From Bdellovibrio sp. (GTDB lineage: Bacteria > Myxococcota > SpSt-1050), in the NCBI GenBank assembly GCA_020725805.1, contig DYEF01000029.1, positions 1 to 58,260 of the forward strand: 58,260 nt of DNA, read 5' to 3'. The notes beneath the pieces were generated by a model. It was given only the letters and a program-made list of their open reading frames with translations, was not told the origin of the DNA and made no database searches. Within the stretch, counting starts at the first letter, position 1; each line of letters opens with the position of its first letter. Positions 1 to 58,260 of this stretch are shown in pieces. The position numbers and the translations under genes were made by a program.

Positions 1-20
1 CCCTATTACCCCCCATAGGG
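1..20. repeat. short inverted repeat at window edge
   Basis: CCCTAT at 1-6 is the reverse complement of ATAGGG at 15-20, with an 8-base loop rich in C. It could be the end of a terminator or of a larger repeat cut by the window edge. No T-run follows. The rest of 21-85 is AT-rich and shows nothing else I can name. Confidence 0.3.
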
Positions 21-85
21 AAACATATACTTTTCCCTGTAATTCCACTTTAATCCCTAACTTTTCTTTATATCCAAACCTATTA

Positions 86-125
86 AATGTAACATTTCTA
101 CTTTGCAGATAATGTAACATTTCTA
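86..125. promoter_or_regulatory. two direct copies of a near-palindromic 15-mer, possible operator
   Basis: The 15-mer AATGTAACATTTCTA occurs exactly at 86-100 and again at 111-125, a 25-base period. Its core AATGT-A-ACATT is an inverted repeat around one centre base. Two phased near-palindromes upstream of a small gene look like a dimer-binding operator. No regulator can be assigned. The period is about 2.4 helical turns, so the two sites would not lie on exactly the same face. Confidence 0.4.
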
Positions 126-206
126 TTTTGGAACAACACAATATGAATTTTGCATTTACAAAATCAAAATAGTCGTTTACTTGTTTCTTTTTCAGGAGGT
201 GAGCCT

Positions 207-422
207 ATGTATCTAATCGGAAAAGTAACCTATTCACAGATACACTCGCTCTTCCCGAGAGAGGCCGCTCTCGTAAGAATATCAGATGAAAAAAAGTTTG
301 AAGATTACAACTCCGCACTTGAATACTGCCGTACCCTCAGGGTAAGCGGTGACTACTCGTTCGTACCCGTTGAAATTCCTGAAAAGAAGAGCAAACCAAA
401 AAAGAGAAAAACCCCCGGATAG
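207..422 (+). CDS. small uncharacterised protein, 71 aa
   Basis: I do not recognise this protein. The start at 207 is chosen because a strong ribosome-binding site (AGGAGGTGA from 194) precedes it by a normal distance; an in-frame ATG at 150 has none. The product is soluble, with a mixed N-terminal two thirds and a very basic Lys/Pro-rich tail (KKSKPKKRK) that could bind nucleic acid. It is preceded by the paired 15-mer repeats and followed by the PilZ membrane protein, which has its own promoter. Confidence 0.6.
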   Translation: MYLIGKVTYSQIHSLFPREAALVRISDEKKFEDYNSALEYCRTLRVSGDYSFVPVEIPEKKSKPKKRKTPG

Positions 423-438
423 AGCTCTTGTCAAAAAT

Positions 439-467
439 TTGCCATATCAATGATTCTGTGTTTTAAT
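439..467 (+). promoter_or_regulatory. sigma-70-like promoter, probably giving a leaderless mRNA
   Basis: TTGCCA (439-444) and TTTAAT (462-467) are separated by 17 bases. The -10 box ends 7 bases before the ATG at 475, so transcription should begin at or next to the start codon. There is no Shine-Dalgarno sequence before that ATG, which fits a leaderless transcript. Confidence 0.5.
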
Positions 468-474
468 AACGGCT

Positions 475-1077
475 ATGTTAGGAAATGAAAAGAGACATCA
501 CAGAAGAGCCCCGGCTTCGATAGATGTCGAATACAAACTCGGGGAGAATACCGGCAGATGCACGGCCACAGACATATCCCAGAACGGAATATTCCTGAAC
601 ATCAGCCCGCCGCCCGAAATCGGAAGCCGCATATATATCTCATTCGTCCTTCCCGGATACTCAAAACTGCCGCCGCTCAAGATTGTAGGTAAAGTCGTAA
701 GAATAGTAAATGCCGGAGAGGGTCAGCTCCCCGGAATAGGGGTGGAGTTCGACCTTATCTATGCAGAGTCGAGGGAGACCATAAGGTCCTTCATCAGGAA
801 GATCCTCGGCCCGACAGTTGTAATATCAAAGCAGAAAGACGCGGGAATCAAAGGCAAATATTACCGGCTGGATTACAAGAATATTGCCCAGAAGGGCCCT
901 TTCGAGACAGAGGCCACCGGTGAAGACGAAAAGAACATAAGCGAGTTTTCATCCCTCAGACTAAAAGAGACCGACCCCGGACGTATTGCGCTGATATTCA
1001 GGATATCCTTCTTTGTCATTCTGGCAGGTATTCTCGGTTATGCACTTTATGTACTCGCAAAGTACCTTCTTATGTAA
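475..1077 (+). CDS. PilZ-domain membrane protein
   Basis: This 200-aa protein begins with a PilZ domain (about residues 5-115). The RRAP basic motif near residue 10 and the D-I-S-Q-N-G segment near residue 40 match the two c-di-GMP contact regions of PilZ (RxxxR and D/NxSxxG). A linker of about 60 residues follows, then a single C-terminal membrane helix (about 178-198) leaving the PilZ domain in the cytoplasm. It probably couples c-di-GMP to an envelope process, but the partner is unknown. The next gene starts 8 bases downstream and also encodes a membrane protein. The start codon lies at the predicted transcription start. Confidence 0.85.
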   Translation: MLGNEKRHHRRAPASIDVEYKLGENTGRCTATDISQNGIFLNISPPPEIGSRIYISFVLPGYSKLPPLKIVGKVVRIVNAGEGQLPGIGVEFDLIYAESRETIRSFIRKILGPTVVISKQKDAGIKGKYYRLDYKNIAQKGPFETEATGEDEKNISEFSSLRLKETDPGRIALIFRISFFVILAGILGYALYVLAKYLLM

Positions 1078-1085
1078 CCTGTAAT

Positions 1086-1628
1086 ATGAACCTGTTACTT
1101 ATCCTCCTTCTGACATATATTACAGCGACCCTTGCGGCAAACTCCTCACACCGGTCGGATTTTCACAGGCTGAATCTGCCACTCTATGCGTATGTAATAT
1201 TTTACACAATAATCTTTTTACCGCAGGCGATATTTATGCACGTCTTCTATCAGGGGTATGTCTTTATGTATTTCCTGCCGGACCTGATAATAAAGATATA
1301 TCCGTACCGTCTTTATGTCACTCTTCTCTTCGTTGCGCTCTATTATCTCTTCTTTTATCTTATTATCAAGGTTACCGAGAAGAACCTGAACGACGGGAAG
1401 AGACATAGCATTTATCTCAGGATGGTCTTCTTCTCGGTCCTTACATTCTTTCTCTTAGTATTTCTCTACAAACGTGTAATATTTACCGGCACGATTCAGG
1501 ACTATCTCTCAGGGACACTCAGACCGTTGTATAAAAGTGCGGCGGGATTTCTGGCTGTCGAATACATTATTGTTCTGCTGCTGTTCAATAAATTAATTGT
1601 TCCTAAAATCAGGAAAATTGCCCTTTAA
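1086..1628 (+). CDS. multipass inner-membrane protein, unknown function
   Basis: This 180-aa protein is almost wholly hydrophobic, with about five or six membrane segments and very few charged residues outside the loops. I recognise no family motif. No ribosome-binding site is visible and the ATG lies 8 bases after the stop of the PilZ gene, so translation probably depends on coupling. The pairing with a membrane PilZ protein suggests, without proving, a shared role. Confidence 0.65.
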   Translation: MNLLLILLLTYITATLAANSSHRSDFHRLNLPLYAYVIFYTIIFLPQAIFMHVFYQGYVFMYFLPDLIIKIYPYRLYVTLLFVALYYLFFYLIIKVTEKNLNDGKRHSIYLRMVFFSVLTFFLLVFLYKRVIFTGTIQDYLSGTLRPLYKSAAGFLAVEYIIVLLLFNKLIVPKIRKIAL

Positions 1629-1683
1629 TTACCGATTACCGATAACAGATCGGGCAAAACCTTAATCTCATCTCTTCCGGATA

Positions 1684-3360
1684 TCAGTTAATCAGACTGC
1701 AGCCGCAGCCTCCGGCGTTTTCAACCGGTATTTCCGAGCAATCGGGGTCGCATTCGCAGTCCGGGTCACAGCCGTATGTCTCATCGCATCTGCATTCCCC
1801 GGATGTGTCGACTTTAAGAATATCCTTTGAAGAAACAACGTCAGTAATATTTGACGTGTCTGCAGTACCCGTATCTTTGTAAACATCAGCAACCACTAAA
1901 TCCGTTAACTCAGAACCGGCATCCGGTAATACATCCGTAAAAGATGTATCTGACGAAACATCGGGAAGGATATTTATATCTGCAGCGGCATCGGGAAGGA
2001 TATCTACACCTGCATCAGGAACAATATTCGTACGTGTACAGAGAGAAAAGTTATCTGTCAGGCCATCGTATGTTACGGGTATATTCTTTGTGCAGGTATA
2101 TTCGGCACCGAAGGAAGTGCAGTCATTGTTGATCGAACAGAAAGCGGAACAGTAATTGCTGTAACATACTCCTGTCCTGCATTCCGTGTTTGATGAGCAG
2201 GACTCTCCGACATCCTTTGTCCCTATGTAATCGTTACACACACTCACAAGGGCAGAACCGGCCCTGAAAACAGTACAGGCCTTACCGGACGGACAACCCT
2301 TATTGCTCCTGCATCCCAAAGGTGTGTTGCAGGCCTTCAGAGTGGCATTCGTGGTTTCGTCCAGACTAACTGTTATGGTCTCACACTTCATATTCTGAGG
2401 ACAGTCACCGTCTGTAACACAGACACCGGAACAGACACCGGAGGAAAGACACATATTGTTCTTGCAGAATATATCATCTCCGGTATTGAGCGGAGTATTG
2501 TTGATATCACCGCATTTCATACCTGCATCCACAGCCTTGGTGCTGAGCGGATTATCACAGTACGGGTCATTCGTGCTCTGCGGGATACAATATGGCTCCA
2601 GACAATAAGTTGTCGTCTTACCTTCAAGGTTTACATAGGGTTTACATACGAAGCCGTTTTTGCAATCTGATATTCTGCTGCATTCGTAATATTTGTCCGG
2701 GTTGTAAAGGTAGCAGATACCGTCCTTGTCGTCCTGCTTGAGCGTCCTCTTGGTTCCTCCGCCGCCATACCCGCACATCACCGCCTGAATCGTATAACAG
2801 GAGTAGTTGTCGTAAAGGTCGGCAAGTCCGAAAAAGTGCCCCAGTTCGTGAAGGGCGATCGTCTCTACATCCATCCTGTTATAACTCCCCGAAGTACTCC
2901 ATGTATAATTTACGCCGTTGAACCTCATATCTGCTTCTATAATGATACCATCTTCCCTAATTGAGGGGACTGTGAAGGCTATCGCCTGTGCACCTGCCTC
3001 CGGGGGCCATTCACTCTTGTTTTCCACAAAATCTATTGTATTCTTTCCGTCAAAATATCCAACCCTCTCTGTTGTCTTCCCGAGATAATTTACCTTCAGG
3101 TCCACTGTATATGTCCCGCAGTTTACGCCCGTCCAAGAGCTGAAGGCATTATTGATGGCGGTAAATTCGCTGTCCCCCGCAATATCTGCCGACCCGAGTT
3201 CATTTATGGAATATTTCACCGGCATATCGGCGCCTAACCAGTGTGTCTCCCCGAATACATCCATACCCTCTTCCTGATATGCCTCCTTGAGCGTCTTGAA
3301 TGAAGACATTATTGTGAAAACCAGTAAAACCACTAAAAAGAGATAAATCCTTCTTTTCAT
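1684..3360 (-). CDS. secreted matrixin-like zinc metalloprotease with Cys-rich modules and GCGC C-terminus
   Basis: The 558-aa product has a signal-type N-terminus (about 1-20). A metzincin catalytic domain carries HELGH at 171-175 with Gly178 and Asp181, completing the HExxHxxGxxD zinc site, and a later methionine (QAVMCG) consistent with the Met-turn. Residues of roughly 225-450 form Cys-rich modules of the type seen in myxobacterial surface proteins. A low-complexity linker of repeated DAGVD, DVSSD and similar units follows, then a second Cys-rich stretch and the terminal residues GGCGCSLIN. The last motif recurs in the protein at 17203-18780. A clear ribosome-binding site (AAGGAG) precedes the start. 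It probably acts outside the cell or on its surface. Confidence 0.85.
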   Translation of the reverse strand: MKRRIYLFLVVLLVFTIMSSFKTLKEAYQEEGMDVFGETHWLGADMPVKYSINELGSADIAGDSEFTAINNAFSSWTGVNCGTYTVDLKVNYLGKTTERVGYFDGKNTIDFVENKSEWPPEAGAQAIAFTVPSIREDGIIIEADMRFNGVNYTWSTSGSYNRMDVETIALHELGHFFGLADLYDNYSCYTIQAVMCGYGGGGTKRTLKQDDKDGICYLYNPDKYYECSRISDCKNGFVCKPYVNLEGKTTTYCLEPYCIPQSTNDPYCDNPLSTKAVDAGMKCGDINNTPLNTGDDIFCKNNMCLSSGVCSGVCVTDGDCPQNMKCETITVSLDETTNATLKACNTPLGCRSNKGCPSGKACTVFRAGSALVSVCNDYIGTKDVGESCSSNTECRTGVCYSNYCSAFCSINNDCTSFGAEYTCTKNIPVTYDGLTDNFSLCTRTNIVPDAGVDILPDAAADINILPDVSSDTSFTDVLPDAGSELTDLVVADVYKDTGTADTSNITDVVSSKDILKVDTSGECRCDETYGCDPDCECDPDCSEIPVENAGGCGCSLIN

Positions 3361-3458
3361 ATAAATCTCCTTGCCGAGGGAGTTATACTAAAATATAATA
3401 CTCACCGAAATAAAAATAAAGATGAAGCCCGCCGATATGTAAATAATGTCAGAGGATA

Positions 3459-3860
3459 TTACTGCTTTTTCTTTAGAAGCTTCGAGGCAAGCTTATCACC
3501 CAGCTGTTTTCTCATAAGCTTCTCTATCCGCTCGCTGAATTCCCGCTGTTCTTCCTCTGATTCGAAAATAAACCTGATGCCCATCCCCTGCGGAAGGGTC
3601 GTATTCCCGGAGACCTCTTCTTTCTCTCTCACCCATACTACCTCTGCATTCAGCGTAATATCGGAATCACTCTGGGGGAGTTTTATGATAAACCTGAACC
3701 TCGTCCCCACCGGAAGAAATGCGGACGTTCTGATAAATGTCCCGCCGAGTGATATGTTGTTGACATAATCATAAAAAAACGTATTGGTGTGAGTATAACT
3801 TACCGGAATCTCAATAGGAACCCTTGCAGATTCCCTTCTGTCCTGCGGATTATCTGCCAT
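3459..3860 (-). CDS. PilZ-domain protein
   Basis: This 133-aa soluble protein is essentially one PilZ domain. RRESARVP near the N-terminus supplies the arginine motif and N-I-S-L-G-G-T-F the D/NxSxxG motif. The C-terminus is a charged helix ending in lysines. It resembles the stand-alone PilZ proteins common in myxobacteria. Its start overlaps the end of the sigma-54 activator gene by 11 bases, so it is the last gene of the 8508-to-3459 signalling operon, and it is presumably a c-di-GMP effector for that pathway. Confidence 0.85.
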   Translation of the reverse strand: MADNPQDRRESARVPIEIPVSYTHTNTFFYDYVNNISLGGTFIRTSAFLPVGTRFRFIIKLPQSDSDITLNAEVVWVREKEEVSGNTTLPQGMGIRFIFESEEEQREFSERIEKLMRKQLGDKLASKLLKKKQ

Positions 3861-5472
3861 AAACTTTTATCTTCTCCTTTAGGTCTGAAAGACTGATGCC
3901 CAGCTTCTCGGAAACCGTATTCAGGTCTCCGTTGTATATATTCATCGCACTATTAATTATCTCCTTTTCGACCTCACAGAGCGGCTTGACCCTTATAAAT
4001 CTGTCTGCGTAATTCATATAATCCCTGAGGCCGGTTGCCTGAAAAATTACGGAAGATTCGTCTATACTCTCCTGTGTGGCAAAGAGAACAGAACGGATAA
4101 CGACATTCTTGAGTTCCCTTACGTTGCCCGGCCAGTTATATGAGAGGAGCTTCTCTTTTGCCGCCCTTGTAAACGAAAGCTCCCTTAAGGGAGCAAATCT
4201 CTTCAGAAACGTCTCCGCAATCTGTATGATATCCTCCCGTCTCTCCCTCAGGGCCGGGATATGGAGATGGACCACACCGAGCCTGTAATACAGGTCTTCC
4301 CTGAACTGCTCATTTCTGGCAGCCTCTTCGAGATTTTTATTGGTTGCGGAAATAATCCTCGTATTGACAATTATCGGTTTGTTGGAGCCGACAGGCCTTA
4401 CCTCACCATACTCAATAGTGCGTAATATCTTTGCCTGCAGCTCAAGAGGCATATCTCCTATCTCATCCAGAAAGACCGTTCCGTCGGTTGCCTCCTCAAA
4501 AATACCCTTCCGGTTCGAAACTGCACCGGTAAAGGAGCCCTTTATGTGACCAAAGAGTTCGCTCTCGATTACGTCCTTTGCAACAGAAGAACAGTTGAGC
4601 GGAATAAAAATCCTGTCAGAGCGGGACGAATTCCTGTAAATTGCGCGTGCTACCAGTTCCTTTCCGGTCCCGGACTCCCCGGTTATCAGAACGGGGACTT
4701 CCGTCGGTGCTACCTTCCTGATAACGGCAAAGAGTTCCTTCATCTTCGTCGAAAAACCGATTATCCCGCAGAACTCGTTGACATCGTCAGGCTTCAGTGC
4801 GGCTTTCTTCTCCTCTGTCCTGAAGACCAGTTCGGTCTTACCCACCCTTATCACTGACCCGTCTTTGATTTCGGCTTCACGGGTTTTGACCCCGTTTACA
4901 AAAGTCCCGTTCTTCGAAAGATTGTCCCGTATAAAACAGATATTCCTATCAAAGAAGAACGTGCAGTGCTTTTCCGAAATATATTTATCCTCTATCCTTA
5001 TGTCGGAGTTTTTGCCGGAACCAAGTACTGTCTGCTTCCCCTTTTTCAGTTCGAAGAATCTTTCATCATCATTGCCTGATTTTAATACCAGAAAGGCTGC
5101 TCCGATATCTCCCCTCTCGTCATCCTCCTGCAATATCGCCGTCGAGCCCGAATCACCAGACACCCTGAGACTGAACAGAAAGGAGAGATTACCTGCATTA
5201 AGCACGTCTCCGTCTTTCAGCACCTCTTCTGACTTTACCTTCTTGTCGTTTATCGTAACAGGATTCCCGCCCGACGGCCTGAGAAAATACTCCTTACCCC
5301 GGTTAATCAGTTCAAAATGAAATTCCTCGAGTCCTGACTGCGGGAGAGAGATATCACAGAGAAGGGACGAACCTATCTTCACTTCGCTCTTCTCTATCTT
5401 CAGAACCACACTCTCTTTGCCGTCCTTAAGAACCGAGAGTGCCGCCTCTGTCTCTCTACCTCTTAGACTCAT
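3850..5472 (-). CDS. sigma-54-dependent transcriptional activator with two FHA domains
   Basis: The 540-aa product has two N-terminal FHA domains, an AAA+ sigma-54 interaction domain and a C-terminal Fis-type helix-turn-helix. FHA1 lacks the usual Arg of GR and the SxxH motif, so it may not bind phosphothreonine; FHA2 keeps ISEKH and the NGT-N segment. The AAA+ domain shows GESGTGKE (Walker A), a GSFTGA loop in place of GAFTGA, and FLDEIGD (Walker B). There is no receiver domain, so input probably comes through Ser/Thr phosphorylation. I chose the ATG at 5472, which overlaps the upstream gene by 17 bases; an ATG at 5532 is possible. A sigma-54-type promoter lies upstream of the type III secretion genes at 50714, a possible target. 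Confidence 0.9.
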   Translation of the reverse strand: MSLRGRETEAALSVLKDGKESVVLKIEKSEVKIGSSLLCDISLPQSGLEEFHFELINRGKEYFLRPSGGNPVTINDKKVKSEEVLKDGDVLNAGNLSFLFSLRVSGDSGSTAILQEDDERGDIGAAFLVLKSGNDDERFFELKKGKQTVLGSGKNSDIRIEDKYISEKHCTFFFDRNICFIRDNLSKNGTFVNGVKTREAEIKDGSVIRVGKTELVFRTEEKKAALKPDDVNEFCGIIGFSTKMKELFAVIRKVAPTEVPVLITGESGTGKELVARAIYRNSSRSDRIFIPLNCSSVAKDVIESELFGHIKGSFTGAVSNRKGIFEEATDGTVFLDEIGDMPLELQAKILRTIEYGEVRPVGSNKPIIVNTRIISATNKNLEEAARNEQFREDLYYRLGVVHLHIPALRERREDIIQIAETFLKRFAPLRELSFTRAAKEKLLSYNWPGNVRELKNVVIRSVLFATQESIDESSVIFQATGLRDYMNYADRFIRVKPLCEVEKEIINSAMNIYNGDLNTVSEKLGISLSDLKEKIKVYGR

Positions 5473-7462
5473 CCAGTCTTCTAAGTCCTTCCATAATGAG
5501 CCCGTCGGTGCTCCTGTTGATTGTGGAACCAAGCATTAAAACGTCCGGGTCGAGGCTGAAAGTCCCGTCTTCCCATCCGACTATCTGGTAGAAGGCCTCC
5601 TCACCCCTGAGTCCTCCGAAAATGGCATCGACAACCCTTCCGGAATCCAGATAAATCTCACCCGTGCCCCTGCTGCCCGTAATCGAAAGAAGTCCGGTTC
5701 TTCTCGCATTCGAGAGAATCTGCAGTATGTCCGGAATGGAAATCTCGGAGAGAGAACCACTGACACCTCTCTGTTTCTTCTCCTCATATGAACGTTGCTG
5801 ATTGAAATTCTCGATAGTCTTCTTGGCCTTCAGCACAAAGACATCGGCGGAATACGGTTTGGTGATATAATCCACAATTCCGAGATTCAGCCCGCGCTCC
5901 ACGGAAGACGGGTCACTGACCTTGGAAAGGATAATTACCGGAATATTCGAAAATCTGCTGTCCTTACGGATTGAATAGATGAAATCGAATCCGTCGTTGG
6001 GCGTTATATCCACCTCCGTTATAATCAGGTCGAAGGTAGTATTTTTGAGAGCCTCCTTAGCCTTCTCTGTATCCTTCACAACAACCACATTAAAACCCTG
6101 CTGGGTCAGCTTGAAGTCCAGCATAGAGGCATTCTCTGCATCCGGGTCTGCCACCAGTACCCATGGACTTGCAGCAAGAAGCTTCTTCTTCATCTCCTCG
6201 TTTGTCAGTATCTGCGCAAACATCGATACATATTTCGGGTCGAAAAGTATATCCGCATTCATCCTCAGAATATTCAGCGCCGTATTTACGTCGAAGGTCT
6301 TTTTTGCATAGTTATCCGGATTGTGAATCATATCCTCGAATGCATCGATAAGTGCAATTATCCTCGAACCGCGCGGAATCCTGTCCTGTGACAATCCGTC
6401 GGGAATACCAGATCCGTCATAAAACTCATACAGATGAGAGAGAATATTTACTGTCTCCTGCGGAAGACTCACTTTCGAGAAGAGTGTCACAGGCAGATTG
6501 TATGAAGATTTTGCCGCCTCGAGATATTTATCGTCAGAGTGAATCGATAAAAGAGTGATATGCATATCCGACCTCTTGCCGGTCTCGTGCAGATATGCCG
6601 CAAGTTCGATGTGGAATATCTCCTCTTTAGAGGCCCCGAGTCTCTCTGCAAGTGATACCGATTTCTTGGCAACCGCAGATGAATGTCCCTTCTGCCCGCC
6701 CTTCATCGTATCCAGAATATTTGCAAAGGTATTTATCAGCTCCAGAAGCTTTTCGTCCGCAAGGGCCCACATACCGGTAACCTTGCCGGCAGACTTGTCA
6801 ACAACTATATCCTTTGTGTCTTCCTTAAGCATAATATCGGGAAGCTCCGCAATAAGCGGTGAGAGCTCTGTCTCCGTAGTCCCCGAAAGGTCCGGCAGAC
6901 TCTCTGCGGGCGGCTGTGCCACGGACTCGCTCTCCGACTTCTGGCTGAAAATCATTCTGACAATTTTATCTATATCCTCGTAGATGCTCTCCTGTATGTT
7001 GTCAAAGGCCGAGGCATCGTTGAAAAATCCCTTTTTGATGAGCGCCTCTATTGCCGAGGGAAGAGCCACATATATATTCACACTCATACCCTGCATAATG
7101 TTTCTGATTTCGTCCGTCCTCTGGGCCTCGAACGGATATGACATTACAAAGACCACCGCCCCTGATTCGGGCTCGATGTATATGGGCATTGCGTTCAGTC
7201 TCTGGGCCCTCTCCGAGGAGATGTAACTGAGCACTCTCTGTGAAAACTTCAGTCTGGAGAGCTTCTCTGTAGATACATATTTGGTCTTTTCGAGTGTGGC
7301 AAGGTGTTTCAGAAGAGAGACCTCATTAATCAGTCTGAGCTCCAGAACCGCATTCAGAAAAGAGCCCTGAGACCTCTTTACCCACTCGTCGGCATATTCG
7401 AGCTGATACTGGTTGATGAGGCCGAGCTGTAAAAGGGCGTCTCTGATTTCTGCATCCCGCAT
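5456..7462 (-). CDS. MshEN / degenerate HD-GYP / receiver-like / DUF4388 signalling protein
   Basis: The 668-aa protein combines four modules: an N-terminal MshEN/GspE-N-type domain (about 1-150, possible c-di-GMP binding), an HD-GYP-like domain (about 250-395), a CheY-like receiver (about 435-555) and a C-terminal DUF4388 (about 570-650). The catalytic signatures are altered. The HD pair is His292-Glu293, the HHE motif reads LYE and GYP reads GIP. The receiver has Glu483 where the phosphoacceptor Asp is expected, although the early Asp and the late Lys (ITKPY) are kept. It is therefore more likely a sensor or scaffold than a c-di-GMP phosphodiesterase. Its start shares TAATG with the stop of the upstream HD nuclease gene. 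Confidence 0.85.
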   Translation of the reverse strand: MRDAEIRDALLQLGLINQYQLEYADEWVKRSQGSFLNAVLELRLINEVSLLKHLATLEKTKYVSTEKLSRLKFSQRVLSYISSERAQRLNAMPIYIEPESGAVVFVMSYPFEAQRTDEIRNIMQGMSVNIYVALPSAIEALIKKGFFNDASAFDNIQESIYEDIDKIVRMIFSQKSESESVAQPPAESLPDLSGTTETELSPLIAELPDIMLKEDTKDIVVDKSAGKVTGMWALADEKLLELINTFANILDTMKGGQKGHSSAVAKKSVSLAERLGASKEEIFHIELAAYLHETGKRSDMHITLLSIHSDDKYLEAAKSSYNLPVTLFSKVSLPQETVNILSHLYEFYDGSGIPDGLSQDRIPRGSRIIALIDAFEDMIHNPDNYAKKTFDVNTALNILRMNADILFDPKYVSMFAQILTNEEMKKKLLAASPWVLVADPDAENASMLDFKLTQQGFNVVVVKDTEKAKEALKNTTFDLIITEVDITPNDGFDFIYSIRKDSRFSNIPVIILSKVSDPSSVERGLNLGIVDYITKPYSADVFVLKAKKTIENFNQQRSYEEKKQRGVSGSLSEISIPDILQILSNARRTGLLSITGSRGTGEIYLDSGRVVDAIFGGLRGEEAFYQIVGWEDGTFSLDPDVLMLGSTINRSTDGLIMEGLRRLDESKR

Positions 7463-8508
7463 TATTTATCACCTTTATTCATAAGTTCGATCAGATTCAT
7501 CTGGGCAAACGGACGGAATCCCGGAGATTCCTCCTGAGGTGAATCCCCGTTGCCTTCCCTGTTCGAACTCCTGAAGAGTGAACGTTCGTACATTTTCTGA
7601 TATGTCGTCCATCTTTTACCGTCTTCGCGTTCGAATATCTTCTTCCAGTTCTCCACCCTCGCATCCATATCATCGATAAAGGAGATGACGAGTGCCTCCA
7701 TAGTCATCGGAAGTTTCGGCGACCCTTTCGAGAGGTCACCGTGATGTGAGAGCAGTATGTGCCTGAGTTCAAATGCGAGCTGGTCAGGAAAGTTTTCGGT
7801 ACCCTGAATAAGTTCGGAGAGGATTCTGTCCCCGATCGCGATATGTCCGATGAGTTTCCCCTCATCGGTATAATCGAAGAAATTCTCGACGGATAACTCC
7901 CTTGTCTTCCCTATGTCGTGCAGAAAGGCACCCAGAATGAGCAGGTCCCTGTTAAGCACCTGATAGTGGGAGGCAATAAAATTGGCAACCTTCATCATCG
8001 ACAGGGTGTGATACAGAAGTCCTCCGACAAAGTTGTGATGAATCTCCTTGGCGGCCGGCGCACGTTTTATCATCTCAACCAGTTTCCTGTCGTCATAGAT
8101 TCTGTGCACAAGTCTCTTTAGGTCCGGGTCCGTTATCGAGTTGAGGAGCTGTTTTGTCTCGTCCCATAATCTGTTAACCGGAACCGGGCTCGTGGGCAGA
8201 TAGTCTTCTATGTTGATATCGTTCCGGTCGACCCTGCTTATCGAATTAACCCTGAGCTGAAGCTTACCCTGATAATTCTGGGCAATTCCGTCTACTAGCA
8301 CTATATCACCCGATTCGAACTTCTCGGAAATCTCCTGTACATTCTCCCAGACCCTTGCCTCGAGGTCTCCGGTCCTGTCTGCAAGAAGAATGTTCAGATA
8401 CGGGTCTCCCTTCTTGTTGAGCGGTGTCGCCTTGGACCTCACCAGAAAGGGTGAAAGAATCTTCTGCTTTTCCTTAAGGTCTTTTATAAAGACAGATTTC
8501 TCTACCAT
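7462..8508 (-). CDS. YhaM-like OB-fold/HD-domain 3'-5' exoribonuclease
   Basis: This 348-aa protein has an N-terminal OB-fold (about 10-95) and a C-terminal HD domain with an intact HDIGK near residue 195 and further histidines in the following 60 residues. That order and length match the YhaM/Cbf1 family of metal-dependent 3'-5' exonucleases acting on RNA and DNA. A good ribosome-binding site (AGAGGAG) precedes the ATG. It heads the overlapping operon that continues with the MshEN/HD-GYP protein, the FHA activator and the PilZ protein. Whether it has a signalling role is not visible from the sequence. Confidence 0.85.
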   Translation of the reverse strand: MVEKSVFIKDLKEKQKILSPFLVRSKATPLNKKGDPYLNILLADRTGDLEARVWENVQEISEKFESGDIVLVDGIAQNYQGKLQLRVNSISRVDRNDINIEDYLPTSPVPVNRLWDETKQLLNSITDPDLKRLVHRIYDDRKLVEMIKRAPAAKEIHHNFVGGLLYHTLSMMKVANFIASHYQVLNRDLLILGAFLHDIGKTRELSVENFFDYTDEGKLIGHIAIGDRILSELIQGTENFPDQLAFELRHILLSHHGDLSKGSPKLPMTMEALVISFIDDMDARVENWKKIFEREDGKRWTTYQKMYERSLFRSSNREGNGDSPQEESPGFRPFAQMNLIELMNKGDK

Positions 8509-8581
8509 CTTCTCCTCTAAGCAGGAATTACAATTATTACCACTTTAAGAATAAAAATCAAATCAAAAAATGAGGTTATCT

Positions 8582-9010
8582 TTACTGCGGGGTTTTTACT
8601 TTCAGCTTTATTCCGTTTATCTCTTCTATAATTACCCTTGAGCCCTTTTCGATGGTCTTATTCTCGCCGGAATATGCTATCCAGACCGTCCCTCTGTAGA
8701 GGACCTTCCCCTCTCTGCCGGGCTCAATGGACTCCTCGACAACCGCACTCTCTCCCACGTATTCGCTGTACTGCTGCTTCACTGCCCTTGCAAAGAGACT
8801 TCGTGCCATATTCCTGAAAAGAAAGACAGAGAGACCCGAAAAGACAGAGAAGAAGATAATCTGTACGGAGAGAGATTCAGTAATCCCGAGGTATGTCAGC
8901 AGCGCCGTAATGAGTGCTCCCACACCGAGAAAGACGGCAAAGAAGGAAGTTGTCAGAAGTTCAAGAAGAACAAGAAGAATCCCTGCAATTGCCCAGATAT
9001 ATCCGTCCAT
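8582..9010 (-). CDS. NfeD-like membrane protein
   Basis: The 142-aa product has two or three N-terminal membrane segments (about 5-75) followed by a small beta-rich OB-type domain (about 80-140), the layout of short NfeD proteins. It begins 4 bases after the stomatin-like gene ends. NfeD and stomatin/flotillin genes are a classic conserved pair in which NfeD supports assembly of SPFH proteins in membrane microdomains. This short form lacks the protease domain of long NfeD. Confidence 0.88.
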   Translation of the reverse strand: MDGYIWAIAGILLVLLELLTTSFFAVFLGVGALITALLTYLGITESLSVQIIFFSVFSGLSVFLFRNMARSLFARAVKQQYSEYVGESAVVEESIEPGREGKVLYRGTVWIAYSGENKTIEKGSRVIIEEINGIKLKVKTPQ

Positions 9011-9013
9011 AAC

Positions 9014-9928
9014 CTACCCCTGTCTCCCCTGTTGCTTGATTACCGAGAGTGCAGAAGCAATAATCGAGGAGATATCGCCGAAATTGGACGGGACAATAAG
9101 TGTGTTGTTCGTTCTGGCAAGATGACCGAACTGCTCAACGAGTTTCTCGGCAACCCTCAGCTGGACAGCCTCAATCCCGCCATTCGTTGAAATCGCCTGT
9201 GCAATGACACGGATTCCCTCCGATGTGGCACTGGCGATTGCCTTGATTGCCTCAGCCTGACCGACCGCCTCGTTTATCTGCCGCTGCCTCAGACCCTCTG
9301 ACTCGAGTATCATCTTCTGCTTCTGACCATCTGCAATATTAATGGCAGATTGCTTCTCTCCTTCCGAGTGGAGTATTTTTGCCCTCTTCTCCCGTTCTGC
9401 CTGCATCTGCTTTTCCATCGCGTGCAAAACCGAAGTAGGAGGTGAAATATTCTTTATCTCGTATCTCAGAACCTTGACGCCCCAGGCAATAGCGGCCTCA
9501 TCGATTGCGCTCACAACCGCCTTATTGATATTCGTCCTCTCCTCGAAAGTCTTGTCGAGGTCGATCTTGCCTATCTCGCTCCTGATGGTCGTCTGTGCCA
9601 GCTGCGAGAGGGCAAAGTAATAATTCGAGATACCGTAGGAGGCCTTCGCCGCATCGGTCACCTGCAGAAATATCACCCCGTCAACCGTAACCTGCACATT
9701 ATCTTTCGTAATACATATCTGTTCGGGGATATCGATTGCCTGCTCCTTGAGACTGTGTTTATAGGCTATCCTGTCGATAAAGGGGAAAATCAGATTGATA
9801 CCGGGCTGCAGGACCTCGTGAAATCTCCCGAGTCTCTCTATAACATAGGCGCTCTGCTGAGGCACTACCTTGACCGCCATAAAAATCAGAATAACAACAA
9901 CCGCACCTAGAATAACGAAGAACGACAT
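9014..9928 (-). CDS. SPFH/stomatin-like protein (QmcA-type slipin)
   Basis: This 304-aa protein has one N-terminal membrane anchor (about 1-20), then the SPFH core that begins KVVPQQSAYVIERLGRF and includes the conserved AxxxLR-type helices, and a charged coiled coil rich in Ala/Glu/Gln (about 175-240). Length and order match QmcA/paraslipin proteins. A strong AGGAGG precedes the start. It forms a two-gene unit with the NfeD-like gene and probably builds oligomeric scaffolds in the inner membrane. Confidence 0.92.
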   Translation of the reverse strand: MSFFVILGAVVVILIFMAVKVVPQQSAYVIERLGRFHEVLQPGINLIFPFIDRIAYKHSLKEQAIDIPEQICITKDNVQVTVDGVIFLQVTDAAKASYGISNYYFALSQLAQTTIRSEIGKIDLDKTFEERTNINKAVVSAIDEAAIAWGVKVLRYEIKNISPPTSVLHAMEKQMQAEREKRAKILHSEGEKQSAINIADGQKQKMILESEGLRQRQINEAVGQAEAIKAIASATSEGIRVIAQAISTNGGIEAVQLRVAEKLVEQFGHLARTNNTLIVPSNFGDISSIIASALSVIKQQGRQG

Positions 9929-10064
9929 TTTTTATACCTCCTGACTGATTACCACTCAGATGCTATCTTATAAATTTTCAAAAAACAACAGATTTATATC
10001 CACCGTTTTCGACCTGATTACATTTTATCGCCTTTTAGTCCCCGCAAAACAAAGTGCCGAATCC

Positions 10065-11582
<1,518 letters not shown>

Positions 11583-11606
11583 TTACAATTAAAAACTGCC
11601 GCGGAT

Positions 11607-11648
11607 AAAAAAAACTGGCAAGAGCTACTTCAGAATAGCTCTTGCCAG
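11607..11648 (-). terminator. intrinsic terminator of pssA
   Basis: CTGGCAAGAGCTA (11615-11627) and TAGCTCTTGCCAG (11636-11648) form a perfect 13-bp stem with an 8-base loop. Read on the minus strand it is followed at once by eight T residues (A-run at 11607-11614). It lies just after the pssA stop and before guaB, so guaB needs its own promoter. Confidence 0.9.
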
Positions 11649-11678
11649 CCAAGGAGGAGCCTATAACACATGAGGGCA

Positions 11679-12446
11679 CTAAAACTCTTCTTTGATAACT
11701 TCTTCCTTTCTCTTCTTGTAAAACATCACTTCCATAACAGGACCAAGCAGTGTATAAATACCGATCAGGGAAAAGAGCGCAACAGGAAGATTAATTACTA
11801 CCGAAACATATATCGTTGCAATGAGAATGAGGACCGTTACAGAGAAATTCTTCGGAGTGGGACGAACATGCTTGAAAGTCGGGTATCTGATATTGCTGAC
11901 CATAAGATACGATACAATTGCTGTAAAAATCACCATATTGACCGGAGTATTCAGCGTGTAAAGTTCGGAAGCGGTAAACGAATGGTTCATAGTCAGAAAG
12001 AGTGAAACAACAATACCGGCACCGCCCGGAATCGGCAATCCGACAAAATATTCAGAAGACTGCTTCGAATTTCTGAGAGCAATCACATTGAATCTGGCAA
12101 GTCTGAGGGCTCCGCAGGTGGCAAACATAGCAGCTGCCGCTATCCCGAGGATACCTACATCGTAAAGACCCCATTTGTAAAGCAGAAATGCCGGGGCCAC
12201 CCCGAAAGCAACGAGGTCTGCAAGTGAATCGAGTTGCATTCCGAAAAGACTCTCGGTCTTCGTAAGTCTTGCAACCCTGCCGTCCATCGAATCAAAGAGA
12301 ATAGAGAAACATATTGCAATGGCGGCCGTAATGAGACCCCTGACGGTACCCGCCGACGCAGATATGATAGCGTAAATACCAAGCACAAGGCTCGATATCG
12401 TAAAAAGGTTTGGTAAAACATAAATAATCGGGATCTTTCTTCTCAC
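11679..12446 (-). CDS. pssA: CDP-diacylglycerol--serine O-phosphatidyltransferase
   Basis: This 255-aa membrane enzyme transfers a phosphatidyl group from CDP-diacylglycerol to serine, giving phosphatidylserine. The CDP-alcohol phosphatidyltransferase signature D-x2-D-G-x2-A-R-x8-G-x3-D-x3-D is complete in the stretch from DSMDG to SLAD (about residues 50-75). About eight hydrophobic segments follow. No decarboxylase gene (psd) lies beside it. The gene is bounded downstream by a strong terminator. The C-terminus is a lysine/glutamate-rich cytoplasmic tail. Confidence 0.95.
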   Translation of the reverse strand: MRRKIPIIYVLPNLFTISSLVLGIYAIISASAGTVRGLITAAIAICFSILFDSMDGRVARLTKTESLFGMQLDSLADLVAFGVAPAFLLYKWGLYDVGILGIAAAAMFATCGALRLARFNVIALRNSKQSSEYFVGLPIPGGAGIVVSLFLTMNHSFTASELYTLNTPVNMVIFTAIVSYLMVSNIRYPTFKHVRPTPKNFSVTVLILIATIYVSVVINLPVALFSLIGIYTLLGPVMEVMFYKKRKEEVIKEEF

Positions 12447-12564
12447 CGGTATAGTCTCCTCAAAAAACCAAAGACCCTATTAATATATCAAATATCGTTC
12501 CAGTTTTATTAAAGGACCGGCAAAGGCAACACATTGATATTATTGGTTTTCCTGACACATCTTC

Positions 12565-12622
12565 ACCCGAAAACGCAAGAAAAACGGGTAAGTTTGTAGC
12601 CGGTGCGTAAACAATTACGCAC
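12565..12622. other. structured non-coding stretch with two hairpins
   Basis: ACCCG (12565-12569) pairs with CGGGT (12585-12589). GTGCGTAA (12603-12610) pairs exactly with TTACGCAC (12615-12622) across a 4-base loop. The stretch lies between the pssA start and a plus-strand open frame without a start codon. It could be a leader or attenuator for that frame, or remnant sequence. Text resembling a GEMM riboswitch was considered and not supported. Confidence 0.35.
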
Positions 12623-12686
12623 TTTCGGTTAAGGGCCGGGTATAACCAATTCTCTCTTTTTTAATTTTTTTCTTAAAACCGGTTAA

Positions 12687-12992
12687 CACTTTTGCCCGAT
12701 AATTTACATCCTGCCGGATGCGGAGTTCGACCCCGAACACTTCGTCTTCAGAGGAAGTGTTACCGATACACCCTTTGAAAAGAAGACAGATGACAGAAGA
12801 TATCATCACAGACTGGGATTTCTGAACGATTTCTACACCGGCATAATGAACATTGACCGGGGTGACGAGGTTCTTCAGGTCGGCACGGTGAGTGCCTTCA
12901 GTATACTTAAATACTTTCACAGGCTCAAAAGGGCAAAGGCGATGCTCAGACATCCGGTACCGGCCTTTGAAAAGAACCAGTTCGCCGCATAG
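12687..12992 (+). pseudogene. 3' remnant of an unidentified gene, no canonical start
   Basis: Reading from 12687 there is an open frame of 101 codons ending at TAG 12990-12992. The encoded sequence looks like real protein: balanced composition, with segments such as FDPEHFVFRGS, RYHHRLGFLNDF and ILKYFHRLKRAKAML. There is no ATG, GTG or TTG near its beginning; the first ATG is at about 12846 without a ribosome-binding site, and the frame is closed upstream by TAA at 12684. I read it as the decayed 3' part of a gene, though a rare start codon is possible. I do not recognise the family. Confidence 0.45.
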
Positions 12993-13001
12993 GAGGTTAA
13001 G

Positions 13002-13112
13002 ATGTATAGTTATGAATTTCACTATTTCCCGGGCGTCAGTTCCTCACACCCGACAAAAACGCCAATGCCGCCTGAACTGCAGGATAATATTCCCGGCAAA
13101 AATAACCTCTGA
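13002..13112 (+). CDS. small ORF, 36 aa
   Basis: ATG at 13002 follows a strong TAGGAGG six bases upstream, and the frame runs 36 codons to TGA. The peptide starts MYSYEFHYF and then becomes polar and proline-rich. The AGGAGG begins inside the stop codon of the preceding open frame, so the two look translationally coupled. No family is recognised. Nothing further is seen from 13113 to 13285 except an 8-bp inverted repeat at 13190-13214 (AGAGGAAA/TTTCCTCT). Confidence 0.45.
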   Translation: MYSYEFHYFPGVSSSHPTKTPMPPELQDNIPGKNNL

Positions 13113-13285
13113 TTACTTTTTAAACTAAAATGTGCCTTTGTTAATCGAAAAATAACCTTTGCCCTGTAATCTTCCCCCTTGTGTGGCAGAGAGGAAAATA
13201 TGTAACTTTCCTCTGAGAGTGTGATTCAGGTAAAAAGCCGGAAAAATACCACTATTCAGAAAATACGGAATTTAATAAAAAATCC

Positions 13286-13759
13286 CTACTCTCCCTTTAC
13301 CTGTGTCGTCAGGAAGATCGGAAGGGTCATATGGGAAATCTGGTCGAGGAGCTCCTCGATCTCGTCGATATGCCTGTCCTCGTCATTCAGTATTTCTTCC
13401 AGAATCTCCCTTGTAGCGAAATCATTTACCTCGCCGGCAAGTTTTATGGCCTTATTGTAAGCGGCGATTGCCTCTTCCTCTGCCTTGTGGTCGTTGGTCA
13501 GCTGCTTGGATACATCAGAGCCGATATAGATCCTGTTGAGTTCCGAGACGACCGGGATTCCTTCCAGAAAGAGTATCCTGCCGATCAGTTTTTCGGCGTG
13601 TTTCATCTCCTCGATCGCTCTCTTCTCAAAATGTTTGTGCAGTTTCTCGTATCCCCAGTTGTCACACATCTCGGAGTGCACCATATACTGGTTGATGGCC
13701 GTCAGTTCATCGGCAAGCAAGGAATTGAGTGTAGCGATTAATTTCGGATTCCCCTTCAT
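13286..13759 (-). CDS. bfr: bacterioferritin
   Basis: Bacterioferritin is a 24-subunit, haem-containing iron store with a di-iron ferroxidase centre. The 157-aa product has the four-helix pattern and the expected ligands: Glu18 in LLADELTAINQY, the EEMKHAEKLI segment providing Glu51, His54 and the haem-ligand Met52, a mid-chain Glu in KAEEEAI, and EDRHIDEIE near the C-terminus. A strong AGGAGG precedes the ATG. It is the last gene of a possible unit running from 17131, with only 20 bases between it and the TPR gene. Confidence 0.93.
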   Translation of the reverse strand: MKGNPKLIATLNSLLADELTAINQYMVHSEMCDNWGYEKLHKHFEKRAIEEMKHAEKLIGRILFLEGIPVVSELNRIYIGSDVSKQLTNDHKAEEEAIAAYNKAIKLAGEVNDFATREILEEILNDEDRHIDEIEELLDQISHMTLPIFLTTQVKGE

Positions 13760-13779
13760 ACTTACCTCCTGAAAAAATA

Positions 13780-14931
13780 TTACTTCGGACAGTTCTCGGA
13801 TTTATATCCGAGTTTACACGCCTTCTTAAGAGCGTCTGCCGATTCCTTGACTTTCTTTGTGTCGGCATAAATCTTACTCATAAGTGCCCAGGCCTGATAA
13901 TACGTGGGGTAAATATCCATCGACTTCTTGAGATGCATCATTGCAAAATCATAGTCCTTGAGTTTATAGAAGTACTCGGCATAGGCGTAGTATGTCATAT
14001 AATGATTCGGCGAATTCTCCATCAGGTCCTTAAGTTGTTCCTCTGCCTTGTTGAACTCGCCGTCAGTTATCATTTTCTGTATTTCTGAGATATCCGGCGG
14101 TCCGCCCTTCCCTCCGAGTTTTACATTCGAACCCATCGCCTGTGCGTCGTTACAGGAGGCCTGAATGCCGAGTTTGCAGGCCTGCTCGAATGCCTTCTTT
14201 GCCTCTTCCTGATTGCCCATACTGTTGTAGGCAAGTCCCAGTCTGTCCCAGAGGTTCCCGTTCTTCTTGTTTACATCGAGTCCCTTCTTGTAATATTCGA
14301 CGGCCTTATCGTAGTTCCCCTTCATTGCCCACTCATAACCGGCCTCTTCAAGTGCCTTGGTATGTTTGGGGTCGATGGAGACGGCCTGTTCGAAGGCAAC
14401 GAGTGCATCATCATACTTTGCCTGTGACTGATAGATCTTCCCCTGCTGGTAATAATAATCTGCCGTACCCTCCTTATAAGGATTCTTCATCGCCGGTTTC
14501 GGCTGTTTGGAACCCCCGGTAAAGTTACCTGCATTCAGGTCTGTACAGGAGGCCTTTACACCAAGGTCGCACGCCTTCGAAAAATACTCCTTTGCCTTCT
14601 CTGCATTGCCAAGGTTTTTATAGATTACACCGGCAAGGTCGAGTGCACCCGGAAAGTTGGGTCTGAGTGTAACAACCTTCGTTATGCTCTGCGCTGCCTC
14701 CTGATATTTCCCTTCGGAATTATAGATTTCAGCAAGCTTCTTCAGTGCCCCTATATGCTCCGGATTTACGGAGATTATCTTGTTCAGTATCTCCTTTGCC
14801 TTCTCCTTGAAGCCGGCGTAATAGAAATCCTCCGCCTGAAGATACAGGTCTTCTGCCGATTCCTTCTCCTTGCCTGCAAAAGCAGACGTGCAAAGCAGAA
14901 TAAAAATTCCGATAAAAACTAATTTTTTCAT
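13780..14931 (-). CDS. periplasmic TPR-repeat protein
   Basis: The 383-aa product has a signal peptide (about 1-19, ending AFA) followed by tetratricopeptide repeats along nearly its whole length. Two similar halves are visible: each ends in a segment with KAFEQACKLGIQASC or KACDLGVKASC, and a third related motif (KKACKLGYKSENC) closes the protein, suggesting internal duplication. The paired Cys motifs are unusual for plain TPRs and could form disulfides in the periplasm. It lies 3 bases after the DUF4124 gene and is probably co-expressed with it. Confidence 0.85.
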   Translation of the reverse strand: MKKLVFIGIFILLCTSAFAGKEKESAEDLYLQAEDFYYAGFKEKAKEILNKIISVNPEHIGALKKLAEIYNSEGKYQEAAQSITKVVTLRPNFPGALDLAGVIYKNLGNAEKAKEYFSKACDLGVKASCTDLNAGNFTGGSKQPKPAMKNPYKEGTADYYYQQGKIYQSQAKYDDALVAFEQAVSIDPKHTKALEEAGYEWAMKGNYDKAVEYYKKGLDVNKKNGNLWDRLGLAYNSMGNQEEAKKAFEQACKLGIQASCNDAQAMGSNVKLGGKGGPPDISEIQKMITDGEFNKAEEQLKDLMENSPNHYMTYYAYAEYFYKLKDYDFAMMHLKKSMDIYPTYYQAWALMSKIYADTKKVKESADALKKACKLGYKSENCPK

Positions 14932-14934
14932 TAC

Positions 14935-15435
14935 TTACTCCTCTCGTTTTGTTTCGTTTTTATTGTCATTACTCAGTTTCTCTATCTCCTTCTTGATCTC
15001 CTCAACCTTCTCTTTAAGTTTCTCGACCTCGGATTTGAGCTCGGGTATCTGCGTAATAAGCGCCCTCTGTGTCTTATAGCCAAGTTCCTTTACCGTCTCC
15101 TCCATCTCTCTGGTAAGCTCCTCTATTCTCTTCTGCTTTTCCAAAGCGGCCTTCTTTGCGTCCTTTTCACTCTGCTTTTTTGCCGCCTCATCTCCCGGGG
15201 GATTCTTCACCGCATCCTTATAGGCGGGTCTTGTATTCTGGAGGTCCGGCGGAAGAGGCATCTTCTTCTTCTTTTCGTACTCCTTGATGTACTTCTCTCT
15301 GATATTTTCAGGAAGTTTGTACGGGGAGTCCACAATCTGTTCGACACCGTTTTCGTCTGTGTATTTGTATAATTCCTGTGCCGATGCACAGAGACAGAAA
15401 AACGCAAATACAAAATATAAGGATACTCTATACAC
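14935..15435 (-). CDS. DUF4124-type periplasmic protein with coiled coil
   Basis: This 166-aa protein has a signal peptide (about 1-19), then the short DUF4124 motif (ELYKYTDENGVEQIVDSPY, about 20-40). The remainder is Lys/Glu-rich with strong heptad character (about 95-160). DUF4124 is a small beta motif of unknown function at the N-terminus of many proteobacterial periplasmic proteins. Its start overlaps the stop of the GAF protein by one base and its stop is 3 bases from the TPR gene. Confidence 0.8.
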   Translation of the reverse strand: MYRVSLYFVFAFFCLCASAQELYKYTDENGVEQIVDSPYKLPENIREKYIKEYEKKKKMPLPPDLQNTRPAYKDAVKNPPGDEAAKKQSEKDAKKAALEKQKRIEELTREMEETVKELGYKTQRALITQIPELKSEVEKLKEKVEEIKKEIEKLSNDNKNETKREE

Positions 15436-16559
15436 TATTTCTGCTGCTGCTTCTTCCCCTCTATCCTGACAAATGCCTCCCCTGTCTCGTGGGCAATATA
15501 GTTCAGGATACTAAGATCGTCTACGGAAAAAGCCCCGTCCCCTTTCTTGTTTATCAGTTCGATCGCCCCTATTGTCTGTCCCTCATACTGGATCGGTGCA
15601 CAGAGAATGGATTTTGTGGGGAATCCGATCGATTTGCTTATCTTGTCGAACCATCTCTTGTCCTTGCTTACATCCGAAATAGCGAGGCTTACCCCGAGGT
15701 CCACACAGAACCCTACGATTCCCTTGCCGATCGGGACCTTGTACTTCTTTATCTCTTCGCTCTTCGGGCCTCTCACAGCGATAAAGGAGAGTTCTGTCTC
15801 GGAGAGGTCAGCATAGAGCACCGAGCCCGCCTCGACACCGATCTTCTTCATAGCCAGATCAAGCATAAAACCGGCGGCATCCTCCCGGGAATTTGCCGCA
15901 TTATACACATCGAAGACCTCGGTAAAGAGAGATGCCATTACCGAATCGATATTTGACGAGAGCTTCGTATCTTTCCTGCCTACCTGTTTCTCCTCCTTTA
16001 CTTCCTTTATCTCCTCGATATTCGCCTCTACCTTCTTGGAAGGTTTTTCCACGGGCTGATACTGAACTGCTGGTTTCGGAGGCTGTGTCTTGATTTCCGG
16101 TTCTGCCTTTATTGTTGCGGCAACGGGTGCAACCTGAGGCTTCTTCTCCTCCGGTTTCGGCGCAGGGGCCGGTTTGGGCGGTTCAGGCGCCTTGACCGGT
16201 TCTGCCGGTGCGGGTTTCGGTACTGCCGGCTGAGCAGGGGCCGCAACGGGAGCAGGCGCGGGTTGTACAACAGGTGCCGGTGCAGGAGCAGGCGGTTGTG
16301 CAGCCACATGGGCCGCCGGAGCAGGGGCACTCTCTTCAATCTCCTTAATCGAAAATGCCCTCCCTGTATTCGGGTCTGTTATCTCAACAGAGCCGTCTTC
16401 CTTGAAATCGCACATAATATTGGAACCAAGTTCGGTTTTCTCCCCTACCTTCTGCCTGCCGAGCTGAAGAGCTGACATCCAGTTGTCTGCATCAACCTTA
16501 ATCTGAAGATTTGGCATCCCGGGCATAGGGGACGGAATATAGACCAGAAATTTTGGCAT
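15435..16559 (-). CDS. GAF-domain protein with Pro/Ala-rich linker
   Basis: The 374-aa protein has three parts: an N-terminal domain of about 75 residues that I do not recognise, a linker of about 110 residues made mostly of Pro, Ala, Lys and Val, and a C-terminal GAF domain (about 205-370) with the typical core VPIGKGIVGFCV and APIQYEGQTIGAIELINK. GAF domains bind small ligands or mediate dimerisation. No output domain is attached, so it may act through a partner. The ribosome-binding site AAAGGAG is clear. Confidence 0.8.
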   Translation of the reverse strand: MPKFLVYIPSPMPGMPNLQIKVDADNWMSALQLGRQKVGEKTELGSNIMCDFKEDGSVEITDPNTGRAFSIKEIEESAPAPAAHVAAQPPAPAPAPVVQPAPAPVAAPAQPAVPKPAPAEPVKAPEPPKPAPAPKPEEKKPQVAPVAATIKAEPEIKTQPPKPAVQYQPVEKPSKKVEANIEEIKEVKEEKQVGRKDTKLSSNIDSVMASLFTEVFDVYNAANSREDAAGFMLDLAMKKIGVEAGSVLYADLSETELSFIAVRGPKSEEIKKYKVPIGKGIVGFCVDLGVSLAISDVSKDKRWFDKISKSIGFPTKSILCAPIQYEGQTIGAIELINKKGDGAFSVDDLSILNYIAHETGEAFVRIEGKKQQQK

Positions 16560-16570
16560 AAGATTCTCCT

Positions 16571-17131
16571 TTACTTGACAGTGATATATGATTCAATCTC
16601 TTTTACAAAATCCTTCAGTGCCCTCATCTGCTCGGCCTCGGGCTTCTGAATTATCATCTTCCCGTCCTTGTCGAAACTGCCGAAACCAAGCTGCGATATA
16701 TCCCGCAACACCATTTCCTCACCTGTCTTCTCGTCCTTAACAATTGAGAATTTGGCCTGTGAAAGTGCCAGAATAAATCTGAATTCCTCTCCCTTTCTGA
16801 GAAAGAGCAGCACCTTCTCTCCCTCTTTGAGTTTCGCATCTCCCGTGATAAAGAGATGCTGGTCCTTGAACTTACCGCCTATCTGCCTTATTCTGATCTC
16901 CTTCTCCTTCGAACCTCCCTTTATCCACTTTTCGACAGATATTACCGTAATCGTATACGGGGTCTGCTGCTTTTCGTCCAGCACATAGGAAATGTTCTTA
17001 ACCGTCCCGATTAGTATCTCGTCGGCCTTCTCTGTCATTTCCTTATTGGTAAGCCTTACGGCGACCGAGGCAAATAATGTCGTTGCAATAAAAACGGAAG
17101 CAAGAGCCAGAACAAAATATATTTTTTTCAT
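16571..17131 (-). CDS. exported protein, unknown function
   Basis: The 186-aa product has a signal peptide (about 1-22) and a compact beta-rich domain. A segment with ILIGTVKNISY and TVISVEKWIKGG resembles a family of secreted beta-barrel or OB-like proteins whose function I cannot name. No cysteines or catalytic motifs are visible. It lies 11 bases before the GAF-protein gene and probably starts that operon. Confidence 0.65.
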   Translation of the reverse strand: MKKIYFVLALASVFIATTLFASVAVRLTNKEMTEKADEILIGTVKNISYVLDEKQQTPYTITVISVEKWIKGGSKEKEIRIRQIGGKFKDQHLFITGDAKLKEGEKVLLFLRKGEEFRFILALSQAKFSIVKDEKTGEEMVLRDISQLGFGSFDKDGKMIIQKPEAEQMRALKDFVKEIESYITVK

Positions 17132-17202
17132 TTCATTCTCCTGACAATAAATATATCAAAAGGGGATTATACAGGCAAAAAGGTTATTTAGTCAAATGAA
17201 AA

Positions 17203-18780
17203 TTAATTCAGCAAAGCACACCCGCAACCGGAATTATCATCTGCATCCCTGACATAATCCGGCCGCCCGTCATTACTGCCGGCATCTTTTGAACCGGAGC
17301 TCAGATCATCTCCCGAAGAATTCCCGTCCAGAGAGAAGAGGTCATCATCCGTTACAATCGCATCATAATAATTATTTTCATCTTTCGGGGAAATATCCGT
17401 CCAGCCTTCATCCGGGAAGACCAAATCATCGCACAGAAAACAATAGTAGTCCGTCTCCGCATTATCCTCATATCCGGTATCAGGGATAGATTCATCAGAT
17501 GGCGATTTCACAAGATGCAGTCTTATGTACGGCCCGTTGCCGCTGTTTGCCCCGCCTTCCTTCGAGAGATAATGTCCTCCGTCCCCGACATATGACATAA
17601 CCGCAAAACTGTATGTCCCGTTATTCTTTACAACAGAGGAGACATCGAATCTGTACCAGTTGCCCCGTTTTATAATACCCTGCGAATCTATCTTCTGCGG
17701 ATTAAACGAAGGCCTGTTATCCCACGTAATGGATTTCTCACTCCAGTTATTATTCGGGACAAAATAGATATCCCCTCCTCCGCCCTCTGCCGCAGACGGA
17801 TACTTCGGATAGTCACAATACAGAAAGATAAGTGCCTCATCGACCTCATAACCCTCAGGCACAGAACCGATTCTGAATTTGAGATAAAAACCCTCATCGA
17901 AATTTCCGTTTTCATCTGCTGCAACATCCAGCACCGTCTCATCTGCTGCGTGGACGGAAGGTTCCCATTTGTGCACGGAGTGGTCTTCGAGAACCGGGAT
18001 TATTTCGAAATCAGATCCGGCATCGGGTTTCGATATATCTGTCATGGAATCGGATCCGGCATCAGTTGGCACTTCACCCGAAGAGCCTGCAAAACCCACA
18101 TAGGCATAGATTGCCTCGTTGACCCCTTCTATCGAAGGCACACACCATTTGATCGGGAGACTGAAATACCTGTACGAAACGGCACAGGAGGAATCCACGT
18201 TAATCCGGCTCATCTCCTTTCCGTCGATAAAAAGGCTTCCGTAGGATTTGTCGAAAACCATCTCTATATGGTACCATTTGTCGGAAACCCAGTTGCTGTA
18301 ATTCCAGTTCGGCACTTTCTGCTCTCCGCCGCAGGGGGCATAGGTTCCGTACTCGAACTTTATCTGGCCAAATATGGGCTCGTTCTCTCCCTGCTTGCTG
18401 TAAATCCTCAGTGAGCCAAGAAAATAATCCGGCAGCTGCCAGTTGCAGGAGTCTATCGAACGGGCCTCGAAGAGGTGGTGATTATCCCCGGACTCCAGAT
18501 TCAGAAGTCTGATATTCTTTACCCAGAATGAAAACCTCCCCTTATAAACCGGTTTTTTCGTGTCGTAGTACAAACCATCGCCGTTCTGGAGAATCTGGAA
18601 TCCCTCGGATAAAAACCTGCCTCCGACCGCGGTCCCTGTTGTGGTTCCGTTGGTCAGAGGGTCACAGAAATAGACATCCGAATCACCTCTGTCGGGACAG
18701 GAGAGATTCTGTGAATATAAACGGCTACCCGACAGAAAAAAAAGACAGAAAACAAGAAAAAGAAAAGACTCTCTCTTCAT
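17203..18780 (-). CDS. secreted LamG-like/DNRLRE protein with GCGC C-terminus
   Basis: The 525-aa product has a signal peptide (about 1-23), then a concanavalin/LamG-like beta-sandwich (about 25-245) of the type found in carbohydrate-binding and lyase proteins. A DAGSD linker leads to a DNRLRE-type domain (about 270-430) with the typical WSEKSITWDNRP segment. A long acidic Asp/Ser-rich tail ends in SGCGCALLN. The ending matches GGCGCSLIN of the metalloprotease at 1684-3360. It is probably a surface or secreted adhesin or polysaccharide-binding protein; no catalytic residues could be assigned. Confidence 0.75.
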   Translation of the reverse strand: MKRESFLFLVFCLFFLSGSRLYSQNLSCPDRGDSDVYFCDPLTNGTTTGTAVGGRFLSEGFQILQNGDGLYYDTKKPVYKGRFSFWVKNIRLLNLESGDNHHLFEARSIDSCNWQLPDYFLGSLRIYSKQGENEPIFGQIKFEYGTYAPCGGEQKVPNWNYSNWVSDKWYHIEMVFDKSYGSLFIDGKEMSRINVDSSCAVSYRYFSLPIKWCVPSIEGVNEAIYAYVGFAGSSGEVPTDAGSDSMTDISKPDAGSDFEIIPVLEDHSVHKWEPSVHAADETVLDVAADENGNFDEGFYLKFRIGSVPEGYEVDEALIFLYCDYPKYPSAAEGGGGDIYFVPNNNWSEKSITWDNRPSFNPQKIDSQGIIKRGNWYRFDVSSVVKNNGTYSFAVMSYVGDGGHYLSKEGGANSGNGPYIRLHLVKSPSDESIPDTGYEDNAETDYYCFLCDDLVFPDEGWTDISPKDENNYYDAIVTDDDLFSLDGNSSGDDLSSGSKDAGSNDGRPDYVRDADDNSGCGCALLN

Positions 18781-18876
18781 CGCAAATCTCCGTTACTAAA
18801 TGTCATCGGCATAAATTATAAAACTTCAGCCGGATAATGTCAATTTTGCGTTAAAGAGATTTCTTTGCAACAGAGT

Positions 18877-20316
18877 TTATTTCTTAGGAGGTATCTTTTC
18901 GAGTTCGAAGAGAAACTGTTCGAGTTTCTGTGCCTGTTTGTCGTGCATCTTCTTTATTTCGGTGTATCTGTTCTGCATCCTCTTGTTGTAATCCTCGCTC
19001 TCATTTCCGATAGGCACGATATTTCTGTAATCTATAGTTCGTTTTATCTGCAGCCACAACTCCTTGTACATATCACTCAGATGTTTTTTCAGCTCCTCGG
19101 AGAATTCCCAGTTGTAAATCGTCTCCTTATGGGAAAAAGACCTGTATATGACTATCTCATCAACATCGCCGTATCCCTTTAAATGCCTGTCGACTATCGC
19201 AAAGGCGGGGACGGTGTAGGTCGGGAAGCGGTCGGTATAGAGTTCTATGGTAATAGTCCGGTCTTTCGAGAGAGTCACACCAAAAAAATTATCGCCGAAC
19301 TGAAAGAGTTTCAGATTTCTGTTGTCCAGCAGATACGAGATTATCCTGAACTGTTCCTGCGTGTTGAGAAAGGGGAGCTCTTTCTGGGGATTCGGTATGA
19401 CAGACTTCTTTGTCTTTATAAAATCCAGAATTTCATCAATGCCTACAACCAGATTGAGTCCCTTCCCCTCGGAGTAAAATGCGTGATAGAGTCCCACGAG
19501 TTCATACTCCTTGGTCTCGCAGTTGATCGCAAAAACCGGGGAGCCGCTCTGTCCGGTATTCAGCTGGGCATCGACGATGAAGTCGGTGTGATGCCAGTCC
19601 CCGTCGTTATCTTCGATATTTACATTAATGACCTTGCCGGTATTGCTTGCGTTGAAGATTCCCAAAGGAAATCCCTTTATCATAACCACGTTACCGGTTT
19701 TCAGTTCTGAGGAAGAACCCGTCTTATACGGTATCGGTTCGATATTTACCTTCCCCTCCAGTATGGCGGCGTCGAGTTCCGGGGCAATTGCCGTAATCTT
19801 AAGTTCCACGAAATTCTTTTCGAATGTATCGTTTTCATTCTGGACTATCTTTATAACCTCACTCACCTTCTTTGCCCCGAAAGGAACTCCCTCGAGTCTG
19901 TTATTCTCATTGGTCACGAGCGGCTGGTTTGCGACGTGTTCATTTGTCAGAAAATAAACGATGTCACCCTTCTTCTCAAAAGGGAAAGCAGTTCCGTGAA
20001 TCACGTACTTGATGAATCTCTTGTTTATCTTTCCATCTTCGGAATAGAATATCTGCTCGTAGGTTGTTGTGTTCCGTATACAGACCGAATAACTGCTCTT
20101 CCGGGACTTTTCGAACTCGAGAATCTCTCTTTTAAGTACCTCCGGGTTATCTGCATACCTTCCGCTGCACCTCTGTTCGGCCTTATTCGTATCAGGCTCT
20201 TCCGCCATAGCGGCACCTGCATCACCCTGATTAACATCCTTTTCTGCTACCATCTCCTTCCCTTTCGTACAGGACAGGAGAAGCAATATCAGGACGGCAA
20301 ATAAAAGGTTTCTCAT
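18877..20316 (-). CDS. lipoprotein with trypsin-like serine protease domain
   Basis: The 479-aa product has a lipoprotein signal (LLLSC, Cys about 16). A chymotrypsin-fold protease domain (about 100-295) carries TNEHVA (His), ELDAAIL (Asp) and NTGQSGSPV (Ser), a full catalytic triad in the DegP/HtrA-like order. There is no PDZ domain; the C-terminal 170 residues are a separate alpha/beta region with a charged helical end that I do not recognise. It probably works on the inner face of the outer membrane or in the periplasm. Confidence 0.85.
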   Translation of the reverse strand: MRNLLFAVLILLLLSCTKGKEMVAEKDVNQGDAGAAMAEEPDTNKAEQRCSGRYADNPEVLKREILEFEKSRKSSYSVCIRNTTTYEQIFYSEDGKINKRFIKYVIHGTAFPFEKKGDIVYFLTNEHVANQPLVTNENNRLEGVPFGAKKVSEVIKIVQNENDTFEKNFVELKITAIAPELDAAILEGKVNIEPIPYKTGSSSELKTGNVVMIKGFPLGIFNASNTGKVINVNIEDNDGDWHHTDFIVDAQLNTGQSGSPVFAINCETKEYELVGLYHAFYSEGKGLNLVVGIDEILDFIKTKKSVIPNPQKELPFLNTQEQFRIISYLLDNRNLKLFQFGDNFFGVTLSKDRTITIELYTDRFPTYTVPAFAIVDRHLKGYGDVDEIVIYRSFSHKETIYNWEFSEELKKHLSDMYKELWLQIKRTIDYRNIVPIGNESEDYNKRMQNRYTEIKKMHDKQAQKLEQFLFELEKIPPKK

Positions 20317-20393
20317 AATTCCCTTATACCACCAAAACGGTCTTTATCAAGAAGAAGAATCTTTTTTTAGTCAGAGACACACAAAACCGGATA

Positions 20394-22124
20394 TCAGTTC
20401 TTACAGTTGTACAACTCCGTCAGACCCGAATAATTCGACTTCAGTATACTGATTATATCAGAGAGCGTCTGGTTGAACTTGTTAGTAGCCGAATCGGTCG
20501 TCTTGACACAGATTACCCTCTCGTCTCCGCAGACACTTATCTCTTCACAGTAATTCTGGTGAGGAATTTTATCCATCCACCGCTTCACACCGTACAGAGG
20601 CTTTCCGCCGATGAATACGAGTTTTACGTCCTCGACTCCGAGTCTGGTCAGGTCGGAATAATCCCTGAGGCTGTCGTATTCGAAAACTGCAATATCCGCC
20701 ACATAATCCTTTACGAGTTTACCTACCCTGTCTTCCATTGCAAGCGCCTTTGCCGGAATATAAGTAATCATATTGAAGATATCCTTATCCGACAGGGCAC
20801 CGCTGAGTTTCTCCTTGTTGTATTTTCCAACAAACTGAAGTTCCTCGAGCATATTCTTTCCGCCGGAGGGATTCCAGTCGGGGGCAATCGATATATCAAG
20901 TCCTATGTTCTTTGCTGTAACGATATCCGTTGTATCGCCGTAAAGCCTCGTATTGGAAATGGGCGACCATATAAGTTTTGCACCGGTATTCTTCATCTCC
21001 TGAAATTCGGACTGGGTCAGCGCCGTTCCGTGAATAATCGCCGTCTCCTTGAGAAGAAGCCCTTTGTTCTTGAGTGTCGTAAACTCATTTCTCGAGAGCG
21101 TATCGATACCTTCGGCAAGATGAATGACAAACGATTTGACGGAACCGCTCTTCGTCCCGTTTATAATACTCGTCGCCGTCGTATCGTCGAGAGAATCGAT
21201 TGACGGGACGTGTGTGCGGACATAGTCAAAACCAAAGCCGTTGTACTGCGTGTCGACATTTCTGACGAGCACGTTGATACAGGTGGCGGTATAGGATGAA
21301 CCCTGAGAAGATGTTGTACCGGCCAGCAGAGCCACCACCTCTGCAAATTTTACCATCTCGCACTTGAGACCCAGATTACCAAGGTCGTCAAACGGCTTCT
21401 TGAAGAGTTTATATGAGGAGTCATTCTGCCACTGATATCTGTTCTGGTAGAGCTTTGTATTCTGCCATTTCGGGAGGATATTGTATGCGAGGTGATTGTG
21501 TGCATCGTATAAGGAAGGCATTATTGCCCCGTGGGTGGAAATCGTCGTAAATTTCCCTGTATCGTTCTGATATGTGGAGCTGCAGTCCTTTGCAACGCAG
21601 AAAATCTTATCGCCGACGATATAGACCTCTCCGACATACGGGTCGCTGCCATCCAGTATCAGACCCTTTAGAAGGAATCTGTCGGATGTGGTCCCCGTTA
21701 CAACCTCCTCATTTCCGATACCGGTGTCGGTTGAGACGTCAAGTCCGGTATCAAAGCCCGAATCTGTTCCGGCGTCATACGAGTCCGGGATATCGGAAAT
21801 ATCCGTTATATCCGTATAATCAGGAATATCTGAAATATCATAAGAAACATCTGCTGACGCATCCGGCAGGACAACAGTATCATCGCCAATCTGCACACAG
21901 ACTCCGTCTATACATACCTCATCTGCATTACAGGGGAAGAGACACTCTTTTCCGATGTCTGCATCCGGATAGACTGCCGCATCAGTTCCTGTATCAGAGA
22001 CTTTGACATCCGCGACATATACGTCCTGAAGAGATGAATCGGTTACTTCGGACGTAGCATCTCCGCCGCACGCAAAGAAGAGTTGTCCGTAAAACAGAAC
22101 CAAAAGAGTGATTATTTTTTTCAT
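20394..22124 (-). CDS. lipoprotein amidohydrolase
   Basis: The 576-aa product has a lipoprotein signal (LFFAC, Cys about 19), a linker of about 130 residues rich in Asp, Ser, Thr and Ile with one small Cys-rich module, and a metal-dependent amidohydrolase domain from about residue 145. The metal-binding motif DAHNHLAYN, a later histidine in FVIHLAEG, HGTALTQ and the Asp in IAPDWNPSG follow the chlorohydrolase/guanine-deaminase pattern. The substrate is unknown; an extracytoplasmic amidohydrolase is uncommon. Several Cys at the C-terminus may form disulfides. Confidence 0.82.
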   Translation of the reverse strand: MKKIITLLVLFYGQLFFACGGDATSEVTDSSLQDVYVADVKVSDTGTDAAVYPDADIGKECLFPCNADEVCIDGVCVQIGDDTVVLPDASADVSYDISDIPDYTDITDISDIPDSYDAGTDSGFDTGLDVSTDTGIGNEEVVTGTTSDRFLLKGLILDGSDPYVGEVYIVGDKIFCVAKDCSSTYQNDTGKFTTISTHGAIMPSLYDAHNHLAYNILPKWQNTKLYQNRYQWQNDSSYKLFKKPFDDLGNLGLKCEMVKFAEVVALLAGTTSSQGSSYTATCINVLVRNVDTQYNGFGFDYVRTHVPSIDSLDDTTATSIINGTKSGSVKSFVIHLAEGIDTLSRNEFTTLKNKGLLLKETAIIHGTALTQSEFQEMKNTGAKLIWSPISNTRLYGDTTDIVTAKNIGLDISIAPDWNPSGGKNMLEELQFVGKYNKEKLSGALSDKDIFNMITYIPAKALAMEDRVGKLVKDYVADIAVFEYDSLRDYSDLTRLGVEDVKLVFIGGKPLYGVKRWMDKIPHQNYCEEISVCGDERVICVKTTDSATNKFNQTLSDIISILKSNYSGLTELYNCKN

Positions 22125-22287
22125 AGGCAGACCTCCAGCCTGAATTCACATTCTATCAGTAAAAGACACAAATTAAAACCAAAAAAAGACCTGATAATGA
22201 AAGAGGAAAATTATTTCACAGGCGGCACAGAGGTACGACAGGAGTAAGCACTTTTTTGATTTATGACAATAAAAATTCTTCCCGGGC

Positions 22288-22316
22288 TTGAAAAAAGACC
22301 CTTTATCTGTTAATAT
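22288..22316 (+). promoter_or_regulatory. sigma-70-like promoter for the TPR/barrel gene
   Basis: TTGAAA (22288-22293) and TAATAT (22311-22316) are 17 bases apart. The predicted start of transcription is about 16 bases before the ATG at 22340, which has a GAGGTGA ribosome-binding site. The 22125-22287 stretch between the two divergent genes holds no ORF or repeat that I can support. Confidence 0.55.
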
Positions 22317-22339
22317 CCTCAATCAATGTGAGGTGAAAT

Positions 22340-23581
22340 ATGAGATTCATAATTTCTGTATCCTTCCTTTTTGCAGTTTTATCGGGTTTACCTGTATCCG
22401 CCCAGACCCCGCCTCCCGGAATGCCGCCGGCTCCGCAGCTTCCTCCCCCGAACATCGATTCGGTCATATTAAGCGGAATGTCCGAGTTGTCCCTTGGCAA
22501 GCTCGACAGGGCGGTCGAGATTCTCTCCGAGGCAAAGAAGATGATGCCGAATTATCCAAAGGCCTCGATTATGAACGGATTTGCGCTGTTTATGCTCGGC
22601 AATTTCGAAGAGGCGTCTCTCAATATAGTAGAAGGGCTCTCTCTCCTTGTAGATGCAGAAAAGGAGATGGAGGAGATCAGGAATTATGTAAAGGATTACA
22701 AACTCCTTTCGCAGAGAGTGGACGGACTCGGGAGACTCATAAGCAACAAACCCGAGAGCAACAATCTCCGTATTCTGTATGCGTTCGTATATAAATTCGC
22801 CGGTTACAGGGAGTATTCGCACAAGGTCCTCAACTCGGTCGGGGCAGACAAGCCCGAATCCAAGGCAGTAAAGACCCTTCTGAATACAACCTTCGTGGTA
22901 AAGCCGTGGATCGACCTCCCGCCGCCGGTATTTACAAAGGATATTTACTACTCAAAAGAACTTCCGCCTCCTCCTCCGCGGGGAATTCCCCTAAAACCGC
23001 TTATGCCGCCGCCAAGAGTCTTTGGTATCGCTTTCGGACTGGGCGGCCACGGACTCACAGGGCAGATCCGCAATTCGGAAAAGGACTCAAAAGACCTGCT
23101 GTACAACAGTCTTCAGGGTGATGTTGCGGCATTCTTCGAATTCTCCTTCCTCTTCTCGCAGTTCGAACTCTCATTCAATTTCTGGGGCGGCGGAGTCTAC
23201 GGATATCTCTATGACAACAGGAAACAGACCTTCGGTCTCTACAGCGCCGGAATGGGATTTGCCTATCACCTGATAAGCGATGTCCATCTCAGGGGAGGTT
23301 TCGACCCGTCCCTCAAGATCGGCTACAACGCCATCTGGATGGAGAGAGACCAGTACCTCGACAACACATACTATCTGGGCTCAGAAGAGGTCGCCTACGG
23401 GCACGGGCCGGAACTCAGCCTCAGACTCGAGTATCTCTTCAGGGGGTATCCGATGGACGTGGCCTTCGGTTTGGAGACGGCCTACAAGGTTCTCATACTG
23501 AGCGAGGAGACCACCGGAATACTGAGACCTCTCGACGGAGGCTCGTACAATATTCTGGCAAGAGCAAGCCTTAAATTCTGA
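22340..23581 (+). CDS. TPR protein with C-terminal outer-membrane beta-barrel
   Basis: The 413-aa product has a signal peptide ending in SAQ (about 1-22), a Pro-rich stretch, a TPR-like helical region (about 35-180), a second Pro-rich linker, and from about residue 225 a run of alternating amphipathic beta strands rich in Gly, Tyr and Phe. It ends in Phe, as outer-membrane barrels do (ILARASLKF). The fusion suggests a periplasmic protein-binding arm on a small barrel. It is followed with almost no gap by hflX, whose ribosome-binding site overlaps its stop. Confidence 0.75.
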   Translation: MRFIISVSFLFAVLSGLPVSAQTPPPGMPPAPQLPPPNIDSVILSGMSELSLGKLDRAVEILSEAKKMMPNYPKASIMNGFALFMLGNFEEASLNIVEGLSLLVDAEKEMEEIRNYVKDYKLLSQRVDGLGRLISNKPESNNLRILYAFVYKFAGYREYSHKVLNSVGADKPESKAVKTLLNTTFVVKPWIDLPPPVFTKDIYYSKELPPPPPRGIPLKPLMPPPRVFGIAFGLGGHGLTGQIRNSEKDSKDLLYNSLQGDVAAFFEFSFLFSQFELSFNFWGGGVYGYLYDNRKQTFGLYSAGMGFAYHLISDVHLRGGFDPSLKIGYNAIWMERDQYLDNTYYLGSEEVAYGHGPELSLRLEYLFRGYPMDVAFGLETAYKVLILSEETTGILRPLDGGSYNILARASLKF

Positions 23582-23591
23582 GGAGACAGAT

Positions 23592-25208
23592 ATCGCCCGC
23601 ATCTCTTCGGACATATCGGGACTAAAGCCCTCCTTCCGGAAGAGAATAGAATATCTCTTCAGAAGGAGACTCGGCAGTGGGGAATTCGTCAATTCCCAGA
23701 TAGTAAACGAACTAAGTCAGTTGTCGGAAGAAATAAAAAGGGAGATATCGGTCCTCTTCTCACGGGACGGAAGGGTTCTGGATATCTTCGTCGGCAAAAA
23801 CGAAGACCTCTGGCTCTCCGGGTCCCCCGAGACACGTCTGACAAAAAACTATTATTCGAGACAGAGGATAGTCAAGACCTCCTTCGGAAACAATATCGCC
23901 GAGAGGGATATCCTGCTTCTGAAGAAATTCAGACTCGACTCTCTGGTCGTTATCTATGGTCAGGAGAAAAAAAGAAGAGTAACTGCCGTTATGAGAACAC
24001 CTCCCGGCTCTAACGAACCTCTGCAGTTTTTCGAGCTGGACAAAAAGGTTCCAAAATGCAGTTTTTCGGAACTGATAGAATCCTATGAAGAGGAACTCTC
24101 GAGGTTCAGGGAGGAAAAGAGGCTCGACACGTCCGGAAAGAAGGCAGTAATCGTGGGCTGCGGAAATGAGACAGAGTGCGATATCAGATATTATCTCGAT
24201 GAACTCTCCGCACTGCTCGGCACACTGAATATTCATACTGCCGCATCCGTCTGGCAGAAGAAAGCCCCCGAGAATGCCTATCTCGTCGGGAAGGGGAAAC
24301 TCACCGAGATCAGGGAGCTGGGCGAAATCTACGGTTGTGATATGCTCGTCTTCTTCAACACACTCTCGCCTGTGCAGAAGAGAAACATCGAGGACGAGAC
24401 CGGCTTTCAGATATTCGACCGCAACCAGATAATTCTGGATATCTTTGCAAAGAGGGCAAAATCGAACGAAGGGAAACTTCAGGTAGAACTCGCCTATCTG
24501 AAGTATCAGCTGCCGAGGCTGACGGAAAAAGATGCGGGATTGTCGAGACTCGTGGGAGGGTTCAGGACCAAAGGTCCCGGAGAGACGAAACTGGAGGTTA
24601 TGAAGAGAAACTACAGGGAGAGAATCTCGAAACTGAACCGCAGAATGGAGGATATCAGAAAGCGCAGGAATTTTCTGAGGGAGAAGAGGAAGGCCTCGCA
24701 CATTCCGCTCGTTGCCATCGTCGGCTACACGAACGCAGGTAAATCCACACTCCTAAACCGCATCACGAAAAGCAATGTATATGTCGAGGATAAACTCTTT
24801 GCCACGCTCGACACCACTACCAGAAAATATACCTTTCCCGACGGCAAATCAGTCCTCTTTTCCGATACAGTAGGATTCATAAAGAACCTGCCCGGGGAAC
24901 TGAAGAACGCATTTATGGCGACTTTCGAGGAGATTCTGGAATCCGACCTCATTCTGAACGTAGCGGATATCTCGAGTGCGGATATCCACAACCATATAGA
25001 GGCAGTCGAGGAGATCCTCTCCGAGATGTGCGCAGACCATATACCGAGAATTCTGGTGCTGAACAAGGCCGACAGGATAAATATCCTAGAGACCAACCTG
25101 AAACGTTCGGACGGCATCATCATCTCTGCCAGAACCGGCTCGGGAATAGACCATCTGATGCAGAGAATCAGAGAGTATCTTCCGCACTGCAATGCGGACC
25201 CCTTTTAA
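23592..25208 (+). CDS. hflX: GTPase HflX, apparent non-canonical start
   Basis: HflX is a ribosome-associated GTPase that splits stalled or heat-stressed 70S ribosomes. The G domain shows GYTNAGKSTLLN (Walker A), DTVGF, and NKAD; the N-terminal half includes the GGFRTKGPGE loop. The first canonical start in this frame is TTG at 23721, but family-like sequence (SGLKPSFRKRIEYLFRRRLG) extends upstream of it, and no ATG, GTG or TTG exists between the in-frame stop at 23523 and 23721. GAGGAG at 23580-23585 lies six bases before ATC at 23592, so I place the start there with reservation, giving 538 aa. Its position 10 bases after the preceding stop suggests coupling. Confidence 0.85.
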   Translation: MARISSDISGLKPSFRKRIEYLFRRRLGSGEFVNSQIVNELSQLSEEIKREISVLFSRDGRVLDIFVGKNEDLWLSGSPETRLTKNYYSRQRIVKTSFGNNIAERDILLLKKFRLDSLVVIYGQEKKRRVTAVMRTPPGSNEPLQFFELDKKVPKCSFSELIESYEEELSRFREEKRLDTSGKKAVIVGCGNETECDIRYYLDELSALLGTLNIHTAASVWQKKAPENAYLVGKGKLTEIRELGEIYGCDMLVFFNTLSPVQKRNIEDETGFQIFDRNQIILDIFAKRAKSNEGKLQVELAYLKYQLPRLTEKDAGLSRLVGGFRTKGPGETKLEVMKRNYRERISKLNRRMEDIRKRRNFLREKRKASHIPLVAIVGYTNAGKSTLLNRITKSNVYVEDKLFATLDTTTRKYTFPDGKSVLFSDTVGFIKNLPGELKNAFMATFEEILESDLILNVADISSADIHNHIEAVEEILSEMCADHIPRILVLNKADRINILETNLKRSDGIIISARTGSGIDHLMQRIREYLPHCNADPF

Positions 25209-25237
25209 AACCAAATACCTGCAGTATAGCATTTCAG

Positions 25238-25265
25238 TTGACATAATCCGTTTTGAAAGTAGAAT
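25238..25265 (+). promoter_or_regulatory. sigma-70-like promoter for the Cys-rich lipoprotein
   Basis: A perfect TTGACA (25238-25243) and TAGAAT (25260-25265) are 16 bases apart. The start codon at 25289 follows with AAAGGAGGA in between. The promoter sits in the short gap after hflX, so the lipoprotein can be expressed separately. Confidence 0.6.
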
Positions 25266-25288
25266 GCGGTATCCCAAAGGAGGATAAG

Positions 25289-27550
25289 ATGCGTTCAAAC
25301 TATCTGAGTTGTTTTATTGTCCTGTTTCTGTTTCTGGCTACAGGGTGCAGTGAAAGCGGTGTTGTAGGTGAACAGGATTCGTCCGGGACAGATACTATCG
25401 CCTCGGATATCATCTCATCAGATGCAAGACAGGATGTCCAGTATGGCGACTCCGTATCGGATACCCTGCCCGACGGAGAGCTGCGGGAGTGTATGAGCGA
25501 TAAGGATTGCGTCTCTCCGTATAAAAAGTGCAATATGGCAAAAAATATATGTGTCGAATGTCTGTACAACAGTGATTGTCTGACGGATTACATCTGTGAC
25601 AACAACAGCTGCAAAAAGGCGACAACAGAGTGCGAGACCGACGGGGAATGCGAGAAGGGAAAGATCTGCGAGGGCGGCAAGTGTCAGACCGGCTGCAGGT
25701 CCGTAAGGGATTGCCCCGAGAAGATGCTCTGTGACCTGAGCAAGCAGCCGTTCGGTGAATGTGTTCAGTGTATCAAAAAGGAGGACTGTCAGGAGAATTT
25801 CAACTGTATAAACGGCCAGTGCGTCTTTTACTGCACGGACAACAATGACTGCAACGGAAGGTTCTGCAATCTGACGACACACAAGTGTGTGGACTGCCTC
25901 AAGGACGGAGACTGCCCCCTCAAGACGATATGCGACAGCCTAAACAGGTGTGTGGAGGGGTGCAGGTCCTCGAGAGACTGCACACCGCTTCTCTGCGATA
26001 CCTCAAAGGGCGAGAACGGGAAGTGCGTCGAGTGTCTGAAAAACGAAGACTGTCAGGACATAAACAAGGTCTGCAACGACGGGGTATGTGTATTCAGATG
26101 TGACGGTGATGAAGACTGCACAGGACAAAAGTGCGACAAGACCAGCGGAATCTGCGTGGACTGCCTCATAAAGTCGGACTGCAAACTCGGATTCATCTGT
26201 ATAAACAAGGTCTGTGTAACCGGTTGTGAAGACACAAGAGACTGCCCTCCTGATCTTCCGGTCTGCAAGACCGATATCGGAGAACACGGCTCCTGTGTGA
26301 TGTGCGACAATGATGAGGACTGCGGGAGCTCGGAGAAGTGTGTCCAGAACAGCTGTGTGAAGGTCTGCAAGTCGGATAATGACTGCGTAGCAGGGTTCTG
26401 TGACCTCGTATCCGGCAAATGCGTCGAGTGTCTCAAGGACAGCCAGTGCATGATCAATATGGTCTGTGTAAACAGGTCGTGCACCCCGGGATGCAGCAAG
26501 GATAAACCCTGTGCAGGTACCTACAAGTGTGACCTGTCGGTAACTCCCGGCAGATGCGTCGAATGTCTCGAAAAGAGCGACTGTCTTGCAGACGGGGAGT
26601 GTATCGACAACAAGTGCAAATACCCCGGAAAGCAGTGCGGCGAGGCCTGCAAGGAGACCAAAGAATGTGCAACCGGCCTCAAATGCAGCTTCCTCTTCCA
26701 GCAGTGCCTGCCCGAATGTATCGACAATACCCAGTGCCCCAATCAGGACTGCATCAACTTCGGAGCCGGCGGGACCTGCATGAGCTGTGGTCCGCCCAAA
26801 TGTGACCCGGAATGCAAACAGGACGAGGAGTGCGTAAACGGCAAGTGTATCAGGAAGTGTTTCCCGCCCTGTGATTTCGGATATATCTGCAACAACGGAT
26901 ACTGCGAGGCCGCACAGACAGGTTGCAACCCGCCCTGCCAGAAGGATTCTTTCTGCTATGACGGCAGCTGTATGAAATATAACTACGGGACCTGTCCGGT
27001 GGGTATGCTCTATATTACCGAGACAAACAGCTGCATCGACCAGTTCGAGGCATCTCTAAAGAGCGGAGACATAGGAAAAGATGACGGGACAACCACAACG
27101 GCTATTGTTCAGTCGGTAAACGGGGCGAAGCCTCTCGTATATGTTACATACTATCAGGCAAAGAAGATGTGCGAAAACTCCGGCAAGAGGCTCTGCAAGG
27201 CAACCGAGTTCACTCAGGCCTGTGACGGACTATTAAATTTTGTATATCCCTACGGGAATACCTACGATGCCGCTGCCTGCAATACGGGTAATTCCTCCGC
27301 CCCCGAGGCGGCACTGTGCGGCAGCTTCGTCAGATGCATCTCTGTTTACGGCGTCGTGGATATGAGCGGGAATGTCTGGGAGTGGACAGACTCGATGTAC
27401 TCCTCGTCAGGCGACAGAATGATAATGGGCGGAAGTTTTGTGAGCGCCGCCGAAAATACCGCCTGCAAATCAGAGCTCAACGCAGTAACCGGTCAGCCGC
27501 TCCCTCTCACCGAGAAGAGGAATACTCTCGGTTTCAGGTGCTGCAAATAG
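25289..27550 (+). CDS. Cys-rich repeat lipoprotein with FGE-sulfatase-type domain
   Basis: The 753-aa product has a lipobox (LATGC, Cys about 20), a short Asp/Ser linker, then a very Cys-rich region (about 70-560) built of modules of the form C-x-x-D-x-DC-x-C-x-C-V-x-C. Four modules make a higher unit of 88-89 residues that repeats three times, starting at Cys136, 225 and 313. The C-terminal domain (about 570-753) is of the formylglycine-generating/sulfatase-modifying type, with VDMSGNVWEWTDS and a terminal LGFRCC. Such domains in surface proteins are often non-enzymatic. The start at 25289 is set by AAAGGAGGA; an in-frame TTG upstream is ignored. Confidence 0.85.
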   Translation: MRSNYLSCFIVLFLFLATGCSESGVVGEQDSSGTDTIASDIISSDARQDVQYGDSVSDTLPDGELRECMSDKDCVSPYKKCNMAKNICVECLYNSDCLTDYICDNNSCKKATTECETDGECEKGKICEGGKCQTGCRSVRDCPEKMLCDLSKQPFGECVQCIKKEDCQENFNCINGQCVFYCTDNNDCNGRFCNLTTHKCVDCLKDGDCPLKTICDSLNRCVEGCRSSRDCTPLLCDTSKGENGKCVECLKNEDCQDINKVCNDGVCVFRCDGDEDCTGQKCDKTSGICVDCLIKSDCKLGFICINKVCVTGCEDTRDCPPDLPVCKTDIGEHGSCVMCDNDEDCGSSEKCVQNSCVKVCKSDNDCVAGFCDLVSGKCVECLKDSQCMINMVCVNRSCTPGCSKDKPCAGTYKCDLSVTPGRCVECLEKSDCLADGECIDNKCKYPGKQCGEACKETKECATGLKCSFLFQQCLPECIDNTQCPNQDCINFGAGGTCMSCGPPKCDPECKQDEECVNGKCIRKCFPPCDFGYICNNGYCEAAQTGCNPPCQKDSFCYDGSCMKYNYGTCPVGMLYITETNSCIDQFEASLKSGDIGKDDGTTTTAIVQSVNGAKPLVYVTYYQAKKMCENSGKRLCKATEFTQACDGLLNFVYPYGNTYDAAACNTGNSSAPEAALCGSFVRCISVYGVVDMSGNVWEWTDSMYSSSGDRMIMGGSFVSAAENTACKSELNAVTGQPLPLTEKRNTLGFRCCK

Positions 27551-27557
27551 CTCATTC

Positions 27558-28313
27558 TCAGTCCTCGAGAATGAATGTAAATGTATACTTAATCTTTGCC
27601 CTGACCGGTGTCTTTCCGGCCATTGCAGGAGAAAACCTTAACTGATATGCGGCCTTCAGTGCCTCTTCGTCGAAGCCGTATCCCATCTTCTTTATAAGCT
27701 TTGCCGAGACCACATTTCCGTTCTCGTCGATCTCAAGGGAGAGAACTACCGAACCCTCGATTCCGAGCCGTCTTGCCTCTTCGGGGTATTTTGGTTTTAC
27801 TTCCTTTAAGACCTTCGGCATCTGGCTTATGGCCTCAACGGGTGTCTCTTTCCGGGCAACATCCTCCGGTTTTATAAACTTATCGGATGTCCCCTTTTTG
27901 AGTCTGGGGTCCCCTATCATCGTCTCGCCGATCGGAACAGCCATTGCGACAGATGATTTACCGGAGGTATCCACGAGCGACTTGTCTATACCGAAGTTCT
28001 GGGCATTCTGTGCCTCCTGAGGCGGTTTTTCGCTCTGCTCCTTAATCTCTTCGGGCTTTACGAGCTTCACCTTCTTCGTCAGGTCAACGACCTTCTTTGG
28101 CTTTGGCGGCTCGGCCTTCGGTTTGGGCTCTTCTTTCGGAGGCTCCGGCTGCACCTCCTTTTTCGCCTCCTTCACCACATTGAACGAGATAATCGTCTCT
28201 TTTTTCTGTTCCTTGCCTCCTCCCCGCACGACTGCGACACCGAGACCGAAATGAATCAGTACCGATACAGCCACGGAGAGATATATTATTTTTGTTATTT
28301 TCTCTTCACTCAT
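27558..28313 (-). CDS. tonB: TonB-family energy-transducing protein
   Basis: The 251-aa protein has one N-terminal membrane helix (about 8-28), a long Pro/Lys/Glu-rich periplasmic spacer (about 45-110) and a C-terminal TonB domain (about 165-250) with YPEEARRLGIEGSVVLSLEI and the SPAMAGKTPV segment. It transmits proton-motive energy from ExbB/ExbD to outer-membrane receptors. I prefer the ATG at 28313, which overlaps the exbD stop by 8 bases, to the one at 28334. No TonB-dependent receptor lies in this window. A TolA role is less likely because the C-terminal domain is typical TonB. Confidence 0.9.
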   Translation of the reverse strand: MSEEKITKIIYLSVAVSVLIHFGLGVAVVRGGGKEQKKETIISFNVVKEAKKEVQPEPPKEEPKPKAEPPKPKKVVDLTKKVKLVKPEEIKEQSEKPPQEAQNAQNFGIDKSLVDTSGKSSVAMAVPIGETMIGDPRLKKGTSDKFIKPEDVARKETPVEAISQMPKVLKEVKPKYPEEARRLGIEGSVVLSLEIDENGNVVSAKLIKKMGYGFDEEALKAAYQLRFSPAMAGKTPVRAKIKYTFTFILED

Positions 28314-28713
28314 TCTTTTCGATTGAGATGGCAAATTTTGTTATCCCTGCACCCTTTACCGTATCAATGATATTGACGACCTTGCCGTGATAGACATATC
28401 TGTCGGCGCTGATAATCGCCTGAACATCGGGATTCAACTCGAGTGCCTTTTTGATCTTATCTACAAGTATCTGCGAACTTACTTCCTCACCGTTCAGAAA
28501 AGTTTTGTCATCCTTTGTAATTACTATTGCAATCGTAGAGGGATTGCTCTCCTCGCTGTTTGCCGCCTTCGGAAGTTCGACCTTTATCGATGGTGTAACT
28601 ATATATGTTGCTGTAACCATGAATATAATCAGCAGAACGAGTGTGATATCCACCAGAGGTGTTACGTTGATATCCGTTATCATCTCTTCGTTTTCTGTGG
28701 GTTTACCTGCCAT
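28306..28713 (-). CDS. exbD: ExbD/TolR biopolymer transport protein
   Basis: The 135-aa product has a short cytoplasmic N-terminus, one membrane helix with the key Asp in NVTPLVDITLVLLIIFMV (about 15-35) and a periplasmic domain. This Asp carries protons in ExbD/TolR. It overlaps exbB by 11 bases and tonB by 8, so the three form a tight operon with ExbB-ExbD-TonB stoichiometry set by coupled translation. Confidence 0.92.
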   Translation of the reverse strand: MAGKPTENEEMITDINVTPLVDITLVLLIIFMVTATYIVTPSIKVELPKAANSEESNPSTIAIVITKDDKTFLNGEEVSSQILVDKIKKALELNPDVQAIISADRYVYHGKVVNIIDTVKGAGITKFAISIEKNE

Positions 28714-29341
28714 CTTTATCTCCGGTATTTTTATTCTCAGAAATCAAAAATGCCTCCCTCACCGCCGTCTCGGACTCCGTAACAATCCTCTTTATCCACC
28801 TCATAAAATAGTTGTATGCCACGACAGCCGGAATCGCCACAAAGAGTCCGACGGCCGTTGCAACGAGCGCCTCCGAGATACCTGCCATCACTACCGCTGC
28901 ACCGCCCTGCTGATTTACAGAGAGGTCGTGAAATGCCTTGATTATGCCGAGCACCGTCCCGAAGAGCCCGATGAAAGGTGCGTTATTCCCGAGAGTTCCC
29001 AGAAAGGCAAGCCTCTTCTCCAGAGAAAGTTTCTCCCGCATTACCGCGATATTCAGCGACTCCTCCCGTTTTGCGGCGTCCGTCCCGTTTGCAATCGTAA
29101 AGGAGAGTATTCTCTCAAAGAATGTCCTGCCGTTTGCAATACTCTCACTCACAGACAAGATACCTTTTTCCCTGATATTTCTGATTATCTCCTCAAATCT
29201 CTCCTTCTTTATCTCCCTCATCTTAAAGATGATGAACTTCTCTATCATAATCGCAACGGAAAAGACCGAGAGAACGAGCAGCAGATAAAGCACCCACTCC
29301 GCACCCGAAAGCGTGATATTCAAAAGTTTCTGAACAAGCAT
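28703..29341 (-). CDS. exbB: ExbB/TolQ proton-channel protein
   Basis: The 212-aa product has three membrane segments (about 15-35, 110-135 and 150-180) and the conserved region GLFGTVLGIIKAF and AVGLFVAIPAVVAYN typical of MotA/TolQ/ExbB proteins. It forms the pentameric stator around ExbD. It is the first gene of the exbB-exbD-tonB operon. I call it ExbB instead of TolQ because of the TonB-like third gene; the distinction is not certain. Confidence 0.92.
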   Translation of the reverse strand: MLVQKLLNITLSGAEWVLYLLLVLSVFSVAIMIEKFIIFKMREIKKERFEEIIRNIREKGILSVSESIANGRTFFERILSFTIANGTDAAKREESLNIAVMREKLSLEKRLAFLGTLGNNAPFIGLFGTVLGIIKAFHDLSVNQQGGAAVVMAGISEALVATAVGLFVAIPAVVAYNYFMRWIKRIVTESETAVREAFLISENKNTGDKDGR

Positions 29342-29480
29342 AAATACTCCTTAAAAAAGCGGAGTTATTTTATATCCAGCAGATTAATAGTGCAAGATTA
29401 TTAAGACAGAATAAAAAAAGAAGTAGATTTAGCAGTGAGCTAACTGTCACTTATCAATTTTCTTTTTTCTTTGTCAATAA

Positions 29481-29508
29481 AAACACAGGTTTTTTAACCC
29501 TGTTTTTG
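29481..29508 (-). terminator. probable terminator after hepT
   Basis: AAA-C-ACAGG (29481-29489) pairs with CCTGT-T-TTT (29499-29507) with one mismatch and a 9-base loop. On the minus strand the stem is followed by TTTTTATT, as expected at the end of the mntA-hepT unit. The same hairpin has T residues on the plus-strand side, so it may work in both directions. It is flanked by the direct repeat GTCAATAAAA at 29473-29482 and 29509-29518. Confidence 0.5.
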
Positions 29509-29605
29509 GTCAATAAAATATTTTCTGAATTTTTTTCCGCCCTCGAAATTAACCTTCCTCTCTTTCACTAAATTATATATGACCCTTCAAGGTTATTCAT
29601 TGAAT

Positions 29606-29971
29606 TTAATCTGATTCAGGAAAAGATTCTTTAAGTTTTTTCTTTAGTTCAGGGAGTTCGTTTTTTACTATATTCCACACAATTTCATAATCAACAACGA
29701 AGTAGCCATGAATTAAACGATGCCTAAGCCCAATAATTTGTGACCATTGTATTTCTTTGTGTATTTCCTGTATATGTTTTGGAATTTTATTAGAAGCCTC
29801 TCCGATAACCTCAAGATTTCTCAAGATAGCATCGATTGTCTTCGAATCTTTTAAGAATTCCTCATAGGACAACCCTTCAATATAGGACTCGATTTTCTGA
29901 ATACTATCCAGAATATCCGCAACGAATAATTTCCAGTCTCTTTTAGACATAGTTGAGGTCTTTCTGAACAC
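29606..29971 (-). CDS. hepT: HepT-like HEPN ribonuclease toxin
   Basis: The 121-aa product is a HEPN/DUF86 protein. The RX4HXY catalytic motif is complete as RHRLIHGY (about residues 87-94), the hallmark of the HepT toxin, an RNase that is neutralised when its MNT partner adds AMP to the Tyr of this motif. The gene overlaps its partner mntA by 29 bases, the usual order of antitoxin first. It is AT-rich like the island around it. Confidence 0.92.
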   Translation of the reverse strand: MFRKTSTMSKRDWKLFVADILDSIQKIESYIEGLSYEEFLKDSKTIDAILRNLEVIGEASNKIPKHIQEIHKEIQWSQIIGLRHRLIHGYFVVDYEIVWNIVKNELPELKKKLKESFPESD

Positions 29972-30239
29972 TTTCCCAAAGCTTTGGTTTTTGCTTTATT
30001 GCATTATAAGTCAGAAGGTCGACTCTTACCTCTAAAATTTTCTCTAAATAATCAGCCAGCTCAATAAACTCAAGTCCTATTGGTCTTTCAAATTCCACCA
30101 GAATATCAACATCGCTTATTTCTGTATTCTCTGCTCTTGCATAAGAACCAAATATTCCGATTCTGGATACACCATACTTTTCTCTCAGCTCATCCTTGTG
30201 TTTACTTAAAATCTCTTTTATATTTTCAACTGTTTTCAA
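29943..30239 (-). CDS. mntA: MntA-like nucleotidyltransferase antitoxin
   Basis: The 98-aa product is a minimal nucleotidyltransferase. The GSX10DXD motif is intact: GSYARAENTEISDVD at about residues 31-45. In MntA/HepT systems this enzyme AMPylates the toxin. It starts the two-gene unit and overlaps hepT. The ATG has only a weak ribosome-binding site. A type VII toxin-antitoxin role is inferred from the family. Confidence 0.92.
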   Translation of the reverse strand: MKTVENIKEILSKHKDELREKYGVSRIGIFGSYARAENTEISDVDILVEFERPIGLEFIELADYLEKILEVRVDLLTYNAIKQKPKLWESVQKDLNYV

Positions 30240-30310
30240 AAATCTGCTCCTTCTATGATATTTATCTCTTCCTTGGTTAACTAATACAACTTATATACCA
30301 TAATGTCAAT

Positions 30311-30500
30311 CTAATGTCCCATCCAACGGCCATCCACAATCCTAATCTCCTCTTCTGTCAAATTTTAAAGTTTATAGACCATTCCATCAATCTGCCGTTC
30401 ATATTCTTTGACCTTTGCTTGCTTGGCTTCGTTTTGTAAATAATCATCATCTTTTGTTATCGCAAGGATTTTATCTACAAGGTCAATAAAGGGTTGTTGT
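30311..30500 (-). pseudogene. broken C-terminal copy of an Eco57I-like methyltransferase
   Basis: Read on the minus strand this stretch encodes DLVDKILAITKDDDYL, then KQAKVKEYERQIDGMVYKL, a stop codon, and NLTEEEIRIVDG. It is closely similar to the last 60 residues of the methyltransferase encoded at 32317-36027 (ELVDKILAITKGEDYI, VKEYERQIDQLVYELYGL, TEEEIKIVEG). It has an internal TAA, no start and no upstream remainder of the gene. It is a relic of a second or earlier methyltransferase C-terminus, now separated from the intact gene by the TcmP fusion gene. Confidence 0.85.
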
Positions 30501-30550
30501 TGAAATTTATAATCTTAAACGACCAATATTTAATCATATCGAAGTTATTC

Positions 30551-32320
30551 TTAACTTTTCTTCTCTATAAAAATATCTTTGGTGTTATATATACTTGATG
30601 GAGTACCAAACTTTATGTGATATTCTATATTGTTCTTTTTACAGAAATTTGTTAATTTGTTAACCATCTCTTTGTAAAACTCCTCGCTGTTTTTCCATAA
30701 CGATTGAAGATTATTACTATAATTAGCCAATCTGTTATAGTTTAGTTTTCCAAATATTATTTTTTTAACAAATTTAATATTTTCAAGAATAAATTCTATA
30801 TTGTCTGCTGTCTCATCTAATTCAATTGTAGGGTACGGTTCCATGCTTACCCATGTATTTAACCCGTATTGAGATAGTTCTTTTAATGAATCTATTCTCT
30901 TCTTATACGGTGCTGAAAATGGTTCGTATTTGTTTCTAAAACTATCATTCAACGAAACCAGAGTGATACCATATTCATTAGTCTGCAAAAATTTTTCACT
31001 ATTTAAAATTTCTGGAGGATAAACTCCTTTTGTCAGAGTGGTAACTTTAATCCCCTCTCTATTTAATCTTTCAATTATCTTCAATGTAAGTTCTTTTATT
31101 TCAGGAACTAATTCTTTTTTTTCTGAATCATACATAAATGGATCAGACATAAAACAAAGGTGAACAAAATCAATCTCATCTTTGTACTTTGGAATTTCTT
31201 GCTCTAAAAGTTCCAAAGCGTTTGCAGCAATTCTCGGCATTCTCCAATCCTCATAATTCTTAACCCAACCAAACTTTCTTGCCATCATCATTGCATAGCA
31301 TGGGAATTTACATCCGTGTTTGCATCCTGTAATATGGTTGATAGTCCAATTGCCATATTCAACCTTGGTCTTATAGAGTAGTGTTTTTTTTTCTATCTTT
31401 CCAATTCCTGAGTTAATATCAAGGATGTTCTCTTTATAGAAATCTTTTCCAAATAATGTAGGACCTATTTCTTTTTCCTTCTGTCTGCTATACACATCTT
31501 TTATTATATTTGTGATTGTGGTCTTTTTCGAAGCGAACAAAAGATAGTATAAAATATCATTTCTGTCAGGATATTTTATATCATACCCAATTACTTTTAA
31601 ATTTTGTGATGTGAATACTACAACATAATCTTCTAAAATCTTTCTGCGGTCTGCATTAATAATATTAACATCGTCGCCAATGAACTCTTCCAATGTTTTT
31701 ACCGTCTTTAATTCCTTCACATTCAAGGCTTCACCACGGTGTTTTTTTCTGGCTACACCACTTGTTCTTGTAACTCCTTCTAAAATGTAATTAAACAAGA
31801 TGTCTTTGGGGTTTTGTAACTTTACTATCTCCTGCATTGTGATTTTCTTTATTTGCAATCCGGTAGGGTCTACTAGAATAAAAAGAGGATGTTGATTGGT
31901 ATTATTTATTGATCTTACAATCTGCGTTATAACTTTATTACAGTCGTCATTGAAAAAACATACTTTAACATTTTTAAGTGAGTTTTCGGATATGTATTTT
32001 TCAACTATTCCCTTCAAATGATTAAAGTTCTTTTTGTTTTTCTCAACTAAGAATATTTTGAATTTCAAATTACTCTTGAAACTGTTTTTCTTGCTAGCGA
32101 TTTTTTTAAGAAAAATAATGGGGGAACCATCTCTTTTATTTCCATTGTCAATATATTCGCCTCTCCCAGCAAATAAATCCACAATATACCATTCATTTTG
32201 TACCCAGTCTTGTTTATTCCAAATGGTAAGCCATATATCAAATACCTTTTCTAATACCTCAAGTTTTGTCTTTGTAGATGGTCTATTGCTTATATCCCAT
32301 AAACGATTTTGGTTTTTCAT
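30551..32320 (-). CDS. TcmP-like methyltransferase-fold protein fused to a three-Cys (radical-SAM-like) domain
   Basis: The 589-aa protein has two halves. Residues 1-300 resemble the three-Cys-motif partner protein TcmP, with a Rossmann-type motif DLFAGRGEY (48-56) and a DPTG motif (151-154) as in SAM-dependent methyltransferases. Residues 315-589 hold TGC-KHG-CKFP-CYA, that is Cys333, Cys337 and Cys341 in a CX3CX3C spacing, followed by SDPF, TTLTKG and SMEPYP segments as in radical-SAM/spore-photolyase-like proteins. The usual radical SAM spacing is CX3CX2C. The partners are normally separate genes, so this is a natural fusion. It is translationally coupled to the methyltransferase by ATGA at 32317-32320. 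Substrate and function are unknown. Confidence 0.75.
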   Translation of the reverse strand: MKNQNRLWDISNRPSTKTKLEVLEKVFDIWLTIWNKQDWVQNEWYIVDLFAGRGEYIDNGNKRDGSPIIFLKKIASKKNSFKSNLKFKIFLVEKNKKNFNHLKGIVEKYISENSLKNVKVCFFNDDCNKVITQIVRSINNTNQHPLFILVDPTGLQIKKITMQEIVKLQNPKDILFNYILEGVTRTSGVARKKHRGEALNVKELKTVKTLEEFIGDDVNIINADRRKILEDYVVVFTSQNLKVIGYDIKYPDRNDILYYLLFASKKTTITNIIKDVYSRQKEKEIGPTLFGKDFYKENILDINSGIGKIEKKTLLYKTKVEYGNWTINHITGCKHGCKFPCYAMMMARKFGWVKNYEDWRMPRIAANALELLEQEIPKYKDEIDFVHLCFMSDPFMYDSEKKELVPEIKELTLKIIERLNREGIKVTTLTKGVYPPEILNSEKFLQTNEYGITLVSLNDSFRNKYEPFSAPYKKRIDSLKELSQYGLNTWVSMEPYPTIELDETADNIEFILENIKFVKKIIFGKLNYNRLANYSNNLQSLWKNSEEFYKEMVNKLTNFCKKNNIEYHIKFGTPSSIYNTKDIFIEKKS

Positions 32321-35300
32321 AAGCCGTCTCCTTCCACAATTTTTATTTCCTCTTCGGTCAAACCGTAGAGTTCATACACCAGCTGGTCAATCTGGCGCTC
32401 GTATTCCTTGACCTCTGCCTGCTTGGTCGGATTATCAATATAATCCTCACCCTTTGTTATAGCAAGGATTTTATCTACCAATTCTTCTATTTGCTTTTCT
32501 ATTTGCTCGTTCGCGAAAATAATTGGAGGAATGGGGATTCTTTCAATTAAAATTTTTTGTAATCCTCTACTTCCTGAACCTAATTTTATAGAATATCCAT
32601 TTTCTAATAAATATTCACCAATTTTGCTGTTTAGAGTTCCAAGAAAATATTTTTGATTATTCCCTGACATAAAAAAAGTTGTTTTATCTAAATAAAATTC
32701 TTTAGTAGTGAAAGAAAACCTTGGATAATTTTTTGTTCCATCAAAATAAATTTTTATTGTTTCAGAATAAACCACCTTTTCCTTCTCAAACTCGGAGTAG
32801 TAGGCAATCTGATCCTGTGTTTCAAACCATTTATTGCCTGTTTTTTTTCGTGCATTAAAACCAAGTTTAGGATACTTCTTACCTGATTGTTCAAGTTGTC
32901 TTATATCAAAATTATTAAGGAAATACTTCTTTAAGGCTGGAAATTCGCTAATATCCAAGTTTAGAGCAGGAAAAGTACCAATCACCCACAACCCCGCCCA
33001 TTCATAATAATACCTTTTGATATCCCTTCCTCGCAATATGGGCTTGATAACGGCTTCGGTGCGTTTTCTTTCTTCTTTGTCCTTGCAATTTGCCAGTATC
33101 TCGTCTCGCTTTTCTGTGCTGATGATAAAGGCGTCGTTCAAACCAGTTAATACTCCACGGTAAATATTTACATCCCAGTCTCTGAGCGGCTTACCGATTC
33201 GCTCTATTTTCTCCTTGAGCCGTTGCTCGGCGTTGCTTCCAATGAACCACGCATCTTTGGTGAGTCTCTCAATCACAACACCGCTATTTGTTAATTCACT
33301 ATGCAGGTCAACAGACTCTTCATCTCTTCTCTTGCTTATTGTAACCGCTCGCAGATTATAAGTTAATTCTTTATTAATGCCCTTTGCAAGCTTATCTATA
33401 AAATCCATCTGCTCTCTCTCTGTTTTTAATTTCATCTGCTTTGAGAAATGTATCTGACCTGAAGCCTTCTTTCTTTTTATATCGGACTTTTTTATCAGTA
33501 AGATATTTGTATCAACAGTTGCGTTCTCAAAAACATCTGGTCCAAGGTCAATTAGTATCAGTGGATTATAATTTGTGAAAAATTCTCTTAACTTCTCGCC
33601 ATATCCTGCACGCATCCACTTGTTTGATGTAATATAACAGAGTAATCCACTTTCTTTTAATAAGCTTATACCTTTCTCATAAAAGAGACAATAGATATCA
33701 CCCATTCTATCAAATGTCTCAAAATTTTGCTCTTTATATAAATCTGCGTATTTCTCTCCTTTTACACTATTATTACTCTCTTTATTAAGTTTATCTCCAT
33801 AATAAGCCTTTTGAAGCTGAATATACGGAGGATTTCCAATCACAATATCAAATCCATCACTTATTCCAAACATCCATTCGGGGTCGAACCAGTCGGCTGA
33901 TTTGTTTGTATCGTATGGATTCCATTGTGCGATTTTCTCTGTTGCTTCTGCCGGAAAACCACTGCTTTTAAGCATATTTGCAAGTTCTGTTCTTAACTCT
34001 GAGTCTTTCTTCTTGAGTTTATCTTTCTCTTTGGTATTTATAGTTGTAAAGTATTGATTCCTTATCTTTTTAATCTCTTCTTCTAATCTTCTGACCTCGC
34101 CTGACATCAGGCTTAATTGTTTTGGTCTTGGCAAACCTATCAGTGTATTTGCAGAGACAAACTTTGTCTCAAGGTTGGGAAGCGGCTCTATGCTAAGATT
34201 AGGTTTTGTCCTGTCAACCTTTTCATCCACAAGGAGTGAGATAAAGAATCTGAGTTTTGATATCTGAATGGCTATGGGCTGGTTGTCAACACCATATATA
34301 CAGTTCTGAATGAGATAAAGCTTTCTTCCATAGTCAAGTTCATTAAGGGTAAAGCTCTCTTCTATTCTCTGTATTATCTCCTGTCTTATCTTGGGGTCTG
34401 TTATCTGATTTGCTACTTTGACCTGCTCTGCCTTCCATCCTTCGTTATGAGGATCAAGTTTATGAAGTATATTAACAAGCATCTGGAGTGCACCCATTGG
34501 AAAAGCACCTGAACCAACAGCAGGGTCAAGGAGTTTCAGGTTATGAATGGCATTTATTAATCTTTCTGTAGTTACTTTATCAAAGGGGTTTGCATCATCT
34601 TCATAGGAAAAAAGCTTCTCAAGTGCAGAATCGCTTATATTACTTTCTGCTAATTGTGTTTTGAAATACTCCTTAAGGGATTCTCTTACCATATAGTCCA
34701 CTATCTCTCGTGGTGTATAGTAACTACCCGTTGCCTTTCTTGCAGTTGTTGCTGTTTCAGGGTTGTAAGAAGCAAGGAGATTTTCAAAGACCCTTCCAAG
34801 AAGCTCTGGGTCAAGGGCTACCTCTTTATCTACTGGTGTGTTTTCATCTATGGTAAAGTTATAAGAACTCAGTATATTAACAATACCTCTGACCTCGTAT
34901 TTCTTATTTTTTGTACCGTACTCTTCGTTTAAATTAACTTCTTGCTTATCTGAAAAGAATAAAAAATTCGGGACAACGGGCTGTTTCTTTGGGTCATCAG
35001 AAAAACCATCTATGCGAATCTCTTTGCCTGTTTCATTTGATTCATCATCCTTAGCCTTATCATGGCATTCAAAAAGACCACCGTTTAAAAAAGGAATATC
35101 ATTAAAGAGTTCTTTCATTCTGTCAGGCTCTTTAAATAGGTTATGATGTCTGAAATAGTAATGATTCATATAGTCTTTATTAAGATAGCCCTTATATCTT
35201 TCTTCTCTACGGAATTTTCTCTGCTCAATGGGTGTATTTAAGGTGGCAAAGAAGAGGTTCTGCAGTATGGCAAGGTAATAGGTACCTTTGTCTGGCGAAA

Positions 35301-36027
35301 TGTCTTTTAAAATTTCTTTAAGGAATCCTAAATCAAAGAGTTCCCTTTTGACTATCCCTTTCTTACTCATAAACCATATGAATATTAGCCTTGTGATGAG
35401 CCTTATTAGGCCGATGTTTCTGCCGCTTGGCTCTGCCTCTGCCTCGGGTGGGAATTTTGCCTCTTTCAATGCCCAGAAATACCAGTTGGCAACCTCCTGA
35501 TAAAACTCCTTTGTGACCTTTTCGACTGAGAAGGCTTCTTTTATACTCTTTATCGAGGAATAATCACAACTCCCCACATACTCAATAAACGTCCTGTTTG
35601 GTTCACCTTTACCAACATAGTAAGTAAATCTCTTGTAATGACTCCACTCTCTTTGTGTGCCTTTGTATTCGGGATAGATAAATGAGAATCTGAAATTCTG
35701 AAATTCATCATAATAGACAAAAATACCGCCGGAATATCCGATATTATCGCTGAGTTTTAAGATCTTTTTTGAATGTTCGTATTGCCTTCTCTTACTTGAT
35801 CGCTCTGTAAGTTGGCTTTTTACCTTGAATGCATAAATCACGATACTCTCATCATCATTTAACTTTATATCACCAATCTTTTCACCATCAGTAAAATTAT
35901 CATCCTTGAGCACGTGCCCTTCTTCATCAGAAGGCTTAAAATTGCGGCTTGCAGTTCTGAAATATTCCTTCAACAACTCTTTATTGAAATTATCTCTAAG
36001 TTTAGTTAGTTTATCAAAGGTGTTCAT
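32317..36027 (-). CDS. Eco57I-like adenine DNA methyltransferase (type IIG-like)
   Basis: The 1236-aa protein has an N-terminal region (about 1-180) with a possible degenerate nuclease core (AFKVK near 66-70 and LTERSSKRRQ), a helical region, the methyltransferase domain with TGSYYTP, DPAVGSGAF (about 502) and GNPPYIQ (about 731), and a C-terminal target-recognition and coiled region ending in EEEIKIVEG. NPPY indicates N6-adenine methylation. It lies 17 bases after the PLD-helicase gene and overlaps the TcmP fusion, so all three form one operon. BREX and DISARM partner genes are absent. Whether the N-terminal nuclease is active is not clear, since the expected acidic residue before KxK is not obvious. 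Confidence 0.9.
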   Translation of the reverse strand: MNTFDKLTKLRDNFNKELLKEYFRTASRNFKPSDEEGHVLKDDNFTDGEKIGDIKLNDDESIVIYAFKVKSQLTERSSKRRQYEHSKKILKLSDNIGYSGGIFVYYDEFQNFRFSFIYPEYKGTQREWSHYKRFTYYVGKGEPNRTFIEYVGSCDYSSIKSIKEAFSVEKVTKEFYQEVANWYFWALKEAKFPPEAEAEPSGRNIGLIRLITRLIFIWFMSKKGIVKRELFDLGFLKEILKDISPDKGTYYLAILQNLFFATLNTPIEQRKFRREERYKGYLNKDYMNHYYFRHHNLFKEPDRMKELFNDIPFLNGGLFECHDKAKDDESNETGKEIRIDGFSDDPKKQPVVPNFLFFSDKQEVNLNEEYGTKNKKYEVRGIVNILSSYNFTIDENTPVDKEVALDPELLGRVFENLLASYNPETATTARKATGSYYTPREIVDYMVRESLKEYFKTQLAESNISDSALEKLFSYEDDANPFDKVTTERLINAIHNLKLLDPAVGSGAFPMGALQMLVNILHKLDPHNEGWKAEQVKVANQITDPKIRQEIIQRIEESFTLNELDYGRKLYLIQNCIYGVDNQPIAIQISKLRFFISLLVDEKVDRTKPNLSIEPLPNLETKFVSANTLIGLPRPKQLSLMSGEVRRLEEEIKKIRNQYFTTINTKEKDKLKKKDSELRTELANMLKSSGFPAEATEKIAQWNPYDTNKSADWFDPEWMFGISDGFDIVIGNPPYIQLQKAYYGDKLNKESNNSVKGEKYADLYKEQNFETFDRMGDIYCLFYEKGISLLKESGLLCYITSNKWMRAGYGEKLREFFTNYNPLILIDLGPDVFENATVDTNILLIKKSDIKRKKASGQIHFSKQMKLKTEREQMDFIDKLAKGINKELTYNLRAVTISKRRDEESVDLHSELTNSGVVIERLTKDAWFIGSNAEQRLKEKIERIGKPLRDWDVNIYRGVLTGLNDAFIISTEKRDEILANCKDKEERKRTEAVIKPILRGRDIKRYYYEWAGLWVIGTFPALNLDISEFPALKKYFLNNFDIRQLEQSGKKYPKLGFNARKKTGNKWFETQDQIAYYSEFEKEKVVYSETIKIYFDGTKNYPRFSFTTKEFYLDKTTFFMSGNNQKYFLGTLNSKIGEYLLENGYSIKLGSGSRGLQKILIERIPIPPIIFANEQIEKQIEELVDKILAITKGEDYIDNPTKQAEVKEYERQIDQLVYELYGLTEEEIKIVEGDGL

Positions 36028-36044
36028 AAAACAAAACCCCTATT

Positions 36045-39000
36045 TTAATTGTTCACTTTTATATTCTCTATTGCAATAATTACATCTCTTGCCTTATCCT
36101 CGTGCTTTATCTTTTCATACTTCAGATAATCCCTGCCAAGGTCTTCAATAAGAGATATAATATCTTCTTTGCTGTTTATCTCCTCAATCTTTCTGAGTGT
36201 ATAATCGGGCAAAGTTCCAAAACCAACAATATCCTCTTTGAGCATCCTTAGAAAATATTTGAAATCGTCAAAATCTTTATTCTTAAGTAATGTTTTAATC
36301 TTATTAAAGGCTTTTATCTCAAGCGTATTCTCCTTTTCTATGCCATTATGAGTCTGATATTTATTTTGGATTATCTTTTCATAACTCTGCCAGAATCTGT
36401 CCGTATTCCATTCGAGCCCCTTCTCGTCTTTATTACATTTTATCCTCTCTATAGCCTCCTCAACAAGAATTTCATCTGGTACAGCATTTTCAATCTCAGT
36501 ATTTATTGCCGCTGCAAACATCCTCTTCTTTTTGAAAAATACAATCATCTCATTTTTATCTGAGGACTTTGCAACCTTGATTCTGGGCGGATATTTGGTA
36601 ATTTTCTCAAAAATCTCTGGGTTCTCCTTTTTTAGTCTGAGATATTCAAGATATATCTTTGTGTAGATATTCTCTCCCTCAATCCTCTCAGGGTCTCCTC
36701 TTAGTCTATCGAATAGTTTTGATGGCTCGGGCTCTTCGTCTATATCGAATATCTTTGCATCTTCACCAAGTGTATTGTGAATTATAAACATCTTCTGCTG
36801 GGCTATTGTCTTTGACTGGACTATATCTGCCCCTTTCTGAGTCGGGAAGAAGTTTACAATATAAAGTTTTTCAAAGACCTTCTTGCTTATCCTGTTTATT
36901 CTCCCGAGCCTCTGAATAACTCTTACGGGATTCCACGGGATATCATAGTTAATAACATATTGTGCCCTGTTGAGGTTTACTCCTTCTGATAACTTGTCTG
37001 TTGTAAGAAGTATTCTGTATCTGTCTTCCTGCTCTTTGTATGAGGCATCGAAGTTTTTATTGATCTCGTTCATCTCACTCTCAGAAAGACTACCATAGAT
37101 AGTTAAAACCTTTTCTTTGCCGAATTCCTTCTCCAGTTTCTCCTGCAGATGCTTTACAGTATCCGCATATTCGCTGAATATTACAAACTTTGGCTCCGGC
37201 TCACCTTTTTGTGGATTTGCCTGCATCAGGGCTTTTAGTTTTCTTATAAGACAATCTGCCTTGGGGTCGTTATCGGTCAGTTTAAGACTGTCAAGCTCGC
37301 TGAGCACTCGCTCGAACAGCTTGATATCGCTTTCGATGTGATTTTCAAATTTGTCTCTCAGTTCAAATTCATCTATCTTGTATATCTTGTTACTCTTTGG
37401 ACCTATTATACTTCCGTCTTTTAAGGATTTTGAATATTCAAGCAGAGTCTCTTCCATCTCTTCATCTGACATAGAATTCATTTTTTCAACAAGTTTTCTG
37501 TCGAGAATAAACTTTCTACGTTGTTTTATAAAGTCTCTGCATATTACAGTTACATTTCTGAAGTTTTCGAGACTCTTCTTGAATGCGCCAAATGAACTCT
37601 CGAACCTCTTGACAAGGAGTCTCTGCATAAATCCATACAGGTTTCTCTGCTGCTGAAACTCCCTGCTATCATCATCTCCGGTTCTTCTCTTCTCATAATC
37701 AAACGGTCTGTAAATCGCACCGTAAAACTTTCCACCATCTTCAAAACTGGCAAAATATTTTTCAATGACCCTTGAATAAAAATCCAGCTGTTTCTTCTCG
37801 AGTTCGAAATACCAGTCTGTCTTATCCTCGTTTGTCTGAGGGTCTGCCACCTTCGAGAGATTACCAACCTCACTTGCATATTCGGGAATCTTCTCGAGGT
37901 CTATCCTGTTTCGCCTGATTGTAACGGGTTCTATAATAGAGCGAATGGATTTTGAAATATATCTTGTGCTGTCCGCAAGCCTTTTCTTTTCAATTGTTTT
38001 AGTGCCATATAGACCTTCGTTGTAACTGATGGCTTTATCCCTCTTTTCTTTATTTGGAGAATTATAATTTTTAAGAATAAATGAGATCTTTCTGAGTTTA
38101 TTTTCGTATTGCATAAATCTGAGATATAGATTGCTCCCAAGGGTAATAGGAGATTTTTTTGGGTTCAGAAAGAGTCTCAAAAGATTAAGTATGTCGTAAG
38201 GATGATTATTAAATGGCGTGGCTGTAAGCAGAATTACCTTCTTGCCTCTCACAATATTTTTTAGTTGCTCATAAGACTCCGTATCATCATTTCTGAACCT
38301 GTGAGCCTCATCTACAATAACTACTTTTATATCCTTTCTTTTTGGGTCCCTTACGAATTTAAGTGGTTCTGTAAGATTACCACGAGAAAAGACCTTCCAG
38401 TCAAATAGCCTAAAATTATCCACATATTTTTTCCAGCCACTATCACTCGTCTCATCTCCGATAAGAGGTGGGGGGCAGATTACTATCCCCCTTTCTTTGA
38501 GTCTTCTTGCAAGTGCACAGGCAATAACCGTCTTTCCCAGTCCAACCACATCGGCTATCAGAACACCGTTGTAATCCTGAATAATCTTATACGCCTGAGC
38601 AATTGCATCTACCTGATATCTATAGGGCTTATATCCAGCATTATTTAAAATCTCCTCAATCGTCTCTGTGTTTTCATCGCTTTTTATTGAATTAATATAG
38701 TTATGAAGGACAATACAATATGCCTCAAATGGTGTAATCTCTTTTAGGAAAGTATCTTCTCTGATTGTATCAAGAAGCCTTCTTCTCGTCTCTTCATATT
38801 CTGTAATTTCAACGGAATTGTTCCAGAGTTCATCAAAATATCTCTCAGCCTCATCAAACCCGAAATCACTTATCTCTACATTAAACTCGTTCTGCGAGGT
38901 CAGTCCCGCAGCTGTAAGATTACTCGAACCGGTAATAAATAGCTTATTTCTGCCAATTTGCTCATCTTTTAGATAAAAGAGATACAACTTCGAATGATTC

Positions 39001-39386
39001 GGTTCTACCGTCTTTCTGATAATCAGTCTGTTATTTTCAAGAAGGCTTAGGAAATATCCTGCCTGCTCATAAACCTCTTTCGAGTCAAACTTCTCAGACC
39101 TCAGTGATGTACAGACTGATTTTATGAATTCGTCTGTAATTTCTTCATTGCTAGGATTGGTATCGTAAGTAGTCTCAATTAATCTGAAATTGTGATAATC
39201 CACCTTGAGCCCAACAAGGACTTTGAGGATTGTATCGTTATTCTCTTTAAGTGACTTGTATAACCTGTCCGTCCCTGAGAAATAGAAGAATGCCGTAAGA
39301 AATTTGAGCTCCTTGCTGTTTTTTACTAACTCCTCAATCCTTTTTAAGAGGTCGTTGTTTTTGCTATTAGTAATAAAATAAGCCAT
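36045..39386 (-). CDS. PLD-like nuclease fused to SF2 helicase
   Basis: The 1113-aa product starts with a phospholipase-D-type nuclease domain (about 1-175) with a single HSK motif at 131-133 and GSSN at 153-156. An SNF2-like helicase follows: GLGKT at 282-286 (Walker A), DEAH at 359-362, TATPF, and the C-terminal RecA lobe with QRLGRINRIS (motif VI). The remainder is a charged helical region. One HKD motif means it probably works as a dimer. It resembles ATPase/nuclease subunits of restriction systems such as the NgoAVII type. It is the first gene of the defence operon, with a promoter at 39427-39455. Confidence 0.9.
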   Translation of the reverse strand: MAYFITNSKNNDLLKRIEELVKNSKELKFLTAFFYFSGTDRLYKSLKENNDTILKVLVGLKVDYHNFRLIETTYDTNPSNEEITDEFIKSVCTSLRSEKFDSKEVYEQAGYFLSLLENNRLIIRKTVEPNHSKLYLFYLKDEQIGRNKLFITGSSNLTAAGLTSQNEFNVEISDFGFDEAERYFDELWNNSVEITEYEETRRRLLDTIREDTFLKEITPFEAYCIVLHNYINSIKSDENTETIEEILNNAGYKPYRYQVDAIAQAYKIIQDYNGVLIADVVGLGKTVIACALARRLKERGIVICPPPLIGDETSDSGWKKYVDNFRLFDWKVFSRGNLTEPLKFVRDPKRKDIKVVIVDEAHRFRNDDTESYEQLKNIVRGKKVILLTATPFNNHPYDILNLLRLFLNPKKSPITLGSNLYLRFMQYENKLRKISFILKNYNSPNKEKRDKAISYNEGLYGTKTIEKKRLADSTRYISKSIRSIIEPVTIRRNRIDLEKIPEYASEVGNLSKVADPQTNEDKTDWYFELEKKQLDFYSRVIEKYFASFEDGGKFYGAIYRPFDYEKRRTGDDDSREFQQQRNLYGFMQRLLVKRFESSFGAFKKSLENFRNVTVICRDFIKQRRKFILDRKLVEKMNSMSDEEMEETLLEYSKSLKDGSIIGPKSNKIYKIDEFELRDKFENHIESDIKLFERVLSELDSLKLTDNDPKADCLIRKLKALMQANPQKGEPEPKFVIFSEYADTVKHLQEKLEKEFGKEKVLTIYGSLSESEMNEINKNFDASYKEQEDRYRILLTTDKLSEGVNLNRAQYVINYDIPWNPVRVIQRLGRINRISKKVFEKLYIVNFFPTQKGADIVQSKTIAQQKMFIIHNTLGEDAKIFDIDEEPEPSKLFDRLRGDPERIEGENIYTKIYLEYLRLKKENPEIFEKITKYPPRIKVAKSSDKNEMIVFFKKKRMFAAAINTEIENAVPDEILVEEAIERIKCNKDEKGLEWNTDRFWQSYEKIIQNKYQTHNGIEKENTLEIKAFNKIKTLLKNKDFDDFKYFLRMLKEDIVGFGTLPDYTLRKIEEINSKEDIISLIEDLGRDYLKYEKIKHEDKARDVIIAIENIKVNN

Positions 39387-39426
39387 TTTTTACCTCTCAC
39401 AATGATTTTTGGCTATGTTGTGAATC

Positions 39427-39455
39427 TGTATATCAATTAACGGCATAATAGTAAA
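39427..39455 (-). promoter_or_regulatory. sigma-70-like promoter of the defence operon
   Basis: On the minus strand TTTACT (39450-39455) and TATACA (39427-39432) are 17 bases apart, about 40 bases before the helicase start at 39386, which has GAGAGGT as ribosome-binding site. The stretch also serves as the divergent upstream region of marC. Confidence 0.5.
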
Positions 39456-39522
39456 GAATTAAACCCAACCTTTACGAATTTTTGTATTGAATTTGTCTCC
39501 TTCTGTGGTATTAAACGGTTCT

Positions 39523-40179
39523 ATGGATTTCGACCTTAAGGATTTTCTGGTATTCTCCTCGATGGCGTTCTCCACGATATTCTTTGTGGTCGACCCGATT
39601 GGTCTTGTACCGATATTCATCTCGATGACCCAGTCGGATTCGCCGGAGAAGAGAATTTCAATTGCCAAGAGGGCTACTGCTGCGGCCGGAATTATACTGG
39701 TAGTATTTGCCATCTGCGGAAAACTGATATTCTCCGCCTTCGGGATTACACTCGCCTCCTTCAAGATCGCCGGCGGAGTCCTGCTCTGGTTTATCGCCCT
39801 CGATATGGTTAGGGCTAAACAGACGAGGGTCAAGACGACTCCCGAGGAGGAGCAGGAGGGTATCGAAAAGGAGGATGTGGCACTCATTCCGCTTGCACTG
39901 CCGATGCTCTCCGGACCCGGTTCAATTTCTACGGTAATGGTCCTTATGGGTCAGGCAAAGGACTGGCTATACTTTATCCCGGTCTTTATCTCAATTTTTC
40001 TGACCTGCCTTATCACCTATTTTATGCTGCGCGGCGCCCAGTATATCCTGAAATACCTCCGTCAGACGGGTCTAAAGATCATCATAAGAATAATGGGTAT
40101 GATTCTTGCAGCAATCGCCGTCCAGTTTATTATAAACGGCATATACGACGCCGTAAAAATGTATAGTCTGGTAATTTGA
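39523..40179 (+). CDS. MarC-family integral membrane protein
   Basis: The 218-aa product has six membrane segments and the family's typical N-terminal region DPIGLVPIFIS and central SGPGSISTVMVL. MarC proteins were once linked to antibiotic resistance, but their function is unknown. I place the start at ATG 39523, which gives the family-like N-terminus MDFDLKDF; an in-frame TTG at 39487 is possible. No clear ribosome-binding site precedes either. Composition returns to that of the main chromosome here. Confidence 0.88.
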   Translation: MDFDLKDFLVFSSMAFSTIFFVVDPIGLVPIFISMTQSDSPEKRISIAKRATAAAGIILVVFAICGKLIFSAFGITLASFKIAGGVLLWFIALDMVRAKQTRVKTTPEEEQEGIEKEDVALIPLALPMLSGPGSISTVMVLMGQAKDWLYFIPVFISIFLTCLITYFMLRGAQYILKYLRQTGLKIIIRIMGMILAAIAVQFIINGIYDAVKMYSLVI

Positions 40180-40190
40180 TAAAAAGTGAT

Positions 40191-40196
40191 TATAAT
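40191..40196 (+). promoter_or_regulatory. TATAAT -10 box giving a probable leaderless mRNA
   Basis: A perfect TATAAT ends 6 bases before the GTG start at 40203, so transcription should start at or next to it. No consensus -35 box is visible at the right distance, so the call rests on the -10 box and position. Confidence 0.4.
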
Positions 40197-40202
40197 TGAA
40201 TT

Positions 40203-40745
40203 GTGAGCAGGTATTTTTATATTTTGGCCCTCTTCCTTTTTGCCCTGATTTCAGGGTGCGCCACTCCCACACCTTCGGGTAAGACAGATTCCCCGGTTGT
40301 AAACATTAAGAAGGTAAAGGTAGAAAATGTTGCGATCTTCGAAACCCCTGCTGCCCTGAAGGAGTTTACCAAATCCACCCCCGAATACTCGGAAGCCATA
40401 CTTCTTGCAAACGAACTTTTGGGAGATGCCGAGATAAGGAAGAGACTCGAAAACTACGGATATACCCCGTTTGTCTCAGGAGACCTTGACAGCGACGGGA
40501 AGGACGAATCGGTCTTCGTAATCCTGAACCGGAAGATTCCCGAACTCATCATCATCAAAAAGAACATTCAGGATGAGTGGAAGGAGCAGTTCTCAATGAA
40601 ACTGAACTCCTATGCCCAGATAAAACTCTCTGACCCCTCGGTCGGGCTCTTCGGGAGTCCGTGCGTAATCGTAACAAATATCAGCCTCAAAGCCGTCAGC
40701 AATATCTGCTGGGACGGTATGAAATACATCTCCGTGGATTACTGA
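40203..40745 (+). CDS. lipoprotein, unknown function
   Basis: The 180-aa product starts with GTG and has a lipoprotein signal with lipobox LISGC (Cys about 19). The mature part holds a segment with SGDLDSDGKDESVFVI, resembling a short calcium-binding or FG-GAP-type Asp motif, inside a beta-rich domain. No enzyme family is recognised. There is no ribosome-binding site; see the -10 box at 40191. It converges with the gene at 40747, leaving one base between the stop codons. Confidence 0.75.
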   Translation: MSRYFYILALFLFALISGCATPTPSGKTDSPVVNIKKVKVENVAIFETPAALKEFTKSTPEYSEAILLANELLGDAEIRKRLENYGYTPFVSGDLDSDGKDESVFVILNRKIPELIIIKKNIQDEWKEQFSMKLNSYAQIKLSDPSVGLFGSPCVIVTNISLKAVSNICWDGMKYISVDY

Positions 40746-40746
40746 A

Positions 40747-41550
40747 CTATTTACTCAGTACCGCATCCATCAGATTGAGGGGGCATTTGTAGATTTTGTA
40801 ATCTTTTATGAAAATCAGACTCTCCTTGTTTGCATCGGGGTACCTGATACAGACATCCTTCTCCCTGTGAAGAGTAAAGGTCTCTATCGCCTGATTATGC
40901 CAGTAAAAGATATATGCATCCGTGCAGCTTTCACCGATCTTGCTGTTGTTTGCAAAGATGATATCGTATTTGTTTACAAACCTGAAATCTGTCCCGAAAC
41001 CGAGTTTTGCAAGCTCGTTTGTCTTCGTCCCGTATACATACCCGCCGGAATATCTGTTTGCAAAGAGCAGCAGAGATGATTCTTCCGAGAAACCATAAGT
41101 CTCTACCTCCCCCAGAAAAGGGGCGATCTCCCTCTCCTTGCCGTCTATAACACAATATACCTTTCCGTTCTTCTGTATGCAATCCTCCTTCTTTACAAGA
41201 CTCTTTGCCATTTTGGAGGGCGAATAGATATCTATCTCCCTGATAATACCACGGTTATAAAACGGTTCGAACTGTATACTATTCTGAGAAACCTGTTTTA
41301 CGGAAGAACTAACTACCCTCGAATAGTATATCTGCCTTACCTTCTTACCTTCAATCCCGTAAATAAATATCCCGTTGCCGCCTTCACCGACTATTATGAG
41401 ATTGTCCGAAACATAGGTATCAAAAAATGCCCTCTCCGGCTTTATCCCTTTAGGCAGTTTAATCTCCCACTCCTTGCAGACTTCCTCACCATAAAGGGCT
41501 GCTGAGTAAAACATTACACATATAATTATTACACAAAATCCCTTATGCAT
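40747..41550 (-). CDS. exported protein, possible beta-propeller-like
   Basis: The 267-aa product has a signal peptide (about 1-21). The mature part is beta-rich with repeated short segments such as NLIIVGEGGNGIFIYG, SSLLLFANRYSGG and ESLIFIKDYKIYKC, which could be propeller-like blades. A few Cys occur in pairs. I recognise no family. It begins 4 bases after glmS ends and is likely the last gene of the grpE-dnaK-dnaJ-glmS operon. Confidence 0.65.
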   Translation of the reverse strand: MHKGFCVIIICVMFYSAALYGEEVCKEWEIKLPKGIKPERAFFDTYVSDNLIIVGEGGNGIFIYGIEGKKVRQIYYSRVVSSSVKQVSQNSIQFEPFYNRGIIREIDIYSPSKMAKSLVKKEDCIQKNGKVYCVIDGKEREIAPFLGEVETYGFSEESSLLLFANRYSGGYVYGTKTNELAKLGFGTDFRFVNKYDIIFANNSKIGESCTDAYIFYWHNQAIETFTLHREKDVCIRYPDANKESLIFIKDYKIYKCPLNLMDAVLSK

Positions 41551-41554
41551 ATTT

Positions 41555-43378
41555 TTACTCGACCGTTACGCTCTTTGCGAGGTTTCTGGGCTGGTCCACG
41601 TCGGTCCCCTTCATATCGGCGATATGATATGCCATCAGCTGAAGCGGGAGACTGTTTACGAAGGGCTGGAAGAACTCATCTGTCTCATCAACCTCAATCG
41701 CAAAGTCGAGAAGCCTCTTCGTCTCTTCATCGCCCTTTGTAATGACACCGATGAGAATCCCTCCTCTGGACTTTGCCTCCAAAATATTGGAGATAATCTT
41801 TTTGAGATTGCTGCCCCTGTTTGCAATTACAAGGACAGGGACATCCTCGTCGATAAGTGCAATAGGCCCGTGCTTCATCTCTCCCGCCGCATATCCCTCT
41901 GCGTGAATATACGATATCTCCTTGAGCTTGAGGGCGCCCTCGAGGGCGACGGGAAAGTTTATCCCCCTTCCGAGATAGATGAAATCCCTCGAGCGTATGA
42001 ATCTGGGGGCTATCTCCTTTATGTAACTTTCTGTTTTAAGGGTATTTTTCAGAATGCCGGGCATTCTGGAGAATTCATTTATGAGCCTTTTCCTCTCCTC
42101 TTCGCCAATGGTACCCCTTCTGGAAGCAAAGAAGAGCGAGAGCATCAGAAGTACCTCTGTCTGGGCGATAAATGCCTTTGTGGAGGCGACACCTATCTCT
42201 ATGCCGGCACGGGTATAAATCACGTTATCTGCAAGGCGGGCGATCGAGGAGTTCATAACGTTGCATATTGCAAGAGTCGGTATCCCGAGTTCCTTTACGT
42301 CTTTCAATGCACCGAGTGTATCGGCCGTCTCTCCGGACTGTGAGATGAAGATTGCAAGGTCATCTTTTTTTAGCACCGGATTGCGGTATCTGAATTCGCT
42401 AGCAAATTCTGCCTCGGCCGGAATCTTCGATATCTGCTCAAAGTAGTATTTTCCAATCAGTCCCGCGTGGTATGATGTCCCGCAGGCAACGATGATTATC
42501 CGGCTGAAATCCATCGTCCTTACTGCCAGTTCGTCGGGCAGAAGCTCCGAGTTCTCCCTGTCTATTCTGCCGAGCATCGTATCGGTAAAGACCTTCGGTA
42601 TCTCGAATATCTCCTTGTGCATAAAGTGTTTGTGTCCCTCTTTTTCTGCAACAGACGGACTCATATCGACGGTCTTTATCTCCGGTTTTATCTGTACACC
42701 GTTTCTGATATCGAATATCTCCGTTTTGTCCCGGGATATCTTTGCAATCTCGTTTTCGGAGAGCGTAATGATTCTGCGGGTGTACGGCAGAAGGGCCGGA
42801 ATGTCGGAGGCGACGAAATTCTCTCCTTCGCCTACGCCGATTATCAGCGGTGAAAAATTCTTTGCGACTATGAAGTAATCCGGTTCCTTTTCGCTTACTA
42901 CGGCAATGGCAAATGCCCCTTCCAGTCGGCGGATAGCGGATATAACTGCCTTAAAAAGGTCCTCACCCTTACTGAGATAACTGTCTATGAGATGTGAAAT
43001 AACCTCTGTATCCGTCTCAGACCTGAACACACTCCCCTTTGAGATGAGTTCCCTCTTGAGTTCCGCATAATTTTCGATAATACCGTTGTGCACCACCGCA
43101 ACACCGTTTACCATATGCGGGTGGGCATTGTTCTCTGACGGTCTGCCGTGAGTCGCCCACCTTGTATGCCCTATCCCGAGATTCCCGGAAATCTTCTCCT
43201 TCCCAAGAAGTGACTCGAGCGACGAAATCTTTCCGACGGCACGTGCAATCCTGAGCTCTGCACCGTCCAGCACAGCAATACCGGAGGAGTCATATCCCCT
43301 GTATTCGAGCCTCCTGAGCCCGTCGATAAGGACTTCCTTTGCATCCTTTGGACCGATATATCCCATTATCCCGCACAT
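41555..43378 (-). CDS. glmS: glutamine--fructose-6-phosphate aminotransferase
   Basis: GlmS makes glucosamine-6-phosphate from fructose-6-phosphate and glutamine, the first step toward UDP-GlcNAc. The 607-aa product has the N-terminal nucleophile Cys2 (MCGIMGYIG), the glutaminase domain with RWATHGRP, two SIS sugar isomerase domains (SQSGETADT near 355) and the terminal [13 protein letters not shown]. The start overlaps the end of the DnaJ-like gene by 13 bases. No glmS ribozyme-like leader is expected here because the gene is inside an operon. Confidence 0.97.
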
Positions 43379-44187
43379 CTCTTACTCTCCTGTCTGGTTT
43401 CCCTGATACTGATACTCACATCCCTGTTTTCGATAAGTTTACTGAGCCTTATCACCGTATTCTCCCTTATCTGGTCGGGAAGACTAATCTCGAATATTCT
43501 CCCCATTATCTCGACATAGAATCTCTTCTGCCCGGAGACCCTTTCGAGCACGAGACTGAGGGAGATCGAGTCTTTTGATACAGATATGTTCTCTTTTTTA
43601 AGCTCCACAAGGAGCAGAATCTTCCTGCCCAGCAAAAGGTCTCTTCTCTTCTCCTTCGTCCTGACCCTCTTCTTTACAAACGAATATGCCGGTATTCTGA
43701 AGACCTTTCTTCTGTATATGCTTATCCTGCCGTTTCCCATACAGTGTCTGCAGGTCCTGTTGTACCCGAAACAATAGGGACATTCGGCGGATTCGGGAAT
43801 AAATACGATCTTCTCCGTCTCACAGGGTATCTCTCCCTCTTCTATTCTTACCTCCTGAGTACTGAGCAGCAGGTTTTCGAATACAGACCGAAGAGCGTCC
43901 ATCGCCTCGGTGATACGCAGTCTGAGAACGGAATTTATGACAGGGGTCAGTGCACTTACTGTATCCCTGAGCTGCCTTCCGATGACGGAGCTGTCGTAGA
44001 GGAGTCTCTTCCGCGGGTCGGAGAGGACAGAGTATGCAAAACTTATCTTCTTGAATATATCCTCAGAGCCTTCATCCCTGTTTATGTCGGGATGATATGT
44101 CCTTGCAAGCCTTCTGTAGGCCCTTTTGATTTCTTCAGGAGTGGAAAAACGGCTAACACCCAGAATATCATAGAGATTCTGACCCAT
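43366..44187 (-). CDS. DnaJ-like co-chaperone with reduced zinc finger
   Basis: The 273-aa product has a complete J domain with HPD (about 33-35) but only two of the four CXXCXGXG-type zinc motifs: CPYCFG and CRHCMGNG (about 133-152). There is no Gly/Phe-rich region and the C-terminal substrate domain is short. It starts 10 bases after dnaK ends, so it is the likely DnaK partner in this operon. It is shorter and more degenerate than DnaJ (about 375 aa), so I leave the symbol empty. Confidence 0.88.
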
Positions 44188-44196
44188 AATACGTCG

Positions 44197-46014
44197 TCAG
44201 CTCTTTTCCTTAGGCCCCGAATAGATAGTCTCGGCAATTTTGTAGGCGGCCTTTTCGAACTCGGGATATAAGGCCTTTATCTTTTCGAGGTCATCTGCTT
44301 CTATTGCCGATTCGAGTTCTGTTATCCGGGAGAGCAGGTCAACCCGGATGTCATCGGTTATCTTCGAGGCAAATTCGTCGAGCGATTTTCTGACTGAATA
44401 GATAAGACCTTCTGCGTCGTTCTTGATGTCCACGAGTTCCTTCTTCTTCCTGTCTTCCTCCCTGTACTGCTCCGCATCGGCTATCATACGGTCTATCTCT
44501 TCCTGCGAGAGACCGGTGGACGGCATTATTCTCATCGACTGTTCCTTGTTTGTGCCGAGGTCCTTTGCCGTCACGTTGACAATCCCGTTGGAATCTATAT
44601 CGAATGTAACCTCGATCTGCGGAACCCCTCTGGGAGCGGGAGGTATTCCTATCAGCTGGAATCTGCCCAGGCTCTTATTGTCCTTTGCAAGCTCTCTCTC
44701 GCCCTGAAGGATGTGAACCTCGACGAAGTTCTGATTGTCCTGCGCGGTTGAGAATATCATCGATTTTTTTGCAGGAATCGTCGTGTTTCGCTCTATAATC
44801 TTCGTAAAGACTCCGCCTGCGGTCTCGACTCCGAGCGAGAGCGGTGTGACGTCCAGAAGCAGGACATCCTTGACGCTCCCCTTCATAACCGCACCCTGAA
44901 TCGCAGCGCCTACCGCAACTACCTCATCGGGATTTATATCCTCACGCGGTGCCTTTCCGAATATCTCCTGAACCTTCTGTTTGACACGGGGCATCCTTGT
45001 CATTCCGCCGACAAGGATTATCTCGTCTATCTGCCCGAAGCTTATACCGGCATCCGATACCGCCTTCTGGCAGGGTTCGGCAAGTTTATCAATGAGGTCG
45101 GATACCATATTCTCAAACTGCTCCCTCGAGAGCGGGAGATTCAGATGAAGCGGACCGTTCTCCGATGTGCATATAAACGGCAGGGTAATCTCTGTCTCCA
45201 TAAGCGAGGAGAGTTCGTGCTTTGCCTTTTCGGCAACCTCCTTGATTCTCTGAAGGGCGATCTTGTCCTCGGAGAGGTCTATGTTGTGTTCCTTTTTGAA
45301 GGAGTCCAGAATATAATGCATTATCCGTCTGTCGAAATCCTCACCGCCGAGATATGTATTGCCGTTTGTGGACTTGACCTCGTAGACTCCGTCCTCGATA
45401 GAGAGGATTGTGATATCGAATGTCCCGCCGCCCAGATCGAAAATCGCTACCGTCCCTCTACCCTTCTTCTCCACACCGTATGCAAGTGCCGCGGCCGTCG
45501 GCTCATTTATGACTCTTAAGACCTCCAGCCCCGAAATCTGACCCGCCACCTTTGTAGCCTGCCTCTGCGCATCATTGAAATATGCGGGACAGGTAATAAT
45601 CGCCTCCTTTATCTGCTCACCCAGATACTCCTCTGCGTACTGCTTCATTGTCGAGAGAATCATTGCGGATATCTCGGGAGGTGAAAAGCGCTTACCCCTT
45701 ACCTCAACCCAGGCATCCTGATTATCCGAGGCAACGATACTGTACGGAACGAGTTTCTTTATCTCCTGCACTTCCGGGTCATCGAATTTACGCCCCATAA
45801 GTCTCTTTATGGCGTAAACAGTGTTTTCCGGATTTGTAATTGCCTGACGCTTTGCTATCTGACCAATAAGTCTGTCACCCATTTCGCTGAAAGCAACGAC
45901 CGACGGGGTGGTTCGTCCACCTTCGTTGTTCGGAATGACCACAAACTCCTGCCCTTCCAGAATTGCAACACAGGAGTTGGTCGTGCCAAGGTCTATACCT
46001 ATTATCTTACCCAT
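44197..46014 (-). CDS. dnaK: molecular chaperone DnaK
   Basis: The 605-aa Hsp70 has the N-terminal [13 protein letters not shown], the phosphate motifs [13 protein letters not shown] and [10 protein letters not shown], the linker [11 protein letters not shown] and a substrate domain with a helical lid. It ends in YSGPKEKS, a shorter tail than that of E. coli DnaK. It lies 9 bases after grpE and 10 bases before the DnaJ-like gene, so all three parts of the chaperone cycle are co-transcribed. Confidence 0.98.
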
Positions 46015-46023
46015 AAATCCCCC

Positions 46024-46779
46024 TTATTCATCCTTGTTTTCCGGTTCCGGTTCGGCAATACATTTATGCATTTCGGACGGCTCTCTTTCCTCTGACTCCT
46101 CTGCCTTTTTTTTACCCTCATCCGATAGTTTACCTTTCGACACAACAACTAAGGCTGGCCTGAGGAGCCTGTCTTTCAGCATATACCCTTTCCTTTCAAC
46201 CTTTATTATCTGACCCGACGGGGCTGTCTCGCTCTCCTGAACACCTATCGCCTCGTGGAAATTCGGGTCGAACATGGTTTCATTGGCCGTGATATCAAGT
46301 TGTGTGACCCCGTATCTCTTCATAAATTCAAGGAATCCCTTAACCGTAATCTCGAAACCCTTTACGAGGTCATCATTCTTAACAGATTTCTCTTTAGCGT
46401 GAAAAAGTGTCAGCTCGAGATTGTCAGCGGTCTCAAGCATATCTCTCAGAATCGACTCGTTTGCGAACTTTAATAAATCCTCTTTCTCCCTGATCACCCT
46501 CTTCTTATAGTTTTCAAAATCTGCCGCAACCCTCCTGAGAAGCTCTACCGTCTCGGATAGTTCCCTTTTTACCTTCTCATACTCCTCGGCGGGAACCGAA
46601 CTGGGGAGCACCTCTCCCTTACCTGTGGTCTCTGTCCTGCCGGTCTCCGCTGTATTTTCGGTCTGAGCCGCGAAATCCTCGAATCTTACGGAATCTTTGA
46701 GGCATTCCCCGGACTTCTTCTCCTCTTCGGCAATTACCGATTCCTCGACCTTGATATTTCCGTTGTTGTCATCTGCCAT
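46024..46779 (-). CDS. grpE: nucleotide exchange factor GrpE
   Basis: GrpE releases ADP from DnaK. The 251-aa product has the coiled-coil helix (about 65-120) with AADFENYKKRVIREKEDLLK, and the C-terminal beta domain with MFDPNFHEAIG and KGYMLKDRLLRPALVVVS. It is longer than usual (about 190 aa) because of an acidic N-terminal stretch and a Glu-rich tail. It is the first gene of the chaperone operon, with its own promoter upstream. No CIRCE element was found. Confidence 0.95.
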   Translation of the reverse strand: MADDNNGNIKVEESVIAEEEKKSGECLKDSVRFEDFAAQTENTAETGRTETTGKGEVLPSSVPAEEYEKVKRELSETVELLRRVAADFENYKKRVIREKEDLLKFANESILRDMLETADNLELTLFHAKEKSVKNDDLVKGFEITVKGFLEFMKRYGVTQLDITANETMFDPNFHEAIGVQESETAPSGQIIKVERKGYMLKDRLLRPALVVVSKGKLSDEGKKKAEESEEREPSEMHKCIAEPEPENKDE

Positions 46780-46814
46780 AAAAGCACCTGCTTAATACAA
46801 GCAAAACACAATAT

Positions 46815-46842
46815 AATTTAATTGTAAACAGAATAAAGTCAA
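46815..46842 (-). promoter_or_regulatory. sigma-70-like promoter of grpE-dnaK
   Basis: On the minus strand TTGACT (46837-46842) and TAAATT (46815-46820) are 16 bases apart, about 35 bases before the grpE start. No inverted repeat of the HrcA/CIRCE type accompanies it, so heat-shock control, if any, works in another way. Confidence 0.5.
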
Positions 46843-47043
46843 GATTTTTGCAGTATACCGGGCTCACGCAAAATTTTTTTACTGACATTTTTGCTTGAAT
46901 AGTATTTTCTTTGTGGTAGTAAAAATGCTTACTGTGCTGGTTGTATATTACTCAAAATTTTTGCCGCCTGTTCTGAGAGATAGAAATCAAAGCGGGGTAT
47001 CATACCTCTCAGACAGACGGCACTCAGTAAAGAAGGTGAGAAT

Positions 47044-47601
47044 ATGGTAGAGATCAGATTTCACGGAAGAGGAGGTCAGGGTGCTGTTATCGCATCCAAG
47101 ATCCTTGCAATGGCATTCTTTTCCGAAGGAAAGTATGTCCAGTCCTTTCCTCTCTTTGGTGTCGAGAGGAGAGGTGCTCCGGTGGCCGCATTTACAAGAA
47201 TAGATGACCATCCGGTCAGGATGAAGTGCAACATCTATACGCCCGACTGTATAATCGTGCTCGACCCGACTCTGACAAGGACCGTGGACATTACTGCGGG
47301 ACTCAAGAAAGGCGGTACCATTCTGATCAATTCTGACTCGTCTCCTGAGGAGTACAAAGACAAATATGCCGGGTTTAAGCTTGCAACAATAGATGCCGAC
47401 TCGATAGCCAGAGAGTTCAGACTTGGTTCGGCTACAAGTCCCATTATCAACACGGTCATTCTCGGCGCATTTGCTGCACAGACAAAACTCGTAAAACTCG
47501 AGAGTATTCAGGACGGTATCCGTAAGGAGATACCGATTAAGACCGAGGCAAACTGCGACGCGGCAAAGAAGGCGTACGAAAACATAAAAATACTTAAGTA
47601 A
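47044..47601 (+). CDS. porC: 2-oxoacid:ferredoxin oxidoreductase, gamma subunit
   Basis: The 185-aa product matches the gamma domain of pyruvate/2-oxoacid ferredoxin oxidoreductases: RFHGRGGQGAV at the N-terminus, SFPLFGVERRGAPVAAFTR (about 37-55) and VILGAFA. These enzymes decarboxylate 2-oxoacids with CoA and pass electrons to ferredoxin. The symbol is by family; the substrate could be pyruvate, another 2-oxoacid or an arylglyoxylate. It starts a three-gene set with the next two genes. An AAGGTGAG ribosome-binding site precedes it. The gap upstream (46843-47043) holds no ORF or clear plus-strand promoter. Confidence 0.9.
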   Translation: MVEIRFHGRGGQGAVIASKILAMAFFSEGKYVQSFPLFGVERRGAPVAAFTRIDDHPVRMKCNIYTPDCIIVLDPTLTRTVDITAGLKKGGTILINSDSSPEEYKDKYAGFKLATIDADSIAREFRLGSATSPIINTVILGAFAAQTKLVKLESIQDGIRKEIPIKTEANCDAAKKAYENIKILK

Positions 47602-47612
47602 GGACGGAGAAT

Positions 47613-49406
47613 ATGAAAAAGAAAATCGAAGACAAGAAGCCGGTGGTAATAAGCAATTACAGGGAGATGCCGCCTATGGCTATGTCACTCTCCACGATGA
47701 GATGGAATTTTACCGGTTCGTGGAGATACCTCAGACCTTTCTATGTCCAGAAAGTCTCCCCCTGTCACGCAGGTTGTCCGGGCGGTCAGAATGTGGAGGG
47801 CTGGATACGGCTGATGGAAGAGGGTCATTACGACGAGGCAATAAGGCTCCTTCGGGAGGAGAATCCGTTCCCCTCGATTACAGGAAGGGTCTGTTTTCAC
47901 CCCTGCGAACTCAAATGCTCCCGGGCATACTACGACAAGTCGGTAGCCATAAACAACCTCGAGAGATTTCTCTCGGACCACGCAAACCCCGAATATAAGA
48001 TAAAGAAGGACGAGATTGCGGAACCGACCGGAAAGAAGGTTGCAATTGTAGGCAGCGGTCCTGCCGGACTATCCTGTGCATATCACCTCTTAAGGCTTGG
48101 CTATGAGGTGGAAGTCTTCGAGGCCGAGAAGGAGGCCGGAGGTGTGCTGCGTACGGGCATTCCCGAGTACAGACTCCCAAAGAGTGTGCTGGCAAGAGAG
48201 ATAAAGATGCTGACCTCCGCCGGAGTAAAGATACATACAGGCAAACGGGTAGGCAAGGACGTCAGTTACGAATCGCTCAAAAGCTACTTTGCGGTCTTCG
48301 TTGCAACCGGTGTACATAAGAGCAAGAAGATCGGTATCCCGGGCGAAGAGACCGAAGGAGTTATGAGCGGACTCGAATATCTCAGAAAGGTGAATCTCAG
48401 GGAGAAGGTCGCTACCGGCAAGAAGGTGATAGTGATCGGAGGCGGAAATACCGCTATGGATTCTGCAAGGGTCGCAAAGAGGAACGGCGCAGATGTAACG
48501 ATTATCTACAGAAGGACGCGCGCCGAGATGCCCGCGTGGGAAGAGGAGATAGAGGAGGCCCTTACTGAGGGTATTCCTATTTTAGAACTGACGATCCCGA
48601 AAAAGGTCATCGTGAAGGATTCAAAGGTCGCCGGAATTCAGGTCCAGAAGGCAAAACTGGGCGAGCCCGACGCCTCGGGCAGAAGAAAACCGGAACCCAT
48701 CGAAGGCTCCGAATACGAGATCGAGTGCGATATGATAATCTCTGCAATCGGCGAGGAGATCAACGAGGCGGATATCCCCGAACTCAAACTCGTCAAAGGA
48801 AACATCCAGACATCGAAGGACCTCTTTACATCGGTAAAGAATTACTTTGCCGGCGGTGATATTATAGACCAGCCGCACACCGTAATCGATGCCATTGCGA
48901 GCGGGAAAAAGGCAGCAATAGCGATCGACTGCAGATTCAGAAAGCTAAATTTCGAGGATGTCCTGAAAGAGATTTCGGTCGGAGAGTGGGGCTCTGTCTC
49001 GATGCAGCTCTACAGGGCAAAATTCGTATTCAGAAATTTCGAGGCACCATCGGTCAGACTCACAACGGAGACGGTCGACCCCAAGAGCATTAATACCGCC
49101 TATTTCCAGCCCTCCGAACGTTCTGCAATGAACAAGATTCCCCTTTCGGAGAGGACATCCGGAATGACCGAGGTAAACAAGGGACTTACACAAATGCAGG
49201 CAATGCACGACATATCGCGCTGCTTCCACTGCGGAAGATGCACAATGTGCGATAACTGCTATATCTTCTGCCCCGACAACGCAATCAGTCACAAGAAGAA
49301 CGAATTCGGTTACAACATAGATTTTGATTACTGCAAGGGGTGCGGAATCTGCGTAACCGAATGTCCCCGAAACGCAATGGGAATGGAGAAGGAGAGTAAG
49401 ATATGA
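47613..49406 (+). CDS. GltD-like FAD/NAD(P) oxidoreductase fused to a two-cluster ferredoxin (delta) domain
   Basis: The 597-aa product has an N-terminal Fe-S region (CHAGCP and CFHPCELKC, about 50-110), a GltD-type FAD domain (GSGPAGLSCA near 152) with an NAD(P)-binding site (GGGNTAMDSAR near 278), and a C-terminal ferredoxin domain with two [4Fe-4S] motifs, CGRCTMCDNC-x3-C and CKGCGICVTEC (about 530-585). The C-terminal part corresponds to the delta subunit. The fusion could let the complex exchange electrons with NAD(P)H, as in phenylglyoxylate:NAD oxidoreductase. It overlaps porA by 4 bases. Confidence 0.9.
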   Translation: MKKKIEDKKPVVISNYREMPPMAMSLSTMRWNFTGSWRYLRPFYVQKVSPCHAGCPGGQNVEGWIRLMEEGHYDEAIRLLREENPFPSITGRVCFHPCELKCSRAYYDKSVAINNLERFLSDHANPEYKIKKDEIAEPTGKKVAIVGSGPAGLSCAYHLLRLGYEVEVFEAEKEAGGVLRTGIPEYRLPKSVLAREIKMLTSAGVKIHTGKRVGKDVSYESLKSYFAVFVATGVHKSKKIGIPGEETEGVMSGLEYLRKVNLREKVATGKKVIVIGGGNTAMDSARVAKRNGADVTIIYRRTRAEMPAWEEEIEEALTEGIPILELTIPKKVIVKDSKVAGIQVQKAKLGEPDASGRRKPEPIEGSEYEIECDMIISAIGEEINEADIPELKLVKGNIQTSKDLFTSVKNYFAGGDIIDQPHTVIDAIASGKKAAIAIDCRFRKLNFEDVLKEISVGEWGSVSMQLYRAKFVFRNFEAPSVRLTTETVDPKSINTAYFQPSERSAMNKIPLSERTSGMTEVNKGLTQMQAMHDISRCFHCGRCTMCDNCYIFCPDNAISHKKNEFGYNIDFDYCKGCGICVTECPRNAMGMEKESKI

Positions 49407-50557
49407 AAAAGGTTCTGATGGGAAATCACTCCGTATCATACGGGGTAATGCTTTCGAAGGTCAAGGTTATTGCTGCATATCCTATAACTCCGCAGACTCA
49501 GGTCGTCGAGGAACTCTCGGAGCTTTGTGCAACGAAGAAGCTGGATGCAACATTCATCAAGGTAGAGTCCGAACACTCTGCACTCGCCTGTGTGCTCGGG
49601 GCATCGCTTGCCGGAAGCCGCGCATTCACAGCCACAAGCTCGCAGGGACTCGCACTTATGCACGAGCTGATACACTGGGCGGGACTCGGCAGATACCCCA
49701 TCGTCCTTGCAAACGTCAACCGCGCTATGGGTCCCGGCTGGAATATCTGGTCTGACCAGAACGACTCGCTCTCACAGAGGGATTGCGGATGGATTCAGCT
49801 ATACTGTGAAAACAATCAGGAAGTGCTCGACAATGTCCTTCTGGGCTACAAAATTGCAGAGAAGGTCCTGCTCCCCGTTATGCTCGTCTATGATGCCTTC
49901 ATCCTCTCGCATACATACGAGATAGTCGATATTCCCGAACAGGCACAGGCAGACAGATTCCTTCCGCCGTTTAAGAGTGATTACAGGCTCGACATAAACA
50001 ATCCTGCCTGTTTCGGCGGACTTACGAGCCCCGAACATTACTTTGAGCTCAGATACAATATGCAGGCAGCAATGGAGCAGGCTGTCAGTGTCTACAAGGA
50101 GGCACAGAAGGAATTCAGGGATATCTTCGGGCGGGATTACCCGATGATCGAAGAATACCGCACCGACGATGCACAGTACCTCTACATAACAAGCGGTTCA
50201 CTGACATCAACTGCCAGAATCGTTGTCGACGAACTGCGGGATAAGGGATACAAAGTAGGACTTTTGAAAATCAAGGCCTTCAGACCGATGGATAAAGCAG
50301 AACTCATAAGGCTTCTTAAAGGAAGAGAAAAGATTTTTATCCTTGACAGAAATATCTCTGCCGGTGTCGGAGGAATATTTGCTCAGGAGATAAAGGCATA
50401 CCTTTACGGACAGAAGTTTATGCCCGAGATCTATCCGTTCATAATCGGCCTTGGCGGAAGAGATATACCTCCGTCATCGATAATGGAGGCATTCAACTAC
50501 GCGGTAGTTGAAAACAAGAAACCGGAAGATATACTCTACATAGGGCTGAAGAAGTAG
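49403..50557 (+). CDS. porA: 2-oxoacid:ferredoxin oxidoreductase, alpha subunit
   Basis: The 384-aa product has the alpha-subunit core: AAYPITPQTQVVEEL (about 23-37), VESEHSALACVLGASLAGSR (about 52-71) and TATSSQGLALMHE, and a C-terminal transketolase-like domain. It binds the partner beta subunit that carries TPP, but no beta gene follows: the next genes are type III secretion components on a separate promoter. The start overlaps the stop of the previous gene (ATGA). The beta subunit must be encoded elsewhere or was lost. Confidence 0.92.
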   Translation: MKKVLMGNHSVSYGVMLSKVKVIAAYPITPQTQVVEELSELCATKKLDATFIKVESEHSALACVLGASLAGSRAFTATSSQGLALMHELIHWAGLGRYPIVLANVNRAMGPGWNIWSDQNDSLSQRDCGWIQLYCENNQEVLDNVLLGYKIAEKVLLPVMLVYDAFILSHTYEIVDIPEQAQADRFLPPFKSDYRLDINNPACFGGLTSPEHYFELRYNMQAAMEQAVSVYKEAQKEFRDIFGRDYPMIEEYRTDDAQYLYITSGSLTSTARIVVDELRDKGYKVGLLKIKAFRPMDKAELIRLLKGREKIFILDRNISAGVGGIFAQEIKAYLYGQKFMPEIYPFIIGLGGRDIPPSSIMEAFNYAVVENKKPEDILYIGLKK

Positions 50558-50713
50558 CTTCACTCCTTTGGGAACCGGGACTGAAGTAACTGACATAAAG
50601 TATAATAACAACGCCAGACTATAACAAAAGAGCCAATTGCTGTTTATGAACACATCATAACAATGACAGCAATAACATTGTAGTCTAAAAAAATTTCCTG
50701 ATTTCCAAAAAAC

Positions 50714-50729
50714 TGGCACGCAAATTGAT
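50714..50729 (+). promoter_or_regulatory. sigma-54 promoter of the type III secretion operon
   Basis: TGGCACG-N4-TTGAT at 50714-50729 matches the sigma-54 consensus TGGCACG-N4-TTGCW at all fixed positions except one (A for C at the -12 element). It lies about 30 bases before the ATG at 50760, in the gap between porA and the secretion genes. This is the expected distance for a -24/-12 promoter with a short leader. It needs an enhancer-binding protein; the FHA-linked activator at 3850-5472 is one candidate. Confidence 0.65.
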
Positions 50730-50759
50730 GACAAGAAAAAAATATTGAAGGAGGATTAT

Positions 50760-51242
50760 ATGAGCAGCATTTCATCAACCGTCTTATCAGGCGTCGACAC
50801 ACAGGAGACAACAAAGAGACAGGTCCCGAAGCAGGATTTTTCACAGGTCCTGAAAGAGAGCCTTGCCACCACCACCAGAATACTCGCAAACGGCGTGGCC
50901 GTTGCCTCTCCCGAACTGGACGTCTCGAGGAGTATAGTATCTACAATGAATACCGGGCTCGCAAAAAAGAGTGCGGAGCTGCAGAACAAGGACGGTCTCA
51001 AATCTGATGAGGGTGATATCTCCGTCAACAGGGAGACCGAGAGTCTGAGCAGTCAGTCCGCATCGACATCAGAACTTCTCTCTGCAACAAAGGCACTTCA
51101 GGAGGCCAACTGGCAGTTCTCTCTGGAGTATCTCAACCTTCAGGAGAAGGTACAGAGCGAGAACAGATACTTTTCCACTGTCTCGAACATTATGAGAACA
51201 CGGCACGATTCTGCCAAAAATGCAATCAACAACCTGAGGTAA
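50760..51242 (+). CDS. type III secretion-associated protein, needle-like C-terminus
   Basis: The 160-aa product has a polar Ser/Thr/Gln-rich first 100 residues and a helical C-terminal part with NLQEKVQSENRYFSTVSNIMR and HDSAKNAINNLR. The last 40 residues follow the amphipathic pattern of SctF needle subunits (LQ-x-SN-x-K-x-D-x-I-x-I), but the protein is twice their usual length. It may be a needle with an N-terminal extension or a related filament or ruler protein. Start at 50760 follows AGGAGGA; in-frame TTG at 50745 is not used. It begins the operon and lies 3 bases before sctI. Confidence 0.45.
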   Translation: MSSISSTVLSGVDTQETTKRQVPKQDFSQVLKESLATTTRILANGVAVASPELDVSRSIVSTMNTGLAKKSAELQNKDGLKSDEGDISVNRETESLSSQSASTSELLSATKALQEANWQFSLEYLNLQEKVQSENRYFSTVSNIMRTRHDSAKNAINNLR

Positions 51243-51245
51243 TCT

Positions 51246-51539
51246 ATGGCGGCAGCAATTCCGGTAAATATCAGTTCGGTACAGGCGGTCTCCGCCCCGA
51301 ATAAGGGGCAGAACATCATCGGCAGTTCCTTTAAGGAGGCCCTTGCAAACATCGATAAGAATTATGCGAACATCGAGCAGCAGGTTAGCCTCGCCGCAAA
51401 AAACGACAGACTCTCACCCGCGCAACTCCTTGCAGTTCAGTCGGGTGTACTCAGGTCTTCGCTCGAACTGGATATCACGAGCAAGGTCATCGAGAAGGTC
51501 TCGAGCGGAGTCAAACAAACAATGAACAATCAGGTGTAA
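51246..51539 (+). CDS. sctI: type III secretion inner rod protein SctI
   Basis: The 97-aa product matches the EscI/YscI/PrgJ inner rod family: a polar N-terminus and the C-terminal signature LSPAQLLAVQSGVLRSSLEL, then VIEKVSSGVKQTMNNQ. The inner rod connects the export gate and needle in the basal body. It lies between the needle-like gene and sctJ, which is the usual neighbourhood. A GAGGT ribosome-binding site precedes the ATG. Confidence 0.85.
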   Translation: MAAAIPVNISSVQAVSAPNKGQNIIGSSFKEALANIDKNYANIEQQVSLAAKNDRLSPAQLLAVQSGVLRSSLELDITSKVIEKVSSGVKQTMNNQV

Positions 51540-51541
51540 AA

Positions 51542-52312
51542 ATGAGAAAAACGTTACTACTGGTTACCTTACTTGCCGCTACCACAATCATACAATCCTG
51601 CAGCAAGGAACTTCTGCACGCCGTGCAGGAGGAACAGGCAAATGACATTATTGCAGTTCTCTCGGAATACGGAATACAGGCAGAGAAGGTTGCAGACGGA
51701 CGGCAGGAATCCTCATCCTACAATATTGTAGTTCAGGAAAGCGATTACAAAGCGGCGTGGAATATCCTGAAGGAAAACGGGCTTCCCAGAGAGAAAATAC
51801 GCGGTCTTTCGGATGTCTATCAGAAACAGGGACTCATCTCCTCTTCCACGGAGGAAAAGGCCCTACTTATGCAGGCAATCAAAGGCGAGGTGGAAAAGAC
51901 GCTCGAAACCATCGATAATGTCATCAAGGCGCGTGTAATTATCTCTGTCCCGGGACCTTCGCAGAACCCGTTTGCCGACTCAAAAGAACCCACAGGGGCG
52001 GCCGTGCTCCTCAAGATCAAAAAAGGCTCATACATAAACAGCGAAACAGTTAAGGGAATCCTTATGGGAGCCGTCTCATCCCTCTCCAGAGAGAGGATTT
52101 CGGTCGAGATCGTCGAATCGTCAGGGACTGTAGCCGCAAAACCCCTGAGAATGACCTACATCGGGCCGTTTCTGGTCCCAGAGTCATCCGCACGAAACTT
52201 CTATCTGATAATTACCGGATTACTATCCATTCTTTCACTCGGTGTGATTATCTTCGTATTTTTTCATTTCAGAAAAAAGCCTGTAATTACTAAGGAGGCA
52301 GAGGAGTTCTGA
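51542..52312 (+). CDS. sctJ: type III secretion inner-ring lipoprotein SctJ
   Basis: SctJ (YscJ/PrgK) forms the inner-membrane ring. The 256-aa product has a lipoprotein signal (TIIQSC, Cys about 20), a ring-building domain with ELLHAVQEEQANDIIAVLS and KENGLPREKI, a second domain with VIISVPGPSQNPF, and a C-terminal membrane helix (about 220-242) followed by a basic tail. The start is 2 bases after the sctI stop, and its TGA overlaps the ATG of the next gene. Confidence 0.95.
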   Translation: MRKTLLLVTLLAATTIIQSCSKELLHAVQEEQANDIIAVLSEYGIQAEKVADGRQESSSYNIVVQESDYKAAWNILKENGLPREKIRGLSDVYQKQGLISSSTEEKALLMQAIKGEVEKTLETIDNVIKARVIISVPGPSQNPFADSKEPTGAAVLLKIKKGSYINSETVKGILMGAVSSLSRERISVEIVESSGTVAAKPLRMTYIGPFLVPESSARNFYLIITGLLSILSLGVIIFVFFHFRKKPVITKEAEEF

Positions 52313-52518
52313 TGAGCGGGCGTTTACTTAAATCACTCATCTTCTTCGTCGCCGCCGGATTGCTGAAGAAGGAAAACCTCAGATATCTGGATTCAGAGAG
52401 CAGGACTAAAATCCGCGTCGACGAAAACACCTTAGATAAGGCACAGATAATGAAAGATATTCTCTTGTCCATTCAGGAGACGTATATATGGAAGGACAGA
52501 AGATTCGTCAGGAAATAG
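52312..52518 (+). CDS. small protein between sctJ and sctL, unknown
   Basis: The 68-aa product starts inside the sctJ stop (TGATG) and overlaps sctL by 31 bases. It has a basic N-terminus and a hydrophobic stretch (about 8-18), then a charged region ending in WKDRRFVRK. Its position is that of sctK in some systems, but SctK is usually about 200 aa, so it would be at most a fragment or distant analogue. Conserved placement in other genomes would decide. Confidence 0.5.
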   Translation: MSGRLLKSLIFFVAAGLLKKENLRYLDSESRTKIRVDENTLDKAQIMKDILLSIQETYIWKDRRFVRK

Positions 52519-53081
52519 AGAGCACAGGAAAGGGACTCGAAAGACTTCTCGGATTATGTGAGCATATTCCTTCTGAGACAGAGGCCCAGATAAAGCGGGT
52601 CACCGGACTTGCAGTCTCTGTTGTGAAGATGCTCGAGAACGCAGTCAAAGAGGCCGAAGACATAAAGAGAAAGGCATACAAAGAGGGGTTTGAGGCCGGA
52701 AGGGAGGAAGGGCTCAGAAGCTGTGCCGATGCCGCAGAAAAAATAATTCAATATGCAGAGCATATCCGTGAAAAGGATGTCAGTGGCATAAGAGCATTAT
52801 TCGGTAAATTCATCGGAAATCTCTCACGCCATATCTCTTCCCAAAATCTGAATTTCTTTGAGGAGTATATCAGAAGGTACGTAGAAAGAGCCGAATCCGA
52901 AAAAATCAGAATAGTGATTTCGGATACTCTCTATCAGAAGATTGCGGGAAGATTAATACAGTCAGGCAGAGCCGAACTCGTTCCGGACCCCTCGCTATCC
53001 GAAGAGCAGATTTTCGTCGAGACCGGCGGGACACTGTCCGATGCCGGCATCGACAGATTCTTCGAGGAACTATCAGTCTGA
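52488..53081 (+). CDS. sctL: type III secretion stator/ATPase regulator SctL
   Basis: The 197-aa product has an N-terminal helical half with heptads (about 30-90, EGFEAGREEGLR) and a C-terminal domain of the HrpE/YscL/FliH type, ending in DRFFEELSV. SctL links the SctN ATPase to the cytoplasmic sorting platform. Its stop TGA overlaps the sctN ATG. The start at 52488 lies inside the previous small gene. Sequence identity to known SctL is low, as usual for the family, so the call leans on gene order. Confidence 0.8.
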   Translation: MEGQKIRQEIESTGKGLERLLGLCEHIPSETEAQIKRVTGLAVSVVKMLENAVKEAEDIKRKAYKEGFEAGREEGLRSCADAAEKIIQYAEHIREKDVSGIRALFGKFIGNLSRHISSQNLNFFEEYIRRYVERAESEKIRIVISDTLYQKIAGRLIQSGRAELVPDPSLSEEQIFVETGGTLSDAGIDRFFEELSV

Positions 53082-54352
53082 TGGAAAATCTCATCAATAT
53101 ACAGAAAAGTGCAGGAAGGATTCTGTCAGTAAAAGGCTACACTGTCGTCTCGGACCTGCAGAATGTCAGTATCGGGGATATGATAGAGGTCGTTCACAGG
53201 GACGAACATATTACAGGAGAGATAACGGGTTTCGAGGAAAGCCGGGCTATTGTGATGATGCACTCGGACACAACGGGGCTAAGGCAGGGCTCTATACTGC
53301 GGGTCAAAAACAACTCCCGGAAGATAAAGGTGTGCGAATCGCTTGCCGGCAGGATCCTCAACGGATACGGTCAGATCATATCAGGCGATGAAATATCGGG
53401 CGATGAATATTTCGGAATAATCAATAACCCGCCTGAGCCTCTCAGAAGAAAGAAGATAGAAAGGATTTTTGAAACAGGGATAAAGACCATCGACGGCCTT
53501 CTCACGCTCGGAAGAGGACAGAGGGTTGGTCTCTTTGCCGGTTCCGGAGTCGGAAAGAGCACTCTCCTCGGAAATATTACAAGATTTGCAAAGGCAGATG
53601 TAATCGTGGTAAACCTCATAGGTGAACGCGGAAGGGAAGTCCGAGAATTTGTCGAGGATGTTCTGGGCAAAGAGGGAATGAAGAGGGCGGTACTCGTAAT
53701 CTCAACAAGTGACCAGTCTCCTCTCCTGAGGGTACGGTCTGCATACGTCGCAACGGCGATCGCAGAGTACTTCAGGGAGAAGGGAAAGGATGTGCTCTTG
53801 CTGATGGACTCACTGACCCGCTTTGCCAGAGCACAGAGAGAAATCGGTCTCTCGAACGGCGAACTGCCCGTCAGGAACGGTTATCCGGGTTCGGTATTTC
53901 TGAAGCTCGCACAGCTCCTTGAGCGGACCGGGACGTCAGAAAACGGCAGCATTACAGCAATCTATACCGTTCTCGTGCAGGGTGATGATATGCAGGAGAT
54001 TATTGCCGATGAGGTAAGGGGAATTCTCGATGGACATATCGTTTTGAGAAGGGAAATCGCCGCCTTAGGAATATACCCTGCCATTGACGTACTTCACTCG
54101 GTATCGAGGCTTATGAACGGCATCGTCTCCGAAGAGCACAGAATGCTCGCCATGAAAATCAGGGAGATGCTTTCTCTTTTCGAAAAGAACAGGGAGATAA
54201 TCTCTCTGGGAATGTACGTAAGGGGGAAGAATCCCGGACTCGACGAGGCAATAGATAAAATCGACAGGATACAATCATTTCTCAAACAGGGGAGAAATCC
54301 GTTTACCCTGAAGGATACTCTTGATGCAATGCAGAAAGTCATAGACAGATAG
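53081..54352 (+). CDS. sctN: type III secretion ATPase SctN
   Basis: The 423-aa product is a FliI/YscN-type ATPase: an N-terminal beta barrel, GSGVGKST (Walker A, about 154-161), LLLMDSLTRFARAQREIGL (Walker B region) and the C-terminal helical domain. It unfolds and releases chaperoned substrates at the export gate. Nothing secretion-related follows: the next gene at 54422 is convergent. The rest of the apparatus (SctC, D, Q, R, S, T, U, V) is not in the window. It could in principle be FliI, but the preceding SctI and SctJ lipoprotein favour type III secretion. Confidence 0.93.
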   Translation: MENLINIQKSAGRILSVKGYTVVSDLQNVSIGDMIEVVHRDEHITGEITGFEESRAIVMMHSDTTGLRQGSILRVKNNSRKIKVCESLAGRILNGYGQIISGDEISGDEYFGIINNPPEPLRRKKIERIFETGIKTIDGLLTLGRGQRVGLFAGSGVGKSTLLGNITRFAKADVIVVNLIGERGREVREFVEDVLGKEGMKRAVLVISTSDQSPLLRVRSAYVATAIAEYFREKGKDVLLLMDSLTRFARAQREIGLSNGELPVRNGYPGSVFLKLAQLLERTGTSENGSITAIYTVLVQGDDMQEIIADEVRGILDGHIVLRREIAALGIYPAIDVLHSVSRLMNGIVSEEHRMLAMKIREMLSLFEKNREIISLGMYVRGKNPGLDEAIDKIDRIQSFLKQGRNPFTLKDTLDAMQKVIDR

Positions 54353-54421
54353 ATTACCGCCGGTATGCCCCGATATCCTTATCGGCAGAAAACATGCTGA
54401 TGTGTAAATAGTTACTGTGGT

Positions 54422-56017
54422 TTATTCTTTCGGGGCTGAATGCCAGAGTTCCGTTCGCCTGTTTACCTCACGAACCATTTTGACAAAATCGGCATATGGT
54501 TTGTCTCTGTAATTCATAAGGCCGAAATTATCTCCTGCAAGCGGGTTATTATCTTCGGGTGGATTATCGAACCATTTATACCAGTGATACGCCACATAAT
54601 ATGGCCTTTTCATAATTTCCCCGACATACCTGTCGTATGCAAGAGCCCTCTCCTTCTGATTCTCCACTATCTGTGCATAATACATTACATTCGGCAGACC
54701 CGAGTCCTTCGCCTTGAAGGAAAACTCTTCTATCAGAAAAGGTTTATCTGCCTTTGTGTAAATATTATCCAGTTCATCGACCCAGTTTTCGTGGTAACCC
54801 GCCATCGAAACTACGTCGAAATATTTTGCCGCCTCGGTCACAAGAGACTCTCCGGGAAAAGCGGCGAACCGGCAGCCAAGCACCAGATGATTCGGATCTG
54901 TTTCTTTCAATATACCGATCGCGGTCGATGCATACTTTCTGAATGCGTGTAACAGAAACGCTTCTGTTATTTCAGCCGCCTTTTCGGTGACTGTACCAAA
55001 ACTTTCACCAGACAGATTCTCATACTCGTCCCAGTCAGAGATACCGGCCCCGAATACCCGATTGAACTCGTCGATTCCGCTGACCGACTCCTTAACGAAT
55101 TTCAGTGCCTCCTTCCTGCCGGGGGCATATGGGGGGAAATCCACATACAACTGCAGCAATGTCTTCTTCCCTCTCCAGTCGGGGACCCAGTAGAGCTCGT
55201 TGTCGAGGAAGTATCCTATCAGAAACCTGTCCTGTATGTAAGGTGTTACACGCTCACTTACAACTTTTTTTACATTCTCTGTAAACTGTTCGGACCAGTA
55301 ATCTGTTATTATGTCATCGGGTCTGTATCTGGGGGAATGTCCGGCGGCATCAAGTATAACCATGGTGTGCGGCATCTTCTCTGCAATCGAATAACTGCTC
55401 CACGGCCCTATCGTATTGAATGCCCATTCACCTATACGCAACAGTGATGCCTTCACCCACTCCTCTTCACTGCCATACTTCTTAACGAGGATATCGTGAA
55501 AAGGCCCGGGCGATAATTTCGGTCCGAGATAATTTACATCGGTAACTCCCCTTGATATAAAGGGGTTCCCTTCGGGTGTGATGAGCCACCAGACTCCGTT
55601 GATCTTTTTCGTTCTGAAATATTTATCCCTGGCAGGATTACCGAAGGAATCAGGTGTATTCTTCCATCCCCCGAAACTGTCAGTAACAATCTCACTTTGC
55701 ACATTCTGAACCGTTAGTTCGAAAAGGCGGAGTCTGTACTCCCGTTCTGTATCCGTCTCATCCCCTTCCGCCACACACCTGCCATCCCTGCACTTCCATC
55801 CTTCTGTCTGACAATCCAGAACCGGAACATTCTTACCCTTAAAACAGAGAAAGGCCTTCTCATTAAGGCAGTCGAGTCTCCCCTCTTCACACATTGTGCT
55901 GATTCCGTCGTCAGTTACGTCATCATTAAAACCACCGTCGCCGTAACCGGACGGCCGGCTCCTCTCCGCACATCCTGTGGCAAGAATTAATATGAAAAAA
56001 ACAAGTAATCTTTTCAT
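54422..56017 (-). CDS. lipoprotein glycoside hydrolase-like enzyme (clan GH-A-type barrel)
   Basis: The 531-aa product has a lipoprotein signal (LATGC, Cys about 15), a short Cys-rich module (about 40-90) and a TIM-barrel-type domain. GYFLDNELYW holds the Asn-Glu pair expected for the acid/base at strand 4 and FLIEEFSF the likely nucleophile Glu at strand 7, the clan GH-A pattern. The family resembles beta-galactosidase and agarase-like enzymes; the substrate is unknown. I chose the start at 56017, preceded by GCAGG, because it gives the lipoprotein signal. An upstream in-frame ATG (56179) does not. Confidence 0.8.
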   Translation of the reverse strand: MKRLLVFFILILATGCAERSRPSGYGDGGFNDDVTDDGISTMCEEGRLDCLNEKAFLCFKGKNVPVLDCQTEGWKCRDGRCVAEGDETDTEREYRLRLFELTVQNVQSEIVTDSFGGWKNTPDSFGNPARDKYFRTKKINGVWWLITPEGNPFISRGVTDVNYLGPKLSPGPFHDILVKKYGSEEEWVKASLLRIGEWAFNTIGPWSSYSIAEKMPHTMVILDAAGHSPRYRPDDIITDYWSEQFTENVKKVVSERVTPYIQDRFLIGYFLDNELYWVPDWRGKKTLLQLYVDFPPYAPGRKEALKFVKESVSGIDEFNRVFGAGISDWDEYENLSGESFGTVTEKAAEITEAFLLHAFRKYASTAIGILKETDPNHLVLGCRFAAFPGESLVTEAAKYFDVVSMAGYHENWVDELDNIYTKADKPFLIEEFSFKAKDSGLPNVMYYAQIVENQKERALAYDRYVGEIMKRPYYVAYHWYKWFDNPPEDNNPLAGDNFGLMNYRDKPYADFVKMVREVNRRTELWHSAPKE

Positions 56018-56214
56018 AAAAACCTGCTTTCTGAGGCTGGCACTATATATTGTCAGATACTTTTTTTCAATGTCTTTGTTATCTGAAATTCTATTATCAC
56101 TGATTTCCCCTGCGCGCTGTATTCCCGCATATCTACCATAATAATATTGTTGTTTGAAAAAACCCGGTAAAAGATGCACAACTGTCTTCTGCGCCGGTCT
56201 TTATAATTTCGTAT

Positions 56215-58044
56215 TCATTCGTCTTTATAGAGTTCACTGATCTTATTCAGCATAATATCTACCTGTTTGATACCGGCGCTTCGTGTCTCTTCATAGTGGT
56301 CGCCCGGTGCAGATGTAAAATAGGGGTAATCCTGAGAGAGCCTGAAATCATATTCCGGCAAAATATAGCCAAGGAAATCATTCCCGAGACCTGCAATTAT
56401 CTTTATCTTCCCCTTCATAATATCCCTGATGTACGGACCTTCGGGCGCCTTTGACAGGTCGGGAGGATACATATTTGTCTCCTCGATAACCGGTCTGCCG
56501 AAAGAGTATTCATAAGGCTCCCTGTAACCTCCGACTGCCAGTTCGGGAAATAATTCGCCGGGGACAGAGAGAATCTCTATATCCCCGATTCGTATTCTCA
56601 TCACCTCTGTCTGAATTTCGACATTGTCTATAAATGTCTCCTTCGAAGGGTCGATCTTCCACTTCGGCCTGTCTCTCAGCCATCCGAGATCAAACATCAT
56701 CCAGAAAAACCTGTTCTCGAGCGGGAATCTGTACTCTGTCTTTCTCACAGAAATCTGAAGGTTGTTCAAATACTCTGCCTCGCCTGATATCTCGTAAGCT
56801 TTTCTTGCAATGCTGTATCCCACCTGCTTTATTGCCCTGAAGGAATTCTCTCTCTCTATTCTGTTGCCGTCGTCATCGAAGACCGGCATATGAAGATTCG
56901 TTATCATCCCGCCCTGTGCCCCCTGAATATAAAACGCTGTTTTTGAAAAAGGAGGAATCTGCTTTGTGCCCTCCGAAATTCCCTTCTCGAGTGCCTCCCT
57001 CATATAATAGACATAGTCGGAACTTATCAGATTGCTGGTCCCCGCAAGCCCCTCCGGATGCGAACCCCAGTTTACAAGTGTTGCCAGTCTCTCCTTGTTC
57101 AGGTCCTCGAAGATTACTACAGACATATTGTCGTCAATAATAAAAGGGTCTCTCAAATCCGTCGCCATCTGCTCTATCCCGACCCTCTTTGTAATAGCCC
57201 TAACCTTTCCTTTTACCATTGTCGTGGCAGCAGAAATTACTGCATCAACGGATTTGCCGACCACCTCCCTTATGTATGTATCGTTTGCACCGGACTCATA
57301 GAGCACCTCACTGAACGGGTCCTGAGGTCCCCACATACCAACCGTATCGATACTCGCGTGCGTATGTGAACTTGAGACAAGGATATCTCCGATACCGAGG
57401 TCGGGTGCGCGTTCCTTCACAAGCTTTCTGATTCTGTCAACGTCGCCCTTGAAAAAACCAATGAGGTCCAGAGTCACAATGGCAACCGTCTTCGAATTGT
57501 GCCTCAAGACAATTGCCCTGACGGTTATATCGTCATGAGCCCCTGTCATTGGAGTAGATGCGCCGTAGCCGGCTATCCAGTATCCCTGAAACTTTCCGTC
57601 ACCCTCGCTCCCGTCACTGTCCGGAGAAACATAATCCTTATCCCCCGGACATATCCGGTCGGTTCCGCAGTCATAAAAGAAGTCCGTCTTCCATTTCTTC
57701 GAAAGACTCTTCCACTTTTCAATATCCATACTGCCGCAGTTTCCGGGCCCGTCAAATTCGGGACAATATGCGCGCGACCTCAAAAATTCCCGTTTTACAA
57801 GTTCGTATTTCTGAGGTGTAATACTTCTCTGGGCAACACCAACACAGAGAATACCGCCCTCACTGCTGTCACAGTCAGAGTACGGACCACTTTTTGCATC
57901 AGATATGTCGGACAACTGCACATCTTTGAGCAGATCCGCATCATACAGCTCACCGTTATCGCTGTATATAACCTCATTTGTCGGGCACGCGGTAAGTGCT
58001 ATAAGGGCAGACAGAAAAATTACTATTATTTTAAGGTTAATCAT
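56215..58044 (-). CDS. lipoprotein neutral/alkaline ceramidase-like enzyme
   Basis: The 609-aa product has a lipoprotein signal (LTAC, Cys about 20), a short acidic linker, and a domain with GVAQRSITP, DLIGFF, SSSHTHASIDTVGMWG and NWGSHPEGL, the metal-binding and catalytic features of neutral/non-lysosomal ceramidases. These cut the amide bond of ceramides. It lacks the usual C-terminal domain length, so substrate range may differ. It may act on lipids at the cell surface. No ribosome-binding site is obvious; the start is set by the signal peptide. Confidence 0.82.
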   Translation of the reverse strand: MINLKIIVIFLSALIALTACPTNEVIYSDNGELYDADLLKDVQLSDISDAKSGPYSDCDSSEGGILCVGVAQRSITPQKYELVKREFLRSRAYCPEFDGPGNCGSMDIEKWKSLSKKWKTDFFYDCGTDRICPGDKDYVSPDSDGSEGDGKFQGYWIAGYGASTPMTGAHDDITVRAIVLRHNSKTVAIVTLDLIGFFKGDVDRIRKLVKERAPDLGIGDILVSSSHTHASIDTVGMWGPQDPFSEVLYESGANDTYIREVVGKSVDAVISAATTMVKGKVRAITKRVGIEQMATDLRDPFIIDDNMSVVIFEDLNKERLATLVNWGSHPEGLAGTSNLISSDYVYYMREALEKGISEGTKQIPPFSKTAFYIQGAQGGMITNLHMPVFDDDGNRIERENSFRAIKQVGYSIARKAYEISGEAEYLNNLQISVRKTEYRFPLENRFFWMMFDLGWLRDRPKWKIDPSKETFIDNVEIQTEVMRIRIGDIEILSVPGELFPELAVGGYREPYEYSFGRPVIEETNMYPPDLSKAPEGPYIRDIMKGKIKIIAGLGNDFLGYILPEYDFRLSQDYPYFTSAPGDHYEETRSAGIKQVDIMLNKISELYKDE

Positions 58045-58136
58045 AAGGAGTCATTTTAGTGGCTTTTGGTTTTTTTGCAATCTCTTTTTACTTTTGCCAT
58101 CGTTAAAAGCCTTTTGATTCCTCCTGAGTTTCCCAA

Positions 58137-58260
58137 TTAGTGCGGTATTTTGTTAAGCTCGATATTAAGAGTATTCCCCGATATTTCGTCTTCTAATGTT
58201 ATTGTCCATCTGTCTCTTAAATTTTCCAGCACTTTTCTTGCAGATTTTCCTTCTTTCTGC
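58137..58260 (-). CDS. 3' end of an unidentified gene, partial
   Basis: The minus strand is open from the window edge to TAA at 58137-58139 and encodes at least 40 residues, including KSARKVLENLRDRWTITL and LNIELNKIPH. Composition and flow look like a real protein C-terminus; the rest lies beyond the window. No family is recognised. Downstream of its stop, the gap to the ceramidase-like gene (58045-58136) holds only short AT-rich sequence. Confidence 0.5.
   Translation of the reverse strand, partial: QKEGKSARKVLENLRDRWTITLEDEISGNTLNIELNKIPH

Follow-up and report, generated by a model that had tools for sequence, protein, structure and literature searches.

The stretch of DNA analysed here (the window; 58,260 nucleotides) carries three open reading frames on its minus strand, in the order helicase, methyltransferase and fusion protein; coordinates of these genes, their domains and their neighbours are collected in Table 1. 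A sequence-only reading had described them as a three-gene operon behind one promoter. The junctions are as tight as it stated, with 17 bases between helicase and methyltransferase genes (36028-36044) and a 4-base ATGA overlap between methyltransferase and fusion genes (32317-32320), and profile searches bear out its domain assignments, namely a PLD-helicase, an Eco57I-like methyltransferase and a TcmP fusion. The single promoter found no support: a scan of the 100 bases that precede the helicase gene (39387-39486, minus strand) for the sigma-70-type consensus, the only one scanned, returned no match. Judging by the gene spacing, we infer that the three genes are co-transcribed as one unit.

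Table 1. Features of the operon and of its immediate downstream neighbourhood.
Feature	Position	Strand	Evidence
HKD (PLD) nuclease + SNF2 helicase, first gene, 1113 aa	36045..39386	-	PLDc_2, SNF2/Helicase_C, PADLOC 'HKD+Snf2'
PLD-like nuclease domain	38823..39086	-	PF13091; HxK ... GSSN ... E motif (HSKLYLF, GSSNLT, QNEFNVEI)
SNF2/ResIII ATPase and Helicase_C	36888..38633	-	profile match
Eco57I/IIG-type adenine methyltransferase, 1236 aa	32317..36027	-	Eco57I 125 bits; PADLOC type IIG 581 bits
Eco57I methylase domain	33529..34305	-	NPPY motif; DPAVGSGAF just upstream in protein
TaqI-like C-terminal specificity domain	32530..33045	-	TaqI_C 25.1 bits, just below 26.5 cut-off
TcmP-radical SAM fusion, last gene, 589 aa	30551..32320	-	TIGR04474 + Radical_SAM; ATGA overlap
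TcmP domain, predicted class I methyltransferase fold, nearest RlmJ	31484..32278	-	D48-x-F-x-G-x-G54; D151-P152
Radical SAM domain, nearest solved fold spore photoproduct lyase	30803..31342	-	PF04055
C333-X3-C337-X3-C341-Y motif (CKHGCKFPCY)	31298..31324	-	invariant in 50/50 homologues
Decayed methyltransferase C-terminal tail	30326..30502	-	77% nt over 151 bases, in-frame stop
Second decayed methyltransferase tail, ends at MntA start	30245..30310	-	sequence comparison
MntA-like nucleotidyltransferase antitoxin, neighbour, probably outside system	29943..30239	-	profile match
HepT-like HEPN RNase toxin, neighbour	29606..29971	-	profile match

The operon consists of two modules, a helicase-methyltransferase pair and the TcmP-radical SAM fusion. 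The helicase retains a complete HKD-type nuclease motif (HxK, GSSN, E), as do most aligned relatives; the nearest homologues share 52-53% identity over the full length, and a scan of viral contigs with the helicase returned no relatives. The methyltransferase is of Type IIG, combining an adenine methylase with a specificity domain (IIG 581 bits, Eco57I 125 bits; the TaqI_C match is sub-threshold), and retains both methylase motifs, DPAVGSGAF and NPPY. At a putative PD-(D/E)XK nuclease site in its N-terminal region the protein reads AFKVK, close relatives AFEVK or AFEVT. The earlier view that this pair is restriction-like stands, and the pair recurs: both genes are found at most 4 kb apart in 14 other loci (L041-L044, L058-L061, L065-L068, L070, L071), whose hosts are Patescibacteria, Smithella, Cloacimonadota, Bacteroidota, Lactococcus, cyanobacteria, Deinococcus and Thermaceae. 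In most of them the helicase immediately precedes the methyltransferase; some have one or more intervening genes. On Lactococcus and Prevotella plasmids the pair is accompanied by partial methyltransferase genes in inverted orientation and by a DNA invertase of the Mpi type (L065, 5233-10038; L071, 8488-16618), an arrangement that suggests a switchable, probably phase-variable specificity. Downstream of the pair at the Smithella locus L059 (4564-14117) lie genes for an OLD-like ATPase and for a UvrD-like helicase, judged by eye to be Gabija-like.

Three groups of known systems resemble the pair. With Type IIG (LlaGI-like) and Type III restriction-modification (R-M) systems it shares the adenine methyltransferase, the C-terminal specificity domain and, as predicted here, helicase-driven cutting and self-marking, but nuclease and SNF2 translocase reside on a separate HKD protein and the additional TcmP-radical SAM fusion is present. 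DISARM class 1 (DrmD SNF2 and DrmMI) and ARMADA (PMC12458937) likewise pair SNF2 helicase genes with genes for DrmMI/PglX-like methyltransferases; the helicase of the window differs in being fused to an HKD nuclease, and no DrmA, DrmB, DrmC or YprA-type gene adjoins the pair. DISARM was rejected on the absence of core drmA, drmB and drmC among the operon's neighbours and on the helicase's DrmD score (169, cut-off 610). An HKD-Swi2/Snf2 fusion effector together with an N6-methyltransferase constitutes the core of the DUF499-centred Type-2 BREX-related (Hma-like) systems (PMC12839542). The genome of the window, in contrast, has no DUF499 ATPase, as PF04465 finds no match across the whole genome; the pair is therefore described as R-M-like and not filed under BREX, BR/Hma or DISARM.

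The third gene encodes a member of the TcmP family (TIGR04474, 114.7 bits; curated cut-off 53) joined to a member of the radical SAM superfamily (PF04055, 40.6 bits; cut-off 29.5), and the 'three-Cys', 'Fe-S' part of the sequence-only reading holds as the radical SAM cysteine motif. The canonical spacing of this motif is C-X3-C-X2-C; it is absent here, and X3/X3 is found in all 50 radical SAM sequences compared. Superfamily members with non-canonical cysteine spacing are known, and X3/X3 is compatible with membership. Two other assignments were discarded, the DUF5131 (Gp37/Gp68) family (22.3, cut-off 28.9) and the PA0069/Rv2578c radical SAM family (33.7, cut-off 360). Searches of PDB sequences with the fusion gave chance matches only. 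An AlphaFold2 model of the fusion (pLDDT 88.8, pTM 0.71) has its best matches in E. coli RlmJ for the methyltransferase half and in spore photoproduct lyase for the radical SAM half. The latter is the closest solved fold, yet it has the C-X3-C-X2-C spacing and shares 14% identity. For a separate model of the TcmP part (pLDDT 93.8) RlmJ again ranks first, at a TM-score of about 0.5, and other class I methyltransferases, including Trm1 and KsgA, are among the matches. TcmP retains motif I and an invariant D-P, followed by variable residues and not by DPP(Y/F). The modest TM-score and the lack of DPPY speak against membership of the RlmJ family (rRNA m6A methyltransferase); without DPPY, the sequence neither points to adenine-N6 chemistry nor tells which atom is methylated.

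TcmP followed by a radical SAM protein (rSAM) is a conserved gene pair in its own right. Searches found 27 loci in the GTDB species set, three more genomes among 380 of one phylum, 30 viral-contig loci (two of them remote) and one gut phage record; 50 distinct pairs were recovered. The two partners are conserved to different degrees: median pairwise identity over the 50 pairs is 19.5% for TcmP and 56.9% for rSAM, and C-X3-C-X3-C-Y is present in every rSAM. The window resembles the TcmP/three-Cys-motif pairs of TIGR04474 in having a TcmP above the NCBIfam cut-off with a Cys-motif radical SAM partner, and differs in that both form one protein. The fused form arose once according to the rSAM tree and is distributed over several phyla, which indicates horizontal movement. 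Searches of plasmid and phage proteins with the fusion yielded distant radical SAM or TcmP matches only, gut phage records excepted, one of which combines rSAM with Type III genes. Several viral loci have two TcmPs ahead of a single rSAM. In many viral loci (L089, L098, L101-L104) a small Cro/CI-type HTH gene precedes the pair, the resulting order being HTH-TcmP-rSAM-mod-res.

The TcmP-rSAM pair is found in operons with R-M genes of several classes. These are Type I genes (L021, L027, L085), IIG or Eco57I methyltransferases (L018, L025, L030, L031), Type III mod and/or res (L009, L010, L045, L077/L111, L089, L093, L097, L098, L101-L103), and m5C methyltransferases with a Type II-like endonuclease (L082). 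At L009 and L010 the fused gene has mod on one side and res on the other; in L010 both of these are broken. L011 (297-7748) combines in one operon an IIG-like methyltransferase, a Piwi protein (short pAgo-like), a SIR2-like protein and, after the methyltransferase, a TcmP-rSAM from which most of TcmP is missing. For the fused homologues, whose setting the earlier reading had named as a check on whether the operon is an accidental neighbourhood, the picture is divided: L009, L010 and the truncated L011 lie with R-M genes, whereas L006, L007 and L008 are operons without one. N6_Mtase or Eco57I genes are within about 6 kb of the pair in 8 of 28 genomes, compared with 0.95 expected (P = 1.4e-6), a test that used genome-wide Pfam searches, rounded genome sizes, gene counts merged by hand and a 6-kb distance chosen after the loci had been seen. 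Leaving out the genome of the window gives 7 of 27 (P = 1.6e-5), and tripling the base rate for island clustering gives P = 0.013. The statistical claim of an association rests on this test; the corresponding figure for R-M queries against the loci, 26 of 58, is descriptive, as the queries derive partly from those same loci. The R-M label switches 12 times along the rSAM tree, each switch being either a gain or a loss, and at least 9 of these changes are forced by well-supported (starred) branches. TcmP-rSAM has thus joined R-M operons repeatedly. The module is nevertheless probably self-sufficient, since for 30 of the 50 pairs in the tree no R-M gene was called in the same operon.

Within the window, the fusion gene appears to be a late arrival. 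Its G+C content is 0.30 (third position 0.29), compared to 0.37 (0.35-0.40) for the pair and 0.47-0.50 (0.50-0.60) for host-like neighbours, and it is located between the methyltransferase and two decayed methyltransferase tails, which are remnants of lost methyltransferase copies (30245-30502). From the lower G+C content and this position we infer that the fusion was inserted later into an already existing helicase-methyltransferase-(second methyltransferase)-MntA-HepT island. The neighbours of the operon are the MntA/HepT pair, TonB/TolR/TolQ-like genes and a MarC-like gene. Gene order is shared with G167, a genome of the same genus, from 39479 to 46849, and this synteny ends about 90 bases before the helicase start; the other flank is rearranged, so that G167 provides a breakpoint and not a clean empty site. 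We also note that the MntA/HepT-like pair (29606-30239, minus strand) lies directly downstream in the same low-G+C island and that its MntA-like protein matches PADLOC PDC-S09.

These results bear on the idea, put forward in the sequence-only reading, that helicase, methyltransferase and TcmP-rSAM form a dedicated defence system in which all three parts are needed. The tight gene spacing agrees with it, as does the viral contig L097 (1-10759), where an SNF2 helicase, Type III mod, res, TcmP and rSAM stand in a row; the helicase belongs to the PADLOC family of the window's own (C3a139), and this is the second case of that helicase family with TcmP-rSAM, the helicase N-terminus being cut by the contig end. 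Against it, neither TcmP nor rSAM occurs near any of the 14 other helicase-methyltransferase pairs, which rules out a conserved three-gene system and is the first of the two outcomes that the sequence-only reading had itself named as refuting. Conversely, no other fused homologue adjoins this helicase, no other TcmP-rSAM locus found adjoins a homologous pair, and the fusion is a later insertion. An indispensable trio is therefore the least likely of the alternatives, and very unlikely; what stands of the earlier proposal is that a methyltransferase-fold/radical SAM component is repeatedly added to R-M operons.

A different explanation takes TcmP-rSAM for an autonomous mobile set, such as cargo of prophages or an enzyme with which phages modify their DNA; it would enter R-M loci only because these lie in islands of gene turnover. 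Many TcmP-rSAM loci do reside on prophages or viral contigs without R-M genes, the fusion of the window has its own base composition and gene remnants on its flank, and among the searched genomes of its phylum the window's genome alone has TcmP-rSAM (1 of 193 for rSAM). Chance neighbours in an island would however hardly account for contiguous or overlapping junctions with R-M genes, for the mod-fusion-res order of L009 and L010, or for the repeated independent joining of R-M operons, and we consider this explanation rather unlikely.

The reading that we tentatively prefer is an R-M pair to which a nucleic-acid-modifying TcmP-rSAM module was later added within one transcription unit. The methyltransferase would mark host DNA at a sequence that its own C-terminal specificity region recognises, and the HKD-SNF2 protein would translocate along unmarked DNA and cut it. 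Variability of TcmP and constancy of rSAM suggest that the former, as the variable methyltransferase-fold half, may select the target, while the latter may perform a common radical step on the same nucleic acid. Expressed together with restriction, the module would then provide another modification, or a further line of defence, besides cutting. The fold matches leave room for other activities, as many other enzymes share RlmJ-like and spore-photoproduct-lyase-like folds; the missing DPP(Y/F) and the limited similarity to RlmJ likewise count against this reading. A broader version, that TcmP-rSAM represents a widespread, unrecognised class of R-M-linked hypermodification, in which a variable subunit picks the site, the C-X3-C-X3-C rSAM completes the modification and the window holds a natural single-chain form, is possible but doubtful.

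The association with unrelated R-M types is also what would be expected if the module watched over the R-M enzyme. PrrC shows genetic linkage to a type I R-M enzyme, which silences it and through which it is activated (PMC2610378). In a PrrC-like arrangement the fusion would be a back-up effector, held near the R-M enzyme and freed when a phage blocks restriction, that damages host tRNA or rRNA; the likeness of TcmP to RNA methyltransferases (RlmJ, Trm1 and KsgA among its matches) fits such a role. A guard would however be expected to keep a single partner, whereas TcmP-rSAM accompanies systems of Type I, IIG, III and m5C and frequently stands by itself, and the strong conservation of rSAM (57%) is unlike that of a fast-evolving toxin. 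We regard such a guard as improbable.

R-M pairs of this kind and the TcmP family are already known. The closest known relatives of TcmP-rSAM include the PADLOC candidates PDC-M30A and PDC-M41B, and the TcmP of the window matches the phage-defence candidate PDC-M30A. Of the 100 P. aeruginosa strains in one panel, 32 are reported to carry PDC-M30 (PMC10855318). In Sinorhizobium meliloti, the genes for the phage-defence helicase Hna and for a TcmP (SMa2243, SMa2245) are consecutive in a table of NolR-regulated genes, each being up about two-fold (PMC12445080). Our literature searches found no dedicated paper on DUF5131 or TcmP in phage defence. What is new relative to the papers searched is the fusion itself, the recurrent link of TcmP-rSAM to several R-M classes, the constant C-X3-C-X3-C motif and the split into a variable and a constant partner. 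To our knowledge, radical SAM enzymes have seldom been implicated in phage defence, viperins being an example. A nearly constant radical SAM half, a diverging methyltransferase-fold half and their repeated joining suggest an unrecognised step in R-M, and that the add-on represents a novel kind of modification enzyme is a genuine possibility. With both predicted activities in one 589-residue protein, the fusion is a good place to begin the search for the substrate.

Elsewhere in the window (25253-27550, plus strand), a 765-aa protein consists of repeated Cys-rich units and an end domain that, by eye, is of the formylglycine-generating-enzyme type.
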